In this document: positions 1 through 64,000 of the stretch, in pieces
How the letters are laid out: each line of letters opens with the position of its first letter
Numbering within the stretch: the stretch's first letter is position 1
NCBI GenBank assembly: GCA_033060915.1
Contig: CM065394.1
Coordinates: 9,029,501 to 9,093,500, forward strand
Length of the DNA: 64,000 bases
DNA from: Euryodendron excelsum
Taxonomy: Eukaryota; Streptophyta; Magnoliopsida; Ericales; Pentaphylacaceae
Direction: 5' to 3'
Notes under the pieces: generated by a model
What the model was told of the DNA's origin: nothing
The model's database searches: none
What the model saw: the letters and a program-made list of their open reading frames with translations, nothing else
Made by a program: the position numbers and the translations under genes

Positions 1-186
1 CATAAAAAAAGGAAAGTCCAACAAAAGGGAACGGGCACCTCCACCCCTAAAGTCAATGCCATGGTAGTACATAGAGAGAAAACTGAGGATGCCTTCATCC
101 AACCACTTACCCCGGCAAAAAGCTCAACAATTGGACTGGCAAGAGCTTCATCCGTGCTCGCAAGTTTTAGTACAATGTTTGCGTAG
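1..186 (+). pseudogene. Element A polyprotein fragment upstream of reverse transcriptase
   Basis: Reading frame 1 is open from the window start to a TAG at 184-186. It contains KVNAMVVHREKTEDAFIQPL, the kind of Lys/Pro/Ser-rich linker found between protease and reverse transcriptase in Tat polyproteins. No catalytic protease motif is visible, so the protease itself must lie left of the window. The assignment rests on position directly ahead of the RT linker and on general resemblance. Confidence 0.5.
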
Positions 187-268
187 ACAGTCCATAAGTG
201 TCAGGCCCATTTCAAATAAACTCATTCTCTCTTAATCTTTTAGCTGTTAAATTCTCTAGCCTTTAAAT

Positions 269-840
269 TTGTACCGAGCATATCCAATTAATGGAGAAAT
301 ACCCTTTTGTTTTGATCTTTTGTGTTTATGTCTTGCCAGGGATCCTCAAATCCAACGCCTTACCCAATTAGTTGAAAGAATGTCTATCTTGATGAATCAT
401 GACATTGACACTGAATTTGACTATTGGCACTTGGGGATTGAGCGTGATGTCAACCACACAGATGAGATAGTAGAGGAGATTCGAGAACAAGTGAAGAGGC
501 ATGAAAGTTACAATACCCCTAACATTGAAGAAACAGAAACAGTTAAGCAGGGGACCGGGGAAAACACCAAAGAGATTACAATTGGCACAGGGCTAGATGA
601 ATGGCAACACAAGGAATTTTTAGAGCTACTACCTACCTACCTTGACATCTTTTCCTGGTCATACTAGGACTTGCCTGGGCTAGATGAATTCATCGTCGAG
701 CATAGGCTGCCCTTAGATCCCTGGATGAAGCCTCTAAAGTAGAAGTTAAGAAGACTCAAACCAGAGTGGAGCTTAAAAGTCAAGAATAATTGATAAAGCA
801 ACTCTAGGTAGGATTCCTACAAGTGGTGGAATATCACCAA
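269..840 (+). pseudogene. Element A linker to reverse transcriptase
   Basis: An open frame at 269-667 followed, after a stop at 665-667, by an in-frame continuation. It carries the typical sequence leading into Tat reverse transcriptase: FLELLPTYLDIFSWSY, then DLPGLDEFIVEHRLPL, which matches the family pattern of 'DIFAWSYKDMPGLDPxIVxHxLPL'. The ATG at 269 is not a real start, because this is an internal part of a polyprotein. The T-rich run ending TTGCCAG at 335-341, just before the conserved part, could be a 3' splice site (see findings). Confidence 0.75.
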
Positions 841-1460
841 TGGTTGGCAAATATGGTTCTTGTCCCTAAGAAAGATGGCAAAGTTTGAATGTGCATTGAT
901 TTTCATGATCTCAACAAAGTGAGCCTAAAAGGTGACTTCCCCTAACCGCACATTGATCTCCTCATCGCCAACACCGCCGGCCATGGTATGTTTTCCTTCA
1001 TAGATGGGTTCTCAAATAAGATCAAAATAGCTGAGAAAGACCATGATGAAACTGCCTTTATTACCCAGTGGGGGTATATTGTTACAAGGTCATGCCATTC
1101 GGACTCCGCAACACCTGGGCAACTTACCAAAAAGTCATGGTAATGCTATCTCATGACATGATGCACCAAGTAGTTGAGGTCTATGTGGATGACATGATAG
1201 TGAAGTCCAGAGTATGAGAGGATAATTTACTTAACCTCCGAAAGGTGTTTGACTAGCTCTGCAAATACCATCTTAACCTAAAGCCTACTAAATGCACCAT
1301 CGAGGTATCTTCAGGGAAGCTATTGGGGTTTATAGTCAACAAAAAGGGGATAGAGATTGACTTAGCCAAAATCAAGTTTATTTCAAAATGCCACCCCTAT
1401 AGGAGAAACAAAAATTCAAACCTTTTTAGGAAAGCTAAACTTCATCAACAGGTTCATCAC
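841..1460 (+). pseudogene. Element A reverse transcriptase (decayed)
   Basis: Reverse transcriptase copies element RNA into DNA in virus-like particles. Visible motifs in order are CIDFHDLNK (motif like 'CVDYRDLNKA', about 891-918), PHIDLL and FSFIDGFSNKIKI (first catalytic Asp region, about 947-1030), then YVDDMIVKS at about 1180-1206, the polymerase active-site box with both aspartates present. Stops and frame changes interrupt it, for example in FP*PHIDLL near 943 and after MIVKSRV. Lineage: Ty3/gypsy, Tat-like by flanking domains. Not functional. Confidence 0.88.
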
Positions 1461-1479
1461 CTAAATAGCTCATCTCTGC

Positions 1480-1951
1480 AACTCTATTTTCAAGCTCCTT
1501 AAAAGGACACTCCCAAGGAATGGAATAAAGACTGTCAAATAGTCTTTGAGAAGATCAAAGAATACCTTTAAAATCCCCCGGTCTTGGTGATACCTACTCT
1601 CGGGAAACCTTTATTGAGGTGTTTAACAACACTTGACACTTCCATGGGAGCATCTTGGGGCAATATGATGAAACCAAGAAAAAGTAGCAAGCCATTTACT
1701 ACCTCAGTAAGAAGTTCCTGCCTTATGAAGTGAAGTATTCCACTCTTAAAAAAACCTATTACACCCTAACTTGGGCCACCCACCGACTCTAGCACTACAA
1801 GCTCTTCCATTCTACCTTCCTTATCTCTCAGATGGACCCTATCAAACACATCTTTGAGAAGCCTACTTTGTCTAGCTAAATTTCACAATGGCACATTATC
1901 CTCTTAGAGTTTGACATAGTTTTCACCACCTGTAAGGCTGTAAAGGGGCAA
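1480..1951 (+). pseudogene. Element A first RNase H domain (decayed)
   Basis: Downstream of reverse transcriptase, several short frames give the ordinary retroelement RNase H and connection region: YYLSKKFLPYE, ATHRL, SQMDPIKHIFEKP and LLEFDIVFTTCKAVKGQ. These match the conserved Tat order 'YYLSKKFTxYE ... WAxxRLR ... DPIKYIFEKP ... EFDIxYxxxKAIKGQ'. Catalytic residues cannot be judged, because the segment is broken by stops and small frameshifts. Confidence 0.75.
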
Positions 1952-2296
1952 ATGATAGAAAACTACCTTGTCGAGAACCCAATTGAAGATTATCAATCCA
2001 TGGAACTCCAATTCCCTGATAAAGACATACTATTCACAGATAATGAAATTGAAAAGCAAGAGGAACCTAGATGGAAGATGTATTTTGACGGTTCCTCCAC
2101 CACGAAGGTAGCCAGGATTGGGGTATTAGTGGTATCTGAGACTGGTAGCCATTACCTGATTGTGGTTAAGATAAAACTAGACCCTTGCACTAACAACATA
2201 GCTGAATATGAAGCTTACACCTTGGGATTGAGGTTGGCAATTGAAATAAAGATTGAGAATCTGGTTGATTTTGGAGACTTCGACCTTCTAATCTAA
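1952..2296 (+). pseudogene. Element A second (archaeal-type) RNase H domain
   Basis: The best preserved piece of the polyprotein, open for 114 codons. The core begins about 2070 with WKMYFDGSST (first catalytic Asp), followed by RIGVLVVSETGSHY, CTNNIAEYEAYTLGL (catalytic Glu) and VDFGDFDLLI (catalytic Asp). The D-E-D set is therefore still visible. A second RNase H is diagnostic of the Tat lineage of plant Ty3/gypsy. It is preceded by the linker ENYLVENPIEDYQ and ends at a TAA shortly after the third Asp. The ATG at 1952 is internal to the polyprotein. Confidence 0.88.
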
Positions 2297-2900
2297 GAAG
2301 GTATACCAGACTCGGAATGCCATACTTGGAATGCCAAACTCTCTCAATACCGCAGCAAATCAAGGCCATGTGCCAATTATTCCGAAGTATAGACTTCCAT
2401 CATATTCATCGGACTGAGAACAGTTTCAGGGACACTTTGGCCACTCTAGCTGCAACTATCAAGGTTGACAAGGGTACATAGATTTGTCCTCTTCAGATTT
2501 TCATTAGGGACACCCCCTCTTACTGCCTCCACACCACCTTAGAGCCGGATAGGAAAACATGGTTTCACGACATCAAGATAAAAGTTTAGAAAAGAGATTT
2601 CCCAAGCCAGCTCTCTTTCCAAGATAAGAAGACAATCTGCAAAATGTCTAGCCACTACTTCATAACAGAGAATGAAGTCTTCAAAAGGTTAATGTTAAGC
2701 CTGCTAAAATGTGTAGATGCAAGTGAAGCCAAAGAAATCATGGAAGGAGTGCACGAAAGAGTTTGCAGCGCCCACATGAATGGTCATACTCTTTCAAAAC
2801 AGATCCTTTGAACAAGGTATTATTGGACGACTGTGGAGTCCAATTATATCAGATATGTCCTCCGATGTCATAAATGCAAGATACACCTGCCTGTAGGTCT
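2297..2900 (+). pseudogene. Element A RNase H-integrase linker and integrase zinc finger (N-part)
   Basis: Heavily decayed linker. Near the end the translation YIRYVLRCHKCKIHLPVGL shows the CHxC half of the integrase HHCC zinc-binding domain, matching 'YVRKCHKCQ...' of Tat integrases. The frame is cut at 2900 by element B. When the two sides are joined through one copy of the target duplication, the frame reads on into LYPMTAA and then PFSIW at 25333 onward, the expected 'TSPWPFSMWGxDVIG' region. This shows the insertion point precisely. Confidence 0.75.
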
Positions 2901-5900
2901 TGTTGCACCCTGATTTTTAGCCCCGAGTCTGGGTCTTGACTCAAGCGAATCCTAATACTCTGTCTATCAAAACTCACCCTCTTAAGAGGACGAGTGTGAC
3001 AAGGTTTGAACTTGAAATGTATTTGATTAAGGGCTTTTTGAAAAAGGTTTGGAGTCACCGCCTAACTTTGATAAAGGTGTGTTAGGTCACCTAAACTAAG
3101 TATAGCCCGAAGTCTAAACTAAAGGTTTTTTTTAAAAGATTTTGGAACACTTCCTCTCGAGAGGGTTTTTGGAAAAACTGGTTGGTTAGCAACCTTTAGA
3201 GAATATTTGTGCCCTTTTAGAAAAATGACTCCATCTTGGTCTTTGAAAATAATGGTTCGGAGGTTGGTTACGTGTAGGGAAGATGATTGAAGACTATCAC
3301 CCTACCCCACCTTGCAGTACCTACAGGTCTATTCAGTCTAGGTTTCACTCACTTCAATCTCTAATTCCTAAATGTCCACCTGAAAAGATTTTGAAAAGGA
3401 TTCTGTTATCACTTTTGACTGTATGAATGCATGATGCAATTTTTGGAAAGAGTTGGGAATTTTAGAAAAGGGACTAAAAATAAAAGTTTGAAAAAGGGGA
3501 TTTGATTTAGAAATAGAAGTTGTGGCCGCACCTATGAAGGTTGCCTATGTATCTTATTTGGCGAGAATCATGTCAGTCATAGTTTGGGCTCAGGGTCCGA
3601 TTGAAAATAGGCACATTGGGGCCTTTAGAAAGTTTTGAAGACTCATTAGGGTCTCGTTTTGAAAAAGAGAACTTGAAAATTTTTACTTGAAATTTGGAAA
3701 TAACTTGAAAGTTTTGATTTGAAATTGGATGTTAAAGTGTTTTTGAAATACAACTTAAAGGTTTTTGGAAGTGCTTTTGAAATGGGATTGGAAGTATTTT
3801 TGAACATAGCTCAAGAGAGTTTTGGAAGTTTTGAAAACTTAACAAGGGATTTGAAAGTGGAATTTGGACTTGCAAAAGCTCTTGTGAACTTGTCTTGAAA
3901 AAGATTTTTGAAATAATTTTTGAACAACTTAAGAAAGGTATGCTGATATTTTATTGCCTTTGAGAGTTTAGCTAGTTGAGAACTAAGCTCCTTTAAGGCT
4001 ATGATTTTTGGAAAACATTTTTAGAAAATGAGCTAGAAACTTCCCTTGTTTGAATATCTCACTTAATCTTGGATAACCCTAACCATAGAAGGCCTAGGGT
4101 CTTTTCATGAAGGTGATGTTTGAAAATAGTTTTTGTAAAACCTTTAGGGTTTGAAACCCTAATATGAACCTTTTAGGCCTCATTTTATGTATCACTTTCC
4201 CTAGGAAATCCTCACCATGAAAGGGTTAGGATCGCCTTGGCATAATGAGAGTTTTTGAAGTCATTTTGGAATTAGTTTTTGGAAAACAGTAAGTGTGTAG
4301 CCACTTTGGATTAAGGCAAGTTTTGAAGGAACTTTTTAAAATATTTTTGGGTTGGAAGCATCCTAATCTTGAAGCATCCTAATCTTGGTTGGACAAATTA
4401 GGGTTCAAGTAGCCTAGGGTTAGATTGACTCAGGATTAGGTCAATTCAGGGCTTGATTGACCTAAGGTTAGACAACCTAGGGATGGAAGTGACTTAAGAT
4501 GCAAGTTACCTAGGGTTTAGCAAGGATGCCTTGAAGTAAAAAGATTTGATTTAATGCAATATGAAAATGTATGATTTTTAGTTAAAAAAGGAATGTTTTA
4601 TTTTTTGAAAGTTTTGAAAAAGAAAATTTTTACTTTAGGAAAGTATTGAAAAAGGAAAAGTTTCATTTTTGAAAGTTTTGTCAAAGGAAAGTTTTATTTT
4701 AGGAAAGTTTTGAAAAAAGAAAATTTCAGCTTGGGAAAGTTTCAATTTTATTTTAAAAAATAGAGGATTGGATTTTGTTTCTAAAAATAGTGAGATTTGA
4801 TTTTGTTTCCTAAAGGGAAAGATTTGATTTGCTTTCCAAAATGGAAAGATTTGATTTTGAGTTAAAAAAGGAAAGATTTTATTTTATTTCCAAAATGGGA
4901 TGGATTTGATTTGTTTTCAAAAACAAAAGATTGGATTTGTTTCCAAAATGAAAAGATTTTAATTGAAGAAGGAAATATTTGGTTTGAAAAAGATAAGATT
5001 TCAATTGAAAATCTTATGATTTTATGTATGACTTTTTGGAAACAACTTAAGTGAGCTATGCAATTTTTGAAAACATGATGCAACAAGAACATGGAAAACC
5101 ATTTTTATACGATGGATGCAAAATGAGTTTTAGGGGATAAGACAAGGCTTCCTAAGACGTAGATTTCTACGACTTCGAGAAAACGACCCTTGGACCAATT
5201 TTGGAAAAACATGGAATTTAAAGGGGTTTGAAAACTAAAGTTTGAAAGAGGTGTTTTAGGGCTTAAAACCATACTGTGCCCTTTGAAGGCCTCTTTAAAT
5301 ATGCCCCTTTCCTGAAGTGACCCTAACTATGGAAATGCTAGAATCACTTTAGGGTTGTGATTTTGAAAGTAAGTTAGCGTTGGAAATCCTACTGTGAACC
5401 TTGATGGTGATTTTGAATATGTCACCTTCCTAGGAAACCCCTAACCATGAAAATGCTAGAATCACCCTAGGGCTTGTGATTTCTTTGAAAAGCAAGTTTG
5501 AAAATAGCCTTGAAAGCAACTTTGGGGTGTAGTTTTGGAAAATGCTTTTGAATGCAGTTTTTAAAAACATGATGGTAATGAACAATGCTTGAACATGACA
5601 GTCAGAATGCAATAGGGACATGAATATATAAGGTTAAAGGTTTCACAACATTGTAAGGGACCTCAAGACCATACCATGATTGGTTAGGGTAAATGAAGAC
5701 CCCCGAAACACTGGTCTCCCTAAAGCTTCCCCTCTACATGGACCAAGGGTCCTCTTGTTTCAAGCATGCAAGAATAGGGGGTAAAGGATAGGGATTAAAA
5801 GAGAGAATAGTCCAAGTGGACTAGGAAGGAGAAGAGAGAGAGGAGGAGGGCTTAAACTTAAAGAAACCCAACCTTGTTTTCTTGTTAGCTTGAATGCTTC

Positions 5901-7036
5901 AATGGAGAACTTACTTGAACCTTGCAATAGCTTCAAGGGCTTCCAAGGGCTGAACTGGATCTTCAATGGAGTGAGGAAGTTAGGGTATCAGTGTTTTGGG
6001 TTAGGGTTTGCTGGAAGCTCCCTTGGAGGTTTGGAAGCTAGGGTTTTAAGGGATTTTTGGGGGTTGTAAAGAGTTTGACAAAGCTTTTTTTTTTCATTTT
6101 TCTGAACCTAGAATACGATGAAGGATGAATTGTATTTATAGGCAAAAATTAAGGAGGTGGCGCCACTAGAAGTGGAGCCTAGCCATTTCTTAGCTAGGAG
6201 TCAGTGGCGTTAGGCCAATTTTTGGCTAGGCGCCAGTAGGAGTGGTGCCACCCTGGTATGGCAATGATTCTAAAGATTTAATTTGACTTGGGCCACAAGG
6301 CAAAGATTTGGGCACCACTCCTAGTGGCTCCAAGCCATTTTTTCTTTTTTTTAGCCTGGCTCCACTGTGAGTGGCTCCGGTTTGATTAAGAAAGCTGTCG
6401 GGCTATGGGGCCTAGCTAGCAAAGAGATAAGGGCACTCAGGAGCACCCTGGGGGTTCTTAGTTTGATACTGAAAGCTGGAATGGTTTGAAAAAGATGGCA
6501 GGTCCTCTAAGGGCAAAATGGTCATTTAAATAAAAAAGTATCAGAATGGGCTCAGAATGGACTAGGATAGCATCAGAGGGTTGGATATACTATTAAGAGT
6601 GTTTTGGAGGATTACCAATTTGATATCGAAAGCTAGAGTGGTTGAAAAGGACGATCGACCCACCAGGGGCAAAATGGTCATTCAAGCCAGAAGACACCGA
6701 AATTGGTCCGGAGTTGACCAGGATGGGATTTGAATATCATGAACACTGTTAACAGTGTCCTAGGGGATTGCCAGTTTGATATTAAAGGCCAACATGGTTG
6801 AAAGGGACAACCAACCCACTAGGGGCAAAACGGTCATATGACTAGGATACATCGGAACAAGTCCAGAATTGACTAGAAAGGGATTTGGAGGTTGGAGACA
6901 CTCATGGGAGTGCCCTTGGATGTCTTCTGGTTTGATACCCAGAGCTAGTGTGGTTGGTGAGGGCGATCGGGGCACCTAGGAGTAAAATTATTAATTTGAT
7001 TAGGAATTACCGAAACAATTCCAAAGTTGATTTGAA
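2901..7036 (-). repeat. 3' LTR of element B (left, truncated)
   Basis: Read on the + strand it starts TGTTGCACCCTGATTTTTAG and parallels 21037-25332 almost to its end. Homology stops at about 7036. The last roughly 300 bp, including the CCCCATTTTTG terminus, are missing, so a deletion took the U3 tip together with pol. Contents from right to left in element sense: U3 tandem units with the GGGGCAAAA motif at about 6500-6990, a TATAAATA box (6133-6140, - strand), telobox motifs, and a long GGAAAG/GATTTG low-complexity stretch (3460-5100). Short ORFs inside are chance frames. Confidence 0.82.
6133..6140 (-). promoter_or_regulatory. LTR TATA box, element B 3' LTR
   Basis: TATAAATA on the - strand, at the same place as in the C, E, H and J LTRs. 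It lies between the CACTAG-containing GCC palindromes and the AAACCCTAG motifs. The other B LTR has a T-run here (about 24173-24183) and has lost the box. Confidence 0.55.
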
Positions 7037-8252
7037 TTTGGTAGCTACACTCATGAGTAGGTAGTCTTCTTCTCTTGTCATATAATAATGGTAGCTACAC
7101 TCACACTCACTGGTAGCCCTTTCCATAAGTGATTGGGGAGGGAATCGACAAAAGGTCAATCTAGGTGTGCGATAATCCCTAAATTTTTAACAATGGTGGA
7201 ACCATCTAAAATAGATCATAAAGGCAGATTCTATATTCTAAGAATTCTCGAGATGTGTGCATTAAAATGAACATGAATCACCGATATGTTAAAAATTATC
7301 AAAACCATTGACTCATATTTATGCAAGTGCTACTACACGCAAGAATCAATCTTGAACAAGCATGCACATCAATATGTTCGTTATTGAATATTAGCATTAG
7401 TGATTGTGCACGTGTAGGACAAATATTATCAAAAATTCTTTTTGGCTTTTCTGATTTCACTTTTTTTTTCAAAGATTCAACCATCCTAAGCTTGCCAATG
7501 TGCGCTAATCTTACTTTTTGAGGGTGTAGCTACTTGTTGCTTTCCCAGGACATCCTTCAAGGGTCACTCGAACTTTGACAAGCTATGTGATCTTCATCTC
7601 TCACCCCTTTGTATTTCCACCCTCTCTACACTTTCTATTTTTCTGTCCCCTATTTCTAGAGTCATAGATTGTTTTTGTCGAATGTGGTGCTTGTACTATT
7701 ATTTCCCCTGAGTTGAGGGCATCACAAATTGAGGGAAGGTCCCTCAAAGAAGTTATCATCCACAAGAATGTGAAACAAAGGGGATAAACTAGAAATCACT
7801 ACTCATTCTATTTTGATATATTTATATGTCACCAAAGCTCTTAATTGAAAGCAAATATGATAGGTAAAACAAGATGCAAAATAATAAAGGATAAGAAGAA
7901 AATGGAAGAATCTGAAAATCATCTCTCTTCATTGTTCTTTAGACAAACCCTTCAGACAGGTTTCAAAACCACACCAACGTCTTCTATGCTCCATTTGGCA
8001 AGTTCATTTCCTGAGTGCCAATGACCTTGGCATCAATCAACGCTTGTATTTTGTGTTTTTGGATGAGACAATGCTCAATAACATACCCCTGTCTTTCAGA
8101 ATGGTACTCACAAACAAAAGTAGGGTTGAAGGTAGCGGGCAAAGGACTCAACTATGGTGGGGCAGTTATGGGGGCTAGAAGGTTGGCTTTTAAGAGGTCA
8201 TCATAGTCTTCGTTTTGGTGTAGGCTAGGGGGAAAAGGCATGAGGTCGGCGG
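7037..8252 (-). pseudogene. Element B internal remnant: gag C-terminal part and unassigned following region
   Basis: Read leftward from 8252, the frame gives ADLMPFPPSLHQNEDYDDLL, then CEYHSERQGYVIEHC followed by KHKIQALIDAKVI. This is the single zinc knuckle and the 'LKHKIQDLIDAK' signature of Tat gag. Joined across element C it continues directly from 18423. From about 7985 to 7060 the sequence is broken by stops. A 61-codon frame at 7299-7484 is visible but I cannot assign it to a domain, though by position it should be the start of protease. The segment ends in an odd repeated joint with the LTR at 7037-7110. Confidence 0.65.
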
Positions 8253-8257
8253 CTTGC
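8253..8257. repeat. Target-site duplication of element C (left copy)
   Basis: CTTGC immediately before the TG of C. It is identical to CTTGC at 18418-18422, immediately after the terminal CA. A perfect 5-bp duplication is the expected product of Ty3/gypsy integrase. Confidence 0.9.
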
Positions 8258-8859
8258 TGTCGCGCCCAGATTTTTCGCACTCGAGGAATACTCACCCAAG
8301 CGGGAAAAATGTTGTACTCTCTCGTTAGAACTCACCCTCCTAGAAGAATGAGTGCGACTAGGTTTGAATTGAAAAACTGGTTTGAATAAAGGGCTTTTGA
8401 AAAAGATTCGGAGTCGCCACCTAACTTGATTAAGGTGAGTTAGGTCACCTAAAAACTAAGCATAATCCGAAAACTACACTTACGGTTTTGGAAAACAATT
8501 TTTGAAAATATCTCCTCGAGAGAGGGTTTTTAAAGAAAACAGGTTGTTTGGCAACCTTTGGAAAATATTTAACCCTTTTTAGAAAAATAACTCCTTTTGC
8601 TCTTTGAAATCAGTGATCCTAGGTTCGGAGGTTGGTTACGTGTAGGGAAGATGCACTAAGCTATCACCCTACCCCGCCCCTTCGGTACCTACATGTCAAT
8701 CTACCGTAGATTCACCTATGAGAGTCTTTAATTAACTATAGTTCAATCTCATTCACTTTGATTTGAAAAGATAGATTTAGACTTGTTTTGGAATGAGAAG
8801 GTTTAAGAAAACCTAGACTTAGGAAAGGGAAGAGACTTAGGAAAGATTTGACTTGGCTT

Positions 8860-10500
8860 GGAAGATTTGGAAAGATTGGATTTTAGGAGATGTTCAAATT
8901 AGGAAAGGTCCGATTTAGGAAAGTTTCGAATTAGGAAAGTTTTATTTTTGGAAAGTTTTCGAATTAGGAAAGTTTTGAATTTAGGAAAGTTTTAGGTTTA
9001 GGAAAGTTTTGAATTTAAGAAAGTTTAGAAATTGGAAAGTTTCGAGTTCAAAAAGTTTTCGAAAAAGGAAAGGTTGTCAGATTAGGAAAGTTCCCAAATT
9101 AGGAAAGTTTTGAAAATCAGAAAGTTTTGAATTTAGAAATGTTTTGAAAAAGGGAAATTTTGAATTTGGAAAGCTTTGAAAACAAGGAAGTTTTGAAAAT
9201 AAGAAAGTTTCATTTTGGGAAAGGTTTGAAAAAGGAAAGTTTTCAATTTAGGAAATGTTTGAATTAAGAAAGTTTCAACTTAAGAAAGTCTTAAATTAAG
9301 AAAGCTTTGAGTTTAGAAAAGTCTTAGATTTGAAAAGATGTTGAAGTTTTGGAAAGTTTAGAGTTTAGAAAGATTTGGGTTTAGAAAGATTTAACTTAAG
9401 AAAGTTTTGAATTTAGGAAGCTTAGAATTTTAGAAAGATTTGAAATTTAGAAAGTTTAGGATTTAGAAAGTTTTAGAGTTTGAATTTTAGAGAGTCTTGA
9501 AATTAGGAAAGGCTTGAGTTTAGGAAAGGTTTGAAAACTTAGGTTTAAGAAGTTAAGATTTGAAAAGAGTGTAGAATTAGGAAAGATTTGAAAATTGAGT
9601 TTTAAAACTTAGGAAAGATTTTTATGTTCAAGTTTAGGAAACTTAAGATTTAGGAAAAGGGAAGTTTAGGAAGGATTTGAATTAAGAAAGAGTTGGATTT
9701 TGAAATTTAAGGAAAGATTTAAAATTTAGGTTTAGGAAACTTATGGTTTAGGAAGGAATTGAATTAGGAAAGGTTTGGATTAAGAAGAGATTGGATTTGG
9801 TTTTTTAAAGAGAAGATAGGATTTGACAAGGATTTGGAAAGGGGGATTCCAGAAACCCTAGATTTGAAAAATTGTAGTTTTGACGTAGAAAAAAGGTTTT
9901 GGAAACATGTATATTTTTTATGTGAAAACATGAGATTTTGGAAACCTAGGTTTGGGGCAAAGTTTGAAAATCATGTTTTTGGGAAGAAAATTTAGGGTTT
10001 CCTAATTGTGGGTTCTAGGACTTGATTTGGGGCTCTAAGGAAAGAGTTTTTAGAAAGTGTGTTTTTAGAAACGAAAGCTTTCTAGAAGGGAATCCTAGAA
10101 AAGAGTTTTTGGAAAGTGTGTTTGAAGAGGGAGTTTTTGGAAAAAGATTTTAAAGAGAAGGAGTTTTGGAAAGTGTGTTTTTGGAAACGAAGACTTTGGA
10201 AGGAAAACCTAAAGAGGAGTTTCTAGAGGGAAGAATTTTGGAAAGAGAGTTTTTAGAAAGACTTTTGGAGAGAGTTTTTAGGAAAGTGAATCGAGGGAGT
10301 GTTTTTAGAAAGTGAATTTTTAAGAGAGAGAGTTTTGGAAAGGAGTTGGAAAAGGGAGGTTTTGAAAAATAGATTTTGGAGGGGAGCTTTTGAAAACAAC
10401 TTTGGAGAGGAAAGTTTTAAGAAAGTATGTTGAAAAAGAGATTTTTAGGAAAAGATTTTTGAAGAGAGAGAGTTTTTGGAAAGTATGAAAATTTTTCACT
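8860..10500. repeat. Degenerate short tandem repeats (GGAAAGTTTTGAATTTA type)
   Basis: A stretch of about 1.6 kb in which a unit of roughly 15-22 bp around GGAAAGTTTTGAATTTAG recurs dozens of times with variation. The + strand is purine-rich (GAAAG, TTTGG, TTAGG) with almost no other information. Equivalent fields occur at 3460-5100, 22740-23060, 51780-52200 and, in the opposite orientation, at 55250-56640 and 58150-59660. No long ORF runs through it. Confidence 0.75.
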
Positions 10501-11372
10501 TTCCTAAAGCGATTCTAACCATAAGAGGGCTAGAACCACTTTAAGAAAGTGGTTTTGGAAAATAATAACATTTGAAAATATAGACCAAAAAGGTGACTTT
10601 TAATGTAACACTTTCCTAAAGCAACCCTAGCCATGGAAAGGCTAGAATCACCCTAGGATTGTGATTTTGAAAACATGTTTTTGAAAAGGAGCTTTTGATG
10701 CAATTTTGAAAACAAGTTTGAAAACGTTTTGGAAAACAACTTTGAAAACAGTTTTTGGAAGATGCAAGACTATGATATGCACAATGCAATTTGGGGTCGT
10801 GAACATACAAGGCTAAGGTTTCACCACATAATCAAGGGGGCCGGACCCACGTGGTCTTTGGTTAGACTAGAAGAAAGCCCGCGACACGGTGACTCTCCAA
10901 CAGTCTAATCCTACACATGGACCGGGAGTCCCTTTGTTTCAAGCATGCAAAGAAAGGGGGGGGAAAGAGATGGGGGATTAAAATAGAGAAAACCCAAGTG
11001 GGATGGAGAGAGAAGAGAGAGGGGAGAAGTGCAGAAAATTAAAGAGAAAGCCTACCGTATGTCTTCTTTATTTTACGCGCCTTGCTTGTCTTCGGTCTTT
11101 AGTCTTTGTCTTGATCTTCACATTCAGTCTTTAGTACTTGTCTTCAAGCTTTGGATGGCAGCTCTTCAAGTCTTCAAAGGATGGTTGAAGGCTAGTGTAT
11201 GAGTGTATGGGGGCGTGTATAAGTGTATAGGAGGCTAGGGTTTGTGTAGGGTGGCTAGGGTTTGGGAAAACCTAGAGAGGCTAGGGTTTTGGAGGTGCTC
11301 GAGCTCTGTATATCGAAATATAGGATTTTTAGGTTAAGTTTGCAGACCCCTTTCACGTTGAATGAGGCTCTG

Positions 11373-11380
11373 TATTTATA
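11373..11380 (-). promoter_or_regulatory. LTR TATA box, element C 3' LTR
   Basis: TATAAATA on the - strand followed by CAGAGCCTC, which is also present after the boxes in H and in the other C LTR (16636-16643). A GGCGCC palindrome lies about 55-80 bp upstream and AAACCCTAG motifs about 80-140 bp downstream. Confidence 0.65.
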
Positions 11381-11433
11381 AAAGGAGGATAAACCTGGCG
11401 CCTGTTGCAGTGGCGCTAGGCCAAATTCTACAC

Positions 11434-11456
11434 TGGCGCCACTACTAGTGGCGCCA
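11434..11456. promoter_or_regulatory. GGCGCCACTA-type palindrome upstream of LTR TATA (element C 3' LTR)
   Basis: Inverted repeat with arms TGGCGCCACTA and TAGTGGCGCCA. The other C LTR has two such elements (16697-16719 and 16735-16757) separated by a short spacer. The left LTR has one copy, apparently a fusion of the two by deletion of about 38 bp. The same motif occurs inside the element at 13399-13459. Confidence 0.6.
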
Positions 11457-11699
11457 GCCAATTAGGAAAGATTTAAGGTCGGCAAGCAACGTATCTTTGA
11501 CTAGATTTGGGCGCCTGTACTAGTGATTACCATGTAAATTTTAGCCTGGCTTCACTAGGAGTGACTCCGGAAAGTTCGGGAATAATTTGAAGGAGCCGGG
11601 GATGACCCGGGGGGCCGGAAAGGAGCAAGAATACTTAAAATAGTGTCTTAGAGGTATTTGACTTGAAAAGTGAGGACAAAATGTGTCAGAAAGGTTGAC

Positions 11700-12200
11700 C
11701 GGGCCTTTAGGGGCAAAACGGTCAATCGAACTGGGAAGCTGCCGGGGCGAACTCGGACTGTCCCGGAAGAAGACTTGGGATCTGGAAACATTATTCAGAA
11801 TGTTCACGGAGGTTGCTGGTTCGATTCCCAGAGCCAGCGCGGTCGGAAAAAGGAGACTTGCCCACCAGGGGCAAAACGGTCATTTTGTACCGGGTTTGCC
11901 GGAACTGACTCGGAATGGTCCGGAAAGGTGAAGGAAGGTTGAGAACACTATAAAAAGTATTCCCGGGACATTACCGGTTTGATACCCGGAACCGATGTGG
12001 TCAAAGAAGGAGACCGGCCCTCTAGGGGCAAAACGGTCATTTTGTACCGGGTTGGCCGGAACTGACTCGGAATGATCCGAAAAGGTAAGGGAAGGTTGAG
12101 AACACTATAAAAAGTATTCTCAGGAGGTTACCGGTTTGATACCCAGAGCCAGTGTGGTTCCCGGGGCATTCGGATGCTTAGGGGCAAAATGGTCATCTTA
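11700..12200 (-). repeat. U3 tandem units of about 157 bp (element C 3' LTR)
   Basis: The landmark GGGGCAAAACGGTCA recurs at about 11709, 11868, 12027 and 12182, giving a period of about 157 bp. Each unit also has a dyad (AACACTATAAAAAGTATTC in C; a cleaner ACACTGTTAACAGTGT in B) and a GGTTTGATACCC block. In one unit (11818-11828) this block is an exact GGTTCGATTCC, which equals a pol III B-box. The same unit is present in all Tat LTRs here. Confidence 0.75.
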
Positions 12201-12269
12201 ACCAGAAAGTCTCAGAAAAGGTCCTAAGGGTAGTCTGGTCATTTTTCACCGAAGTGAGCTAACAGACAC

Positions 12270-13000
12270 GGGTGTTAACCTAGGTTTTGAGTGTTTCTGC
12301 CACTCTAACGGTGTGAGTATTTTCACTACTCAGACGGGGTTGATGATTTGTGAATATTTCCGCTACTCGGACGGGGTTGAGTATTTCCGCTACTCGGACG
12401 GGGTTGATGATTTGGGAGTATTTCCGCTACTCGGACGGGGTTGAGTATTTCCGCTACTCGGACGGGGTTAATGATTTGGGAGTATTTTCGCTACTCGGAC
12501 GGGGTTGAGTATTTCCGCTACTCTAACGGGTTTGTGAGTATTTCCGCTATTCTAACGGTTCTATGAGTATTTCCGCTACTCTAACGGTTTTGTGAGTAGT
12601 TTTGCTACTCGGACCGTCTCGAGGAATAAACTGTGTCGAGAGTGGGACTGGAAGGGGTCTTACCGTCTCCGAAGAGACGTGCCTGGATTGGAGTCGTCTC
12701 GAGGAATAAACTGTCTCGAGAGTGGGATTGGAAAGGGATCTTACCGTCTCCAAAGAGACGTGCCTAGATTGGAACCGTCTCGAGGAATAAACTGTCTCGA
12801 GAGTGGGATTGGAAAAGGGTCTTACCGTCTCCGAAGAGACGTGCCTGGGTTTTTAGTGTTTCCGCCACTCTAACAGTTTTGTGAGTACTTCCGCTACTTT
12901 AACGGTTTTGTGAGTATTTCCGCTACTCTAATGGTTTTGTGAGTAGTTTTGCTACTCGGACCGTCTCGAGGAATAAACTGTCTCGAGAGAGGGATTGGAA
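12270..13000 (-). repeat. U3 arrays of element C: 30-bp units and 80-bp double-hairpin units
   Basis: Two interleaved arrays. The first is GAGTATTTCCGCTACTC followed by GGACGGGGTTGA or TAACGGTTTTGT, repeated about ten times between 12270 and 12590 and again at 12860-12960. The second is an 80-81 bp unit starting GAGGAATAAACTGT at 12621, 12701 and 12782, with a partial unit at 12969. Each 80-bp unit has a CTCGAG...CTCGAG inverted repeat and a CGTCTC-CGAA-GAGACG stem-loop. The right LTR (17590-18210) has the 80-bp units but visibly fewer 30-bp units. Confidence 0.8.
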
Positions 13001-13198
13001 TTGGAATAAGAAAGGACAATGCCCCTAAGGGCATTTTGGTCATTTTGCCTCTATTTGGGCCTGACAGGCCCGCGAAGTGATGGAAAGAAGGAATTTGGAC
13101 CTAGAGGATTGGTTTCGATTGGAATATGTCCACAATGACTTGATAACAAGTCTGGACGGAGTGTAGACTGCCGAGCGGTCAAAAATGGGGTGCTTACA

Positions 13199-13240
13199 GC
13201 TGCCCCTCTTTTTCTGTCTTTGCTTGTCAAAGACAGAAAA
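13199..13240 (-). promoter_or_regulatory. Polypurine tract with overlapping hairpin, element C
   Basis: On the - strand, AGAAAAAGAGGGGCAGC stands directly before the 3' LTR start TGTAAGCACC. This is the purine-rich primer site for plus-strand DNA synthesis. On the + strand, 13210-13222 and 13228-13240 form a perfect 13-bp stem with a 5-nt loop (TTTTCTGTCTTTG / CAAAGACAGAAAA), so one stem arm is part of the purine tract. Element E keeps the same arrangement at 34600-34641. Confidence 0.75.
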
Positions 13241-13379
13241 CGATAAGAGTAAGAGTCCTATGTTGACCGCGAGGCAGTCGAAGGGACGGACACTGGAAAT
13301 CCTTCGACAACGGGGGTCGAAAACGGATAACAGGCCAAAAAGGCCTTCAAAAACAAGTTTTGGCGGGAAAATGGGCAAA

Positions 13380-13662
13380 ACTGCCCAGAATTTATAACTG
13401 GCGCCACTAGTAGTGGCGCCTTTGGCAGAAATGAACTGGCGCCTCTGCTAGTGGCGCCAGGCTTAAAGTTAAAACCAGAAAATTTTTGGTTTGAACACCC
13501 ACGGGATTTGAAGAGTGTTTTGCAAATTTGTGAGGCATTGCGAGGAATCCGTCTTGGACATTGAAGGAGCACTCCTTAGGGACCACGGGTGATTGCCGGA
13601 GGGAGTTCACGTCGCCGGAAAAGTCGCCGGAAGTGAAGATTTCGCCGGAGAACTTCCAAAAG
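13380..13662 (+). promoter_or_regulatory. Putative promoter and 5' non-coding exon of the antisense PMD gene in element C
   Basis: The stretch has two GGCGCC palindromes (13399-13420 and 13437-13459), the same motif found beside the LTR TATA boxes, with an ATTTATAA box touching the first. It then becomes GC-richer (GCCGGAG repeats at 13593-13650) and ends in AAAAG/GTGAGT at 13662/13663, a near-consensus plant splice donor. The matching acceptor lies at 14539. I infer a 5' leader exon. The exact start of transcription cannot be seen. Confidence 0.45.
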
Positions 13663-14539
13663 GTGAGTTTTCAAATTTTGTTGATTTTGATGTGTAGAAC
13701 TTCGTTTAAATCATGTGAATAGTAGAAATTAATGCTTTGATATGTTTTGAACACTTTGGTGATGTTGTTTTTGCAATTTTATGGTTATTTATTGAATTTG
13801 AGTGATTATATGTAAATGTGTGAAGGGGGTTTTCTGCAGGAATAAGAAATTTGTTCCTATAAGCATGGGTATTAGGTTTTCTGGCTATGTTTTTGTGCGA
13901 TGTGCCTTAGAAAAATGTGTTTAACAACCGTATGAAGTTTCATGATTTTTTGAAAACTCGGTGAATTTTTGATTTTTTGAAAATTAGAAAAATATTTAGA
14001 AAATTAGAAAAATATTAGGAAATTCAAGAAATTGATGAAATTTTTAAAGTTTGAAATTTGGAAAAATGTAGGAATATTTTGAAAACATTTGAGGTGATTT
14101 TGAAAAATTTTGGAAGCCTTTTGAAAACCATTGATTTATTTGAAAAATAAAACATGAGTTTTGAAAATTTTTAAAATTGGAAAGTGTGCACGGGTGCCAT
14201 TGTCATGTGATTGTAGCGTTGGAAGGTGCATATTTCGTGTTTTGTGTTGATGTCATGGGCGTTGTAGGGGCCATTTTTAAACGGGATTCTGCCAAAATTT
14301 TTAGAAATTATGAAAAGAGTTGGTTAAAATTTTAGAAATAAAATCTTTTTGAAGGGAAAAGGCAGAGAACCCTTGAGATGTGATTTGGAGTTGAAAAATC
14401 AAGATGTGTGAAAATTTTGTTTTTGATTTGTTATTCAAAATCGTTTATTTGTTCTGTGTCATTTGTTTGTTTTATTTTATTGTTATTTAAACTGCATGGA
14501 TGGTATATTAACATCACTTACCTTGGCTTACCTTTTCAG
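13663..14539 (+). other. Candidate intron in the 5' leader of the antisense PMD gene
   Basis: Starts GTGAGTTTTC and ends in a T-rich tract with CTTACCTTTTCAG at 14538-14539. The two ends are good plant donor and acceptor sites about 877 bp apart. The interior is AT-rich with T-runs and no long frame, in contrast to the GC-richer coding region that starts two bases after the acceptor with ATGGCAGACGCAGG. Inference from sequence only, without transcript evidence. Confidence 0.5.
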
Positions 14540-14540
14540 G

Positions 14541-15833
14541 ATGGCAGACGCAGGTGATGACGGTTCTGAGAGGAGACGCCGCTCGGGGAAGGTGGCCCGG
14601 ACTGATTCTGCTGGCGGTTCTAGTCGATCTAGAGGTAGTCGACGATCCATCGGACGATCCTCATCCAGCCAGAGCGGGCAGGGGAGTAGACTACCTATCG
14701 ACCCTTTTCCTTCGGTTGAGCAGGCTTTTGCTGAGGAGGTTGACGTCGAGGAGGAGGTACCGGGCCTTGGGGACTAGGTGATCAGCTATGGGAGAGGTTC
14801 TTCCCGGCATAGGCAGACAGACGCCGACTTGGGAGATTTGCAGATACCAGATGTCCCACCTCTCGGGGATCTGGCCTATCACCCTATTGTATATTCCAGA
14901 CAGCATTTGCCACCTCTGCGAGTACATACAGCTTTTCGAGGGGCTGTTCATCAGGTTTTTGTGACCATGCAGCAAGCTGCCCCATCATACTGCGCCTTCT
15001 TAGCAGAGATCGGGTTTGGCTCCTTTATAGGATTACAGGCTAACCGCCTGAACTGGCATTTAGTACTGGCATTGGTTGAGCGGTGGTTTAGGGAGACTGG
15101 GACCTTCCATTTCGTCGGCTTCGAGTTAGGCCCCACTCCTTTAGATTGGGCGATTATTACAGGACTTTCCTTTGTCGGCCGGCGGATTACCCTGCACCTG
15201 GTCAGCAGGGACGAGGCTTGTTTGCTGTTGGACTTGCCTCAGCCCGAGCATCCTGCATTCCCAGTCTCTTGGATTAGTCAGGGTGAGCGTACTTTTGCTA
15301 CTGAGCCATCGCCTGCCAGGCGGGATATCATGAGACGGCGACTTGTGTTATACATCATCTTTAGCTGCTTCTGCAACAACAACAAGTCGCTCGTGCTGTG
15401 TCGTTTGGTGAGTATAGTAGCAGATTTGGGAGCTTTGTCTGAGTTCGACTGGGGGTCCTTTTCTTTTGGCTGCTTTCTTCGATCGATGCGGGTTCGAACT
15501 TCTTCTCGTTGGGGCAGCATGACTAGCTTTTGGCCCTTCCTTGTCTGGTGGAGTTACGAGTACTTGCCAATGCGTCGCCCTGCAGTCGTTGAGGATGATC
15601 TCTATCCTCGTGCTTTGAGGTGGGCTCGTGACCGGGTAGCCCAGCAATCGGAGATTACTGACTTTGTGATGCTCCGGGCTAACCTGGAGCTGATTGAGGC
15701 GAGAGATGTGACCTGGCGGCCATTCATTGGATCAGTCCATTGCGAGACAGTCCGGTACCTTGTCCTGTTATCCTTGTCGAGAGCTGCTTTTCTCAGTGAT
15801 GACACCTGGGAGTCCTATCTTGGAAAACAATAA
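14541..15833 (+). pseudogene. Antisense extra ORF of element C: plant mobile domain (PMD) protein, one internal stop, C-terminus lost
   Basis: The ATG at 14541 directly follows the candidate splice acceptor. The first 78 codons encode an acidic/basic Arg-Ser-rich tail (MADAGDDGSERRRRSGKVAR, then Ser/Arg repeats). A TAG at 14775-14777 interrupts the frame, which continues in the same phase for about 350 codons. The body matches the plant mobile domain (PF10536-type): LVERWFRETGTFHF, then LGPTPLDWAIITGL (pattern 'ALVERWRxETxTFHL...GEMTxTLxDVAxLxGL'), RLVLYIIFSCFCNNNKS, a WGSF region and ATG-independent WRPF. PMD proteins occur in host silencing factors (MAIN/MAIL family) and in mobile elements. 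The last codons (GKQ) come from LTR sequence after a deletion joint near 15820. Antisense to the retrotransposon. Confidence 0.82.
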
Positions 15834-18417
15834 GATTTGAAAATATAGACCAAAAAGGTGACTTTTAATGTAACACTTTCCTAAAGCAACTCTAGCCATG
15901 GAAAGGCTAGAATCACCCTAGGATTGTGATTTTGAAAACATGTTTTTGAAAAGGAGCTTTTGATGCAATTTTGAAAACAATTTTGAAAACGTTTTGAAAA
16001 ACAACTTTGAAAATGGTTTTTGGAAGATGCAAGACTATGATATGCACAATGCAATTTGGGGTCGTGAACATACAAGGCTAAGGCTTCACCACATAATCAA
16101 GGGCGCCGGACCCACGTGGTCTTTGGTTAGACTAGTAGAAAGCCCCCGACACGGTGACTCTCCAACAGTCTAATCCTACACATGGACCGGGAGTCCCTTT
16201 GTTTCAAGCATGCAAAGAAAGGGGGGAAAGAGATGGGGGATTAAAATAGAGAAAACCCAAGTGGGCTGGAGAGAGAAGAGAGAGGGGGGAAGTGCAGAAA
16301 ATTAAAGAGAAAGCCTACCGTATGTCTTCTTTATTTTGCGCGCCTTGCTTGTCTTCGGTCTTTAGTCTTTGTCTTGATCTTCACCTTCAGTCTTTAGTAG
16401 TTGTCTTCAAGCTTTGGATGGCAGCTCTTCAAGTCTTCAAAGGATGGTTGAAGGCTAGTGTATGAGTGTATGGGGGTGTGTATAAGTGTATAGGAGGCTA
16501 GGGTTTGTGTAGGGTGGCTAGGGTTTGGGAAAACCTAGGGAGGCTAGGGTTTTGGAGGTGCTCGAGCTCTGTATATCGAAATATAGGATTTTTAGGTTAA
16601 GTTTGCAGACCCCTTTCACATTGAATGAGGCTCTGTATTTATAGAAGGGGGATAAACCTGGCGCCTGTTGCAGTGGCGCTAGGCCGAATTCTACACTGGC
16701 GCCACTAGTAGTGGCGCCAGGCCATTTTTTGGCTTGGCGCCACTACTAGTGGCGTCAGCCAATTAGGAAAGATTTAAGGTCGGCAAGCAACGTATCTTTG
16801 ACTAGATTTGGGCGCCTGTACTAGTGACTACCATGTAAATTTTAGCCTGGCTTCACTAGAAGTGACTCCGGAAAGTTCGGGAATGATTTGAAGGAGCCCA
16901 GGATGACCCGGGGGGCTTGAAAGGAGCAGGAACACTTAAAATAGTGTCCTGGAGGTATTTGACTTGAAAAGTGAGGACAAAATGTGTCGGAAAGGTTGAC
17001 CGGGCCTTTAGGGGCAAAACGGTCAATCGGACTGGGAAGCTGCCGGGGCGAACTCGGACTGTCCCGGAAGAAGACTTGGGATCTGGAAACGTTATTCAGA
17101 ATGTTCTCGGAGGTTCCCGGTTTGATTCCTAGAGCCGGCGCGGTCGGAAAAGGAGACCGACCCACAAGGGGCAAAACGGTCATTTTGTACCGGGTTTGCC
17201 GGAACTGACTCGGAATGGTCCGGAAAGGTAAAGGAAGGTTGAGAACCCTATAAAAAGTATTCTCGGGACATTACCAGTTTGATACCCTGAACCGATGTGG
17301 TCGAAGAAGGAGACTGGCCCTCTAGGGGCAAAACGGTCATTTTGTACCGGGTTGGCCGGAACTGACTCAGAATGATCTGGAAAGGTAAGGGGAGGTTGAG
17401 AACACTATAAAAAGTATTCTCAGGAGGTTACCGGTTTGATACCCAGAGCCGGTGTGGTTCTTGGGGCATTCGGATGCTTAGGGGCAAAATGGTCATCTTG
17501 ACCGGAAAGTCTCGGAAAAGGTCCTAAGGGTAGTCTGGTCATTTTTCACTGAAGTGAGCTAACAGACACGGGTGTTGACCTAGGTTTTGAGTGTTTCCGC
17601 CACTCTAACGGTGTGAGTATTTCCGCTACTCAGACGGGGTTGATAATTTGTGAGTATTTCCGCTACTCGGAAGGGGTTGATGATTTGGGAGTATTTCCGC
17701 TACTCGGACGGGGTTAATGATTTGGGAGTATTTCTGCTACTCTAACGGGTGTGTGAGTATTTCCGCTACTCTAACGGTTCTATGAGTATTTCCGCTACTC
17801 TAACGGTTTTGTGAGTAGTTTTGCTACTCGGACCGTCTCGAGGAATAAACTGTCTCGAGAGTGGGACTGGAAGGGGTCTTACCGTTTCCGAAGAGACGTG
17901 CCTGGATTGGAGCTGTCTCGAGGAATAAACTGTCTCGAGAGTGGGATTGGAAAGGGATCTTACCGTCTCCAAAGAGACGTGCCTGGATTGGAACCGTCTC
18001 GAGGAATAAACTGTCTCGAGAGTGGGATTGGAAAGGGGTCTTACCGTCTCCGAAGAGACGTGCCTGAGTTTTGAGTGTTTCCGCCACTCTAACGGTTTTG
18101 TGAGTACTTCCGCTACTCTAACAGTTTTGTGAGTATTTTCGCTACTCTAGCGGTTTGGTGAGTAGTTTTGCTACTCGGACCGTCTCGAGGAATAAACTGT
18201 CTCGAAAGAGGGATTGGAATTGGAATAAGAAAGGACAATGCCCCTAAGGGCATTTTGGTCATTTTGCCTCTATTTGGGCTTGACAGGCCCGTGAAGCGAT
18301 GGAAATACCGAATTTGGACCTAGAGGATTGGTTTCGATTGGAATATGTCCACAATGACTTGAAAACAAGTCTGGACGGAGTGTAGACTGTCGAGCGGTCA
18401 AAAATGGGGTGCTTACA
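15821..18417 (-). repeat. 5' LTR of element C (right, truncated to 2.6 kb)
   Basis: From 15834 to 18417 it aligns with 10567-13198 of the left LTR with few differences. Homology begins within TTGGAAAA at about 15819-15827, a short sequence shared by both sides of the joint. The part corresponding to 8258-10555 is absent. The LTR ends at CA 18417, followed by the target duplication. It holds a TATA box (16636-16643) and two palindromes (16697-16757). Confidence 0.88.
16636..16643 (-). promoter_or_regulatory. LTR TATA box, element C 5' LTR
   Basis: TATAAATA on the - strand in the LTR that would drive the element. The two palindromes at 16697-16719 and 16735-16757 are upstream of it in transcription sense. 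Since primer site and gag are deleted, a transcript from here would run into the antisense strand of the PMD ORF. Confidence 0.65.
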
Positions 18418-18422
18418 CTTGC

Positions 18423-19541
18423 CTATTAGGGTTGAAATGTGGTCAGACTGCAATTGGCCCAGTAGTAGGTGCTTGAATAGCCATGGGTGGCTGGGGCTGG
18501 TCTTGCTGGTGATATTACGATGGCTAAACATGCAAGATGGTAGACACTTCTCCCTCCTTTATCCTTATTTCTCGTGTTGTGGGCACTTTCTTAGCTATAC
18601 TTGCAGAAAGTTCTTCAGTTTTGGCATAGGGATTAGCGATACTCCTAATTTTTAGGCCATTCTCTATCATCTTCCATTGCATGATCAACTTTGAGAAGCT
18701 CTTCCCTATGTCTGTGCAAATTTTTTTGTAATATAATCCCCAAAAGGTTTGCACGAATAGCTGCACATACTTTTTATCTTCCAGCAGGGGTTTGACTTGT
18801 GCTATAGATTCCCTCCATCTTAGGGCATACGTCTTGAAGCTCTTTTTTTCTCCTTTGGTCCTTAGCATGAGAGCCTAGCGATCAATGACCAGATTAATGT
18901 TCTGTTGGTATTGGGTTTTGAATACTAGCACCAGCTCATCCTAGGTAGTAATTTTCCTTAAATCTAGGCATGCAAACCATTGAAGAGCAAACCCTGTTAG
19001 GTTGTGCTGAAACAGCTGCATGAGGAGTTTTCTGTCATTCCCATGACCATTGAGTGCCCCGGTATAGAGATGCAGATTGCTTATGGGATTACCAGTGCCA
19101 TTGTATTTATGAAAGTCGGGCATCTTCAACTTAGTCGGTCGTGAGTGGTCTAGGAAGAAGTAGAATTTGTCTAAGAAGTTAGAGCAAAGGTATCATGCCT
19201 ATAGAGGTTATGCAATGACTCCTATAACCCTTGTATTTTCAAACGAAGGGGGTCTAGGGAAGTCTTCTTCTTGGTGGGCGATAGTAGTATGGTTTCTTCC
19301 TCTTCCTCTTTAACATTCACTACCCTGGCTTCTTTATTCTTTTTAGTGCTATTGAGTGAAGCACGACCCTAGGTGGGGCAGTTTCCATTTCTTTAGGCAG
19401 TGGTTTAGATAAGGAAGGAGCTATGGCAGGATCTTTAGAAGAGATTGTACCAGTTTGAACATTTTGTTGAGTTAAGCCCTCATTTCATTAATCTCTTCCG
19501 GAGATACTGCCAGGTGCGGGTTCATCAGAGTGAGTTGCCAT
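18423..19541 (-). pseudogene. Element B gag (N-terminal and central part, decayed)
   Basis: Gag forms the retrotransposon particle. A plausible start is the ATG at 19541 (MATHSDEPAPGS). The core is well seen: MKMPDFHKYNGTGNPISNLH at 19129 downward, then LLMQLFQHNLTGFALQWF, DELVLVFKTQYQQNINLV, KSFKTYALRWRESIAQVKPL and FSKLIMQWKMIENGLK. This is the Retrotrans_gag domain of Tat elements ('KMPDFxKYDGTGNP...LMQLFxxSLTGAALxWF'). Frames at 19129 and 18868 are in the same phase, interrupted by TAG codons that look like Trp and Gln mutations. The frame passes into element C at 18422 and resumes at 8252 with the zinc knuckle. Confidence 0.82.
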
Positions 19542-21014
19542 TTGAGAGGCTCTCTATCGGGTGATGATGGGTGCTCTTAGCAGTACTTGAGCCATTTTGG
19601 GAGTAATGATGCCTTTCCTAGCCTTCCTAAAAAAAAGAAAAGAGAAAAGACTAAAGTTTAGCGATGTTGATCTTGGAGATTTTTATGCAATGCATGTCTT
19701 AAGGGTGCCCCTACCTTGAAAGGGGTCTAAGCATGATGCTTGGGCTCACGTGTGGAGATAGGTTACACCTGTATGCAATACCATACCTGTGCCTATAGTC
19801 ATCCAGACATCCTTACATCCATTCATCCACAAGAAGTATAAATGATAATTTTATTGAAGTGAGTTTTCCTTGTACATAGAATTTCAAACATACATTGAAA
19901 GGGGAGTGTGAGCATCTTCCTTAGGATTTTCACCTATACACTTTTACATTTGAAATTCTAAACTATTCTTGAGTCTTCAGATTTTCCTTCTTTGATAGAG
20001 GTCGATGAGAGACCTTTCTTTCAAATTGCCCCTGGTCTTCTTAGCAGCCCTATCTCTGTGAGTAAAGAGGGATTGGGGCCCCTCTCTATGAGATGATCTA
20101 TATACATGCCATGAGTCCTTACGGTCACTTGGTACCCTTAGGAATTTAGGTAAGCTTTGAATGAGCGAGACTGGCCATGGGGCCCCTCTCTGAGGGTTGA
20201 TCATATGACTTGAGTTACTTTCGACTCTTGTCTTGAAATGGGCAATGGATGCATGAGCAGCATGACAATAGTATAATAGTATAAAATACATAAGTAGCAT
20301 AACAATAGAAATTAAGCAGTTTAACTAGATAGAAAGTAAGGAATGGTAAAGCGGTCGCCCTTTCCTCCTTAGTTTTGGAATTAATGTGTGTGTCTTAAAT
20401 CCGACAGAGGTTCGGTTATGTATGGTGTGCTACATGAGCATGAGGTTGGGGGTTATTAATACTTCCTAAAAAGCTCAATTCCCAAACCTTCAAACCTCCA
20501 GCGTCCACCCAAAAAAGGGTGAACCCTATATTTGGTTGATGATTTGACCGGGGGGACCATCGCGAGGTCGTAGGCTAGAAAACTGACATAGCATCCTGCT
20601 CACAATTAAAGTACCGTCCCTCCTTCCAATTAAAAGGGTAGTAACCAAGTAATGTTACAACTGTGCAAATGTAAGTGATTGTGTGGAATTTTCAAAAGTG
20701 GAGGAAAGGGCCTAATAACTCCCATCCATTCTTCTTATTCACGACATATATGGCAATTAATATAAGATAGGAAACTAAAAGGTGAGTACCTAAAAAACAA
20801 ATGCACAGAGTCAATACCTTTATGAAAAACCCAATGCAAGATAAAAGTGGATAATAGATGCAAGAGCGTAAGATGTTATGTATGGATGCAAGTGATGACA
20901 TCTTTTGAAAACGTTTTGAAAATTTTTGAAAAAGTACACAAAACTTGACAAGCTAACCGAAGATTCTGGGTGAGTGAGGGGTGAAGAGACATAACAATGG
21001 CCTAACCTTCTAAG
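19542..21014 (-). other. Element B leader between primer site and gag
   Basis: Non-coding leader of about 1.5 kb. Blocks of it (for example 19686-20250 and 20380-20900) are clearly shared with the leader of element E (45500-46740), which confirms that both belong to one subfamily. There is an oligo-A patch at 19630-19650. No domain-bearing frame is seen; frames at 19977-20300 and 20692-21023 look like chance. Confidence 0.6.
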
Positions 21015-21034
21015 TGTCCCCAATGGAGTTGCTA
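21015..21034 (-). promoter_or_regulatory. Primer-binding site of element B (tRNA-Arg type, degenerate)
   Basis: On the - strand TAGCAACTCCATTGGGGACA follows the 5' LTR end after two bases. It matches TGGCGACTCCGCTGGGGA, the complement of the 3' end of a plant tRNA-Arg, with about four changes. tRNA-Arg priming is known for Ogre/Tat elements. Confidence 0.65.
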
Positions 21035-21036
21035 GT

Positions 21037-24000
21037 TGTCGTGCCCCATGTTTTACCCCGAGTCTGGGTCTTGACTCGAGCGAAGCTCGATACTTTATCT
21101 GTTAGAACTCACCCTCCTAAGAGAACAAGTGTGACAGGGTTTGAACTTGAAATGCATTTGATTAAGGGCTTTTTAAAAAAGGTTTGGAGTCACCACCTAA
21201 CTTTGATAAAGGTGTGTTAAGTCACCTAAAACTAAGTAATGCCCAAAGACTAAACTTAGGGTCTTTGAAAGGCTTTGAAAAACTTCTTCAAGAGAGGGTT
21301 TTTGAAAGAACAGATTGGTTGGAAACCTTTAAAGAATGTTTAAGCCCTTTTAGAAAAATGACTCTGTTTTGGTCTTTGAAAACAATGGTTCTAAGTTCGG
21401 AGGTTGGTTACGTGCAGGGAAGATGACCGAAGACTATCATCCTACCCAGTCCTTGCAGTACCTACATATCTATTCACCCTAGGTTTCACTCACTTGAATC
21501 TCTGATTCCTAAATGTCCACTATGTCCACTTGAAAATTTTTTTGAAAAGGATTCTGTTAGCACTTCTGGATGTATGAATGCATGATACATTTTTTGGAAA
21601 GAGTTAGGATTGTTAAAAAAAATGGACTAAAAATAGAAGTTTGAAAAAAGGGAATTTGATTTGAAAATAGAAGTTATGACCACACCTATGAAGGTTGCCT
21701 ATGTATCTCATTTTATGAGAATCAGGTCAGTCATGGTTCAGACTCAAGCTCGGATTAAAATATAGGCACATTGGGGCCTTTAGAAAGTTTTGAAAACTCA
21801 TTGGGGTTTTGTTTTGAAAAAGAGAACTTTAGTGTTTTTTACTTGAAATTTTAAAATAACTCGAAAGAGTTTTGATTTGAAATTGGATGTTGGAATGTTT
21901 TTGAGATATAACTTGAAGGTTTTTGGAAGTGCTTCCAAAATGGAATTGGAAGTGTTTTAGAGTATTTTTTAACATAACTCAAGGGAGTTTTGGAAGTTTT
22001 AGAAACTTGACTAAGGATTTGAAAGTGAGATTTTGACTTACAAAAGCTCTTGTGAACTTGTATTGAAAAAGATTTTTGAAATAGTTTTCGAATACCTAAA
22101 GAAAGGTATGTTGATATTTCATTGCCTTTGAGAGATTAGCTAGTTGAGAACTAAGCTCCTTTTAAGGCTACAATTTTTTAAAAACATTTTTAGAAAAGGG
22201 GCTAGAAACTTTCCTTATTTAAATATCTCACTTGATCTTGGACAACCCTAACCATAGAAGGCCTAGGGTCATTTCAAGAAGGTAATCTTTGAAAATAGCT
22301 TTTAGAAACAAGCTTTATAAAACCTTTGGGGTTTGAAACCCTAATGTGAACCTTTTAGGTCTTCTTTGATGTATCACTTTCCTTAGGAAATCCACACCAT
22401 GAAAGGTTTAGGATCGCCCTAGTGTAGTGAGTTTTTTGAGTCATTTTGGAAATAGTTTTTGAAGAACGGTAAGTTTTTAGCCACTTTGGATTGAGGCAAG
22501 TTTTGAAAGAGCTTTTGAAAACATTTTTGGGTTGGAGTTGGAGTTTGAAAAAGGATCCCAGTGTTACAAGCTTGAAGCCTCCTAGTCTTTATTGGGCAAA
22601 CTAGGATTAAGATAGCCTAGGGTTAGATTGACTCGGGATTAGGTCAATTCAAGGCTTTATTGACCTAAGGTTAGACAACCTGGGAATTGATGTGACTCAA
22701 GATGCAAGTTACCTAGGGTTTAGGAAGGCTGCCTTGAAGTAAAAAAGATTTGATTTGATGCAATGATTTTTAGTTGAAAACGAAAAGTTTTATTCTTTTG
22801 AAAGCTTTTGAAAAAAAAAGTTTTATTTTAGGAAAGTTTTGATAAAGGAACGTTTAGTTTGGGAAAGTTTCAATTTTGTTTTCAAAATAAAGGATTGCTC
22901 CAAAAATAGAGAGATTCGTTTTTGTTTCCAAAAGGTAAAGATTTGAATTGGTTTCCAAAATGGAAAGATTTGATTTTGTTTCCAAAAATAGAAGTTTGGA
23001 TTGGTTTCCAAGAATGAAAAAATTTGAATTGAAGAAGGAAATATTTGGTTTGAAAATAGTAAGATTTGAATTGAAAATCTTATGATTTTATGTGTAATTT
23101 TTAGGAAACAACTCAATTGAGTTATGCACTTTTTGAAAACATGATGCAACAAGAACTTGGAAAACCATTTTTATGAGATGAATGCAAGGATGCAAAATAA
23201 GTTTTAGGGGACAAGACGAGGCTTCCTAAGACATGGATTTCTAGGGCTTCAAGAAAATGACCCTTGGACCAATTTTGGAAAAACATGGAATTTAAAGGGG
23301 TTTGAAAACTTAAGTTTGAAATAGCTACTTTAGGGCTTAAAACCCTGAAAGGCCTCTTTGAATATGTCACTTTTCTAGAGTGACCCTAACCATAGAGAGG
23401 CTAGAATCACTTTACGGTTGTGATTTTGAAAATAAGTTAGGGTTTGAAACCGTAATGTGAACCTTGGTGGTCACTTTGAATGTGTTACCTTCCTAGAGAA
23501 GCCCTAACCATGAAAAGACTAGAATCGCCATAGCGCTTCTGATTTCTTTGAAAAACAAGTTTCAAAATAGCCTTAAAAGTAACTTTGGGGTGTAATTTTA
23601 GAAAACTCTTTTGAAGGTAGCTTTTGAAAACATGATGGTAATGAACAATGCATGAACATGACAATTAGAATGCAATAGAGACATGACCATACGAGTTTGA
23701 AAGCTTCACCACATTGCAAGGGGCCTCAAGACCATACCATGATTGGTTAGGCTAAAGGAAGACCCCTGACATGGTGGTCTCCCTAAAGCTTCTTCTAGGC
23801 ATGGACCAAAGGTCCTCTAGTTTCAAGCATGTAAGAAGAAGGGGTAAAAGATAGGGATTAAAAGAGAGAATAGCCCAAGTGGACTAGGAGGGAGAAGAGA
23901 GAGAGGGGAGAGTATACATTGTCTTCTTGTTAACTTGAATGCTTCAATGGAGGCTTGCTTGAACCTTATAATGGCCTTTAAGGGCATCCAAGGGCTGGAC

Positions 24001-25332
24001 TTGATCTTTGATGGAGAGAGAAAGGTAGGGTTTCAGTGTTTAGGGTTAAGATTTGATGGAAGCTCCCCTGGAGACTTGGAAGCTAGGGTTTTAAGGGATT
24101 TTTGGGGGCTACAGAGAGTTTGGAAGAGTTTCTTTACGATTTTTCTGGACTTGGCATACACTGGGGGGTGCATTGTTTTTTTAGGCAAAGATTGAGGAGG
24201 TGGCCCCACTTCTAACCTTTTTTGGTTAGGCACCACTACTAGTAGTGCTAGGCCAATTTTTGGCCAGGGGCCACTAGGAGTGGCACCACCCTGGTATGAC
24301 AATGATTCTAAAAATTTGATTTGACTTGGGCCATAAGGCAAAGATCTGGGCGCCACTCCTAGTGGGCCCAAGCCATTTTTTGGCCTGGCTCCACTATGAG
24401 TGGCTCTGGTTTGATCTGTAATGATGTCAAGCTGCGGGGACTAGCTAGAAAAGAGATACGGGCACTAGGAAGCACCCCAAGGGTTGTTGGTTTTATATAG
24501 AGAGCCAGAATGGTTTGAAAAAGCTAGCTGGTCCATTAATGGCAAAATGGTCATTTGAACCAAGAAGTACCGAAATGAGCCGGGATAGCATCAGAGGGAC
24601 ATAAACACTATTAAGATTTTTTCAAAAGATTACTGGTTTGATACCCAGAGCTGGAGTGATTGAAAAGGACGAGCAACCCATTAGAGGCAAAACGATCATT
24701 TGAGCCAAAAGACACCAAAATTAGTTCAAAGTAGGTCAGGATGGGATTCAAAGGTTGGGAACACTGTTAAGAGAATCCCAGGAGATTACTGGTTTGATAC
24801 CCAAGGCTGCCATGGTTGGAAGTGATGATTGGCCCATTAGGGGCAAAACGGTCATTTGACTGTGAAACACCGGAACAAGTCCAAAATTGACTGGAAAGGG
24901 ATTTCGAGGGCGAAGGCACTCGTTGGACTGCCCCTAGAGATCTGTCAATTTGATATCCATAGCTGGTGTGGTTAGTGAGAGCGAGCAGGGCACTTAGGGG
25001 TAAAATTGTTATTTTGAACGAGAATTACCGAAACGGGTCTAGAGTTGATTTAAATGGCATTTTGAGTGCGGTGGATTATCTTGGACAATTTTGGAAGTGT
25101 TGGACTAATTGCTCTAAGGACTTAGGTACCTTTTCGAAGAGCGTGCCAGATTAAATTGGACTGGAATGATGCCTCACGAGCATTTTGGTCATTTGGCTTC
25201 AAGTGGGCCCAAGTGACTGGTTGACTGGACTGGAGTTTGGAAGATCGATTAGGATTTGAATGTGTTGTAGCATTTGAAAGTGGGTCTAATCGGGCTAGAG
25301 ATTGCCAAATAGGCAAAAATGGGGTGCTTACA
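21037..25332 (-). repeat. 5' LTR of element B (right, 4.3 kb)
   Basis: On the + strand it starts TGTCGTGCCCC and ends GGGGTGCTTACA, so the element-sense start is TGTAAGCACCCC. It aligns with 2901-7036 over nearly its full length and has an extra terminal stretch of about 300 bp lost from the left copy. U3 units are at about 24540-25010. The TATA box position has degenerated to a T-run. Confidence 0.85.
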
Positions 25333-26224
25333 TGTCTCTATCCCATGACAGCAGCATAGCCCTTTTCTATATGGCGGGATAGACATGATCGGCCCCATCA
25401 CTCCTAAGGCATCCATTGGCCATCGATTTATCCTGGTTGCCATTGACTACTTTACTAAAATGTATAGAAGCATCCTCCTAGGCCCAAGTTACCAAGAAAG
25501 TAGTTGACAAGTTCATCAAGAATCACATCATTTGCCGGTACAGAATTCCAGAGTCCTTCGTCATAGATAATACAACCAACCTGAACAACGAGCTAATGAC
25601 CAAACTTTATGCAAAGTTTAGCATCACCCACTAGAATTCTATTAGCAATCGCCTGTGGATGAATGGGGTAATGGAAGCAGCTAATAAGAACATCAAGAAA
25701 TTCTCTAAAAGATAGTTGATAACTATAGGGACTGGCTTGAGAAGCTCCTTTTTGCACTGATGGCTTATCGGGCAACGATAAAATCTCCACTATGACCACT
25801 CCTTACGAGCTAGTCTATGGGACCGATGTCATTCTCCCCATCGAGGTTGAACTCCCATCTTTAAGGGTGCTAATGGAGTCGAAATTAGATGAAGTTGAGT
25901 GGGTCAAACATCGGTATGCCCAGTTTTTTTCTGTTGGATGAAAAGTAGCTAACTACAATGTACCATGCCCAATACTACAAAAAGCAGATAGTTAGAGCCT
26001 TCCACAAGAAAGTTTGACCATGATCCTTCCAACTCGGAGATCTAGTGCTGAAGAAAATCTTCCCAAACCAAGAAGAAGCACAAGGCAAGTTCACCCCGAA
26101 TTATGAAGGGCCATTCCTAGTCAAAAGGGTCTTATCAGGAGGAGCTCTTATTCTAAATGAAATGGATGGCCGTGAATTCCCTAGCTCGCTGAACTCTGAT
26201 GCAGTCAAATGCTACTATGTGTAA
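25333..26224 (+). pseudogene. Element A integrase core and C-terminus (decayed)
   Basis: Integrase inserts the cDNA. GIDMIGPITPKASIGHRFIL and VAIDYFTK hold the first catalytic Asp region, DNTTNLNNELMTKLYAKF the second Asp, and NGVMEAANKNIKKF the Glu. Then come TPYELVYGTDVILPIEVELP, VLKKIFP, GKFTPNYEGPFLVKR and the terminal FPSSLNSDAVKCYYV before TAA at 26222-26224. This is the standard Tat integrase ending 'NSDAVKxYYV'. Frames shift several times, for example near 25363 (one extra base) and around 25480-25790, so the protein is dead although the D, D and E codons survive. Confidence 0.87.
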
Positions 26225-27404
26225 CTAAAAGGTTGGATTTCCATTTTTTATTTGGAAGCAATGAATTCACTCCTCTCAATTTCCTCTAATTGCTAAAGCA
26301 TGGCTAGAATTTCATTAAATGAGCTCTATGGACTAGGCAATTTAAAATTTGAAATGAAGAGAGACCCTCAATTCCACTACCATATAGTCAAAAAGCAGCC
26401 CTTATTTAACCCACTTGAGCCGGTTATATTCTTTCAAAGAAACCCCTGACCTAGTGGTCACTGCTCGTAATGGATCAGAACAAAACATTAAGTAAAGAGA
26501 GAAAACAAAAGAAAAGAGAGGAGGAAATGTAGTGCAGTAAGAGTGCCAACCTAAAAAAAAGGAGCCCTCTCGATAAAAGAAGTATGGGCTTACAATGACG
26601 AAACACAAAGGCATAAAGAGAAGCCAGGTACTGAATAATCAAAACTGTTAAAGGTAATCACAGACAATGAGAAACCTAAGTAGAATGATAGGATTAAGCC
26701 TCTATCCTTTCTTTCAAAAGCCCCAAAACCACTAGCTTACATTACAAATCCAAGTAAAAGTCCTCTCAAATCAAAGTTAAATTGCCTAGTCCAAATGAGC
26801 TCCACGATATACGATTATGCCGAGGAAAGCTAAGAGGTGTCATGAGTAATCCCAAACATCATTTAAAGCTTCTTGACAGAAGTCGAAAAAAAACAAAGGC
26901 ACATTCCCAAGGATGCAATCAAAACTCGAAAGGGCACCATAGGTAAAGAGGTAGGGTTGTGGCAAGATACAAAACTATTGGCCTTGTGAAAACCTGCAAT
27001 GGCGCTATGGTGGAAAAATGATAGAACTAGGACTAGTAGCAAGACAAGCCAAAAAAAAAACCCTCATATACTCTAACAAGGTCATCCCAAAGATCTCGAT
27101 AAGCAAAAACAGTTGAAAAGTCATAAAGATTCAAGCATGGCATTCTTACGATCAACAAAGCAAGTGTTGAAGGAAAACAAGGACCCTTTCAAAGGATATA
27201 CTAACAAAAGTGTATCATTATTTCTAAAGGGAGTATATTTCCATTGAAATTCTTCTCTCATGCAAATGCTTTGTCTATAATAATTATGCAGGAAATGGCA
27301 CTGTGCATCATAACGTAAAGTCACTGACAACTGCTTGTAATGAAAATTGAAGAAGAAATGCTAAAAATAGCTCTCTAAACGTAGGGATCAAAGGCCCAAA
27401 AGAA
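26225..27404 (+). other. Element A region between integrase and antisense ORF
   Basis: About 1.2 kb without a supportable gene. The first part (26330-26400, GAAATGAAGAGAG...CATATAGTCAAAA) is also found just 3' of integrase in element E (43400-43460, opposite orientation), so it is a conserved retrotransposon 3' region. Short frames at 26402-26614 and 27121-27330 have no recognisable content. Confidence 0.6.
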
Positions 27405-29119
27405 TTAAGAACGAGGAGCAAAAATGTAACGATCCGCATCATCATCCAAGGAGGAATCAATCAGGCCTGTTGAAGCTGGATCTATAAGCCCACCAGCATC
27501 GGGGAAGAAAGCACCTGAACTAGTGCCTGACATTCCCACCAAATCAATAGGAGGAGGAGCACCGAAAGAGGCTCCCACAGCTATGGGGAATGACCTACCC
27601 TGCTCATAACTCTGGCATCTAGCAAAGATCTCATCCTTCTCTCGGGTAAGGGACTCCATGGCCCCCGCAAAAAGTGTAGCCCCAATGGAACCATCCTCCA
27701 AAGGAGCAGAAATGTTTGAAGTACTGCGCAACATTCAGGGTCAACTTGCCTTACAAGAAAGCTACCAGCTACACCTCCAAAGAAACGACTTTTGCATCCC
27801 TGGCCCTCAGTTGAGCATGCAACTCCCGTATTAGCATCCGAGTATGCCTCCTCTGATGATGCCCTTGAATGATCATAATCACTAGGAAATCAACATACCC
27901 TATGAGTGTCAAAAGGATCTTAAATAACAGATCTCTGGTCCATCAACTCCCAACACATACTGGCGGAACCAATAGCACTAATCTCCAATTTCAATCAGCT
28001 CTGGGGCAAAGGATCCGTTAGCATCCACATGATAAGCTAAGGAAACCACATGGTCATGACCCTTTCTGCTGGCTCCCTTGGAATCACCACACCAAAATTC
28101 AGGTTAAACTCCACTGTTGATGCTAAATAAGGAATGTCCTGCTCCCTACCCAGCTAGTGAAAAACTCAGACCCTGAAGCAATTGGCAATTCCCTATAGAC
28201 TTGCCAATGGCACAAACGCCCTCTCAGATGTGTGTACTCGCAAATAGTACTAGTTGCATAAACTAATATACCACGTGACTGTGTCGGGCCTCCTCTCCTC
28301 AAGGTATGTAGTCCACTCTCCAATGGTACTCGGCAAATCCTCACCTTCTACAATAAATCACTAAGCCTCCATCAAAGGGCGCATGTGATAGCCCCTAGGA
28401 GACTAGAGATGCCAAACTATACGGTCCCAAAATAGATGACCAATTGTCCATAATTGAAAAAGAGCAGCGCAGCCTTAGAATTGAAGATTGGTACTTTGGT
28501 GAAAACGAGTAAACTTGACATATGTCTCCCCCACAACCATAGGAGCATAGGAGTGCCCATTACGATTTGGAGTAAAGAAGGCAAACAAGTGGCCATCAAT
28601 CAATCCATCATCTTGAGGGAATACAAGGATGCTTAAGAAAAGTAAGGCCAAAGCATTCATCCTAAAGATCGGCCATTCCAGGGGAGTGTGCCAATCACCA
28701 TGGTAAGCCTCCTCACCTTAAACAAACTCAAAACAAAAGTGAGAATTGCCCGTTGAAAGCCCAACTGAGTTGTAATGGTAGTAATGAAACCACTGAGGAA
28801 GAGAGGTGCAACAATGCCAAAGGAACCATCCCCCAAACCAAGAAGACAACTATACTTCTAGGGCGTGGGGGTCATCTCACACTCGCCAAACCTGAAAAGA
28901 CTTAAATTTGGTTGCCAAAAAGGGGTAGCTACCTCAATGGGCCATGGGATCAGTCACACAGTAAAAAGTGAAGCAAGGTGGCTAAAAGCTCTGCAAAAGA
29001 TCTCATGCTCATTTGGAGGCTATCCATCGTACCAAGCCCTCAGACAGACCAATACACTGTCATCTCCAGCATTGGCCATCCTTAAATTAAAGCAAAATAA
29101 GGAAAAAAATATGTGTTAG
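27405..29119 (-). pseudogene. Antisense extra ORF of element A, DUF7745-like (decayed)
   Basis: Read on the - strand between 29119 and 27405, that is antisense to A and starting close to its 3' LTR. Visible pieces in order: FGECEMTPT followed by KYSCLLGL (pattern 'FNxxDMTPTIEEYSALL'), then LALLFLSILVFPQDDGLIDG, YAPMVVGETYV ('ALAIYGLVLFP...PxxLAETY'), CAALFQLWTIGHLF and, at 27734-27405, an acidic/Ser-rich C-terminal tail. This order fits the plant DUF7745 family of transposon-associated proteins of unknown function. Stops and frameshifts separate the pieces. The identity is by remembered family pattern, not by search. Confidence 0.6.
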
Positions 29120-29138
29120 TGAGCATTCTATTCATTTC

Positions 29139-29180
29139 AGAAAAAAAAAAAAAAGGATAGCAAAAGAAAGATATACAAGA
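29139..29180 (+). promoter_or_regulatory. Polypurine tract of element A
   Basis: A-run followed by GGATAGCAAAAGAAAG just before the 3' LTR start. Purine-rich as required for plus-strand priming, with a few pyrimidines from decay. Confidence 0.55.
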
Positions 29181-31404
29181 TATAAGCACTCCATTTTTAT
29201 TCTCTCAGTAATCTCCATCCCAACTAGACTCACATTTAAACTTTGCATACATATTCAAGCCTCAGTCGGCCTTTCAAATCCCAGTCCAATGAATCAACCG
29301 CTTCTTGGGTCAACTAGGCCTAACTAAAGCCAAATGACCGAATTACCCCTAGTGGGCCCCACTCAGCACGCTCTTCAAGGAAATACCTAAGTCCTCAGAG
29401 CAAAGTCCACCTCTTCCATGACTGTTCTAGGAAAATCCAGCATGCTTAGAATGCCATTTGAACCAATTTGGGACCCATTCTGATGGTTCTTGGTCAAAAT
29501 GATCATTTTGCCCTTAATGGGCCAGTCATCCCCTTCAATCACGTAGGCCCTGGACATTATACCAATAATCCCCAGGGACACTCTTAATAGTGTTCCTGAC
29601 CTTCAAATTCCATCTCGATTGACTCTGGACCAATTTCGATGTTTCTTGATTTAAATGACCATTTTGCCCCTGGTGGGCCGATCACCCTTTTCAATTACAC
29701 CATCTCTGGGTATCAAACTGGTAAACCCCTGGGGCACTCTCATGAGTGTCCCTAGACACTCTGACATGCTCAATATGCCATTCCAACAGACTCTGGACCC
29801 CTATCGGTGATACCTTGTCAAAATGACCATTTTACTCCTGAGCAGACCGGCACGACTTTATGAAAGTACTAAGTCCTCAAAATGGTAAGCCCACCTTCCA
29901 GGACTATCTCTAGATAGTTTGGCATGTTTAATATGCCATTCAAACCAACTCTGGTCCTATTTTGGTCAACCTTGGTTAAAATTACCATTTTACCCCTAGG
30001 CATTCCGGCAAGTTTTTCGAGAAAGTACCAATGCCTCGAGACAGTAAGGCAACCTTCTCAAACTGTCTCTAGATAGTCTGACATTTTTAATATGTCATTC
30101 AAACCAATCTTAGTATCCTTTCGATCAAAATAACTATTTTACCCCTAGCACGGGTCCTGATGCCTAATAGCCTTTCAGGATGAAAAACTGCCCTTATGTA
30201 TTTAGACAATTTAGCATGTTCAAAATACCCCATTAAAATTGAGTTCGGTCCAATTTTGGTGACTTTGGTCAAAATGGCCATTTTACTCCTAGGCGCCATT
30301 GCCCGTGTTCCATAGAACAATTCACTCCGGAAGGGGGAAATTGTAAAAAATCTCAATTTAGGACATTTGCCCTTTATCTAGCATTTCCCCATCCTATTTA
30401 GGACACTTGTCACATATTTAGGTATTTTCTTGTTCTTTTTGGACACTTGTCTCACATCTAGAAATATTCTTATCCAATAAAGTACATGTGTACTATCTGT
30501 CATATGCCTAGATATATACTTATACAATTTAGAATACTTGTCATAAATCTAGGCATTTTCTTATCTTTCGTAACACTTGTCCAATATTTAGAAATTTTCT
30601 TATTCAATGTAGGACACTTGGCACATATCTAGCCATTTCTTATAATTAGAGACAAGTTGTCTTTTGGGACACTTGTCCATATCTAGGCCTCTTCTTATTA
30701 AATTTAGGACACTTGTCATATATCTAGACTTATCGTTGGGGCCAAGATATCTTTTGGGACACTTGTCTATATCTAAGCCTTCCCTTATCCAATATAGGAC
30801 ACTTGTCATATATCTATACTTACCTTTGTGGCCAAGATATCTTTTGGGACACTTGTCCATGTCTAGGCATTTTTTTGTTCTTTTTTATGACACTTGTCAC
30901 ACATCTAGGCACGATATTTTCCACTTTCCATTCTAGGGAGCATTTTTATATATAAGGAAACTATGCCAAAATCGCTCTAGAAAGTTTACTTAGTCATTTC
31001 TCCAAACAAAAACCCTAGCCTCCAACCATTTTTTCAAATCTTGAAGTGACTTCATCAACCAGAAGAAGCTAAAGGTTAAGACAAAGTGTGACCTTCAAGG
31101 TCCATATTAGGGTTCTGATGGCCTAAGTCACATCCATATGGAAATCTTAGTCATCTCATGATTATGGTTTTCTATGAAAAGTGAGATATCAAGTAGGGTT
31201 CTATAACCTCAAAGCTTTTTTCAAAACCCTAAGGGAAGTTTCTAGCCCCTTTTCTAAAAATATTTTTCAAAAATCATAACCTTAAAAGAGTTAGTAACTT
31301 AATATCAATCTCTCAAAGTTGGTGAGATATTCAACATACCTTCTATAAGGTAATCAACAATGATTTTACAAAAACTTTTCAAACACAAGTTCACAAGAGC
31401 TTTT
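29181..31404 (+). repeat. 3' LTR of element A (first part)
   Basis: Starts TATAAGCACTCCATTTTT, a mutated TGTAAGCACCCC terminus, in + orientation. It contains six U3 units with (G)ACCATTTTGCCCCT-type landmarks at about 29490, 29660, 29825, 29980, 30130 and 30285, a 90-bp tandem array (30350-30930), a TATATATAA box (30947-30955) and an AAACCCTAG motif at about 31010. The sequence is interrupted by E at 31404; GCTTTT before E continues as CTTTTC-CCAACC after it, matching uninterrupted LTRs. Confidence 0.75.
30350..30930. repeat. Tandem repeat in A LTR (90-bp period, GGACACTTGTC)
   Basis: CTTTTGGGACACTTGTC recurs at 30661, 30751 and 30841, exactly 90 bp apart. The half-unit GGACACTTGTCATATATCTAGA repeats about every 45-60 bp across 30350-30930. 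The two small frames crossing it (30600-30860 and 30664-30936) are repetitive translation of the repeat, not genes. Confidence 0.8.
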
Positions 31405-34400
31405 TGTAGCACCCTGGTTTTTACCTAAGCCCTATTGGCTTAGGAAAAGCACGGTACTCTATCTGTTTGAACTTACGCTCCTAAAAGGGTAAGTGCGATG
31501 GGGGTTCGAACTCGAATTTGATTTGACTAAGGGCTTTTAGAAAAACATATGGAGTCCCCACCTAACTTTGATAAAGGCGTGCTAGGTCACCTAAAACTAA
31601 GTAAAATCCAAAGACTAAACTTAGAGTTTTTGAAAGGGTTTTGGAAAACTTCGTCAAGAGGTTGATTGGCAACCTTTGAAGAATATTTAAGCTCTTTTTG
31701 AAAATGACTCTATTTTGGTCTTTGAAAATAGTGATTCTAGGTTCATAGATTGCTTACGTATAGGGAAGATGACCGAAGACTATCACCCTACCCCGCTCTT
31801 GCGATACCTATTTGTCTAATCACCTTAAGTTTCATTCACTTGAATATTTGGTTCCTAAATGTCCATCTATGTCCATTTTGAAAAGATTTGGAAATGGATT
31901 TTTGCCATCACTTTTGGATTTATGAATGAATGTTGCAATTCGAAAAAAGGGTTTTAAAGAGATTGGGGTTATGGTCGCACCTGTGAAGATTACCTACGTA
32001 TCTTGGTTCGATGAGAATTAAGTCAGTTATAGTTCAGACTCTAGGATCCGATTGAAAATAGGCACATTGAGGCTTTTGGAAAGTTTTGAAGACTCATTTG
32101 GGTCTTATTTTGAAAAAGAGAACTTAAGAGTTCTTGACTTGAAATTTGGAAATAACTTAAGAGAGTTTTTATTTTGAAATTGGATGTTGGAGTGTTGTTG
32201 AAATAGAACTTGACAATTTAGGAAAGTGCTTTTTGAAATAGGACTTTTAGAGAGCGAGATTTGGTGACTTGTAAAAGCTCTAATGAACTTGTCTTGAAAA
32301 GATTTTTAAAAATGGCTTTTATGTACCTTATGAATGGTATGTTAATATTTCATTGCCTTTGAGAGAATAGATAATTAGAAACTGTGCTCCTTTAAGGCTA
32401 TGAGTTTAGGAAAATAGTTTAGAAAAAGGGGCTAGAGAGTTCCCTTAGTGTTTGAATATCTCACTTTACCTTGAGCAACCCTAACCATAAGAAGGTTTAG
32501 GATTGCATCAAGAGTGTAATGTTTAAAAGTAGTTTTTGGAAAAGGTTTTAGAATAATATTGAGGGTATAAGAACCCTAAAGTGAACCATGTGTGTCTCAC
32601 TTGAAAGGGTTAGGATCACCTTAGGGTTGTGAGTTTTTGAAAAGCTTTTGAAAAATGGCAAGAGTCTAGTTGTTTTGGATTAAGACAAGTTTGAAAAAGC
32701 TTTTGAAAAATATTTTTAGGTTGAAATTGGAGTTTGAAAAAAGGTCCTAAAGTTGCAATCTTGAAGCCCCCAAACGTAGGTTGGGCAAACTAGGGCTAGG
32801 TTAATCTACGGTTGGACCAACTAGGGTTTAGTTAACTAAGGTGAAGGTAACCCGAGTGTAGAGGTGACTTGGGATACAAGTAACCTAGGGCTTAGGACGG
32901 GTGCCTTGATATAAAAAGGATTTGATTTGATGCTGTATGGAAAGATATGATTTTTAGTTAAAAAGGGAATGCTTCATTTTAGGAAAGTTCTGAAAAAGGA
33001 AAGTTTTGATTTTGGAGAAGTTTTGTTGCATCAAGGCAAGGACCTAAGGTCTTCTTGTTTCAAGCATGCAAGAAGAAGGAGTAGAAGATGGGATTAAAAT
33101 AGAGAATAGTCCAAGTGGACAAGGAAGGAGAAGAGAAGAAGTTGGGGATTATAATATGTAAACAAGAATCCTACCTTATCTTCGAATATTCTTGGAACTT
33201 CAATGGAGGCTTTGACTTGACTTGTAGGAGACTTGAGAGGGCTTCGAGAGCTTTGAAGTGGCTGGAAGTGGCCTTCAATGGAGCTTGGAGGCTAGGGTTT
33301 AAGGTGTATAAGGTAAAGGGGGCTCGTAGCTTTCAGTGGATTAGGGTTTGGGAAAATTTTGGGGGCCTGTAGAGAGTTTGGCAAAGCTTTATTGTAATTT
33401 TTTAGACCTAGAATACGCAGGGGCGGCCAATATTTATAGGCAGAAGTTAAGGAGGTGGCACCACTAGGAGTGGCGCTTAACCAATTTTTTGCTAGGCGCC
33501 AGCAGTGGTGCTAGGCCCATTTTTGGCCAGGCACCACTCTGAACCAGGCGTCACTAGTAGTGGCGCCGCCCCAGTTTTACATTGAATCTGAAGATTTGAT
33601 TCGACTTCGGCTGTAAGAAAAATATATGGGCACCACTCTTAGTGGCTACAAGTCATTTTTTTACTTGGCTCCACTATGAGTGGCTCCAGTTTGGTCTAGA
33701 AAGCTGTCGGGCAGTAGAGCCAGTTGAAAAGGAGATAGGGGCACCTAGAAGCTCCCTGAGGGTTATCAATTTGAACCTAGAGCGAGAATGGTTGAAAACA
33801 ATGATCAGATCACTAGGTGCAAAATGGTCATTTAAACTTGAAAATATCGAAATGGGCTCAAAATTGGCTGGGATTGCATTTGAGGGTCAGAAACATTATT
33901 AATAGTGTTCTGAAAGATTACCGGTTGGACACCTAGAGTTAGAGTGGTTGAAAAGGATGACTGGCCCACCAGGGGCAAAACGGTCATTTGAGTAGACAAA
34001 CACCGAACTTGGTCTGGACTTGACTGGGAAGGGATTTGAATTTCGGGAGCACTGTTTAAAGTGTCCTAAACGATTAACAGTTTCATACCCAGGGCTAGCG
34101 TGGTTAAAAAGGATGATGGGCCCACTAGGGGCAGAACGGTTATTTGACTGGGAACTACCAGGATGACATCTAGAGACTGGAGAAACTCATGGGAGTGCCC
34201 CAAGGGTTTACCAATTTGATACCTAAAGCCGGTGTGGTTAATGAGGGCAATCTAGGTGCCTAGGGGAAAATGGTCATTTTAATCGAGAATTATTGGAACG
34301 GGCCTAGAGTTTATTTGAATGGCATTCTAAGCATGCCAGACAGTCGTAAAAGTGGTGGACTTATTGCTCTGACGACTTAGGGGCCTCCTCAAAGAGCGTG

Positions 34401-34599
34401 CTAGATTGAATTGGACTGGAGTGATGCCTTGGGGGCATTTTGGTCATTCTGCTTTAAGTGGGTCCGATGGGCCCGGGAAGTTACCATTTGTCTAGACTGG
34501 AGTTTGAAAGGTTGGTTTGGGTTTGAATGTATTATAGCATTTGAAATTTGGTCCATTCAGGCCAAAGATTGCTGAGCGACCAAAAATGGGGTGCTTACA
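31405..34599 (-). repeat. 3' LTR of element E (left, 3.2 kb)
   Basis: On the + strand starts TGTAGCACCCTGG and ends GGGGTGCTTACA. Its start (TTTACCTAAGCCCTATTGGC) is shared with 46849 and not with B or C, so the pair belongs together. Compared with the other LTR without G and H it has lost about 0.7 kb near 33020. It preserves the empty site of G at 32510-32530. TATAAATA on the - strand is at 33431-33438. Confidence 0.83.
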
Positions 34600-34641
34600 A
34601 ATCGCCCTCTTTTTCTGTCTTTGCTTATTGAAGATAGAAAA
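34600..34641 (-). promoter_or_regulatory. Polypurine tract of element E
   Basis: AGAAAAAGAGGGCGATT on the - strand directly before TGTAAGCACC. A degenerate version of the C hairpin is present; the three changes in the stem remain pairable as G-T on the + strand. Homology with the C internal region continues to about 34690. Confidence 0.65.
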
Positions 34642-35300
34642 CGATAAAGTAAGGGGTCCCATGTTGACTGCGAGGCAATCACAGGGATTAAAAGGGTGAG
34701 ATTAGTTATCATGAATTGATGTTCTAATAAGGGGAATGGCACTCCTTTGGGAAGATTGAAGGTTGATGTCTGAAAATTGATACTTCTTAAACAGACATTT
34801 CATCTAGCGGAATGACACTCCTTTGCGAAGATCCAAGGTTAATGTCTGAAAATTAATACTTCTTGAATTGACATTTCATCTGGCGAAATGAAACTCCTTT
34901 GGGGAGGTCAAAGGTTTTAAATTGATTGAAATTAAACTTTTTGAAGGAAAAAGCTAGAAATCGAAATTGATTTGAAACAAACTTTTAGAAAACCAAAAAT
35001 TGGATTTTGGGTGAACTTTTTGAAGGAAAAAGTCTTAAAACTGATTTATTTGATTTGAACAAACTTTTTGAAGAGAAATGTTAGAAAACCTTGAATAGGA
35101 TTTAAATAAACATTTTGAAGGAAAAATTTTTAAAACCATTTTGATTTGAAATTTAGACCTAATGTGTAGAAAATTCATTTTGACTCAAGATTAGAAACTT
35201 TTGGAAGCAAGACGTTTAGAAATTCGCTATGACTTGAGACTTGACACTTGGATTTTAAAAGACAAAATATGTATAGAATTTATTTTGACTTGGAACTTGA
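34642..35300 (-). other. Element E 3' internal region, with 76-bp repeats
   Basis: No gene seen. Three copies of a 76-bp unit (ACTCCTTTGG/CGAAGAT at 34741, 34817 and 34893, each followed by GATGTCTGAAAATTGATACTTCTT) are followed by loosely repeated AAACTTTTTGAAGGAAAAAG blocks to 35290. The equivalent place in C holds the start of the antisense PMD gene; nothing of that is recognisable here. Confidence 0.6.
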
Positions 35301-37274
35301 TGTTAGCCCTAAATTTATTCATATAGAATTTTATATATGGTTTTGATGATAACTTATTTCGATTTATAAATGTTTTCTTGATTAAATATATTCACTACTT
35401 TTAATCATTGGTCTATTTGTTGTAATAAAGTTTTGTAGGATCATGGAGCACTTGAAAGAGTGATCAAGACAGGAAAAATTATATCTAAATCCTAGAGAAT
35501 CATGTTTTAAATAAACTTTATTCAATAATTTTCTTCTAAGACTGAAAATTCAACGAAACTATATCTTATGATACAGCCTTAGTGTTTTGGCCATATCTTT
35601 TGATCCAACCATTAGATTGATACGATTCTTTTGAGGCTAGAAAGAAGACTCAAATGTCTAATTATGGTGTGTTATGAAGTTTTCATGAAAATGACATTTT
35701 ATGAGATGAAAATGAGTTGTAAGGTGACTTATTAGATTTGAAATTGAAAATATGGCAGTTAAGAGACAATCAACATTATTTTTCCATATCTTTTGATCCA
35801 AAAGTCCAAATGATCTAATTCTTACAGATAATGAAAGAAGACTTACATATCTACCATATCTCTCCTATATGAAATTTGAAATTTGAATGTTGCCTAGATG
35901 AAAAAGGAGCATACATCTAGATTAGTGTTGTAGAAATTCAAAGATGATAGCTAGATAGATAGCATGGGTATTTCATTCATATCTTTTGACTCTGATATTC
36001 AAATACTTTGATTCTTGAAGATCTGGAAATATAATATCTATATCTACAATTTATATCTTATAGAGATTTTCAAAATTGAATGTTTGCTATATGAAAAAGC
36101 TTATGCAAGTTGACATAGCTATGTAGAAATTCAAATATGCCAACTGGGAGACAATATGAGTATTTTCATGATAACTTTTGATCTAACCATTGGATCGACA
36201 AGGTTCTTAAAGTTTAGAAAAGCTTACTTCCATTTCTACAACTTTTCGTTTATAGCCGTTTTCAAATTCCAATGTTATAACAAAGAAAATTTAGGTGGAA
36301 CTCAAGACAACTCTACAGAAATTCAAATATGCCAACTGGGAGACATCTTTAGTAATTTGATCATAACGTTTGATCTAACCGTTGGATCGACATGATTCTT
36401 GAGGCTTTGAGTAGAAGACTTCTATTCTACAACTTGTGTCCTATAGTCATTTTAAAATTCAAATGCTATCAAGGAGAAAATCGAGGTTGAAGTAAAGTCA
36501 TCTGATTAGAAATTCAAAAGCAAATCTGGTAGCAACTTGCTCAACTGGAAGAATTGTTTTAAATGCTATCCAACGGCTGTAAACTCATTTAAAGCAACAA
36601 ATCATCCTCATATCTTCATCTATAAATAGAGATACACTTAAAGAGCCACGCAAAAAAAACAAGAGCAACAAGAGATTATGCATCAAAGTGATATTCATCC
36701 TACAAAATATTTTTGAGCTTCATTGTATTTTATCTTATATTGTTTTGAGAGCTTCATTGGCATATTCATTCTTTAAGAGAATTTATTTGTAAGCAAGAGT
36801 GGTTTTACTCTTGTTCTTTCTTCTTGTCATGGAGAGGTTGCTTGGAGAAATAGTTAGGGGTTGGGTATGACTAGCATTTGTACAAAAACTAGTTGGAGTG
36901 AGGGATCACTTGGTTAGGTGTGACTAGTACCTGCGTAAAACTAGTTATAAAGGAAGACTAGCATCTGAGTTAAAATGCTAGTGGTCGTATCTACGGTTTG
37001 GATATAGTGAAGAAAAATATCAAAGAATAAGCCTTGGGGAGTGGATGTATACTTTGAAGTTGAAGTCGAATCACGATAAATCTTGGTGTCATATTCTCTT
37101 CTCTCTATCCCATTTACTTTATAGTTTGAATTGCATGCATTTATTTACAACATATTATTGGTTGATTAATGTTTGTTTGAATATTTAGTTAGAATTTTTA
37201 AATCTAAAATTATTTGTTAAATTATTGTTTTAACCCAATTCACTCCTCCTCTTGAGTTGCCACATGGACTAACA
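35301..37274 (+). repeat. 5' LTR of element F
   Basis: Starts TGTTAGCCCTAAATTTATTC and ends ACTAACA. Inside are about five diverged units of 170-200 bp, each with CATATCTTTTGATC...GGATCGA (about 35590, 35790, 35970, 36170 and 36363). TATAAATA is at 36621-36628, about 1.3 kb into the LTR and well after the repeats, so these units form the U3. Confidence 0.88.
36621..36628 (+). promoter_or_regulatory. LTR TATA box, element F
   Basis: TATAAATAGAGATACAC in the 5' LTR; the same sequence is at 40264-40271 in the 3' LTR. Good plant TATA context. Confidence 0.6.
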
Positions 37275-37276
37275 AT

Positions 37277-37294
37277 TGGTATCACACTCTGGGC
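37277..37294 (+). promoter_or_regulatory. Primer-binding site of element F (tRNA-Met)
   Basis: TGGTATCACACTCTGGGC two bases after the 5' LTR. It matches the usual initiator tRNA-Met complement TGGTATCAGAGCCTGGG with few changes. Confidence 0.8.
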
Positions 37295-37552
37295 TCTTAT
37301 AGTGGACTTAACCATCTTAGAGTAAATTATGACAACCATTTTTAGTACTTCACTTGCTGAAGGACAATCGACCAATAGGCTATCATTGTTTAGTGGCACA
37401 AATTATAACTATTGAAAAGTTAGAATGAGAATATATATTCAAGCTACTGATTATGAGTTATGGAAAGTTAATGTTAATGTTCCTAGTTGTCAACTAAGAT
37501 TGTAGAAGGGAAAAACGTGCTTAAGGAAGAAAGTGAATAGGATGCTAGTGAT

Positions 37553-38200
37553 ATGAAAAGTGTTCAATTAAATGCTAGAGCTATGAATGTTCTTTATTGT
37601 GCTCTTGATGCAAATGAATTTAATCGGATATCTATTTGTGAATTAGCTAAAGATATTTCGGATATATTGGAAGTCACACATGAGGGGACCAACCAAGTTA
37701 AAGAATCTAAGACTAGTATGCCTGTTTATAAATATGAATTGTTTAAAATGGATAATAATGAGTCAATTTCTAATATGTTTACTAGATTCACTGATATTAT
37801 AAATGCTTTAAAATCTCTTGGCAAAACTTATACTAATATTGAATTGGTGAGAAAGATTCTTAGGTGTTTACCAAAGAATTGGGAGCCAAAGACCTCACAA
37901 AGCGTAGCTTGGATGAGCTCTTGGGTTCACTCATGACTCACGAGCTTCCTATGAGAATGGATGATGACAAGAGAAAGAAGAAGAAAAGCACAACATTGAA
38001 ATCATCCACTATTTCCTCCATATTTGATAGTGACGATGGAGAGACTAGCAATGAAGATGAGGAGCTTGCTATGATCACAAAGAAATTCAAAAGATTTATA
38101 AGAAAGAAAAGGCAAAGTGAAAATGTGCTATAAAAAAATGATACTATTGTGAGTTATGAATGCAAGAAACTCGGCCATATGAAATTCAAATGTCCAATGC
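37553..38200 (+). pseudogene. Copia-type gag of element F (UBN2-like) with broken zinc knuckle
   Basis: The frame at 37553-37936 gives an RNA-binding gag of the UBN2 / gag-polypeptide class: ARAMNVLYCALDANEFNRI, AKDISDILEVTHEGTNQVKE, YELFKMDNNESISNMFTRF and LVRKILRCLPKNWEPK. A frameshift near 37890 moves to the frame of 37864-38133 (KDLTKRSLDELLGSLMTHEL, then an acidic/Lys-rich hinge). A stop and another shift precede SYECKKLGHMKFKC at about 38152-38193, a CCHC zinc knuckle whose first Cys has become Ser. An earlier start is likely (about 37327, ATGACAACC), with stops between. Confidence 0.8.
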
Positions 38201-38908
38201 TCAAGAAGGTAAAAAGAAGGCTAAAAGAAAAACTGTGGTATTTTTTAGAGGTTTCGTGAAGAAAGCAACTCCGATGAAGATGAGAGTGACAATTAAGTTG
38301 CCAACCTATGCTTAATGGTAAAAGAAATAGATGAAGTATGTTACTCTATTGATGTTACATGATAGAGAAAAGAGAACATTAATATATATGTGTGTGTGTG
38401 TGTATTTATTTTTTATTATTTAAAATAATTGTAACATGCTTTGGAATATTTTTAAAGTTATACTTATGAATTTACTTATATTTGATTACATTTTTTTTCT
38501 ATGCATTTCTTGATATTGAAAGGGGGAGAAATATAAAATGTTAAGATTTATAAAGTATGTTTGGTATTGAATAGAATATGTCTTGCATGTATGATAAACA
38601 TTGAATATATTTTTGTGGACTTCAAAAGGAAAATATTTAAGTGTTCAGATTCTATGGAATTTTATATGTTTTATATATAATTATTTTTTTATCATAACAA
38701 AGGGAGAGAAATATGTTGATCGATATGACGAGCTTTTAGTTGAGTTATTTTATGAATGAGTTTAAGATAAGATGCATTAGTTGAGGGGGAGTTTGGATTA
38801 TATTTGTCTCTATTTTTCTACTACTCTTTTGAACATAAAATATTTATGAAAACATTTATTTTACTTGAAGTGATTTTATGAAGTAAATCAATCAAAGGTT
38901 GTCATCAT
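38201..38908 (+). other. Element F non-coding remainder
   Basis: About 0.7 kb between the gag remnant and the polypurine tract with no recognisable protease, integrase or reverse transcriptase. It includes a (TG)n microsatellite at 38388-38402 and AT-rich sequence. Confidence 0.6.
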
Positions 38909-38922
38909 CAAAAAGGAGGAGA
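38909..38922 (+). promoter_or_regulatory. Polypurine tract of element F
   Basis: AAAAAGGAGGAGA directly before the 3' LTR start TGTTAACCC. The sequence matches the usual copia 'GGGGGAGA' style tract. Confidence 0.75.
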
Positions 38923-38923
38923 T

Positions 38924-40918
38924 TGTTAACCCTAAGTTTATTCATATAGAATTTCATATATGGTTTTGATGATAACTTATTTTGATTTATAAATATTTTA
39001 TTGATTAAATATATTCAATACTTTTAATTCTTGGTCTAGTTGGTGTAATAAAGTTTTATAGGATTATGGAGCATTTGCAAGAGTGATCAAGACTTGAAAA
39101 ATTATATCTAAATCCCAGAGAATTATGTTTTAAGGAAATTTGATTCAAGGAAGAAAATTAGATGACATAATTTTCTTCTAAGGTTGAAAATTCAATGAAA
39201 CTATATCTTATGATACAACCTTAGTCTTTTGCCCATATCTTTTGATCCAACCATTGGATTGATTTGATTCTTATGGGGCTAGAAAGAAGACTCAAATGTG
39301 TAATTATGGTGTGTTATGAAGTTTTCATGAAAAATGACGTTTTATGGGATCAAAATGAGCTGGAAAGTGACTTATCGGATTTGAAATTTAAAATATGGCT
39401 ATTAAGAGACAGTCAGCATTATTTGTCCATATCTTTTGATCTGAAAGTCTAAATGATCTAATTCTTACAGCTAATGAAAGAAGTCTTACATATCTACCAT
39501 ATCTCTCATATATGAAAGTTCAAATTTGGATGTTATCTAGATGAAAAAAGAGCATACATTTGGATTAGTGCTGTAGAAATTCAAAGATGGCAGCTAGAGA
39601 GACAGCGTAAGTATGCCACTCATATCTTTTAACTCAGATATTTAAATGCTTTGATTCTTGAAGATCTGGAAAAATAACTTCTATATCTAAATTTCATATC
39701 TTATGGAGATTTTAAAAATTGAACGTTTGCTATATGAAAAAGCTGATGCAAGTTGACATTGCTATGAAGAAATTCAAATATGCCAACTGGGAGACAACTT
39801 GAGTATTTTGATGATAACTTTTGATCTGACCATTGGATCGACATGATTCTTGAGGTTTTAAAAAGCCGACTTCCATGGCTACAATGTTTCTCTTATAGCC
39901 ATTTTAAATTTAAATGTTATAAGGAAGAAAATTGAGGTGGAACTCAAGATAACTCTGTAGAAATTCAAATATGCCAACTGGTAGACAGCTTAAGTATTTT
40001 GATCATTACTTTTGATATAACTGTTGGATCGACTTGATTCTTGAGGTTTTGAATAGAAGACTTCCATGTTTACAACTTGTCTCTTATTGTCATTTTCAAA
40101 TTCAAACGTTATCGAGGAGAAAATCGAGGTTGAAGTAAAGCCATCTGATTAGAAATTCAAAAACAAATCTGGAAGCAACTTGCTCAATGGAAAGAATTGT
40201 TTTAAATGCTATCCAACGGCTGGAAACTCATTTGAAGCTACAAATTATTCTCATATCTTTATCTATAAATAGAGATACACTTGAGAAGCCAAGCAGAACA
40301 ACAAGAGCAATAAGAGATTGTGCATCAAAGTGATATTCATCCTACAAAATCGTTAAGAGCTTCATTGTATTTTATCTTGTATTATTTTGAGAGCTTCATT
40401 AGCATATTCATTCTTTGAGGGAATTTATTTGTAATAAAGAGTGGTTTTACTCGTGTTCTTTCTTCTTGTAAGGAAAAGACTAGCTAGGAGAAATAGCTAG
40501 GGGTTGGGTGTGACTAGCATCTATACAAAAACTAGTTGGAGTGAGGGATCACTTGGTTAGTTGTGACTAGCACTTGCGTAAAAACTAGTTATAAATGAGG
40601 ACTAGCGCTTGAGTTAAAATGCTAGTGGCCATATCTACGGTTTGGATATAGTGGAGAAAAATTTTAAGGATGGAGCCTTAAGGAGTGGACGTAGACTTTG
40701 GAGTTGAAGTCGAACCGTGATAAATCTTGGTGCCGTATTCTCTTCTCTCTATCTTGTTTACTTTATAGTTTGAATTGCTTGCATGTATTTACAATATATT
40801 ATTGGTTGATTAATATTTGTTTGAATATTTAGTTAGAAATTTTAAATCTCAAATTATTTGTTAAATTATTGTTTTAACCCAATTCACCCTCCCTCTTGGG
40901 TTACCACCTAAACTAACA
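38924..40918 (+). repeat. 3' LTR of element F
   Basis: Starts TGTTAACCCTAAGTTTATTC and ends AACTAACA. Parallel to 35301-37274 over its whole length with scattered substitutions and small indels, including the same internal units and TATA box (40264-40271). Confidence 0.88.
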
Positions 40919-43478
40919 CTGGAATTTTTTAAAGCTTTTTAGATTGATGGTGTTTCCTAATTTGAAAGAAATCAATAGTTTTACTTTTGAAATTGAGTTG
41001 AAATTGAAGGTTGAAACTTTGTACAGGAAAAGTTTTGAAAACTTTCGGATTTGAAGATTGATTTTGACTTTTGAAGGAAAGCAAGGGCTTTTATCTTTTT
41101 AAAATTTGAAACTTTTTGTGGAGAAAGTTTAGAAAATTTTTAGGTTTTTAATAACTGAATTTTAGGTGTAAATGGAAGCCAGAGCTTACACTTTTGATTT
41201 TGAATTAATTTGGCAAGAATTGTACCTTTGCCTTGAGAGTGGGGTGTCATGGGAGATTACTTTGTGCCTGTAAATCTTCTAGTTTGAAGTTTGAAGGAGT
41301 GGACATTTGTTAATTTTTGCTTGAGATCTCTCGAGGTTGGAAGGTTTAGTGTTGGCTTGATTATTGAGCTTTGATTTTGGTAAGTATAATAGAATTCTTG
41401 TTGACATGTCGCTGGAGGGATTGTGCTTCTCCAAAGTTGAGTGTTTTGACTGTTGAATTGATTGCCCCAGTTTTTATGGTTTGAAAAAGTTGTCCAAAGT
41501 TGATTGGGGATGTCAAAGGTGGGTCGTTATCCTATTCTCTATTTCTTGTAGGCTATGGAGGACATGATCATGGCTTAGGCTATTAGGGTTGACTCCGTTG
41601 GTTGAAGGGAGCAGTCTAGGAACATTATAGATAGTTTAATCTCTTATCCAAGTGGGCTACAAATAGTTTAGGCTCTTATCTAGGAGCTATGCTGACTTGT
41701 TGGCTGAGTTGAAATCAGTTACCCTATGTTGATTTGCAGAAGATCTGGTAGTGTGTCGGAGATTGAAAGACTAAGACTTTGGGATCACTAAGCTATGTAG
41801 TGCACGAGGACATGCCTTATAGAGTTAGAGAATTGCTTTGATGATGACTGGCTGATGTGGCTTGTTGAAATGAATTTCTTGTGAGTTATGTTGTGCTAGA
41901 GAATTTGGGCTTTTGACCTGTCCCAGTTAGATTGTACTCTAGATGGCTGGCTGTTTATTGATAGTAGGATGCTCTGGATAGTTGAATGCCCAAGGTATTT
42001 GAAGTTTTTGGATAGTTAGATATTGGGCTTTTTTGGGTTTCAACAGTGGGATGTTGGGCTTGAGAACACCTTGGATCCTAAGAAAGCTTAGAGAGATGCC
42101 CCTTGCACTTGTAACTATCACAGTATTTTGTTAGCAATATCAAGATGTAACAAGATACTCTTTAATAAATGACTTAAGACATTTATGCCTATCACTTTGT
42201 CATGCTAAGTTTAGAATTTTGTTACCAGTATAGGTTTTCCACAGTTTGGCATCTCTTGACCCATTGTTGAGGCGTGAGAGGTTTTGCTACTTTGCTGAAA
42301 TTGCTTTGATGTTGCGGCTTGGATTGTTTGTTTGGAGAGTTGACCCTTTTCTCTATTTTCTTTTTTTCTTTTTTCTCCTATTTAAACCATTTTTTGCCAC
42401 CTATGCCCTTGTGGGTTTTCACGGATGTTGATTTTACCATTTTTGCACATCAGTGCCCGTTTTTGGGTTTTCACTGCATTGGTAGTTTTATATCTTAGCA
42501 TGACTCTACTCTTTTACTCGTAGTGCCCTAGAGGGTTTTCATTATGTCCTCAGGCTATGCTTTTTCTCTTTATTTCTTTTGTTGATGCTGATGAAGACAA
42601 CTCCTTGCTGAATAGGAAGAGGAGTGTTGAGTGTTCGTGATTGAAGGAATGATTGATGCTGGAGACTACTATTTATTGATGCAGCTGCTTTGGTTGAAAA
42701 CCGTTGATGTTACTTTGACATTTGAGACTAGAGCTGAGCTGGAATTTCTATGAGATAGAGCATTTTCTAGTGTAATCATCTTCCTTTTAAGAGCAATCAT
42801 AGTAATGACTGATTTGAAAGGTCTTTTTTTTGGACTGTAGTATGGGCTAGGTTATGGGGTATTTGGAAGGAAGAGATAAAGGCTCAAAATATTTTTCTTT
42901 TACTTGGCTTTTTAAGACATATGATCACCCTTGGACAACTAGACTTTCTCTCTTATTGCTGCTTACTCACTATTCCCCCTTTTTTATTTTTTGTAAGTTT
43001 TCACTTTCCTTTTTCATTCTCTTCTTTTTCCGGTACCATCTCTATTACTTTTGCACCACAGTGTTCTTGTAGATTTTCACTAGGTCGATAGTTTTTGTAT
43101 CTTGCCATGCCTCCACCTTTTACCCACAATATCTCTTTGGGTTTTTACTTTGTTCTCAAAGTCATACTATTTATGATTATTGTCTACCATTCTTATGAAG
43201 GTCAGTATTCTCTCTGTTATAGTGTTGACTCTCTTATTTTAAGCAATGAAGAGTATAAGAATTTTTTTTTTTTTTGCTTTCTTTCCTAAGCACTCCTTAA
43301 ACCTATATCCGTTCCCTATTTACTCTATCTTGACTCATTATGGGCGGTGATCACTAGGTAAGGAAAGTAATTGACTCATCTGGATTTTGCAAGGAGAAGT
43401 TTTTAACTATATGGTAGAAGAATTGGGGGCCTCTCTTCATTTCAATCATTACTATCATTGGTCTGTGAAAGTTTTCAA
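40919..43478 (-). other. Element E region 3' of integrase
   Basis: About 2.6 kb, no supportable gene. The part near 43380-43470 is shared with A just after its integrase. At 41550-41570 the + strand has TTTCTTGTAG/GCTATGGAGG, which resembles the acceptor plus ATG of the PMD gene in C, but no domain can be read after it. A degenerate repeat around TGCCCTNGNGGGTTTTCAC occurs at 42400, 42452, 42522, 43060 and 43125. Frames at 42246-42431 and 42854-43289 look like chance. Confidence 0.5.
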
Positions 43479-44080
43479 TTACATATAGTAGTGCTTTACC
43501 TAACCTGAGTTGATGAGTGCTACAAAGATTTCATCTTCTACCTCTGCTAAGATCAATGCTCTTCCTGCCATGACTTTGTGAACCAGGAATGGGACTTCAT
43601 AGTTGGGGGTGAACTTGCCATTAGTTTTTTGTTAACTTGGAAGCATCTTTTTTAGAACAAGATCTCTTCCTTGAATTGGAGGGGCTTGGCTTTCTTCTTG
43701 AAGGACCTAATGATGTATCTTTGATAGCAGTAGGCAAGGTAGATGGCCATTCTCTTTTTATCACAGATCAATGAGGATGGTGTTGCCCTAGTTGAGACTC
43801 TTGTTCCGGTTTTCTATGCCATCAGTGCAAAGGGTAGCCACTTCTGTGAATCCTTGTGGTTATCATTTTTCTTGCGAGGGATTCTCTGGATATTTTTTGT
43901 TTTGCTACTTTAATGGACAATAAGCTATCGAGTTATAGGGATTGATTTTGAAAGTTTGGCAAAGCTTTCCATCATGTCATTGTTGAGATTGCTTGTATTG
44001 TTCTTTGTGATAGACTCAAGTAGGTTGAATCTGTAAAGGACCTCTAGAAGTCTTTAGGGTTAAAAGATGTCAAGCTTTAG
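43479..44080 (-). pseudogene. Element E integrase remnant (core end and C-terminus)
   Basis: Read on the - strand: LYRFNLLESITKNNTSNLNN (second catalytic Asp replaced, DNGTN to KNNTS), DMMESFAKL, ANKNI-like remnant, NHKDSQKWLPFALMA, STRATPSSLI, KKAKPLQFKE, then in another frame NGKFTPNYEVPFLVHKVMAG and RALILAEVEDEIFVALINSG, a stop, VKHYYM and TAA at 43481-43479. Order and ending agree with Tat integrase ('NSDAVKxYY'). Several frameshifts; non-functional. Confidence 0.8.
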
Positions 44081-44935
44081 ATACCTACAAGTTTTCATTT
44101 TTCTGAAAAATATTTTAGCATGACAAAGAAAGCATTTCATGACCAAGAGTCATTTATTTCAGATTAGCCTGTTATATACTTGATATTCTACAAAGTACTT
44201 TAATAGGCTAATATCAAGGGATTCCTCTTGTAGGCTTTAACAGGGCCTTCAAGGTTTGGGAATATGAGAGACAGTTTAGTTTGTCTTGTCCTTGTCTGAT
44301 GTAGCTGGATTGATGGAACCTTGAGTAAGGTAAGCTGATGTTGGAGGATTGGTGTCTAGTATTGGAACAAGTATGATAGTAACTCTTTTGAGAATTTGAA
44401 CAGATTTATAGTTAATGATGGTAGATTGTTAATTTGTTGTTTGCTGCTTAACAATTGGATTTTAGGTTGACCCATTTGCTTAGTCTCCTTTGGAGGGGGA
44501 TAATATCCCAGCCTACGAGTATGATGCCGACCGTTGGATTCTTTCAGATGAAGATCAACTTGTGGCTGTGCCTTTAGTCCTTTCTTAGGTTGGTAGTTGC
44601 TACTGCTGTGGTGATTGGCGACCATTTTCTCAACTGTCGAATGACCAAAATGGGCCGAATCGTTTTGGGCATTTGGCATGCACTTGGAAGTTGGAGGGTA
44701 TTAGATATCAAAGTTTTGCAAATGATAAAGTCCTTTTCCATATGGATGACAATTGTCGCGACATGGCACGAAGGTAATTGCTTAGAGGTCACATCTTACA
44801 GATGGATGGCCAGTTCTTTTTACTCTTCGATATAGGTTAGGCCTCTTCCAATAACTAGGCTCATTCTTCCATGAGTTTGAATCGGGTGGGATACTAGAGG
44901 GATTCCATGAGTTGTGCTCTTTGACCTGGGAAAAA
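44081..44935 (-). other. Element E unassigned internal remnant
   Basis: Between integrase and leader, where gag, protease and reverse transcriptase should be, only about 0.85 kb remains. Frames at 44792-44574 and 44679-44356 (- strand) overlap out of phase and show a His/Gln/Pro-rich composition, possibly from gag or its linker, but no motif is convincing. The size implies a deletion of several kb of gag-pol. Confidence 0.4.
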
Positions 44936-46823
44936 AAAAGAAGAAAAACATATTGTAGTTAGCAGGTGGAGCTGGAGATTTTATGCAATGCATGTCGTTT
45001 GGAGGTACCTTATTTGAAGAAATCTAGGCATGATGTTGAATCCATTTTGGAGGTGGGGTTTTATCCCTGTATGCAATAAATACCTCCTCAGCATGGGTCA
45101 GTTGATGCTTCTTTGTTTAGATAGTCCAGTCTCTATGGACATAAAGAGATTTGTACCTCTCTTGAGATATGGTTCGATGAGTGCCATGAGTCCTTAGGGT
45201 TGGAGAAACCCTTAAGAGTTTAGATAGGTTTGATTTCTGCGAGATTGGATCGTCCCTTTCTCTCTGTAGTTGATTAAATACATAAGAATGCAATGACTCA
45301 AGTTTCTTAGAACACTTATCTTGGAATGGATATCAATGCATACACAAAATAGCTGTAGATATGGGAATAGCATAATAATGGTAAATAAGCAGTTTCAAAA
45401 AACCCCTTTTTTGTCCTCCCTTCAGCCTTTTATGTTCTTGGCCTTGGGAGATGGGGGAGAGGAAAGAAGACACGAAACAAAAGAGAATTTAGTGCCTTAC
45501 TTTGAAAGTTTCTATGTAATGCAAGCCCTAGGGGTGCCCCTGCTCTCTGAGAGGGACTAAGCATGATGTGTGGGCTCACATGTGGAGATAGGGGTTTGCC
45601 CCTATATGTAATACCATACCTGTGCCTGTAGTCATTTATTCAAATATACATCTATTTATTCAGGAAGTGTAAGTGACAATTTTATTAAAGTAAGTTCCTC
45701 TTGTACAATAAATTTTAAAAGTACATCAAAAGGGGAGGACTTTCGCCTATCTACTTTTACATTTGAAAACCTAAATTACTCTTGAGTCTTCTGATTAGCC
45801 TTCTTTGATGGAGGTCGGTGAGTGACCAAACTTCTGGATTTGCCCCTTGTTTTCTTGGCATCCCTATCTCCGTGAGTGGAAAGAGAATGGGGCACCTCTT
45901 TATGAGATGATTTCAATGTATGCCATGGATCCTTAGGGTCACTTGGTAACCATAGGACTTCAGGTAGGCTTTGAATGGGAGAGATTGGCTTTAAGCCTTT
46001 CTCTAGGGGCTTATCATATGCATGGAATGCAGTGACTTGAGTTACTTTGAAACTCCTATCTTAAAATGGTCAATGGATGCATAAGTTGTATTAATGGCAG
46101 TGAATACAAGAGCATAGAAATAGAAAATGTACGGGTAGTATAACAGTAAGGATTAAGAAGTTAAACTAAACAGGAAGTAAGGAAAAGTAAAGCAGTCACC
46201 CTTTCCCCCTTGGTTTTGAAATTGATGTGCATGTCTTAAATCTGGTAGAGGTTCAGCTATGCACGGGGTATTACATGAGCATGAGGCTTGGGGTTGTTAA
46301 TGCTTCCTAAAAAGCTCAGTTTCTAGATCTTTAAACCTAGGCCTACTCCTCGAGGTGGTGCCGTTATCAGTTAGTGATCTAAGCGGGGGGACCATTATAA
46401 GGCCGTATGCAAGGAAATAGACACAACATACTACCCATAATCAAAGTACTATCCCCTATTCTAACTAGAAGGGTAGTAGCCACTTAAGAATGTAAGTATG
46501 CAAATGCAAGTGATTGTGTGCACAAAAATTTTCAATAACTCTCATCCATCATGCTCATTCATGGCATATATGGCAATTAATATAAGATAAAAGTAAAAGG
46601 TAAGTACCTGCAAAATAAATGCATAGAGTTAGTGTCTTTATGAAAAACCCAATGCAAGATACAAACGAATCATGGATGCAAATGACATGCATGAATGCAA
46701 GTGATGACATTATTTGAAAATGTTTTTAAAATTTTTGAAAAAGTAGATAAACTTGAACAATGGAACTGAAGATTCTGGGTGAGTGAAGGGTGAAGGGACA
46801 TGATAATGGCCTAACCCTCTAAG
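44936..46823 (-). other. Element E leader with internal duplication
   Basis: Non-coding leader sharing 45500-46740 with the B leader. The segment 44975-45330 repeats a part of it (TGCAATGCATGTC, GGCATGATG, CCTGTATGCAATA blocks, again at 45515-46110), so the leader has an old internal duplication of about 540 bp spacing that B lacks. Confidence 0.55.
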
Positions 46824-46843
46824 CTTCCCCAGTAGAGTCACCA
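46824..46843 (-). promoter_or_regulatory. Primer-binding site of element E (tRNA-Arg type)
   Basis: TGGTGACTCTACTGGGGAAG on the - strand, five bases after the 5' LTR. It matches TGGCGACTCCGCTGGGGA (tRNA-Arg complement) with three changes. Confidence 0.72.
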
Positions 46844-48604
46844 GCTATTGTGCCGTAGTTTTTACCCAAGCCCTATTGGCTCTGGAAAAACACGGTACTC
46901 ACTCTATTAGAGCTTACCCTCCTACAGTGCGACGGGGGTTCAAACTTGAAATTGATTTGACTAAGGGTTTTTAGAAAAACATTTGGAGTCACTACCTAAC
47001 TTTGATAAAGGTGTGTTACGTCACCTAAAAATAAGTAATCTGAAGACTCGACTTAGCGTTTTTTAAAAGGTTTTGAAAAACTTCCTCAAGAGAGAGTTTT
47101 TGGGAAAATAGGTTAGATGGCAACCTTTGAAGAATGTTTAAGCCATTTTGAAAAATGACTCCATTTTAATATTTGAAAATAATGATTCTAGATTTGGATG
47201 TTAGTTATGTATAAGGAAGATGACCGAAGATTATCATCCTACCCCGCCCTTGCGGTACTTGTATGACTAATCACCTTAGGTTTCATTCAGTTGAATCTCT
47301 GGTTCCTAAATGTTCATCTATGTCCATTTAAAAAAGTTTTGGAAATAGATTTTTGCCATCACTTTTGGATGTATGAATATATGATGAATTTAAAAAAGGG
47401 TTTGAAAGAGATTGGGGTAACGACTACACTTGTGAAGGCTGCCTCTGTGTCTCAGTTTGACAAGAATTAGGTCAATTGTAGTTTAGACTTAGGGTCCAAT
47501 TAAAAATAGGCACATTGGGGCCTTTGGAAAGTTTTGAAGACTCATTGGGGTTTAATTTTGAAAAAGAGAACTTGAAAGTTTTTTACTTAAAATTTGGAAA
47601 TAACTCGAGAGAGTTTTGATTTTGAAATTGGATGTTGGAGTGTTGTTGAAATAGAACTTGATGATTTTGAAAAGTAATTTTTTAAATAGGGCTTTTAGAG
47701 ATTGGGATTTGGAGACTTGTAAAAGCTCTTATAAACTAGTCTTGAAAAGATTTTTTAAAATGACTTTTATGTACCTTATGAAATGTATGTTGATGTTTCA
47801 TTTTCCTTGAGAGATTAGTTAATTGGAAACAAAGCTTCTTTAAGGCTATGAGTTTAGGAAAACTGTTTAGAAAAAAGGGTCTAGAAATTCCCTTACTGTT
47901 TGAATATCTCACTTTATCTTGAGCAACCCTAACCATATGAAGGTTTAGGATTGCGTTAAGAGTGTTGTAATAACCCAAACTTTTGTTATATAAATTAATG
48001 TTAATTTCCTAAATTTTATATTGTTCTAATGTGCTTTTGAGTCATGATGACCGATTAGAATTTATGTTATAACTTAAGCTTCTAGTGTGAGACACATGGG
48101 ATTATTTTTCATGTATATCATCTTATAAACACACACACACACACCAAGTTACAAAAAAGAAGGAAGAAGAAGGAAGAAGGATAGAGGAAGAGCAAGACAA
48201 GAGAGGGAGCAGAGGAGGAAAAAGATGGGAAGAAGCCATTGTTGAAACTTTAGAAAACATAGAAGAAAGGTATAAATCCTAAGCCCTTGTACATCTAAAT
48301 ACATATGTGTTGTTGTGTTTGGACACTCCTTTGAGTCCCATTTGGCTAGATTTTGAAGACTTATAAGCTTATGTTAAGGGTTTGAGGTGAGAGTTTGTAA
48401 AACCCCAAAATTTGTACATGATGGGTTGGAGATTTCAAACCCTAGATTCCTTTGATTGGCTTGTTTATTTTACCCCATTTTGAGTTATTGTAATATTCTT
48501 AGGTCAATCTTTGGACCCTAGAAGCATTGAAAGAGTTTGTGAAAGTTTTAAATGGATTTTGGGTAAGATTTGGGAATTTTTGGGTGGATTTTCATTTTTC
48601 CAAG

Positions 48605-48800
48605 GAAATGTGTCAACACCTTTGCCTCATGTGTCAACACATCTATCCAGAGAGCTCCCAGATTCACTTCTTCAGCTCATGTGTCGACATCTTTGCCTCA
48701 TATGTTGACATATCCATCTAGAGAGCTCCCAGATTCACTTCTTTAACTCATGTGTCGACCTTTGAATCATGTGTCGACACATCCCAGATTCGTTTTTTTA
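48605..48800. repeat. Tandem repeat in G, about 71-bp units
   Basis: AGAGAGCTCCCAGATTCACTTCTT recurs at about 48650 and 48721 with GTGTCGACAC-like dyads between. The small frames 48511-48708 and 48527-48721 are repeat translation. Confidence 0.7.
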
Positions 48801-49827
48801 GCTCCAACACTGCTTAGTAAAATGGGTATAACATGCTGTATAAAACTTATATTGATATACCGTTTTAAGCATTGGAAAGTATACTTATAGACCTTTGTAT
48901 CTATATAAAGTTTGTACTCTAATTCCTTATAGATTGTGAGCTATTGAATTTTAAATTTGACCTAAAACTTTTGCCAACAACATTGTTTTCCAGAATTTTT
49001 GTCCACTTTTCATGGGACATTACTTCTTCATTCAAAATGTATTTTTGACCGATGACCTATCAAATCAAATTTCTTTAAGCCTATTTTCAAATGAAATTAA
49101 CCTATAATGTAGGCTCATTGTTCAGATGTGAATGAGATGCAATGAATGAACCGGTGTTGAGGGATCAATGTTTAGACCTCAACTTTTATGTTCATGCTTT
49201 GTATTGGGGTCTTGTGTTTGATGCCTTTATGTATTGTATGTGTAGGAACACCTTTGCTTAGCATCAATCCTTAAAGATAAAGGTGAATAACGATATGCCA
49301 TGAGTAAAACCCTATTACTTTTCAAATGTTTTAAGTTCAACTACATATCATGCAATGTTTTTCATATATTTTCAATTCATCAATGTTTATGTTCAAGTAT
49401 AAACATCATACCTTGAAACGCATGCACATTATACTTATATTATGAATCAAAACCCATAGACTAGAATGTTTACATAAAAGAGATGTAAAATTCCCAATGT
49501 ATGATGCCAACTCAAGGTTTTTCGTGGTAAGACCCTAAACTAGCAATGATGGTCCCACGGTATGGGATGTGAAATAATATATCACCATGTTGGGAGACGT
49601 CCCTTGGCTTATCGAGCCTATGTGTGATGTTTATGGTTACTATAACTGAGCCTATCTCTTATGATAAGCTTATGTGTGACCTTTGTGGCTACTAATAAAC
49701 TGAGCGTAGCTCTTAATGACTGAGCTTAATTCTCATAATTGAACCCTGCTCTTATGATTGAGCCATACTCTCATGATTGGCTTAAAGCACTTTATGTTGC
49801 TAATGACTAAGCCTAGCTCTCATGTTA

Positions 49828-50110
49828 GCCTAAAGAGCATTATGCATGACCCTTGTGGTTACTATGATGCCCAATACCAGACAAACCCCGTAAGTGGGTG
49901 AAATGAGGGATATGTTGGCCTAAAGAGCCTTATGTGTGACCTTTGTGGTTACTATGATGCCCAATACCAAACGAACCTCTTAACTGGGGTAAAGTGAGTG
50001 ATATGTTGGCCTAAAAAGTCTTATGCGTGACCCTTGTGGTTACTGTGATGCCTAATACTAGATAAACCTCTTAAGTGGGGTGAAGTGAGGGATATTGTGA
50101 CCTAAAGAGC
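49828..50110. repeat. Tandem repeat in G, three 90-91 bp units
   Basis: GCCTAAAGAGC/CTTATG...CTTGTGGTTACTATGATGCC begins at 49828, 49918 and 50009, with a partial unit at 50100. Unit differences are modest. Confidence 0.85.
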
Positions 50111-53100
50111 CCTATATGTACAATGCAGTTGTGTGTGTGCTGGGAGTTAGATCCTGACAATCTACGATAGTTAGCCCAAGTAGACAGTATTGTCCATGTA
50201 TATACCATGAGTTCAAAGAGTCCATAGGGTAGGCATGACCATGTCTCTACTATAAATGACACACTTATGTTTTAAAACGAGAAACATGATTTATTCAAAT
50301 GCTTCACAACAAGTTGTATATCTTTTCACTAGTATTAATGTCACAATATATCTCCCCTTTTGATGATAATATGATATGCCTTCCAATACTATGCCATAGT
50401 ATGCTTATGACAAGTTAGTTGTGCTGTACATGATCATGTTACATTTTGCATCTCACTCCTATGATACTATGTCTAAAATGCTATAACAGGTTATTATAAA
50501 AGTTCATGATATAATGCTTCAATATGATGCTTATAATACCTATGTTTACGAATCTACGCTTTATACGATTCCAAGAATAATGATATTTGATGTGTCTAGT
50601 ATTATACGACGAGTTAAGATATACTCTTACGAGCTTATGATAGGTTACACTCACGACAAGTTATGTTATACTCTATGAGATCATGCTACGATATGCCACT
50701 CTCTCTCTTTTATGACATTAAGTTTTGGAAATGCTAAAATGTTTTAATACGGAAGCCTATGCCTCATGTGTTTTCAAGCTTACGCTTATACCTTTCTAAG
50801 TTCAGGCCATATACGCATAAATATTCATCTATTGTCATGTACATTAAATATAAATGTTAGCCCGTAGTATTTTACGCTTATGCATCATCGTTATTCACTA
50901 GGCATTAGCTTATGTTTTCTTAATATATTTTTAGGTAACCAAATAGGGAGGCCCATTACGAGGATGTTTGGACTGTGGCCTACGGGCCTTATGATATGTA
51001 ATGCGTATAGGGGCTGGAACCTAATGTTTTGTAATATTATAATGTCATAACTGTGGTGGCCTTCGACAAGTCCATCTTATGGCATGTTTATGTTTTAAAG
51101 ATTAGGCACAGCTTTGTTAGATATGACACACGTTTTGGTTTACGTTTATAAAATTTTATTTCTGCAATTATGTATACATTTAAATGATAAATGCACAGGT
51201 GGTCAACTAGTTTATGTAATGTGACTTTGAGTAGCCAAGCTACTAGCTGGTCATGTATCCTAAATCCGCTTAGGCCTGGTTACGAGGAGTGACAAGTGTA
51301 ATGTTTCAAAGTAGCTTTTGGAAAAGGTTTTAGAAAAATGCCAAGGGTTTAGAAACCCTAAAGTGAACCATGTAGGTTTCACTTGATGTATCAATTTCCT
51401 CAGGCATTCCTTACCATGAAAGGGTTAGGATCACCCTAGCGTTATGAGTTTTTTAAATCATTTTTTAAATAGCTTTTCAAAAATGGTAAGTGTCTAGCCA
51501 TTCTGGATTAAGACAAGTTTGAAAGAACTTTTGAAAAAATATTTTTAGGTTAGAATTGGAGGTTGAAAAAGGATCTTAGAGTTGCAATATTGAAGCCCCC
51601 TAACTTAGGTTGGCAAACTAGGGTAAGGTTGGCCTAGGGTTAGATCAACTAGGGTTTAGTTAACTAGGTTGAAGGTAACCTAGGTGTAGAGGTGACTTGG
51701 GATGCAAGTAACCTAGGGCTTAGGACGGGTACCTTAATCTAAACAGGATTTGATTTGATGTTGAATGGTAATACATGATTTTTAGTTAAAAAGGGGAAGT
51801 TTCATTTTTGAAAAGTTTAAAAAAGAAAAGTTTGATTTTAGGAAAGTTCTGGAAAATGAAAGTTTTAAAAAAAGCAAAGTTTTGATTTAGGAAAGTTTCA
51901 ATTTTAAAAAGTTTCAATTTATGAATGTTTTAAAAAAGGAAATTTTTGGAAAAGGAAACCTCCTTAAGAAAGGAAAGGTTTAACTTTTGGAAAGATTTAA
52001 ATTGTTTCAAAAAATAGATTCATTTGATTTTGCATCCAAAAATAACATATTAGATTTTGTTTACAAAAATAGAGAGATTTGATTTAGTTTATGAAAATAG
52101 AAGATTTGATTTGTTCCCAAAATAAAAACATTTGAGTTAGTTTCCAAAATAGAAAGATTTGATTTGAATTGGAAAATGAAAGGTTTATTTTGAAAAAGGA
52201 AATAATAGATTTGGAAATCTTATGATTTTATGTGTCAATCTTTTGTATGAAGACTTATGATTTTATGTAGATTTTTTTGTTTGAAAAAGCTATGACTTCA
52301 TGCAGCGCTTTTTTGAAAACAACTCAAATGAGTTATGCAATTTTGTAAAACAATGATGCGACAAAACTTTGAGAACCATTTTGATGGAATAAATGTGAAG
52401 ATGCTAGAATGACGGTTAGATGACCAAACTAGGGTTTCCTAAAGCATGGATTCCTAACACTTCAAGAAAACAACTCTTGGACAAATTTTCAAGACAAAGA
52501 CTTTTCAACATAGGATTTTGAGGGTTTTGAAAACAGAATTTTGAAAAAAAAGGTTTTAGAGCTTAAAACCCTAATGTGACCTTTAAAGGCCTATTTAAAT
52601 ATACCACTTTCCTAAAACGACCTTGTAAGCACCCCATTTTTGCCTACTCGGCAATCTTCAATCTGTCCAGACTTGAGTTCAGGTCAATATGGACATATTC
52701 CAATTTAAGTCAGTTTTGCAAACCTAATTCAGTCAATCAATCGCTTCATGGGTGTAAGCACCCCATTTTTGCCCGCTCGGCAGTCTCTAGTTCATCCAAA
52801 CTTGTATTCAAGTCAATGTGGACATATTCTGAGTCAACTCAATTTTTCAAGTCCAATCTAGTTAATCCATCGCTTCGTGGTCTCACAGGGCCCAAATAGA
52901 GGCAAAATGACCGAAATTCCCTTGGGGGCGTTGTTTCGGTCCAATTCCAAATTAGGCACGTCTTCTTGAAGACGGTAAGTCCCATTTTTCAAGTCCAATT
53001 CTAATTCCAATCCCTCCCTCGAGAAAGTTGATTTCTCTAGGTGGTAGGTCTATCCTGTCCGGCACATTTCTGAGTGAACTCTTCAGAACTGTAAGTCCTT

Positions 53101-54324
53101 TCGAACCTGTCAACCGGGATGAGACTCCAAGTCCCCGAGATGGTAGAACGGTCCATCTTTGGTGCCTGCTAGCCCGCCAATGCAGAAATATTTGTTTCAG
53201 CACGCCTTTTGAGAAAGTTGATTCCTCAAGCACTAAGTCCATTTAGCAGCTTCCCGATATCAGGCAGTCTTGAGAATGATCGCGAACCGTCAGAGTAGCT
53301 GAAGTACTCGTAAACATCACAACCGTCAGAGTAACGGAAATACTCGTAAACAAGTCAATATAGGGAATTGCCAACAAACCCGTATATCACAGGACCACTG
53401 TCAGAGTGGTGGAAACAATCAAAACCCAAGTCAACACCAGTGCCTGCTAGCCCACTCTGGTGAAAAATGACCAAACTGCCCCTAGGGCCAATTTCCGGCA
53501 CGTTTCTTCAGATACTACCGAAGTCCTCAGAACGGTAAGTCCACCCTTCCAAGATCATCCCAGAGACAATCCGGCATGATTAGATGCCTTCCAGTCAGTT
53601 TCGGGCTAATTTCAAGACTTTCTAGTCAAGACGACCATTTTGCCCCTAGGTATCCAAACGCCCCGGGGACCACACCGACTCTGGGTATTAAACTAGTAAC
53701 CTCTTGGGAATTCTTTTTATAGTATTCCCGACCTTTAATTATCTTTCCGGATCATTCTGAGTCGATTCCAGCAAACCCAGTGCAAAATGACCGTTTTGCT
53801 CCTGGTGGGCCGGTCGCCTTTTCCGACCACATCTGCTCTGGGTATCAAACCGGTAACCTTTGGGAACATTCCAAATAATGTTTCCAAATCCCGAATCTTC
53901 TTCTGGGACATTCTGAGTTCGTCCTGGTAGCTTTCTGGCCCGGTTGTCCGTTTTGAACCAAATGGCCCGGTCAACCCCTCTAACAAACCCTGACGTCCTT
54001 TTTCAAGTTTGTTACCCCCGGAACACTATCCTAAGGGTTTCCACCATTTTCTGGCCTTCCAGGCCATTCCCGCTCCCTTAAATCCTTTCCGGACATTCTG
54101 GAGCCACTCCAAGTGAAGCCAGGCTAAAAACTGCATGGTAGTCACTAGTACAGGCACTTAAATCTTCTGAAGATACGTTGCTTACCGACCTTAAAACTTT
54201 CCTGAGTAGCTGGCATCACTACTAGTGGCACCAAGACAAAATTTAGCCGGGCGCCACTCCTAGTGGCGCTAGAAGGATTTTTGGCCTGGCTCCACTGCAA
54301 CGGGCGCCAGGTCATTCTTCTCTC

Positions 54325-54332
54325 TATAAATA
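54325..54332 (+). promoter_or_regulatory. LTR TATA box, element H inner copy
   Basis: TATAAATACAGAGCCTCC, with GGCGCCA-type sequences upstream (54240-54310) and AAACCCTAG motifs at 54415-54450 downstream, the same layout as in C. Confidence 0.6.
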
Positions 54333-54744
54333 CAGAGCCTCCTCCAGCATGAAGGAGGTCTGCAAACTCAGTCTGAAAACCCTATTATTCGATGTACAGA
54401 GCTCATAGCCTCTCTAAACCCTAGTCTCCTTTAGGTTTTCCAAACCCTAGCCTCCTGTACACTCATAAACACTCTCATACACTCATACACTAGCCTCCAA
54501 AGCCTCCATTGAAGATTTGAAGTGCTGCAACTTCGAAGCTTCTGAAGATCGAAGACAAGTTCCTGAAGCGCAGACTGAAGCCAAGACCAAAGTAAAGCAA
54601 GAAAAATAAAGCACGCAAAGCAAAGCAAAATAAAGAAGACACAAGTTAGGCTCTCTATTTAAGTTTACGCATTCCCCCCCCCCTCTCTCTTCTCTCTCCG
54701 AACCCACTTGGGTTTTCTTCTATTTTAATCTGTCATCTTCTTCT

Positions 54745-54766
54745 CCCCCCCCCCCCCCCCCCCCCC
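54745..54766 (+). repeat. Homopolymer C tract (22 C)
   Basis: A run of 22 C within the H LTR, at a place where the other copies have only five to eight C (57670s; G on the + strand at 10946-10954). Confidence 0.85.
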
Positions 54767-57276
54767 TCTTTCTTGTATGCTTGTTGCAAGGGACTTCCTG
54801 GTCCACGTGTAGGATTAGGCTATTAGAGGTCACCATGCCGGGGGCTTTCTTTTAGTCTAACTGGAGACCACGTGGGTTCGGCCCCCTTGATTTTGTGGTG
54901 AGACCTTTAACCTTGTATGTTCACGACCCCAACTTGTATTGTACATATCATGATCTTGCATTCTTCCAAAATTTGTTTTCAAATTCGTTTTCAAAACTTG
55001 CATTAAATTTGTTTTCAAAACTTGCATCAAAATCTTCTTTTTCAAAAACGCAATCTTATGGTAATTTTAGCCTTTCCATGGTTAGGGTCGCTTTAGAAAA
55101 GTGTTATATTTAAAGTGACCAATGTGGTCCATATTTTCAAAATCCTTGTTGTTTTCCAAACCACTATCTTAAAGTGGTTCTAGCCTTCTTATGGTTAGAA
55201 TCGCTTTAGGAAAGTGAGGTATTTTTATGGACTTTCCAAAAATTTTTTTAAAAAACCTTTTTCCAACATACTTTTTAAAATCGCTCTCCGATCTCCTTCT
55301 CAAAATTCCTTTCCAAAATTGTTTTCAAAAGCTCCCTTCAAAAATTTATTTTCCAAAACTCTTTTAAAAAATCCCTTTCCAAAAACACTCTTTTCCAAAT
55401 TCGCTTTCCAAAAACTCCTTTTTAAGATCTCCTTCCAAACCTCTCTTTCTAAAAACTCTCTCAAAGTTTTACTTTCCAAAATCCCTTTCCAAAAACTCTC
55501 TTTTCAAAATTCACTTTCTAAAAAACTCCTCTCTAGGATTTCCTTCAAAAATTTTACTTTCTAAAAACTCCCTTTCCCAAAATTTTTTTTCTTAGAGTCC
55601 AAGTTAAACTCTAGAGCTAACGATTAGGAAACCCTAATTTCCTTTCTCAAAACATGATTTCCGCTTTTGCCTCAAAACCTAGGTTTTCAAAATCTCCTTT
55701 GTACATCTAAACCATAAGTTTTCAGAAATCTATTTTATACATTAAAACTATAGTCTTCCAAATCTAGGGTTTCTAAAACATCATCCTTCTAGATCTATGC
55801 CAAATCTAATCTTCCCTTTAGGAAACCAAATCCAATTTCCTATTTAGGAAACTAGATCCTATCCTCCGTTTTTGGAAACAAAATCAAAATACTTCTTTTA
55901 GAAACAAAATTTAATCTTTTGTTTTAAAAAATAAGAATCTCAATCCTTCCTAATCTAAGCCTTTCCTAATCCACTCCTTCCTAATCTCATACCTTCCTAA
56001 ACCATAAGTTTCCTAAACTAACACTTTTAAATCTTTCCTTAAACTTTAAGCTTCCACATCTTTCCTAGTTTCATACGTTTCCAAATTTCGACTTTCCAAA
56101 TCTAAGTTTTCAAACCTTTATTAAACTTAAACCTTTCCTAGTCTCAAGCATTTCTAAAATTCAAATTTCAAATCTTTCCAAATCCAAAATTTTCTTAAGT
56201 TAAAACTTTCTAAATCTAAAACTTTCCAAATTCAAAAATTTCTTAAGTTCTAAACTTTTTAAATTCTAAACTTTCCAACTTTCAAATCTTTCCTATTTCA
56301 AAACTTTCCTATTTCAAAATATTTCCAAATCAAAACTTTCCTAAAATGAAACTTTTCTAAATCAACACTTTCCTAATTCAAAACTTTCCTAAAATGAAGC
56401 TTTCTTAATTCGAATCTTTCCTAAATTCCAACTTTTTTAATCTTCCAAGTCCAACATTCGAGTCAAACCTTTCTAATCTCAAGTCCAAATCCTATTTTAC
56501 TAAGTCTAGGTTTCCTAAACCTCTATCTTTCCAAATCAAAGTCTAATATTTTCAATTCCAAATTCCAATTGCTAATCCTCTATTCTAAATTCAAATAAAA
56601 TGCAAATTCCAATTTAGTTCCTTTTTCAAATCAAATCTTCTATTTTCAATCAGACTCTTGTCCAAACTACGACTGACCTGATTCCTCCAAGGGGATATGT
56701 AGGCAACCCTCATAGGTGCGGTCACCAGCTTTTTCAAATCTCCAATTCCATAATCTATTTCGAGTTTCCAATTCTAAAAACCTATTTTCAAATCTCTATT
56801 TCCAAAACTTTCTAGTAACCTCCTAGAACATTCTAAGTAATGTTTCCAAATCTCGAGTCTTCTTCCCGGATATTTTGAGTCCATCCCGGTAGTTTTCCGG
56901 TTCGATTGACCATTTTGCCCCTAATAGCCTAGTCATCTCTTCCAACCAATCCTGACATTATTTTTCAAGTCTACTATCCTTGAGACATTATTCTAAGGTT
57001 TCCTATCCCTTTCCAGCCCTCCGGGGCATTCTCGGTCCTTTAAATCATTCCCGGACTTTGCAGAGTCACTTCTAGTGAAACCAAGCTAAAAAGTGCATGG
57101 TAGTCACTAATACAGGCACGCAAATCTTGTAAAGATATATTGCTTGCCGGCCTTAAAACTTTCCTAAGTGGCTGGCACCACTAGTAGTGGTGCCAAGCCA
57201 AAATTTGCCCTGCAGTGGTGCTAGAAGGAAATTTTGCCTGGCGCAACTGCAGTAGGCACTAGTACAGCCCTCTATC

Positions 57277-57284
57277 TATAAATA
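57277..57284 (+). promoter_or_regulatory. LTR TATA box, element H outer copy
   Basis: TATAAATACAGAGCCTC again, with AAACCCTAG motifs at 57368-57425 and a GTAGG splice-donor-like site at 57582. Confidence 0.6.
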
Positions 57285-60200
57285 CAGAGCCTCTTCTAGT
57301 GTGAAAAGGGTCCATAAACAAAATCCAAAAACCCTCCTCTTTGATATACAGAGTTCGAAATTTCTCCAAACCCTAGTTCCCTTTACGTTCTTCAAACCCT
57401 AGCCTCCATATACAAACCCTAGCTTTGATACACTTAACCCTAGCATACCTACACTTGTATCCACTCACAAACTAGCCTTCGAAACCTCCATTGAGGACTT
57501 GAAGTGCTGCAACTTAGAAGCTCTTGAAGATCAAAGCAAAGATCGAAGTAAAGCAAGCAAGCAAAACAAAGAAGACACAAGGTAGGCTTCCTATTTACGT
57601 TTACGCAATTCCCCCCTCTCTCTTCTCTCTTTTAACCCACTTGGGTTTTCTTCTATTTTAATCCCCATCTTTTACCCCCATTTCTTGCATGCTTCAAAAA
57701 ATGGATTCCCCAATTCATGTGTAGGATTAGGCTATTGAAAGTCACCGTGTCGGGGGCTTTCTCTTAGTTTAACCGGAGACCATGTGGGTTTGGTCCCCTT
57801 GATTATGTGGTGAAGCCTTTTACCTTGTATGTTCACGACCCCAACTTGCATTGTGCATATCATGATCATGCATCTCTCTAAAACTTGTTTTCAAACTTGT
57901 TTTCAAAACTTGCATCGAAAATCGTTTTCAAACCTTGCATTAAATCTTCTTTTCCCAAACTTGTTTTCGAAATCACAATCCTAAGGTGGTTCTAGCCATT
58001 CCATGGTTAGGGTTTCTTTAGCAAAGTGTTACATTTAAAGTGACCTTCATGGTCCATATTTTTGAATCTTTGTTGTTTTCAAAATCACAATGCTAGAATA
58101 GTTCTAGCCTTCTTATGGTTAGAATTGTTTTAGGAAAGTGGGATATTTTTAGAGACTTGTAAAAGTCCACACTCAAATCCCTTTCCAAATTGTTTTTCAA
58201 ACTTACCTTCTAAAACCTCCTTTTTAAATCCTCTCCAAAATTTCTTTTCAAATCTATTTTCTAAAATTTCTTTTTCAACATACTTTCTAAAAACTCTTTC
58301 CCAACTCCTTGTTAAAATTGCTTTTTAAAAAAATTGTTTCCTAAAAACTCCCTCCAAAAAATCTATTTTCCTAAAACTTCTTTTTAAACTCCTTTCCAAA
58401 AAGTTCTCTTCAAAATTTTCTTTCTAAAAATGCTTCTTAAGTTTCCTTCCTAAAAACTCTTTCCAAAAATTCCTTTCGAAAAACTCTCTTTTCAAGTTTA
58501 CTTTCTAAAAACTCTTTTTTAAAATCTCCTTCAAAAAATCTTTTTTTTTTCAAAAGTTCTAATTTCTAAAATCTCTTTTCTTGGGGTCCAAGTTAAACCC
58601 TAGAACCATGGTTAGAAAACCCTAATTTTCTTTCCAAAAACATAATTTCTAATTTCCTATTTTGGCCTCAAATTTTAGTTTTCCAAATCCTATTTTCTAC
58701 ATCAAAATCATATATTTCCAAATCCTATTTTCTACCCCAAAATCTAGGATTTTCAAAACTTCATCTTTCTAATCCCATGTCAAATGAAATCCTCCATTTT
58801 AGGAAACCAAATCCAGTCTCCCCATTTAGAAAACTAGATCTAAATATTAGTTTTTGGAAACAAAATCAAATCATTTCTTTTTTTAAAAAAGCAAAATCCA
58901 ATATTTGTTTTTTAGGAAATCAAATCAAATCTTTCCTAAATCTAAATCTTTCCTAATTTGAATCTTTCTTGATCCCCACCTTTCCTAATTCCATACCTTT
59001 TCAAATTTCAACTTTTCAAATTCCAAATTTTTTTGTTTTTCTCAAATCTTTCCAAACCTCAAGTATTTTCAAAACTCAAACTTTGAATCTTTTTAAATTC
59101 AAATTTCTCTAAAATTTTAAACTTTCTAAATTCGAAATATTTCTTAAATCAAACTTTTTCTAATTCAAATCTTTCCAAAAATCAACTCTTCCTTAAGTTG
59201 AGGTTTTCTAAATTCAAAACCTTTCCTACTTTAAACTTCCCTAATTCAAAACTTTCCTAAAACGAAACTTTCCTATTTTAAAAACTTTCCTAAATTGAAA
59301 TTTTCCTATTTTGAAAACTTTCCTAACTTCAAGATTTTCTAAATTCAATCTCTCTTAGACTCCAACTTTCCATGTTTTTTAAATCAAACTTTCCAATCAA
59401 ACTTTCTAATCAAATCTTTCTTCATCTCAAGTCCTTCTTAAACCTATCTTTCCTAACTCTAGGTTTCCTAAATCTCAATCTTTCCAAAATAAGTCCAAAT
59501 TCTTCTTCCAAGTTCTATCTTTCCAAATCAAAGTCTAATCCTTTCAAATTCTCAAGTTTAATTTCAAATCGAAGTCAATTCCAAATTTCAATTTCAAACC
59601 TTCTATTCTAAGTTCAAGTCAAATCTCTTTTCAAAATAAAACTCTTTTCAAATCAAACTTTTTAAAAACTTCAAAGTATCTATTTTCTATCGGACTCTTG
59701 TCCGAACTGCGATTGACCTGATTCCCAAAAAGGGATACATAGCCACCCCTCACGGGTGCGGTCATAACCTTTTTCAAATCTCCATTCCATAGTTTTTCTT
59801 AAGTTTCCAATTCCATGATCTATTTAAAACTTCCAGTTCCAAAAATCTATTTTTAAATCCCTATTTTCAATTTCTAAAGGCTTCTCTCTAATTTTAAATC
59901 AAATCAAGTGTTCTTTTCAAATTTATCTCCAAAATCAAATCAAGCCTCTTTCAAATTTACTTTCCAAAATCAAATCAAATTCTTGCCCTTGCATATCATG
60001 CATCATGTCAATTTCTTTCTAAAAGTTATTTTCTAAAGTGGATAGTGTTGGACGTTTCTAAATCGACGATTCTAATGACTGAACCTAAGGTGAATAGATA
60101 TGTAGCTACCGCAACGGCTGTGATTTTGAAAACAAGTTAAGGTTTCAAACCCTAAGATGGACCTTAGTGGTCACATTGAATATTTCACTTTGCTTTGGAA

Positions 60201-60809
60201 ACCCTAACCATGAAAAGGTTATAATCACCCTAGAACTGTAAGTTTTGAAAATAATGACAATTATAACCAATACATGAACATGACAAATATAATGCAATTG
60301 GGACATGACCATACAAGGTTGAAGGCTTCACCACATTGCTAGGGACCTCAAGACCATACCATGATTGGTTAGGCTAAAGGAAGACCCCCAATAAGGTGAT
60401 CTTCCCCAAGCTTCCCCTAGGCATGGACTTAGGGCTCTCTTATTTCAATCATGCAAGAAGAGGGGGGTAAAAGATGAGGATTAAAAGATAGAATAGCCTA
60501 AGTGAACTAGGAGGGAGAAGAGAGGAAGTGGGGGATTGCAATATGTAAACAAGAATCCTACCTAGTCTTTGAATCTTCTTGGAACTTCAATGGAGGCGTT
60601 GACTTGTACTTGGAGAAGACTTTAGAGGCCTTTAATAGAGCTTGGAGGCTAGGGTTAGAGGTGTATAGGCTAGGGTTAAGGGTGTATGAGACAAAGGGGG
60701 CTTGCACCTTTAAGAGAATTAGGGTTTGGGGAATTTTCGGGGGGCTGTAGAGAGTTTGGCAAAGCTTTGCTATGAATTTTTGGACCTAGAATATGTAGGG
60801 GGTGGCCTG

Positions 60810-60817
60810 TATTTATA
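60810..60817 (-). promoter_or_regulatory. LTR TATA box, element E 5' LTR
   Basis: TATAAATA on the - strand; the E 3' LTR has the same at 33431-33438. Confidence 0.55.
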
Positions 60818-61563
60818 GGCAAAAGTTGAGGAGGTGGTGCCCAAATTTTTGGTAGGCACCGACAGGCCCATTTTTGGCCAGCGTCACTACGAGTTGCGCC
60901 ACCCTGGTTTGGTAATGAATCTGAAGATTTGATTCGACTTGGGCTACAAAGAAAAGATCTTGGCACCACTTTTAGTGGGTCTAAGCCATTTTTTGGCCTA
61001 GCTCCCCTGTAAGTGGCTCCAGTTTGGTATGGAAAGCTGCCGATCTACGAGGCCCAGCAGGAAAATAAATAAGGGCACCCGGAAGCACGCCGGGGGTTAC
61101 TAGGAAGGGTTCTAGAATTAAACGATATGTCATCTAGAGATTGGGGACACTCTTGGGAGTGCCCCAGGGGTTTACCAGTTTGATACCCAGAGCCGGTGTG
61201 GTTGACGAGGGCGATCGGAGCGCTTAGGCGTAAAATGGTTATTTTGATTGAGAATTGCTAGGACGGGCCCGGAGTTGCCTTAAATGGCATTCTGAGCATG
61301 CCAGACCATCTTAGAAGGAGTGGACTTATCGCTTTGAAGACTGAGGCACCACTTTGAAGAGCCTGCTAGTTTAAATTGGATAGGAGTGATGACTTAAGGG
61401 CATTTTGGTGATTTGGCTTTAAGTGGGCCCGATTGGCTTGGGAAGTGACCAGTTGACTAGAGTGGAGTTTGGAAGGTCAGTTTGGGTTTGAATGTGTTGT
61501 AGCATTTGATAGTTGGTCTGGTCAGGCCGAAGATTGTCGAGCATGTAAAAATGGGTGCTTACA

Positions 61564-62041
61564 CTTTCCCAACCTGAACTCTATTTTTAAATCTTCAAAT
61601 CAATCTTTCAAAAAAATATTTTAAAACTCCCTTGAGTTGTTTTTAAAAACATTCCAAAACTCTCTTAAGTTGCTTTCAAAAATACCTCAAAACATTTTCA
61701 AGTTCTATTCCAAAACTTCCTTAAGTTGCTTTCAAAACTTTTCATAACTTTTACAAGTTGCTTCTAAACAGCACTTCTAAAAGCACTTTAAATAACATTT
61801 AAAAAAAAAAACCAAGTCATATTTCAAAGGCATCTTTAAAACATTCCAAGTCTTATTAAAGGGTGTTTTCAAAACATTCCAATGTCCTCTTTCAAGTCCA
61901 AACTCTCCCAAATTCAAGTTTTAAAAGAAACCTTTCAAGACTCTAATGAGTCTATTTTCAATCGGGCCCTTACCCGAACTATGACTGACCTGATTCTCAT
62001 CAAATAAGACATGTAGACAACTTAGGAAAACCTAAGCGCGG
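61564..62041 (+). repeat. Element A 3' LTR, continuation after E
   Basis: Resumes the A LTR after E: AAAACTCCCTTGAGTTG-like repeats and then the block TCTATTTTCAATCGGGC...GACTGACCTGATTCTC, which in other LTRs lies about 600 bp from the LTR end. It is cut at 62041 by the start of J. Confidence 0.65.
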
Positions 62042-64000
62042 TGTTAGCACTCCATTTTGGCCACTCAGCTACCTCTGGCCCAACCAGACGCACACTAAAA
62101 TCAACATAAGCACACTCAAATCCAATCAGGCCCTTACCCGAACTATGACTGACCTGTTGCATTAATCAGTCCAATCAAGACCGGCACATCTTCCATAAGA
62201 TGGTAAGTCCATTCAAATCCAAGTCAAATCTAGTTGTCCCATCATTTGAGAAAGTTTATCCCTCATTGATGGTAAGACTATTCAATCTAGCACGACACGG
62301 TCATTGAGAAGATTTATTCCTCTGTTCGGTAAAGCCCATTTCAAACTCATCCTAAAAAAGTACCTAAGTCCCGAAGATGGAAGAGCGGTTCACTTCTGGC
62401 ACCTACTTGCCTACTAATGTAGAATGTTCGCTAATTCGACATGTTCTTTGAGAAAGTATAAACCCCTCAAGAACGAAAGACCGTCCAAGCTCGGCATATT
62501 CTTTGAGAAAGTACAAATCCCTCAAGAACGGAAGACCGTTCCAATCTGGCACAACCTTCGAGAAAGTTTATCCCTTAAGGTAATAAGAACCTTTCAATCC
62601 TGTCCACCAAAAAATTACCAATTTTGTGGACAGAAGTCCAGACCAGTCAACATCGACGCCTGCTAGCCCATCCTGATAAAAAATAACCATTTATGCCACT
62701 AGCGAGCCCGACACGTTCCTCGAGAAAGTATGAAGTCCTTGGAATGGTAAAACCACCTTCTAGAGCTGTGCTTAGATGGTTTGGCATGTCTAGTGCCCTC
62801 AGTTAACCTAGTCCTTTCCCGGAGGTTCCTCGATCAAAATGACTGTTTTGCCCCTAGACATCCAAATGCCCTAGGAAAGCACACCGGCTCTAGGCATCAA
62901 ACCGAAAACACTCCAGTCAGCTCTGGTTAACCCCAGTCAACTCGATCAACTCCAGTTAACTTTGGTCAACCCGATCAACCCTGGTCAATCTTGGTCAACC
63001 CTAGAACTCCCGCAATGAGGTTACCGCCATCCGGTCACTCTCTTTAGCCATGCCGGCTCTAGGAATCAAACCGTCAACCTCCGGGACACTTCTATAGTTT
63101 TCCCTTCTATTTCTAGCCAGGCCCCACCATCCGGCACTTTTCCTTTTCGAACCAGAACCTCCTTGCTCTACTTCAAGTTAAGCATGACCTTTCTTTAACT
63201 GTGTGTCACTAATAGTAGCTCATAACCCCCTATAATCAGTTATGAATTGCCTAGGCCCGTATCCAGCCTTTTTTCAAGCCAAAATTAAATGTCCTTGCGC
63301 CACTTGTAGCGGCGCACGACCAAACATAAAAATGCACTATAAATACAACCCTTCCCCCTCTCTATTTTGTGTCGAAAAAAATCCTCCAGAAATTGTCTGC
63401 CTTCATTCTAGACAGCTCCCGAAGCCCTTTCTCTCCCTCTCGAAGTCCCGCCAGCCGATTTTGAAATCCAAACTCCCAAAGCCCTACCTTCCAAGCTTCA
63501 TTGAAAGACCGCCTCACTGCCCGGAAGCTCTCGAAACCTTCCCAAGTCAAAGGCCCGAGCCTCCCCCAAAGAAAGAAGCAACGAGACAAGATAATCCTCT
63601 TTTTACTTTTTCGTACTCCCCCACTTTCTCTGCTCCCTCTGAACCCACTTGGGTTCTTCTCTTGTTTAATCCTTTATCTCTAAACTCCCATTTCTTACAT
63701 GCTTGACAACATGAGGATGTTAAGTCTATGTCGAGAGTGAACAAGAAGAGATTAGCGATCAGGACTCTCTTCTTGGCCCTCACTTGCTTCACGGCATGGC
63801 GTTAGGGCCCTCTTATAATGTGGTGATACCTAAACCTTGTATGTTTTATGTCATTACTATCATCAAATTGCATTTGCATTCTCATTATGTCTTTACCCCT
63901 TAAAATAATTTTTTAAAGTTATTTTCTTAAAATCGCAATTCTAGGTGGATCTTAACCCTCTCAAGGTTAGGGTTTTTCTAGAAAAGTGTGACATTTTACA
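62042..64000 (+). mobile_element. Element J, Tat-type LTR start, continues beyond the window
   Basis: Starts TGTTAGCACTCCATTTTGGCC, the family terminus, in + orientation inside A's LTR. It follows the family order: gap-and-hairpin U3 start, GACTGTTTTGCCCCTAG landmark near 62840, TATAAATA (63338-63345), then GACACCGTG-region equivalents and the CTTAACCCT...AAGGTTAGGGT stretch near 63950. The 154-codon frame at 63242-63706 crosses the TATA box and has no domain, so I do not call it a gene. The far end and target duplication are outside the window. Confidence 0.68.
63338..63345 (+). promoter_or_regulatory. LTR TATA box, element J
   Basis: TATAAATACAACCCTTCC, with GCGCCACTTGTAGCGGCGC, a diverged form of the GGCGCC palindrome, about 40 bp upstream at 63297-63315. 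Confidence 0.6.

What the first reader, a model, noticed from the sequence alone, without database searches (positions are those of the whole stretch)
13199..15833. An intron-bearing plant mobile domain gene carried antisense inside a Tat retrotransposon
Between the polypurine tract and the lost gag-pol of element C, the + strand (antisense to the element) holds a gene-like unit: palindrome-containing start region, leader exon, GTGAGT...TTTTCAG intron of about 877 bp, ATG two bases after the acceptor, and a PMD-type protein. Extra ORFs are known in the Tat lineage, and PMD proteins exist both as host silencing factors and in mobile elements. A retroelement carrying an antisense spliced PMD gene raises the possibility that it interferes with host silencing. 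That function is my inference. An antisense intron is notable because it is not removed from the element's own genomic transcript.
Basis: partly seen in the sequence, partly recalled or inferred. Interest (0 to 1): 0.8.

Follow-up and report, generated by a model that had tools for sequence, protein, structure and literature searches.

The report
Antisense PMD gene in plant retroelement
A plant jumping gene without its own copying enzymes keeps, on its opposite strand, a protected gene for a plant mobile domain protein that is probably spliced, and the same palindromic DNA boxes stand beside that gene and beside the element's own promoter; backward genes of this kind were known, but this arrangement makes their suspected anti-silencing role testable.

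Summary
Window 14541-15824 (+) is a plant mobile domain (PMD, PF10536) gene inside an LTR retroelement on the minus strand (8258-18417, TSD CTTGC on both sides). The window copy is dead: in-frame TAG at 14775, and the last ~143 codons lost in a ~7.8-kb deletion into the 5' LTR. The same plant genome (1.06 Gb) has 1,975 places with the same acceptor plus start codon. Of 20 copies fetched (picked for long frames), 14 could be measured from that ATG: 13 have 571 codons, one 593. dN/dS is 0.14. Splicing is inferred (GT-AG, ATG-poor leader, ATG-rich intron); no transcript was seen and no intron-less copy was found. PMD extra ORFs in Ogre elements, and the anti-silencing idea, are already in print. 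The intron, the pol-less PMD family and the shared palindromes appear new within the open papers I searched; palindromes were not searched for by word.

The parts
8253..8257 (.). target site duplication CTTGC, left
8258..13198 (-). 3' LTR of element C, 4.94 kb
   Evidence: ends TG..CA and match to LTR of the L009 element
11435..11455 (.). perfect palindromic unit in the 3' LTR, upstream of TATAAATA (minus strand, 11380)
13199..13214 (-). polypurine tract
   Evidence: read directly
13400..13420 (.). palindromic unit 1 at the 5' end of the PMD gene
13438..13458 (.). palindromic unit 2, 38 bp from unit 1
13466..13662 (+). leader exon; its start is not known
   Evidence: ATG-poor in 24 sequences
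13663..14539 (+). putative 5'-UTR intron, 877 bp, GT-AG
   Evidence: not shown by RNA
14541..14774 (+). PMD gene, codons 1-78 (basic N-terminal part)
14775..14777 (+). in-frame stop TAG that breaks this copy
14778..15824 (+). PMD gene continued, PF10536 match, cut off at 15824
15824..15829 (.). deletion junction (about 7.8 kb missing compared with L009 and L029)
15829..18417 (-). remaining part of the 5' LTR; K2P 0.040 from the 3' LTR
16698..16756 (.). two palindromic units 38 bp apart in the 5' LTR (second with one change), upstream of TATAAATA (minus strand, 16643)
18418..18422 (.). target site duplication CTTGC, right

Best explanation
This is a dead copy of a high-copy LTR retroelement family, probably of Tat/Ogre type, whose examined copies carry gag (or a gag remnant) on the sense strand, no pol, and an accessory PMD gene on the antisense strand next to the 3' LTR. 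Shown: the PMD frame is open in many copies, under purifying selection, starts one base after an intron-like acceptor, and has palindromic units at its 5' end that also stand upstream of the LTR TATA box. Inferred: the gene has its own promoter near the palindromes, its message is spliced in the 5' UTR, and the protein (basic N-terminus, PMD, heptad-like C-terminus) works in the nucleus on chromatin of its own element, most likely keeping the family expressible against silencing. Since the gene is kept although pol, and in some copies the gag capsid domain, was given up, its benefit probably goes mainly to the element that carries it.
For: PMD match; 14 of 14 measurable copies, out of 20 fetched, open 571-593 codons from the ATG; dN/dS 0.137 in 300 pairs of 25 copies, 0.13 in six sequences not picked for frames, transversions 0.0048 at second positions against 0.0236 at fourfold sites (18 copies); shared changes far more synonymous than singletons; no pol-like match in 20 copies; 21 of 21 neighbouring gag-PMD pairs 2.44-2.58 kb apart on opposite strands, out of 64 gag hits; ATG-poor leader, ATG-rich intron; palindrome columns 0.085 different against 0.238 in the spacer. 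Antisense genes with their own promoter are described for Grande (PMC7264820, passages).
Against: No RNA, protein or binding data. Splice-site conservation is weak evidence. The pol probe was itself a decayed stretch, and pol-bearing relatives were not searched for. The 20 copies were picked for long frames. gag is also under selection (0.168), so PMD is not unique in that. Palindromes stand in other LTRs of the window whose PMD content is unknown.
Confidence: 0.5

Rival explanations
1. The unit matters as antisense RNA rather than protein: transcripts from the PMD promoter pair with sense RNA and dampen or tune the element.
For: Proposed for plant antisense ORFs in general (PMC7264820, passages); the intron and leader would then be part of a regulatory RNA.
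Against: Strong selection at the amino-acid level is not explained by RNA alone.
Confidence: 0.15
2. There is no intron: translation starts at 14541 from a transcript that begins inside the supposed intron; GT and AG are chance.
For: GT-AG ends are no more invariant than many intron dinucleotides; no intron-less copy exists (0 against 1,975), though none is expected for an intron antisense to the copied RNA; the acceptor AG is changed in 5 of 25 copies.
Against: The leader upstream of the donor is depleted of ATG (8 against 46.9; lowest of 200 shuffles 32), the intron is not (580 against 589), over related sequences; the intron is U-rich and C-poor as plant introns are (composition).
Confidence: 0.2
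3. The palindromes are sites for a host transcription factor, or stem-loops in the element RNA, and have nothing to do with the PMD protein.
For: They stand in several diverged LTRs of the window whose PMD content is unknown, and the exact unit occurs at 4,502 places against 1,975 PMD starts.
Against: Nothing decisive. Their presence at both promoters of one element points to a shared regulator but does not name it.
Confidence: 0.5

Closest known systems
Extra ORFs with PMD (pfam10536) in Ogre elements of the Tat lineage (Neumann 2019, PMC6317226: passages and section 13 read; Steinbauerova 2011 seen only as cited)
   Same: PMD in an extra ORF of a Ty3/gypsy element; reported in 57% of Ogre elements
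   Different: Those elements were classified by pol domains; here the examined copies lack pol. The section read names no intron in the extra ORF and no palindromes.
Antisense ORFs between pol and 3' LTR: Grande gene23, Retand, TRP28 ORFs (PMC7264820 passages; PMC11963269 abstract and passages)
   Same: position and orientation; Grande gene23 is transcribed from its own promoter and its protein is nuclear
   Different: Retand ORFs carry Transposase_28, not PMD; pol present in most clusters there
PMD-A clades of Gypsy elements and host PMD proteins MAIN/MAIL1 (PMC5418596 and PMC7156037, passages)
   Same: PMD domain; Gypsy-encoded PMD
   Different: clade membership not tested; MAIN and MAIL1 are host silencing factors
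VANC anti-silencing proteins of VANDAL DNA transposons (PMC5735166, passages)
   Same: TE with short motifs in tandem, fast-changing non-coding stretches
   Different: VANC binding and loss of methylation are shown by experiment; here only the repeats are seen, in an LTR retroelement, with an unrelated protein
TR-GAG non-autonomous elements (recalled; one search gave a search listing only)
   Same: LTRs and gag, no pol
   Different: recalled as short; here about 18 kb with LTRs of about 5 kb and an antisense PMD gene

Membership tests
PMD protein family (PF10536) | profile match over the curated cut-off | tested here: met
   79.8 bits against 34.9 in the window; 82.9 and 82.7 in full-length copies
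Antisense 3' extra ORF of plant Ty3/gypsy elements | frame antisense to gag, adjacent to the 3' LTR | tested here: met
Tat lineage (Ogre/Retand) | RT/RH/INT phylogeny and additional RNase H | not testable with these tools
   no pol in the copies examined
Tat lineage (Ogre/Retand) | very long LTRs, up to about 5 kb | tested here: met
   4.94 kb
Tat lineage (Ogre/Retand) | primer site for tRNA-Arg as in Ogre | not tested
   sequence after the LTR end read; complement to a tRNA not checked
PMD-A clade (Gypsy-encoded) | place in the PMD tree | not tested
   no reference clade sequences in hand
Spliced gene | GT-AG intron ends | tested here: met
   GT 24 of 25, AG 20 of 25 copies
Spliced gene | spliced transcript | not testable with these tools
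   no RNA data; junction pattern absent from genomic DNA
TR-GAG-like non-autonomous element | gag frame with Retrotrans_gag and no pol | tested here: inconclusive
   PF03732 in 2 of 4 gag frames scanned; no pol match in 20 copies with a decayed probe
VANC-like anti-silencing system | protein binds the repeated motif and removes methylation | not testable with these tools
   only the repeat arrays were seen

The most novel reading that the evidence does not exclude
The element encodes its own anti-silencing regulator on its back strand: the PMD protein, or a complex that it joins, recognises the palindromic units and opens both the LTR promoter and its own antisense promoter. A pol-less family spreads by keeping this one gene while borrowing the copying enzymes of a partner. 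Its 5'-UTR intron, antisense to the copied RNA, is never lost by copying (1,975 intron-bearing starts, 0 spliced junctions).
Probability: 0.22. Interest if true: 0.8.

Novelty: new variant of a known kind. Interest (0 to 1): 0.5.

Why it matters
What Gypsy-encoded PMD proteins do is open; they are relatives of the host silencing factors MAIN and MAIL1. Copies that lack pol but keep a selected PMD gene, with a defined palindromic array at both promoters, give a concrete bait sequence and a clear prediction. If PMD acts through the array, this would be an anti-silencing system in an LTR retroelement, comparable in logic to VANC in DNA transposons.

Tried and rejected
Rejected: 'element C lost its gag-pol' as the full account. 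Rejected: neutral decay of the PMD frame. Rejected: a special constraint on the intron; its lower divergence (0.068 against 0.123 at fourfold sites) mostly goes away when split by base. Led nowhere: structure model of the window PMD, pLDDT 34, so no fold search was run; PDB sequence search, 0 hits; protein database, 2 homologues only; plasmid tblastn, no match; tRNA scan, 0; Rfam on 8200-18500, 0. Paper searches: the ten answered ones were made; none listed by title or abstract start an intron in an antisense PMD gene, a pol-less PMD family or shared palindromes. Steinbauerova 2011 and Gomez-Orte 2013 were seen only as cited, so an earlier report cannot be excluded. The search for palindromes in LTRs failed on a term and was not repeated.

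Full report
What is there. The window lies in a 1.06-Gb plant genome whose species is not given. Element C is an LTR retroelement on the minus strand, 8258-18417, flanked by the 5-bp duplication CTTGC. Its 3' LTR (8258-13198) is whole; of the 5' LTR only 15829-18417 is left. The two LTRs differ by K2P 0.040 over 2,552 aligned bases, about 1.5 million years at a recalled rate of 1.3e-8. Between them stand the polypurine tract and, on the + strand, the PMD gene. Compared with L009 and L029, about 7.8 kb is missing at 15824/15829: the end of the PMD gene, the gag region, the primer site and about half of the 5' LTR. This copy is thus broken twice: TAG at 14775-14777 and a lost C-terminus of about 143 codons.

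The PMD gene is real. The open frame matches PF10536 (E 2.8e-22); two full-length relatives match over profile 1-285 of 347. The genome search scored 116 of 9,025 first-look candidates; by my count of its table 55 of the 116 have no stop in the matched part. I fetched 20 copies, picked for long open frames. In 14 of the 20 the frame could be measured from the ATG after the acceptor: 13 have 571 codons and L012 has 593. The other six were not measured because my pattern did not fit their acceptor. Over 25 copies (the 20, plus L003 and L005-L008) mean dN is 0.029 and dS 0.216, ratio 0.137, 300 pairs. Six sequences not picked for frames (the window, L003, L005-L008) give 0.13, 15 pairs. Transversions alone say the same: 0.0048 at second positions, 0.0236 at fourfold sites, 18 copies (L012 and L016 left out). 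The tree of copies is nearly a star, so much of this divergence seems to have arisen in parallel lines that still needed the protein. Singleton changes (155.5 synonymous, 192.5 not) are much less constrained than shared ones (172 and 66), as expected for copies that decay after insertion.

The intron is likely but not shown. GT stands in 24 of 25 copies, AG in 20 of 25 (four more keep an AG one base later, one has AC), ATG in 25 of 25. This is weak, since 261 of 830 intron dinucleotides are invariant in 24 copies. Better evidence is the ATG count in 24 sequences (the window and 23 copies; L007 and L016 left out for unrelated or deleted sequence upstream): the leader holds 8 where shuffles give 46.9 (lowest 32 of 200), the intron 580 against 589. 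These sequences are related, so the counts are not independent; in the window alone the leader has 0 against 2.2, reached by 4.9% of shuffles. Unspliced, the window's message would carry 25 ATG in the intron before the PMD start. Genome-wide, acceptor plus ATG occurs at 1,975 places and the spliced junction at none, both with up to 3 mismatches. That is what an intron antisense to the copied RNA predicts; it neither proves nor excludes splicing.

The examined copies lack pol. In L009, on the sense strand, the order is 5' LTR, primer-site region, gag-like frames, about 2 kb with no frame above 132 aa, PMD (antisense), polypurine tract, 3' LTR. Two kinds of gag region exist among the 20 copies: six like L009, thirteen of the other kind, and L027 rearranged. 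The second kind has an intact 692-aa frame in L012, L015 and L024, with PF03732 in the two scanned (L012, L024); the first has frames of 433-446 aa in L010, L014 and L017, without PF03732 in the two scanned (L010, L017). The 64 scored gag hits, of 15,671 first-look candidates, are listed with frames of 690-711 aa, 16 of them without an inside stop by my count. Where a gag hit and a listed PMD hit lie within 20 kb (21 of 64), they are 2.44-2.58 kb apart on opposite strands, 21 of 21; the other 43 have no listed PMD hit nearby, both lists being capped. A probe from window 1-3000, which holds pol remnants, finds nothing in the 20 copies; the probe is itself decayed. Copies of both gag kinds are mixed in the PMD tree. 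gag is under selection too: 0.168 against 0.132 for PMD in the same 13 copies.

Shared palindromes. Two 21-bp units, 38 bp apart, stand at the 5' end of the PMD gene. Units of the same kind, also 38 bp apart in the right LTR, stand 55-113 bp upstream of TATAAATA in the LTRs of element C. Similar, less perfect arrays stand in other LTR-like stretches of the window; a TATA box follows in the slices at 6.1, 33.5 and 54.2 kb and was not seen in those at 24.2 and 57.1 kb. In 18 copies the two 100-base steps over the PMD-side palindromes and the first half of the leader have the highest transversion rates of the 51 steps (0.039 and 0.070; the next is 0.034), and total differences of 0.118 and 0.181 against 0.044-0.126 elsewhere. 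Within this stretch the palindrome columns differ 0.085, the spacer 0.238, the rest of 13390-13560 0.199 (24 sequences). In a sliding test of two 21-base blocks the palindromes rank 8th lowest of 117 placements; the five lowest printed all overlap them. Of 463 arm pairs 372 are complementary. The unit with perfect arms occurs at 4,502 places in the genome, its backward control at 0; the PMD-side second unit at 666 places, control 0.

How it most likely works. An accessory gene with its own antisense promoter and a 5'-UTR intron makes a nuclear PMD protein that favours its own element. The anatomy fits: basic N-terminus, PMD, heptad-like C-terminus (my reading of the alignment; the structure model failed). 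Keeping the gene without pol argues for a benefit to the carrier. That it counters silencing is inference, proposed before for TE-encoded PMDs. That it acts through the palindromes is a further, untested step; VANC shows that a TE protein with tandem motifs can work so.

Known and new. PMD extra ORFs are known in 57% of Ogre elements, and antisense ORFs, one with its own promoter, in Grande and Retand. I saw no report of the intron, of a pol-less PMD family or of palindromes shared by the two promoters in the listings; these cover open papers only and none asked for palindromes by word.

Noticed in passing
6158-6332, 24267-24370, 33456-33687, 54211-54271, 57173-57194: Imperfect palindromic arrays of the same kind in other LTR-like stretches; a TATA box follows in three of the five slices read.
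   Followed up: partly
11691-12304 and 16991-17604: 157-bp tandem repeats in the LTRs with a stretch like a tRNA T-arm (GGTTCGATTCC, motif recalled); no tRNA found by scan.
   Followed up: no
12314-13000 and 17614-18219: Short-period repeats with CTACTCGGACGG and CGTCTC boxes near the outer LTR end.
   Followed up: no
8848-9553: Dense 16-17-bp repeats with AGGAAAGTTTTGAA in the inner half of the LTR.
   Followed up: no
13470-13495; same place in the copies: A second inverted repeat, ACCAGAAAATTTCTGGT, at the start of the leader in many copies; L019 has changes on both arms.
   Followed up: no
G000:C10:3349513-3378289: Cluster of the strongest PF10536 matches with long open frames, perhaps host PMD genes.
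   Followed up: no
37541-37936: Copia-type gag fragment, PF14223, E 4.3e-18.
   Followed up: no
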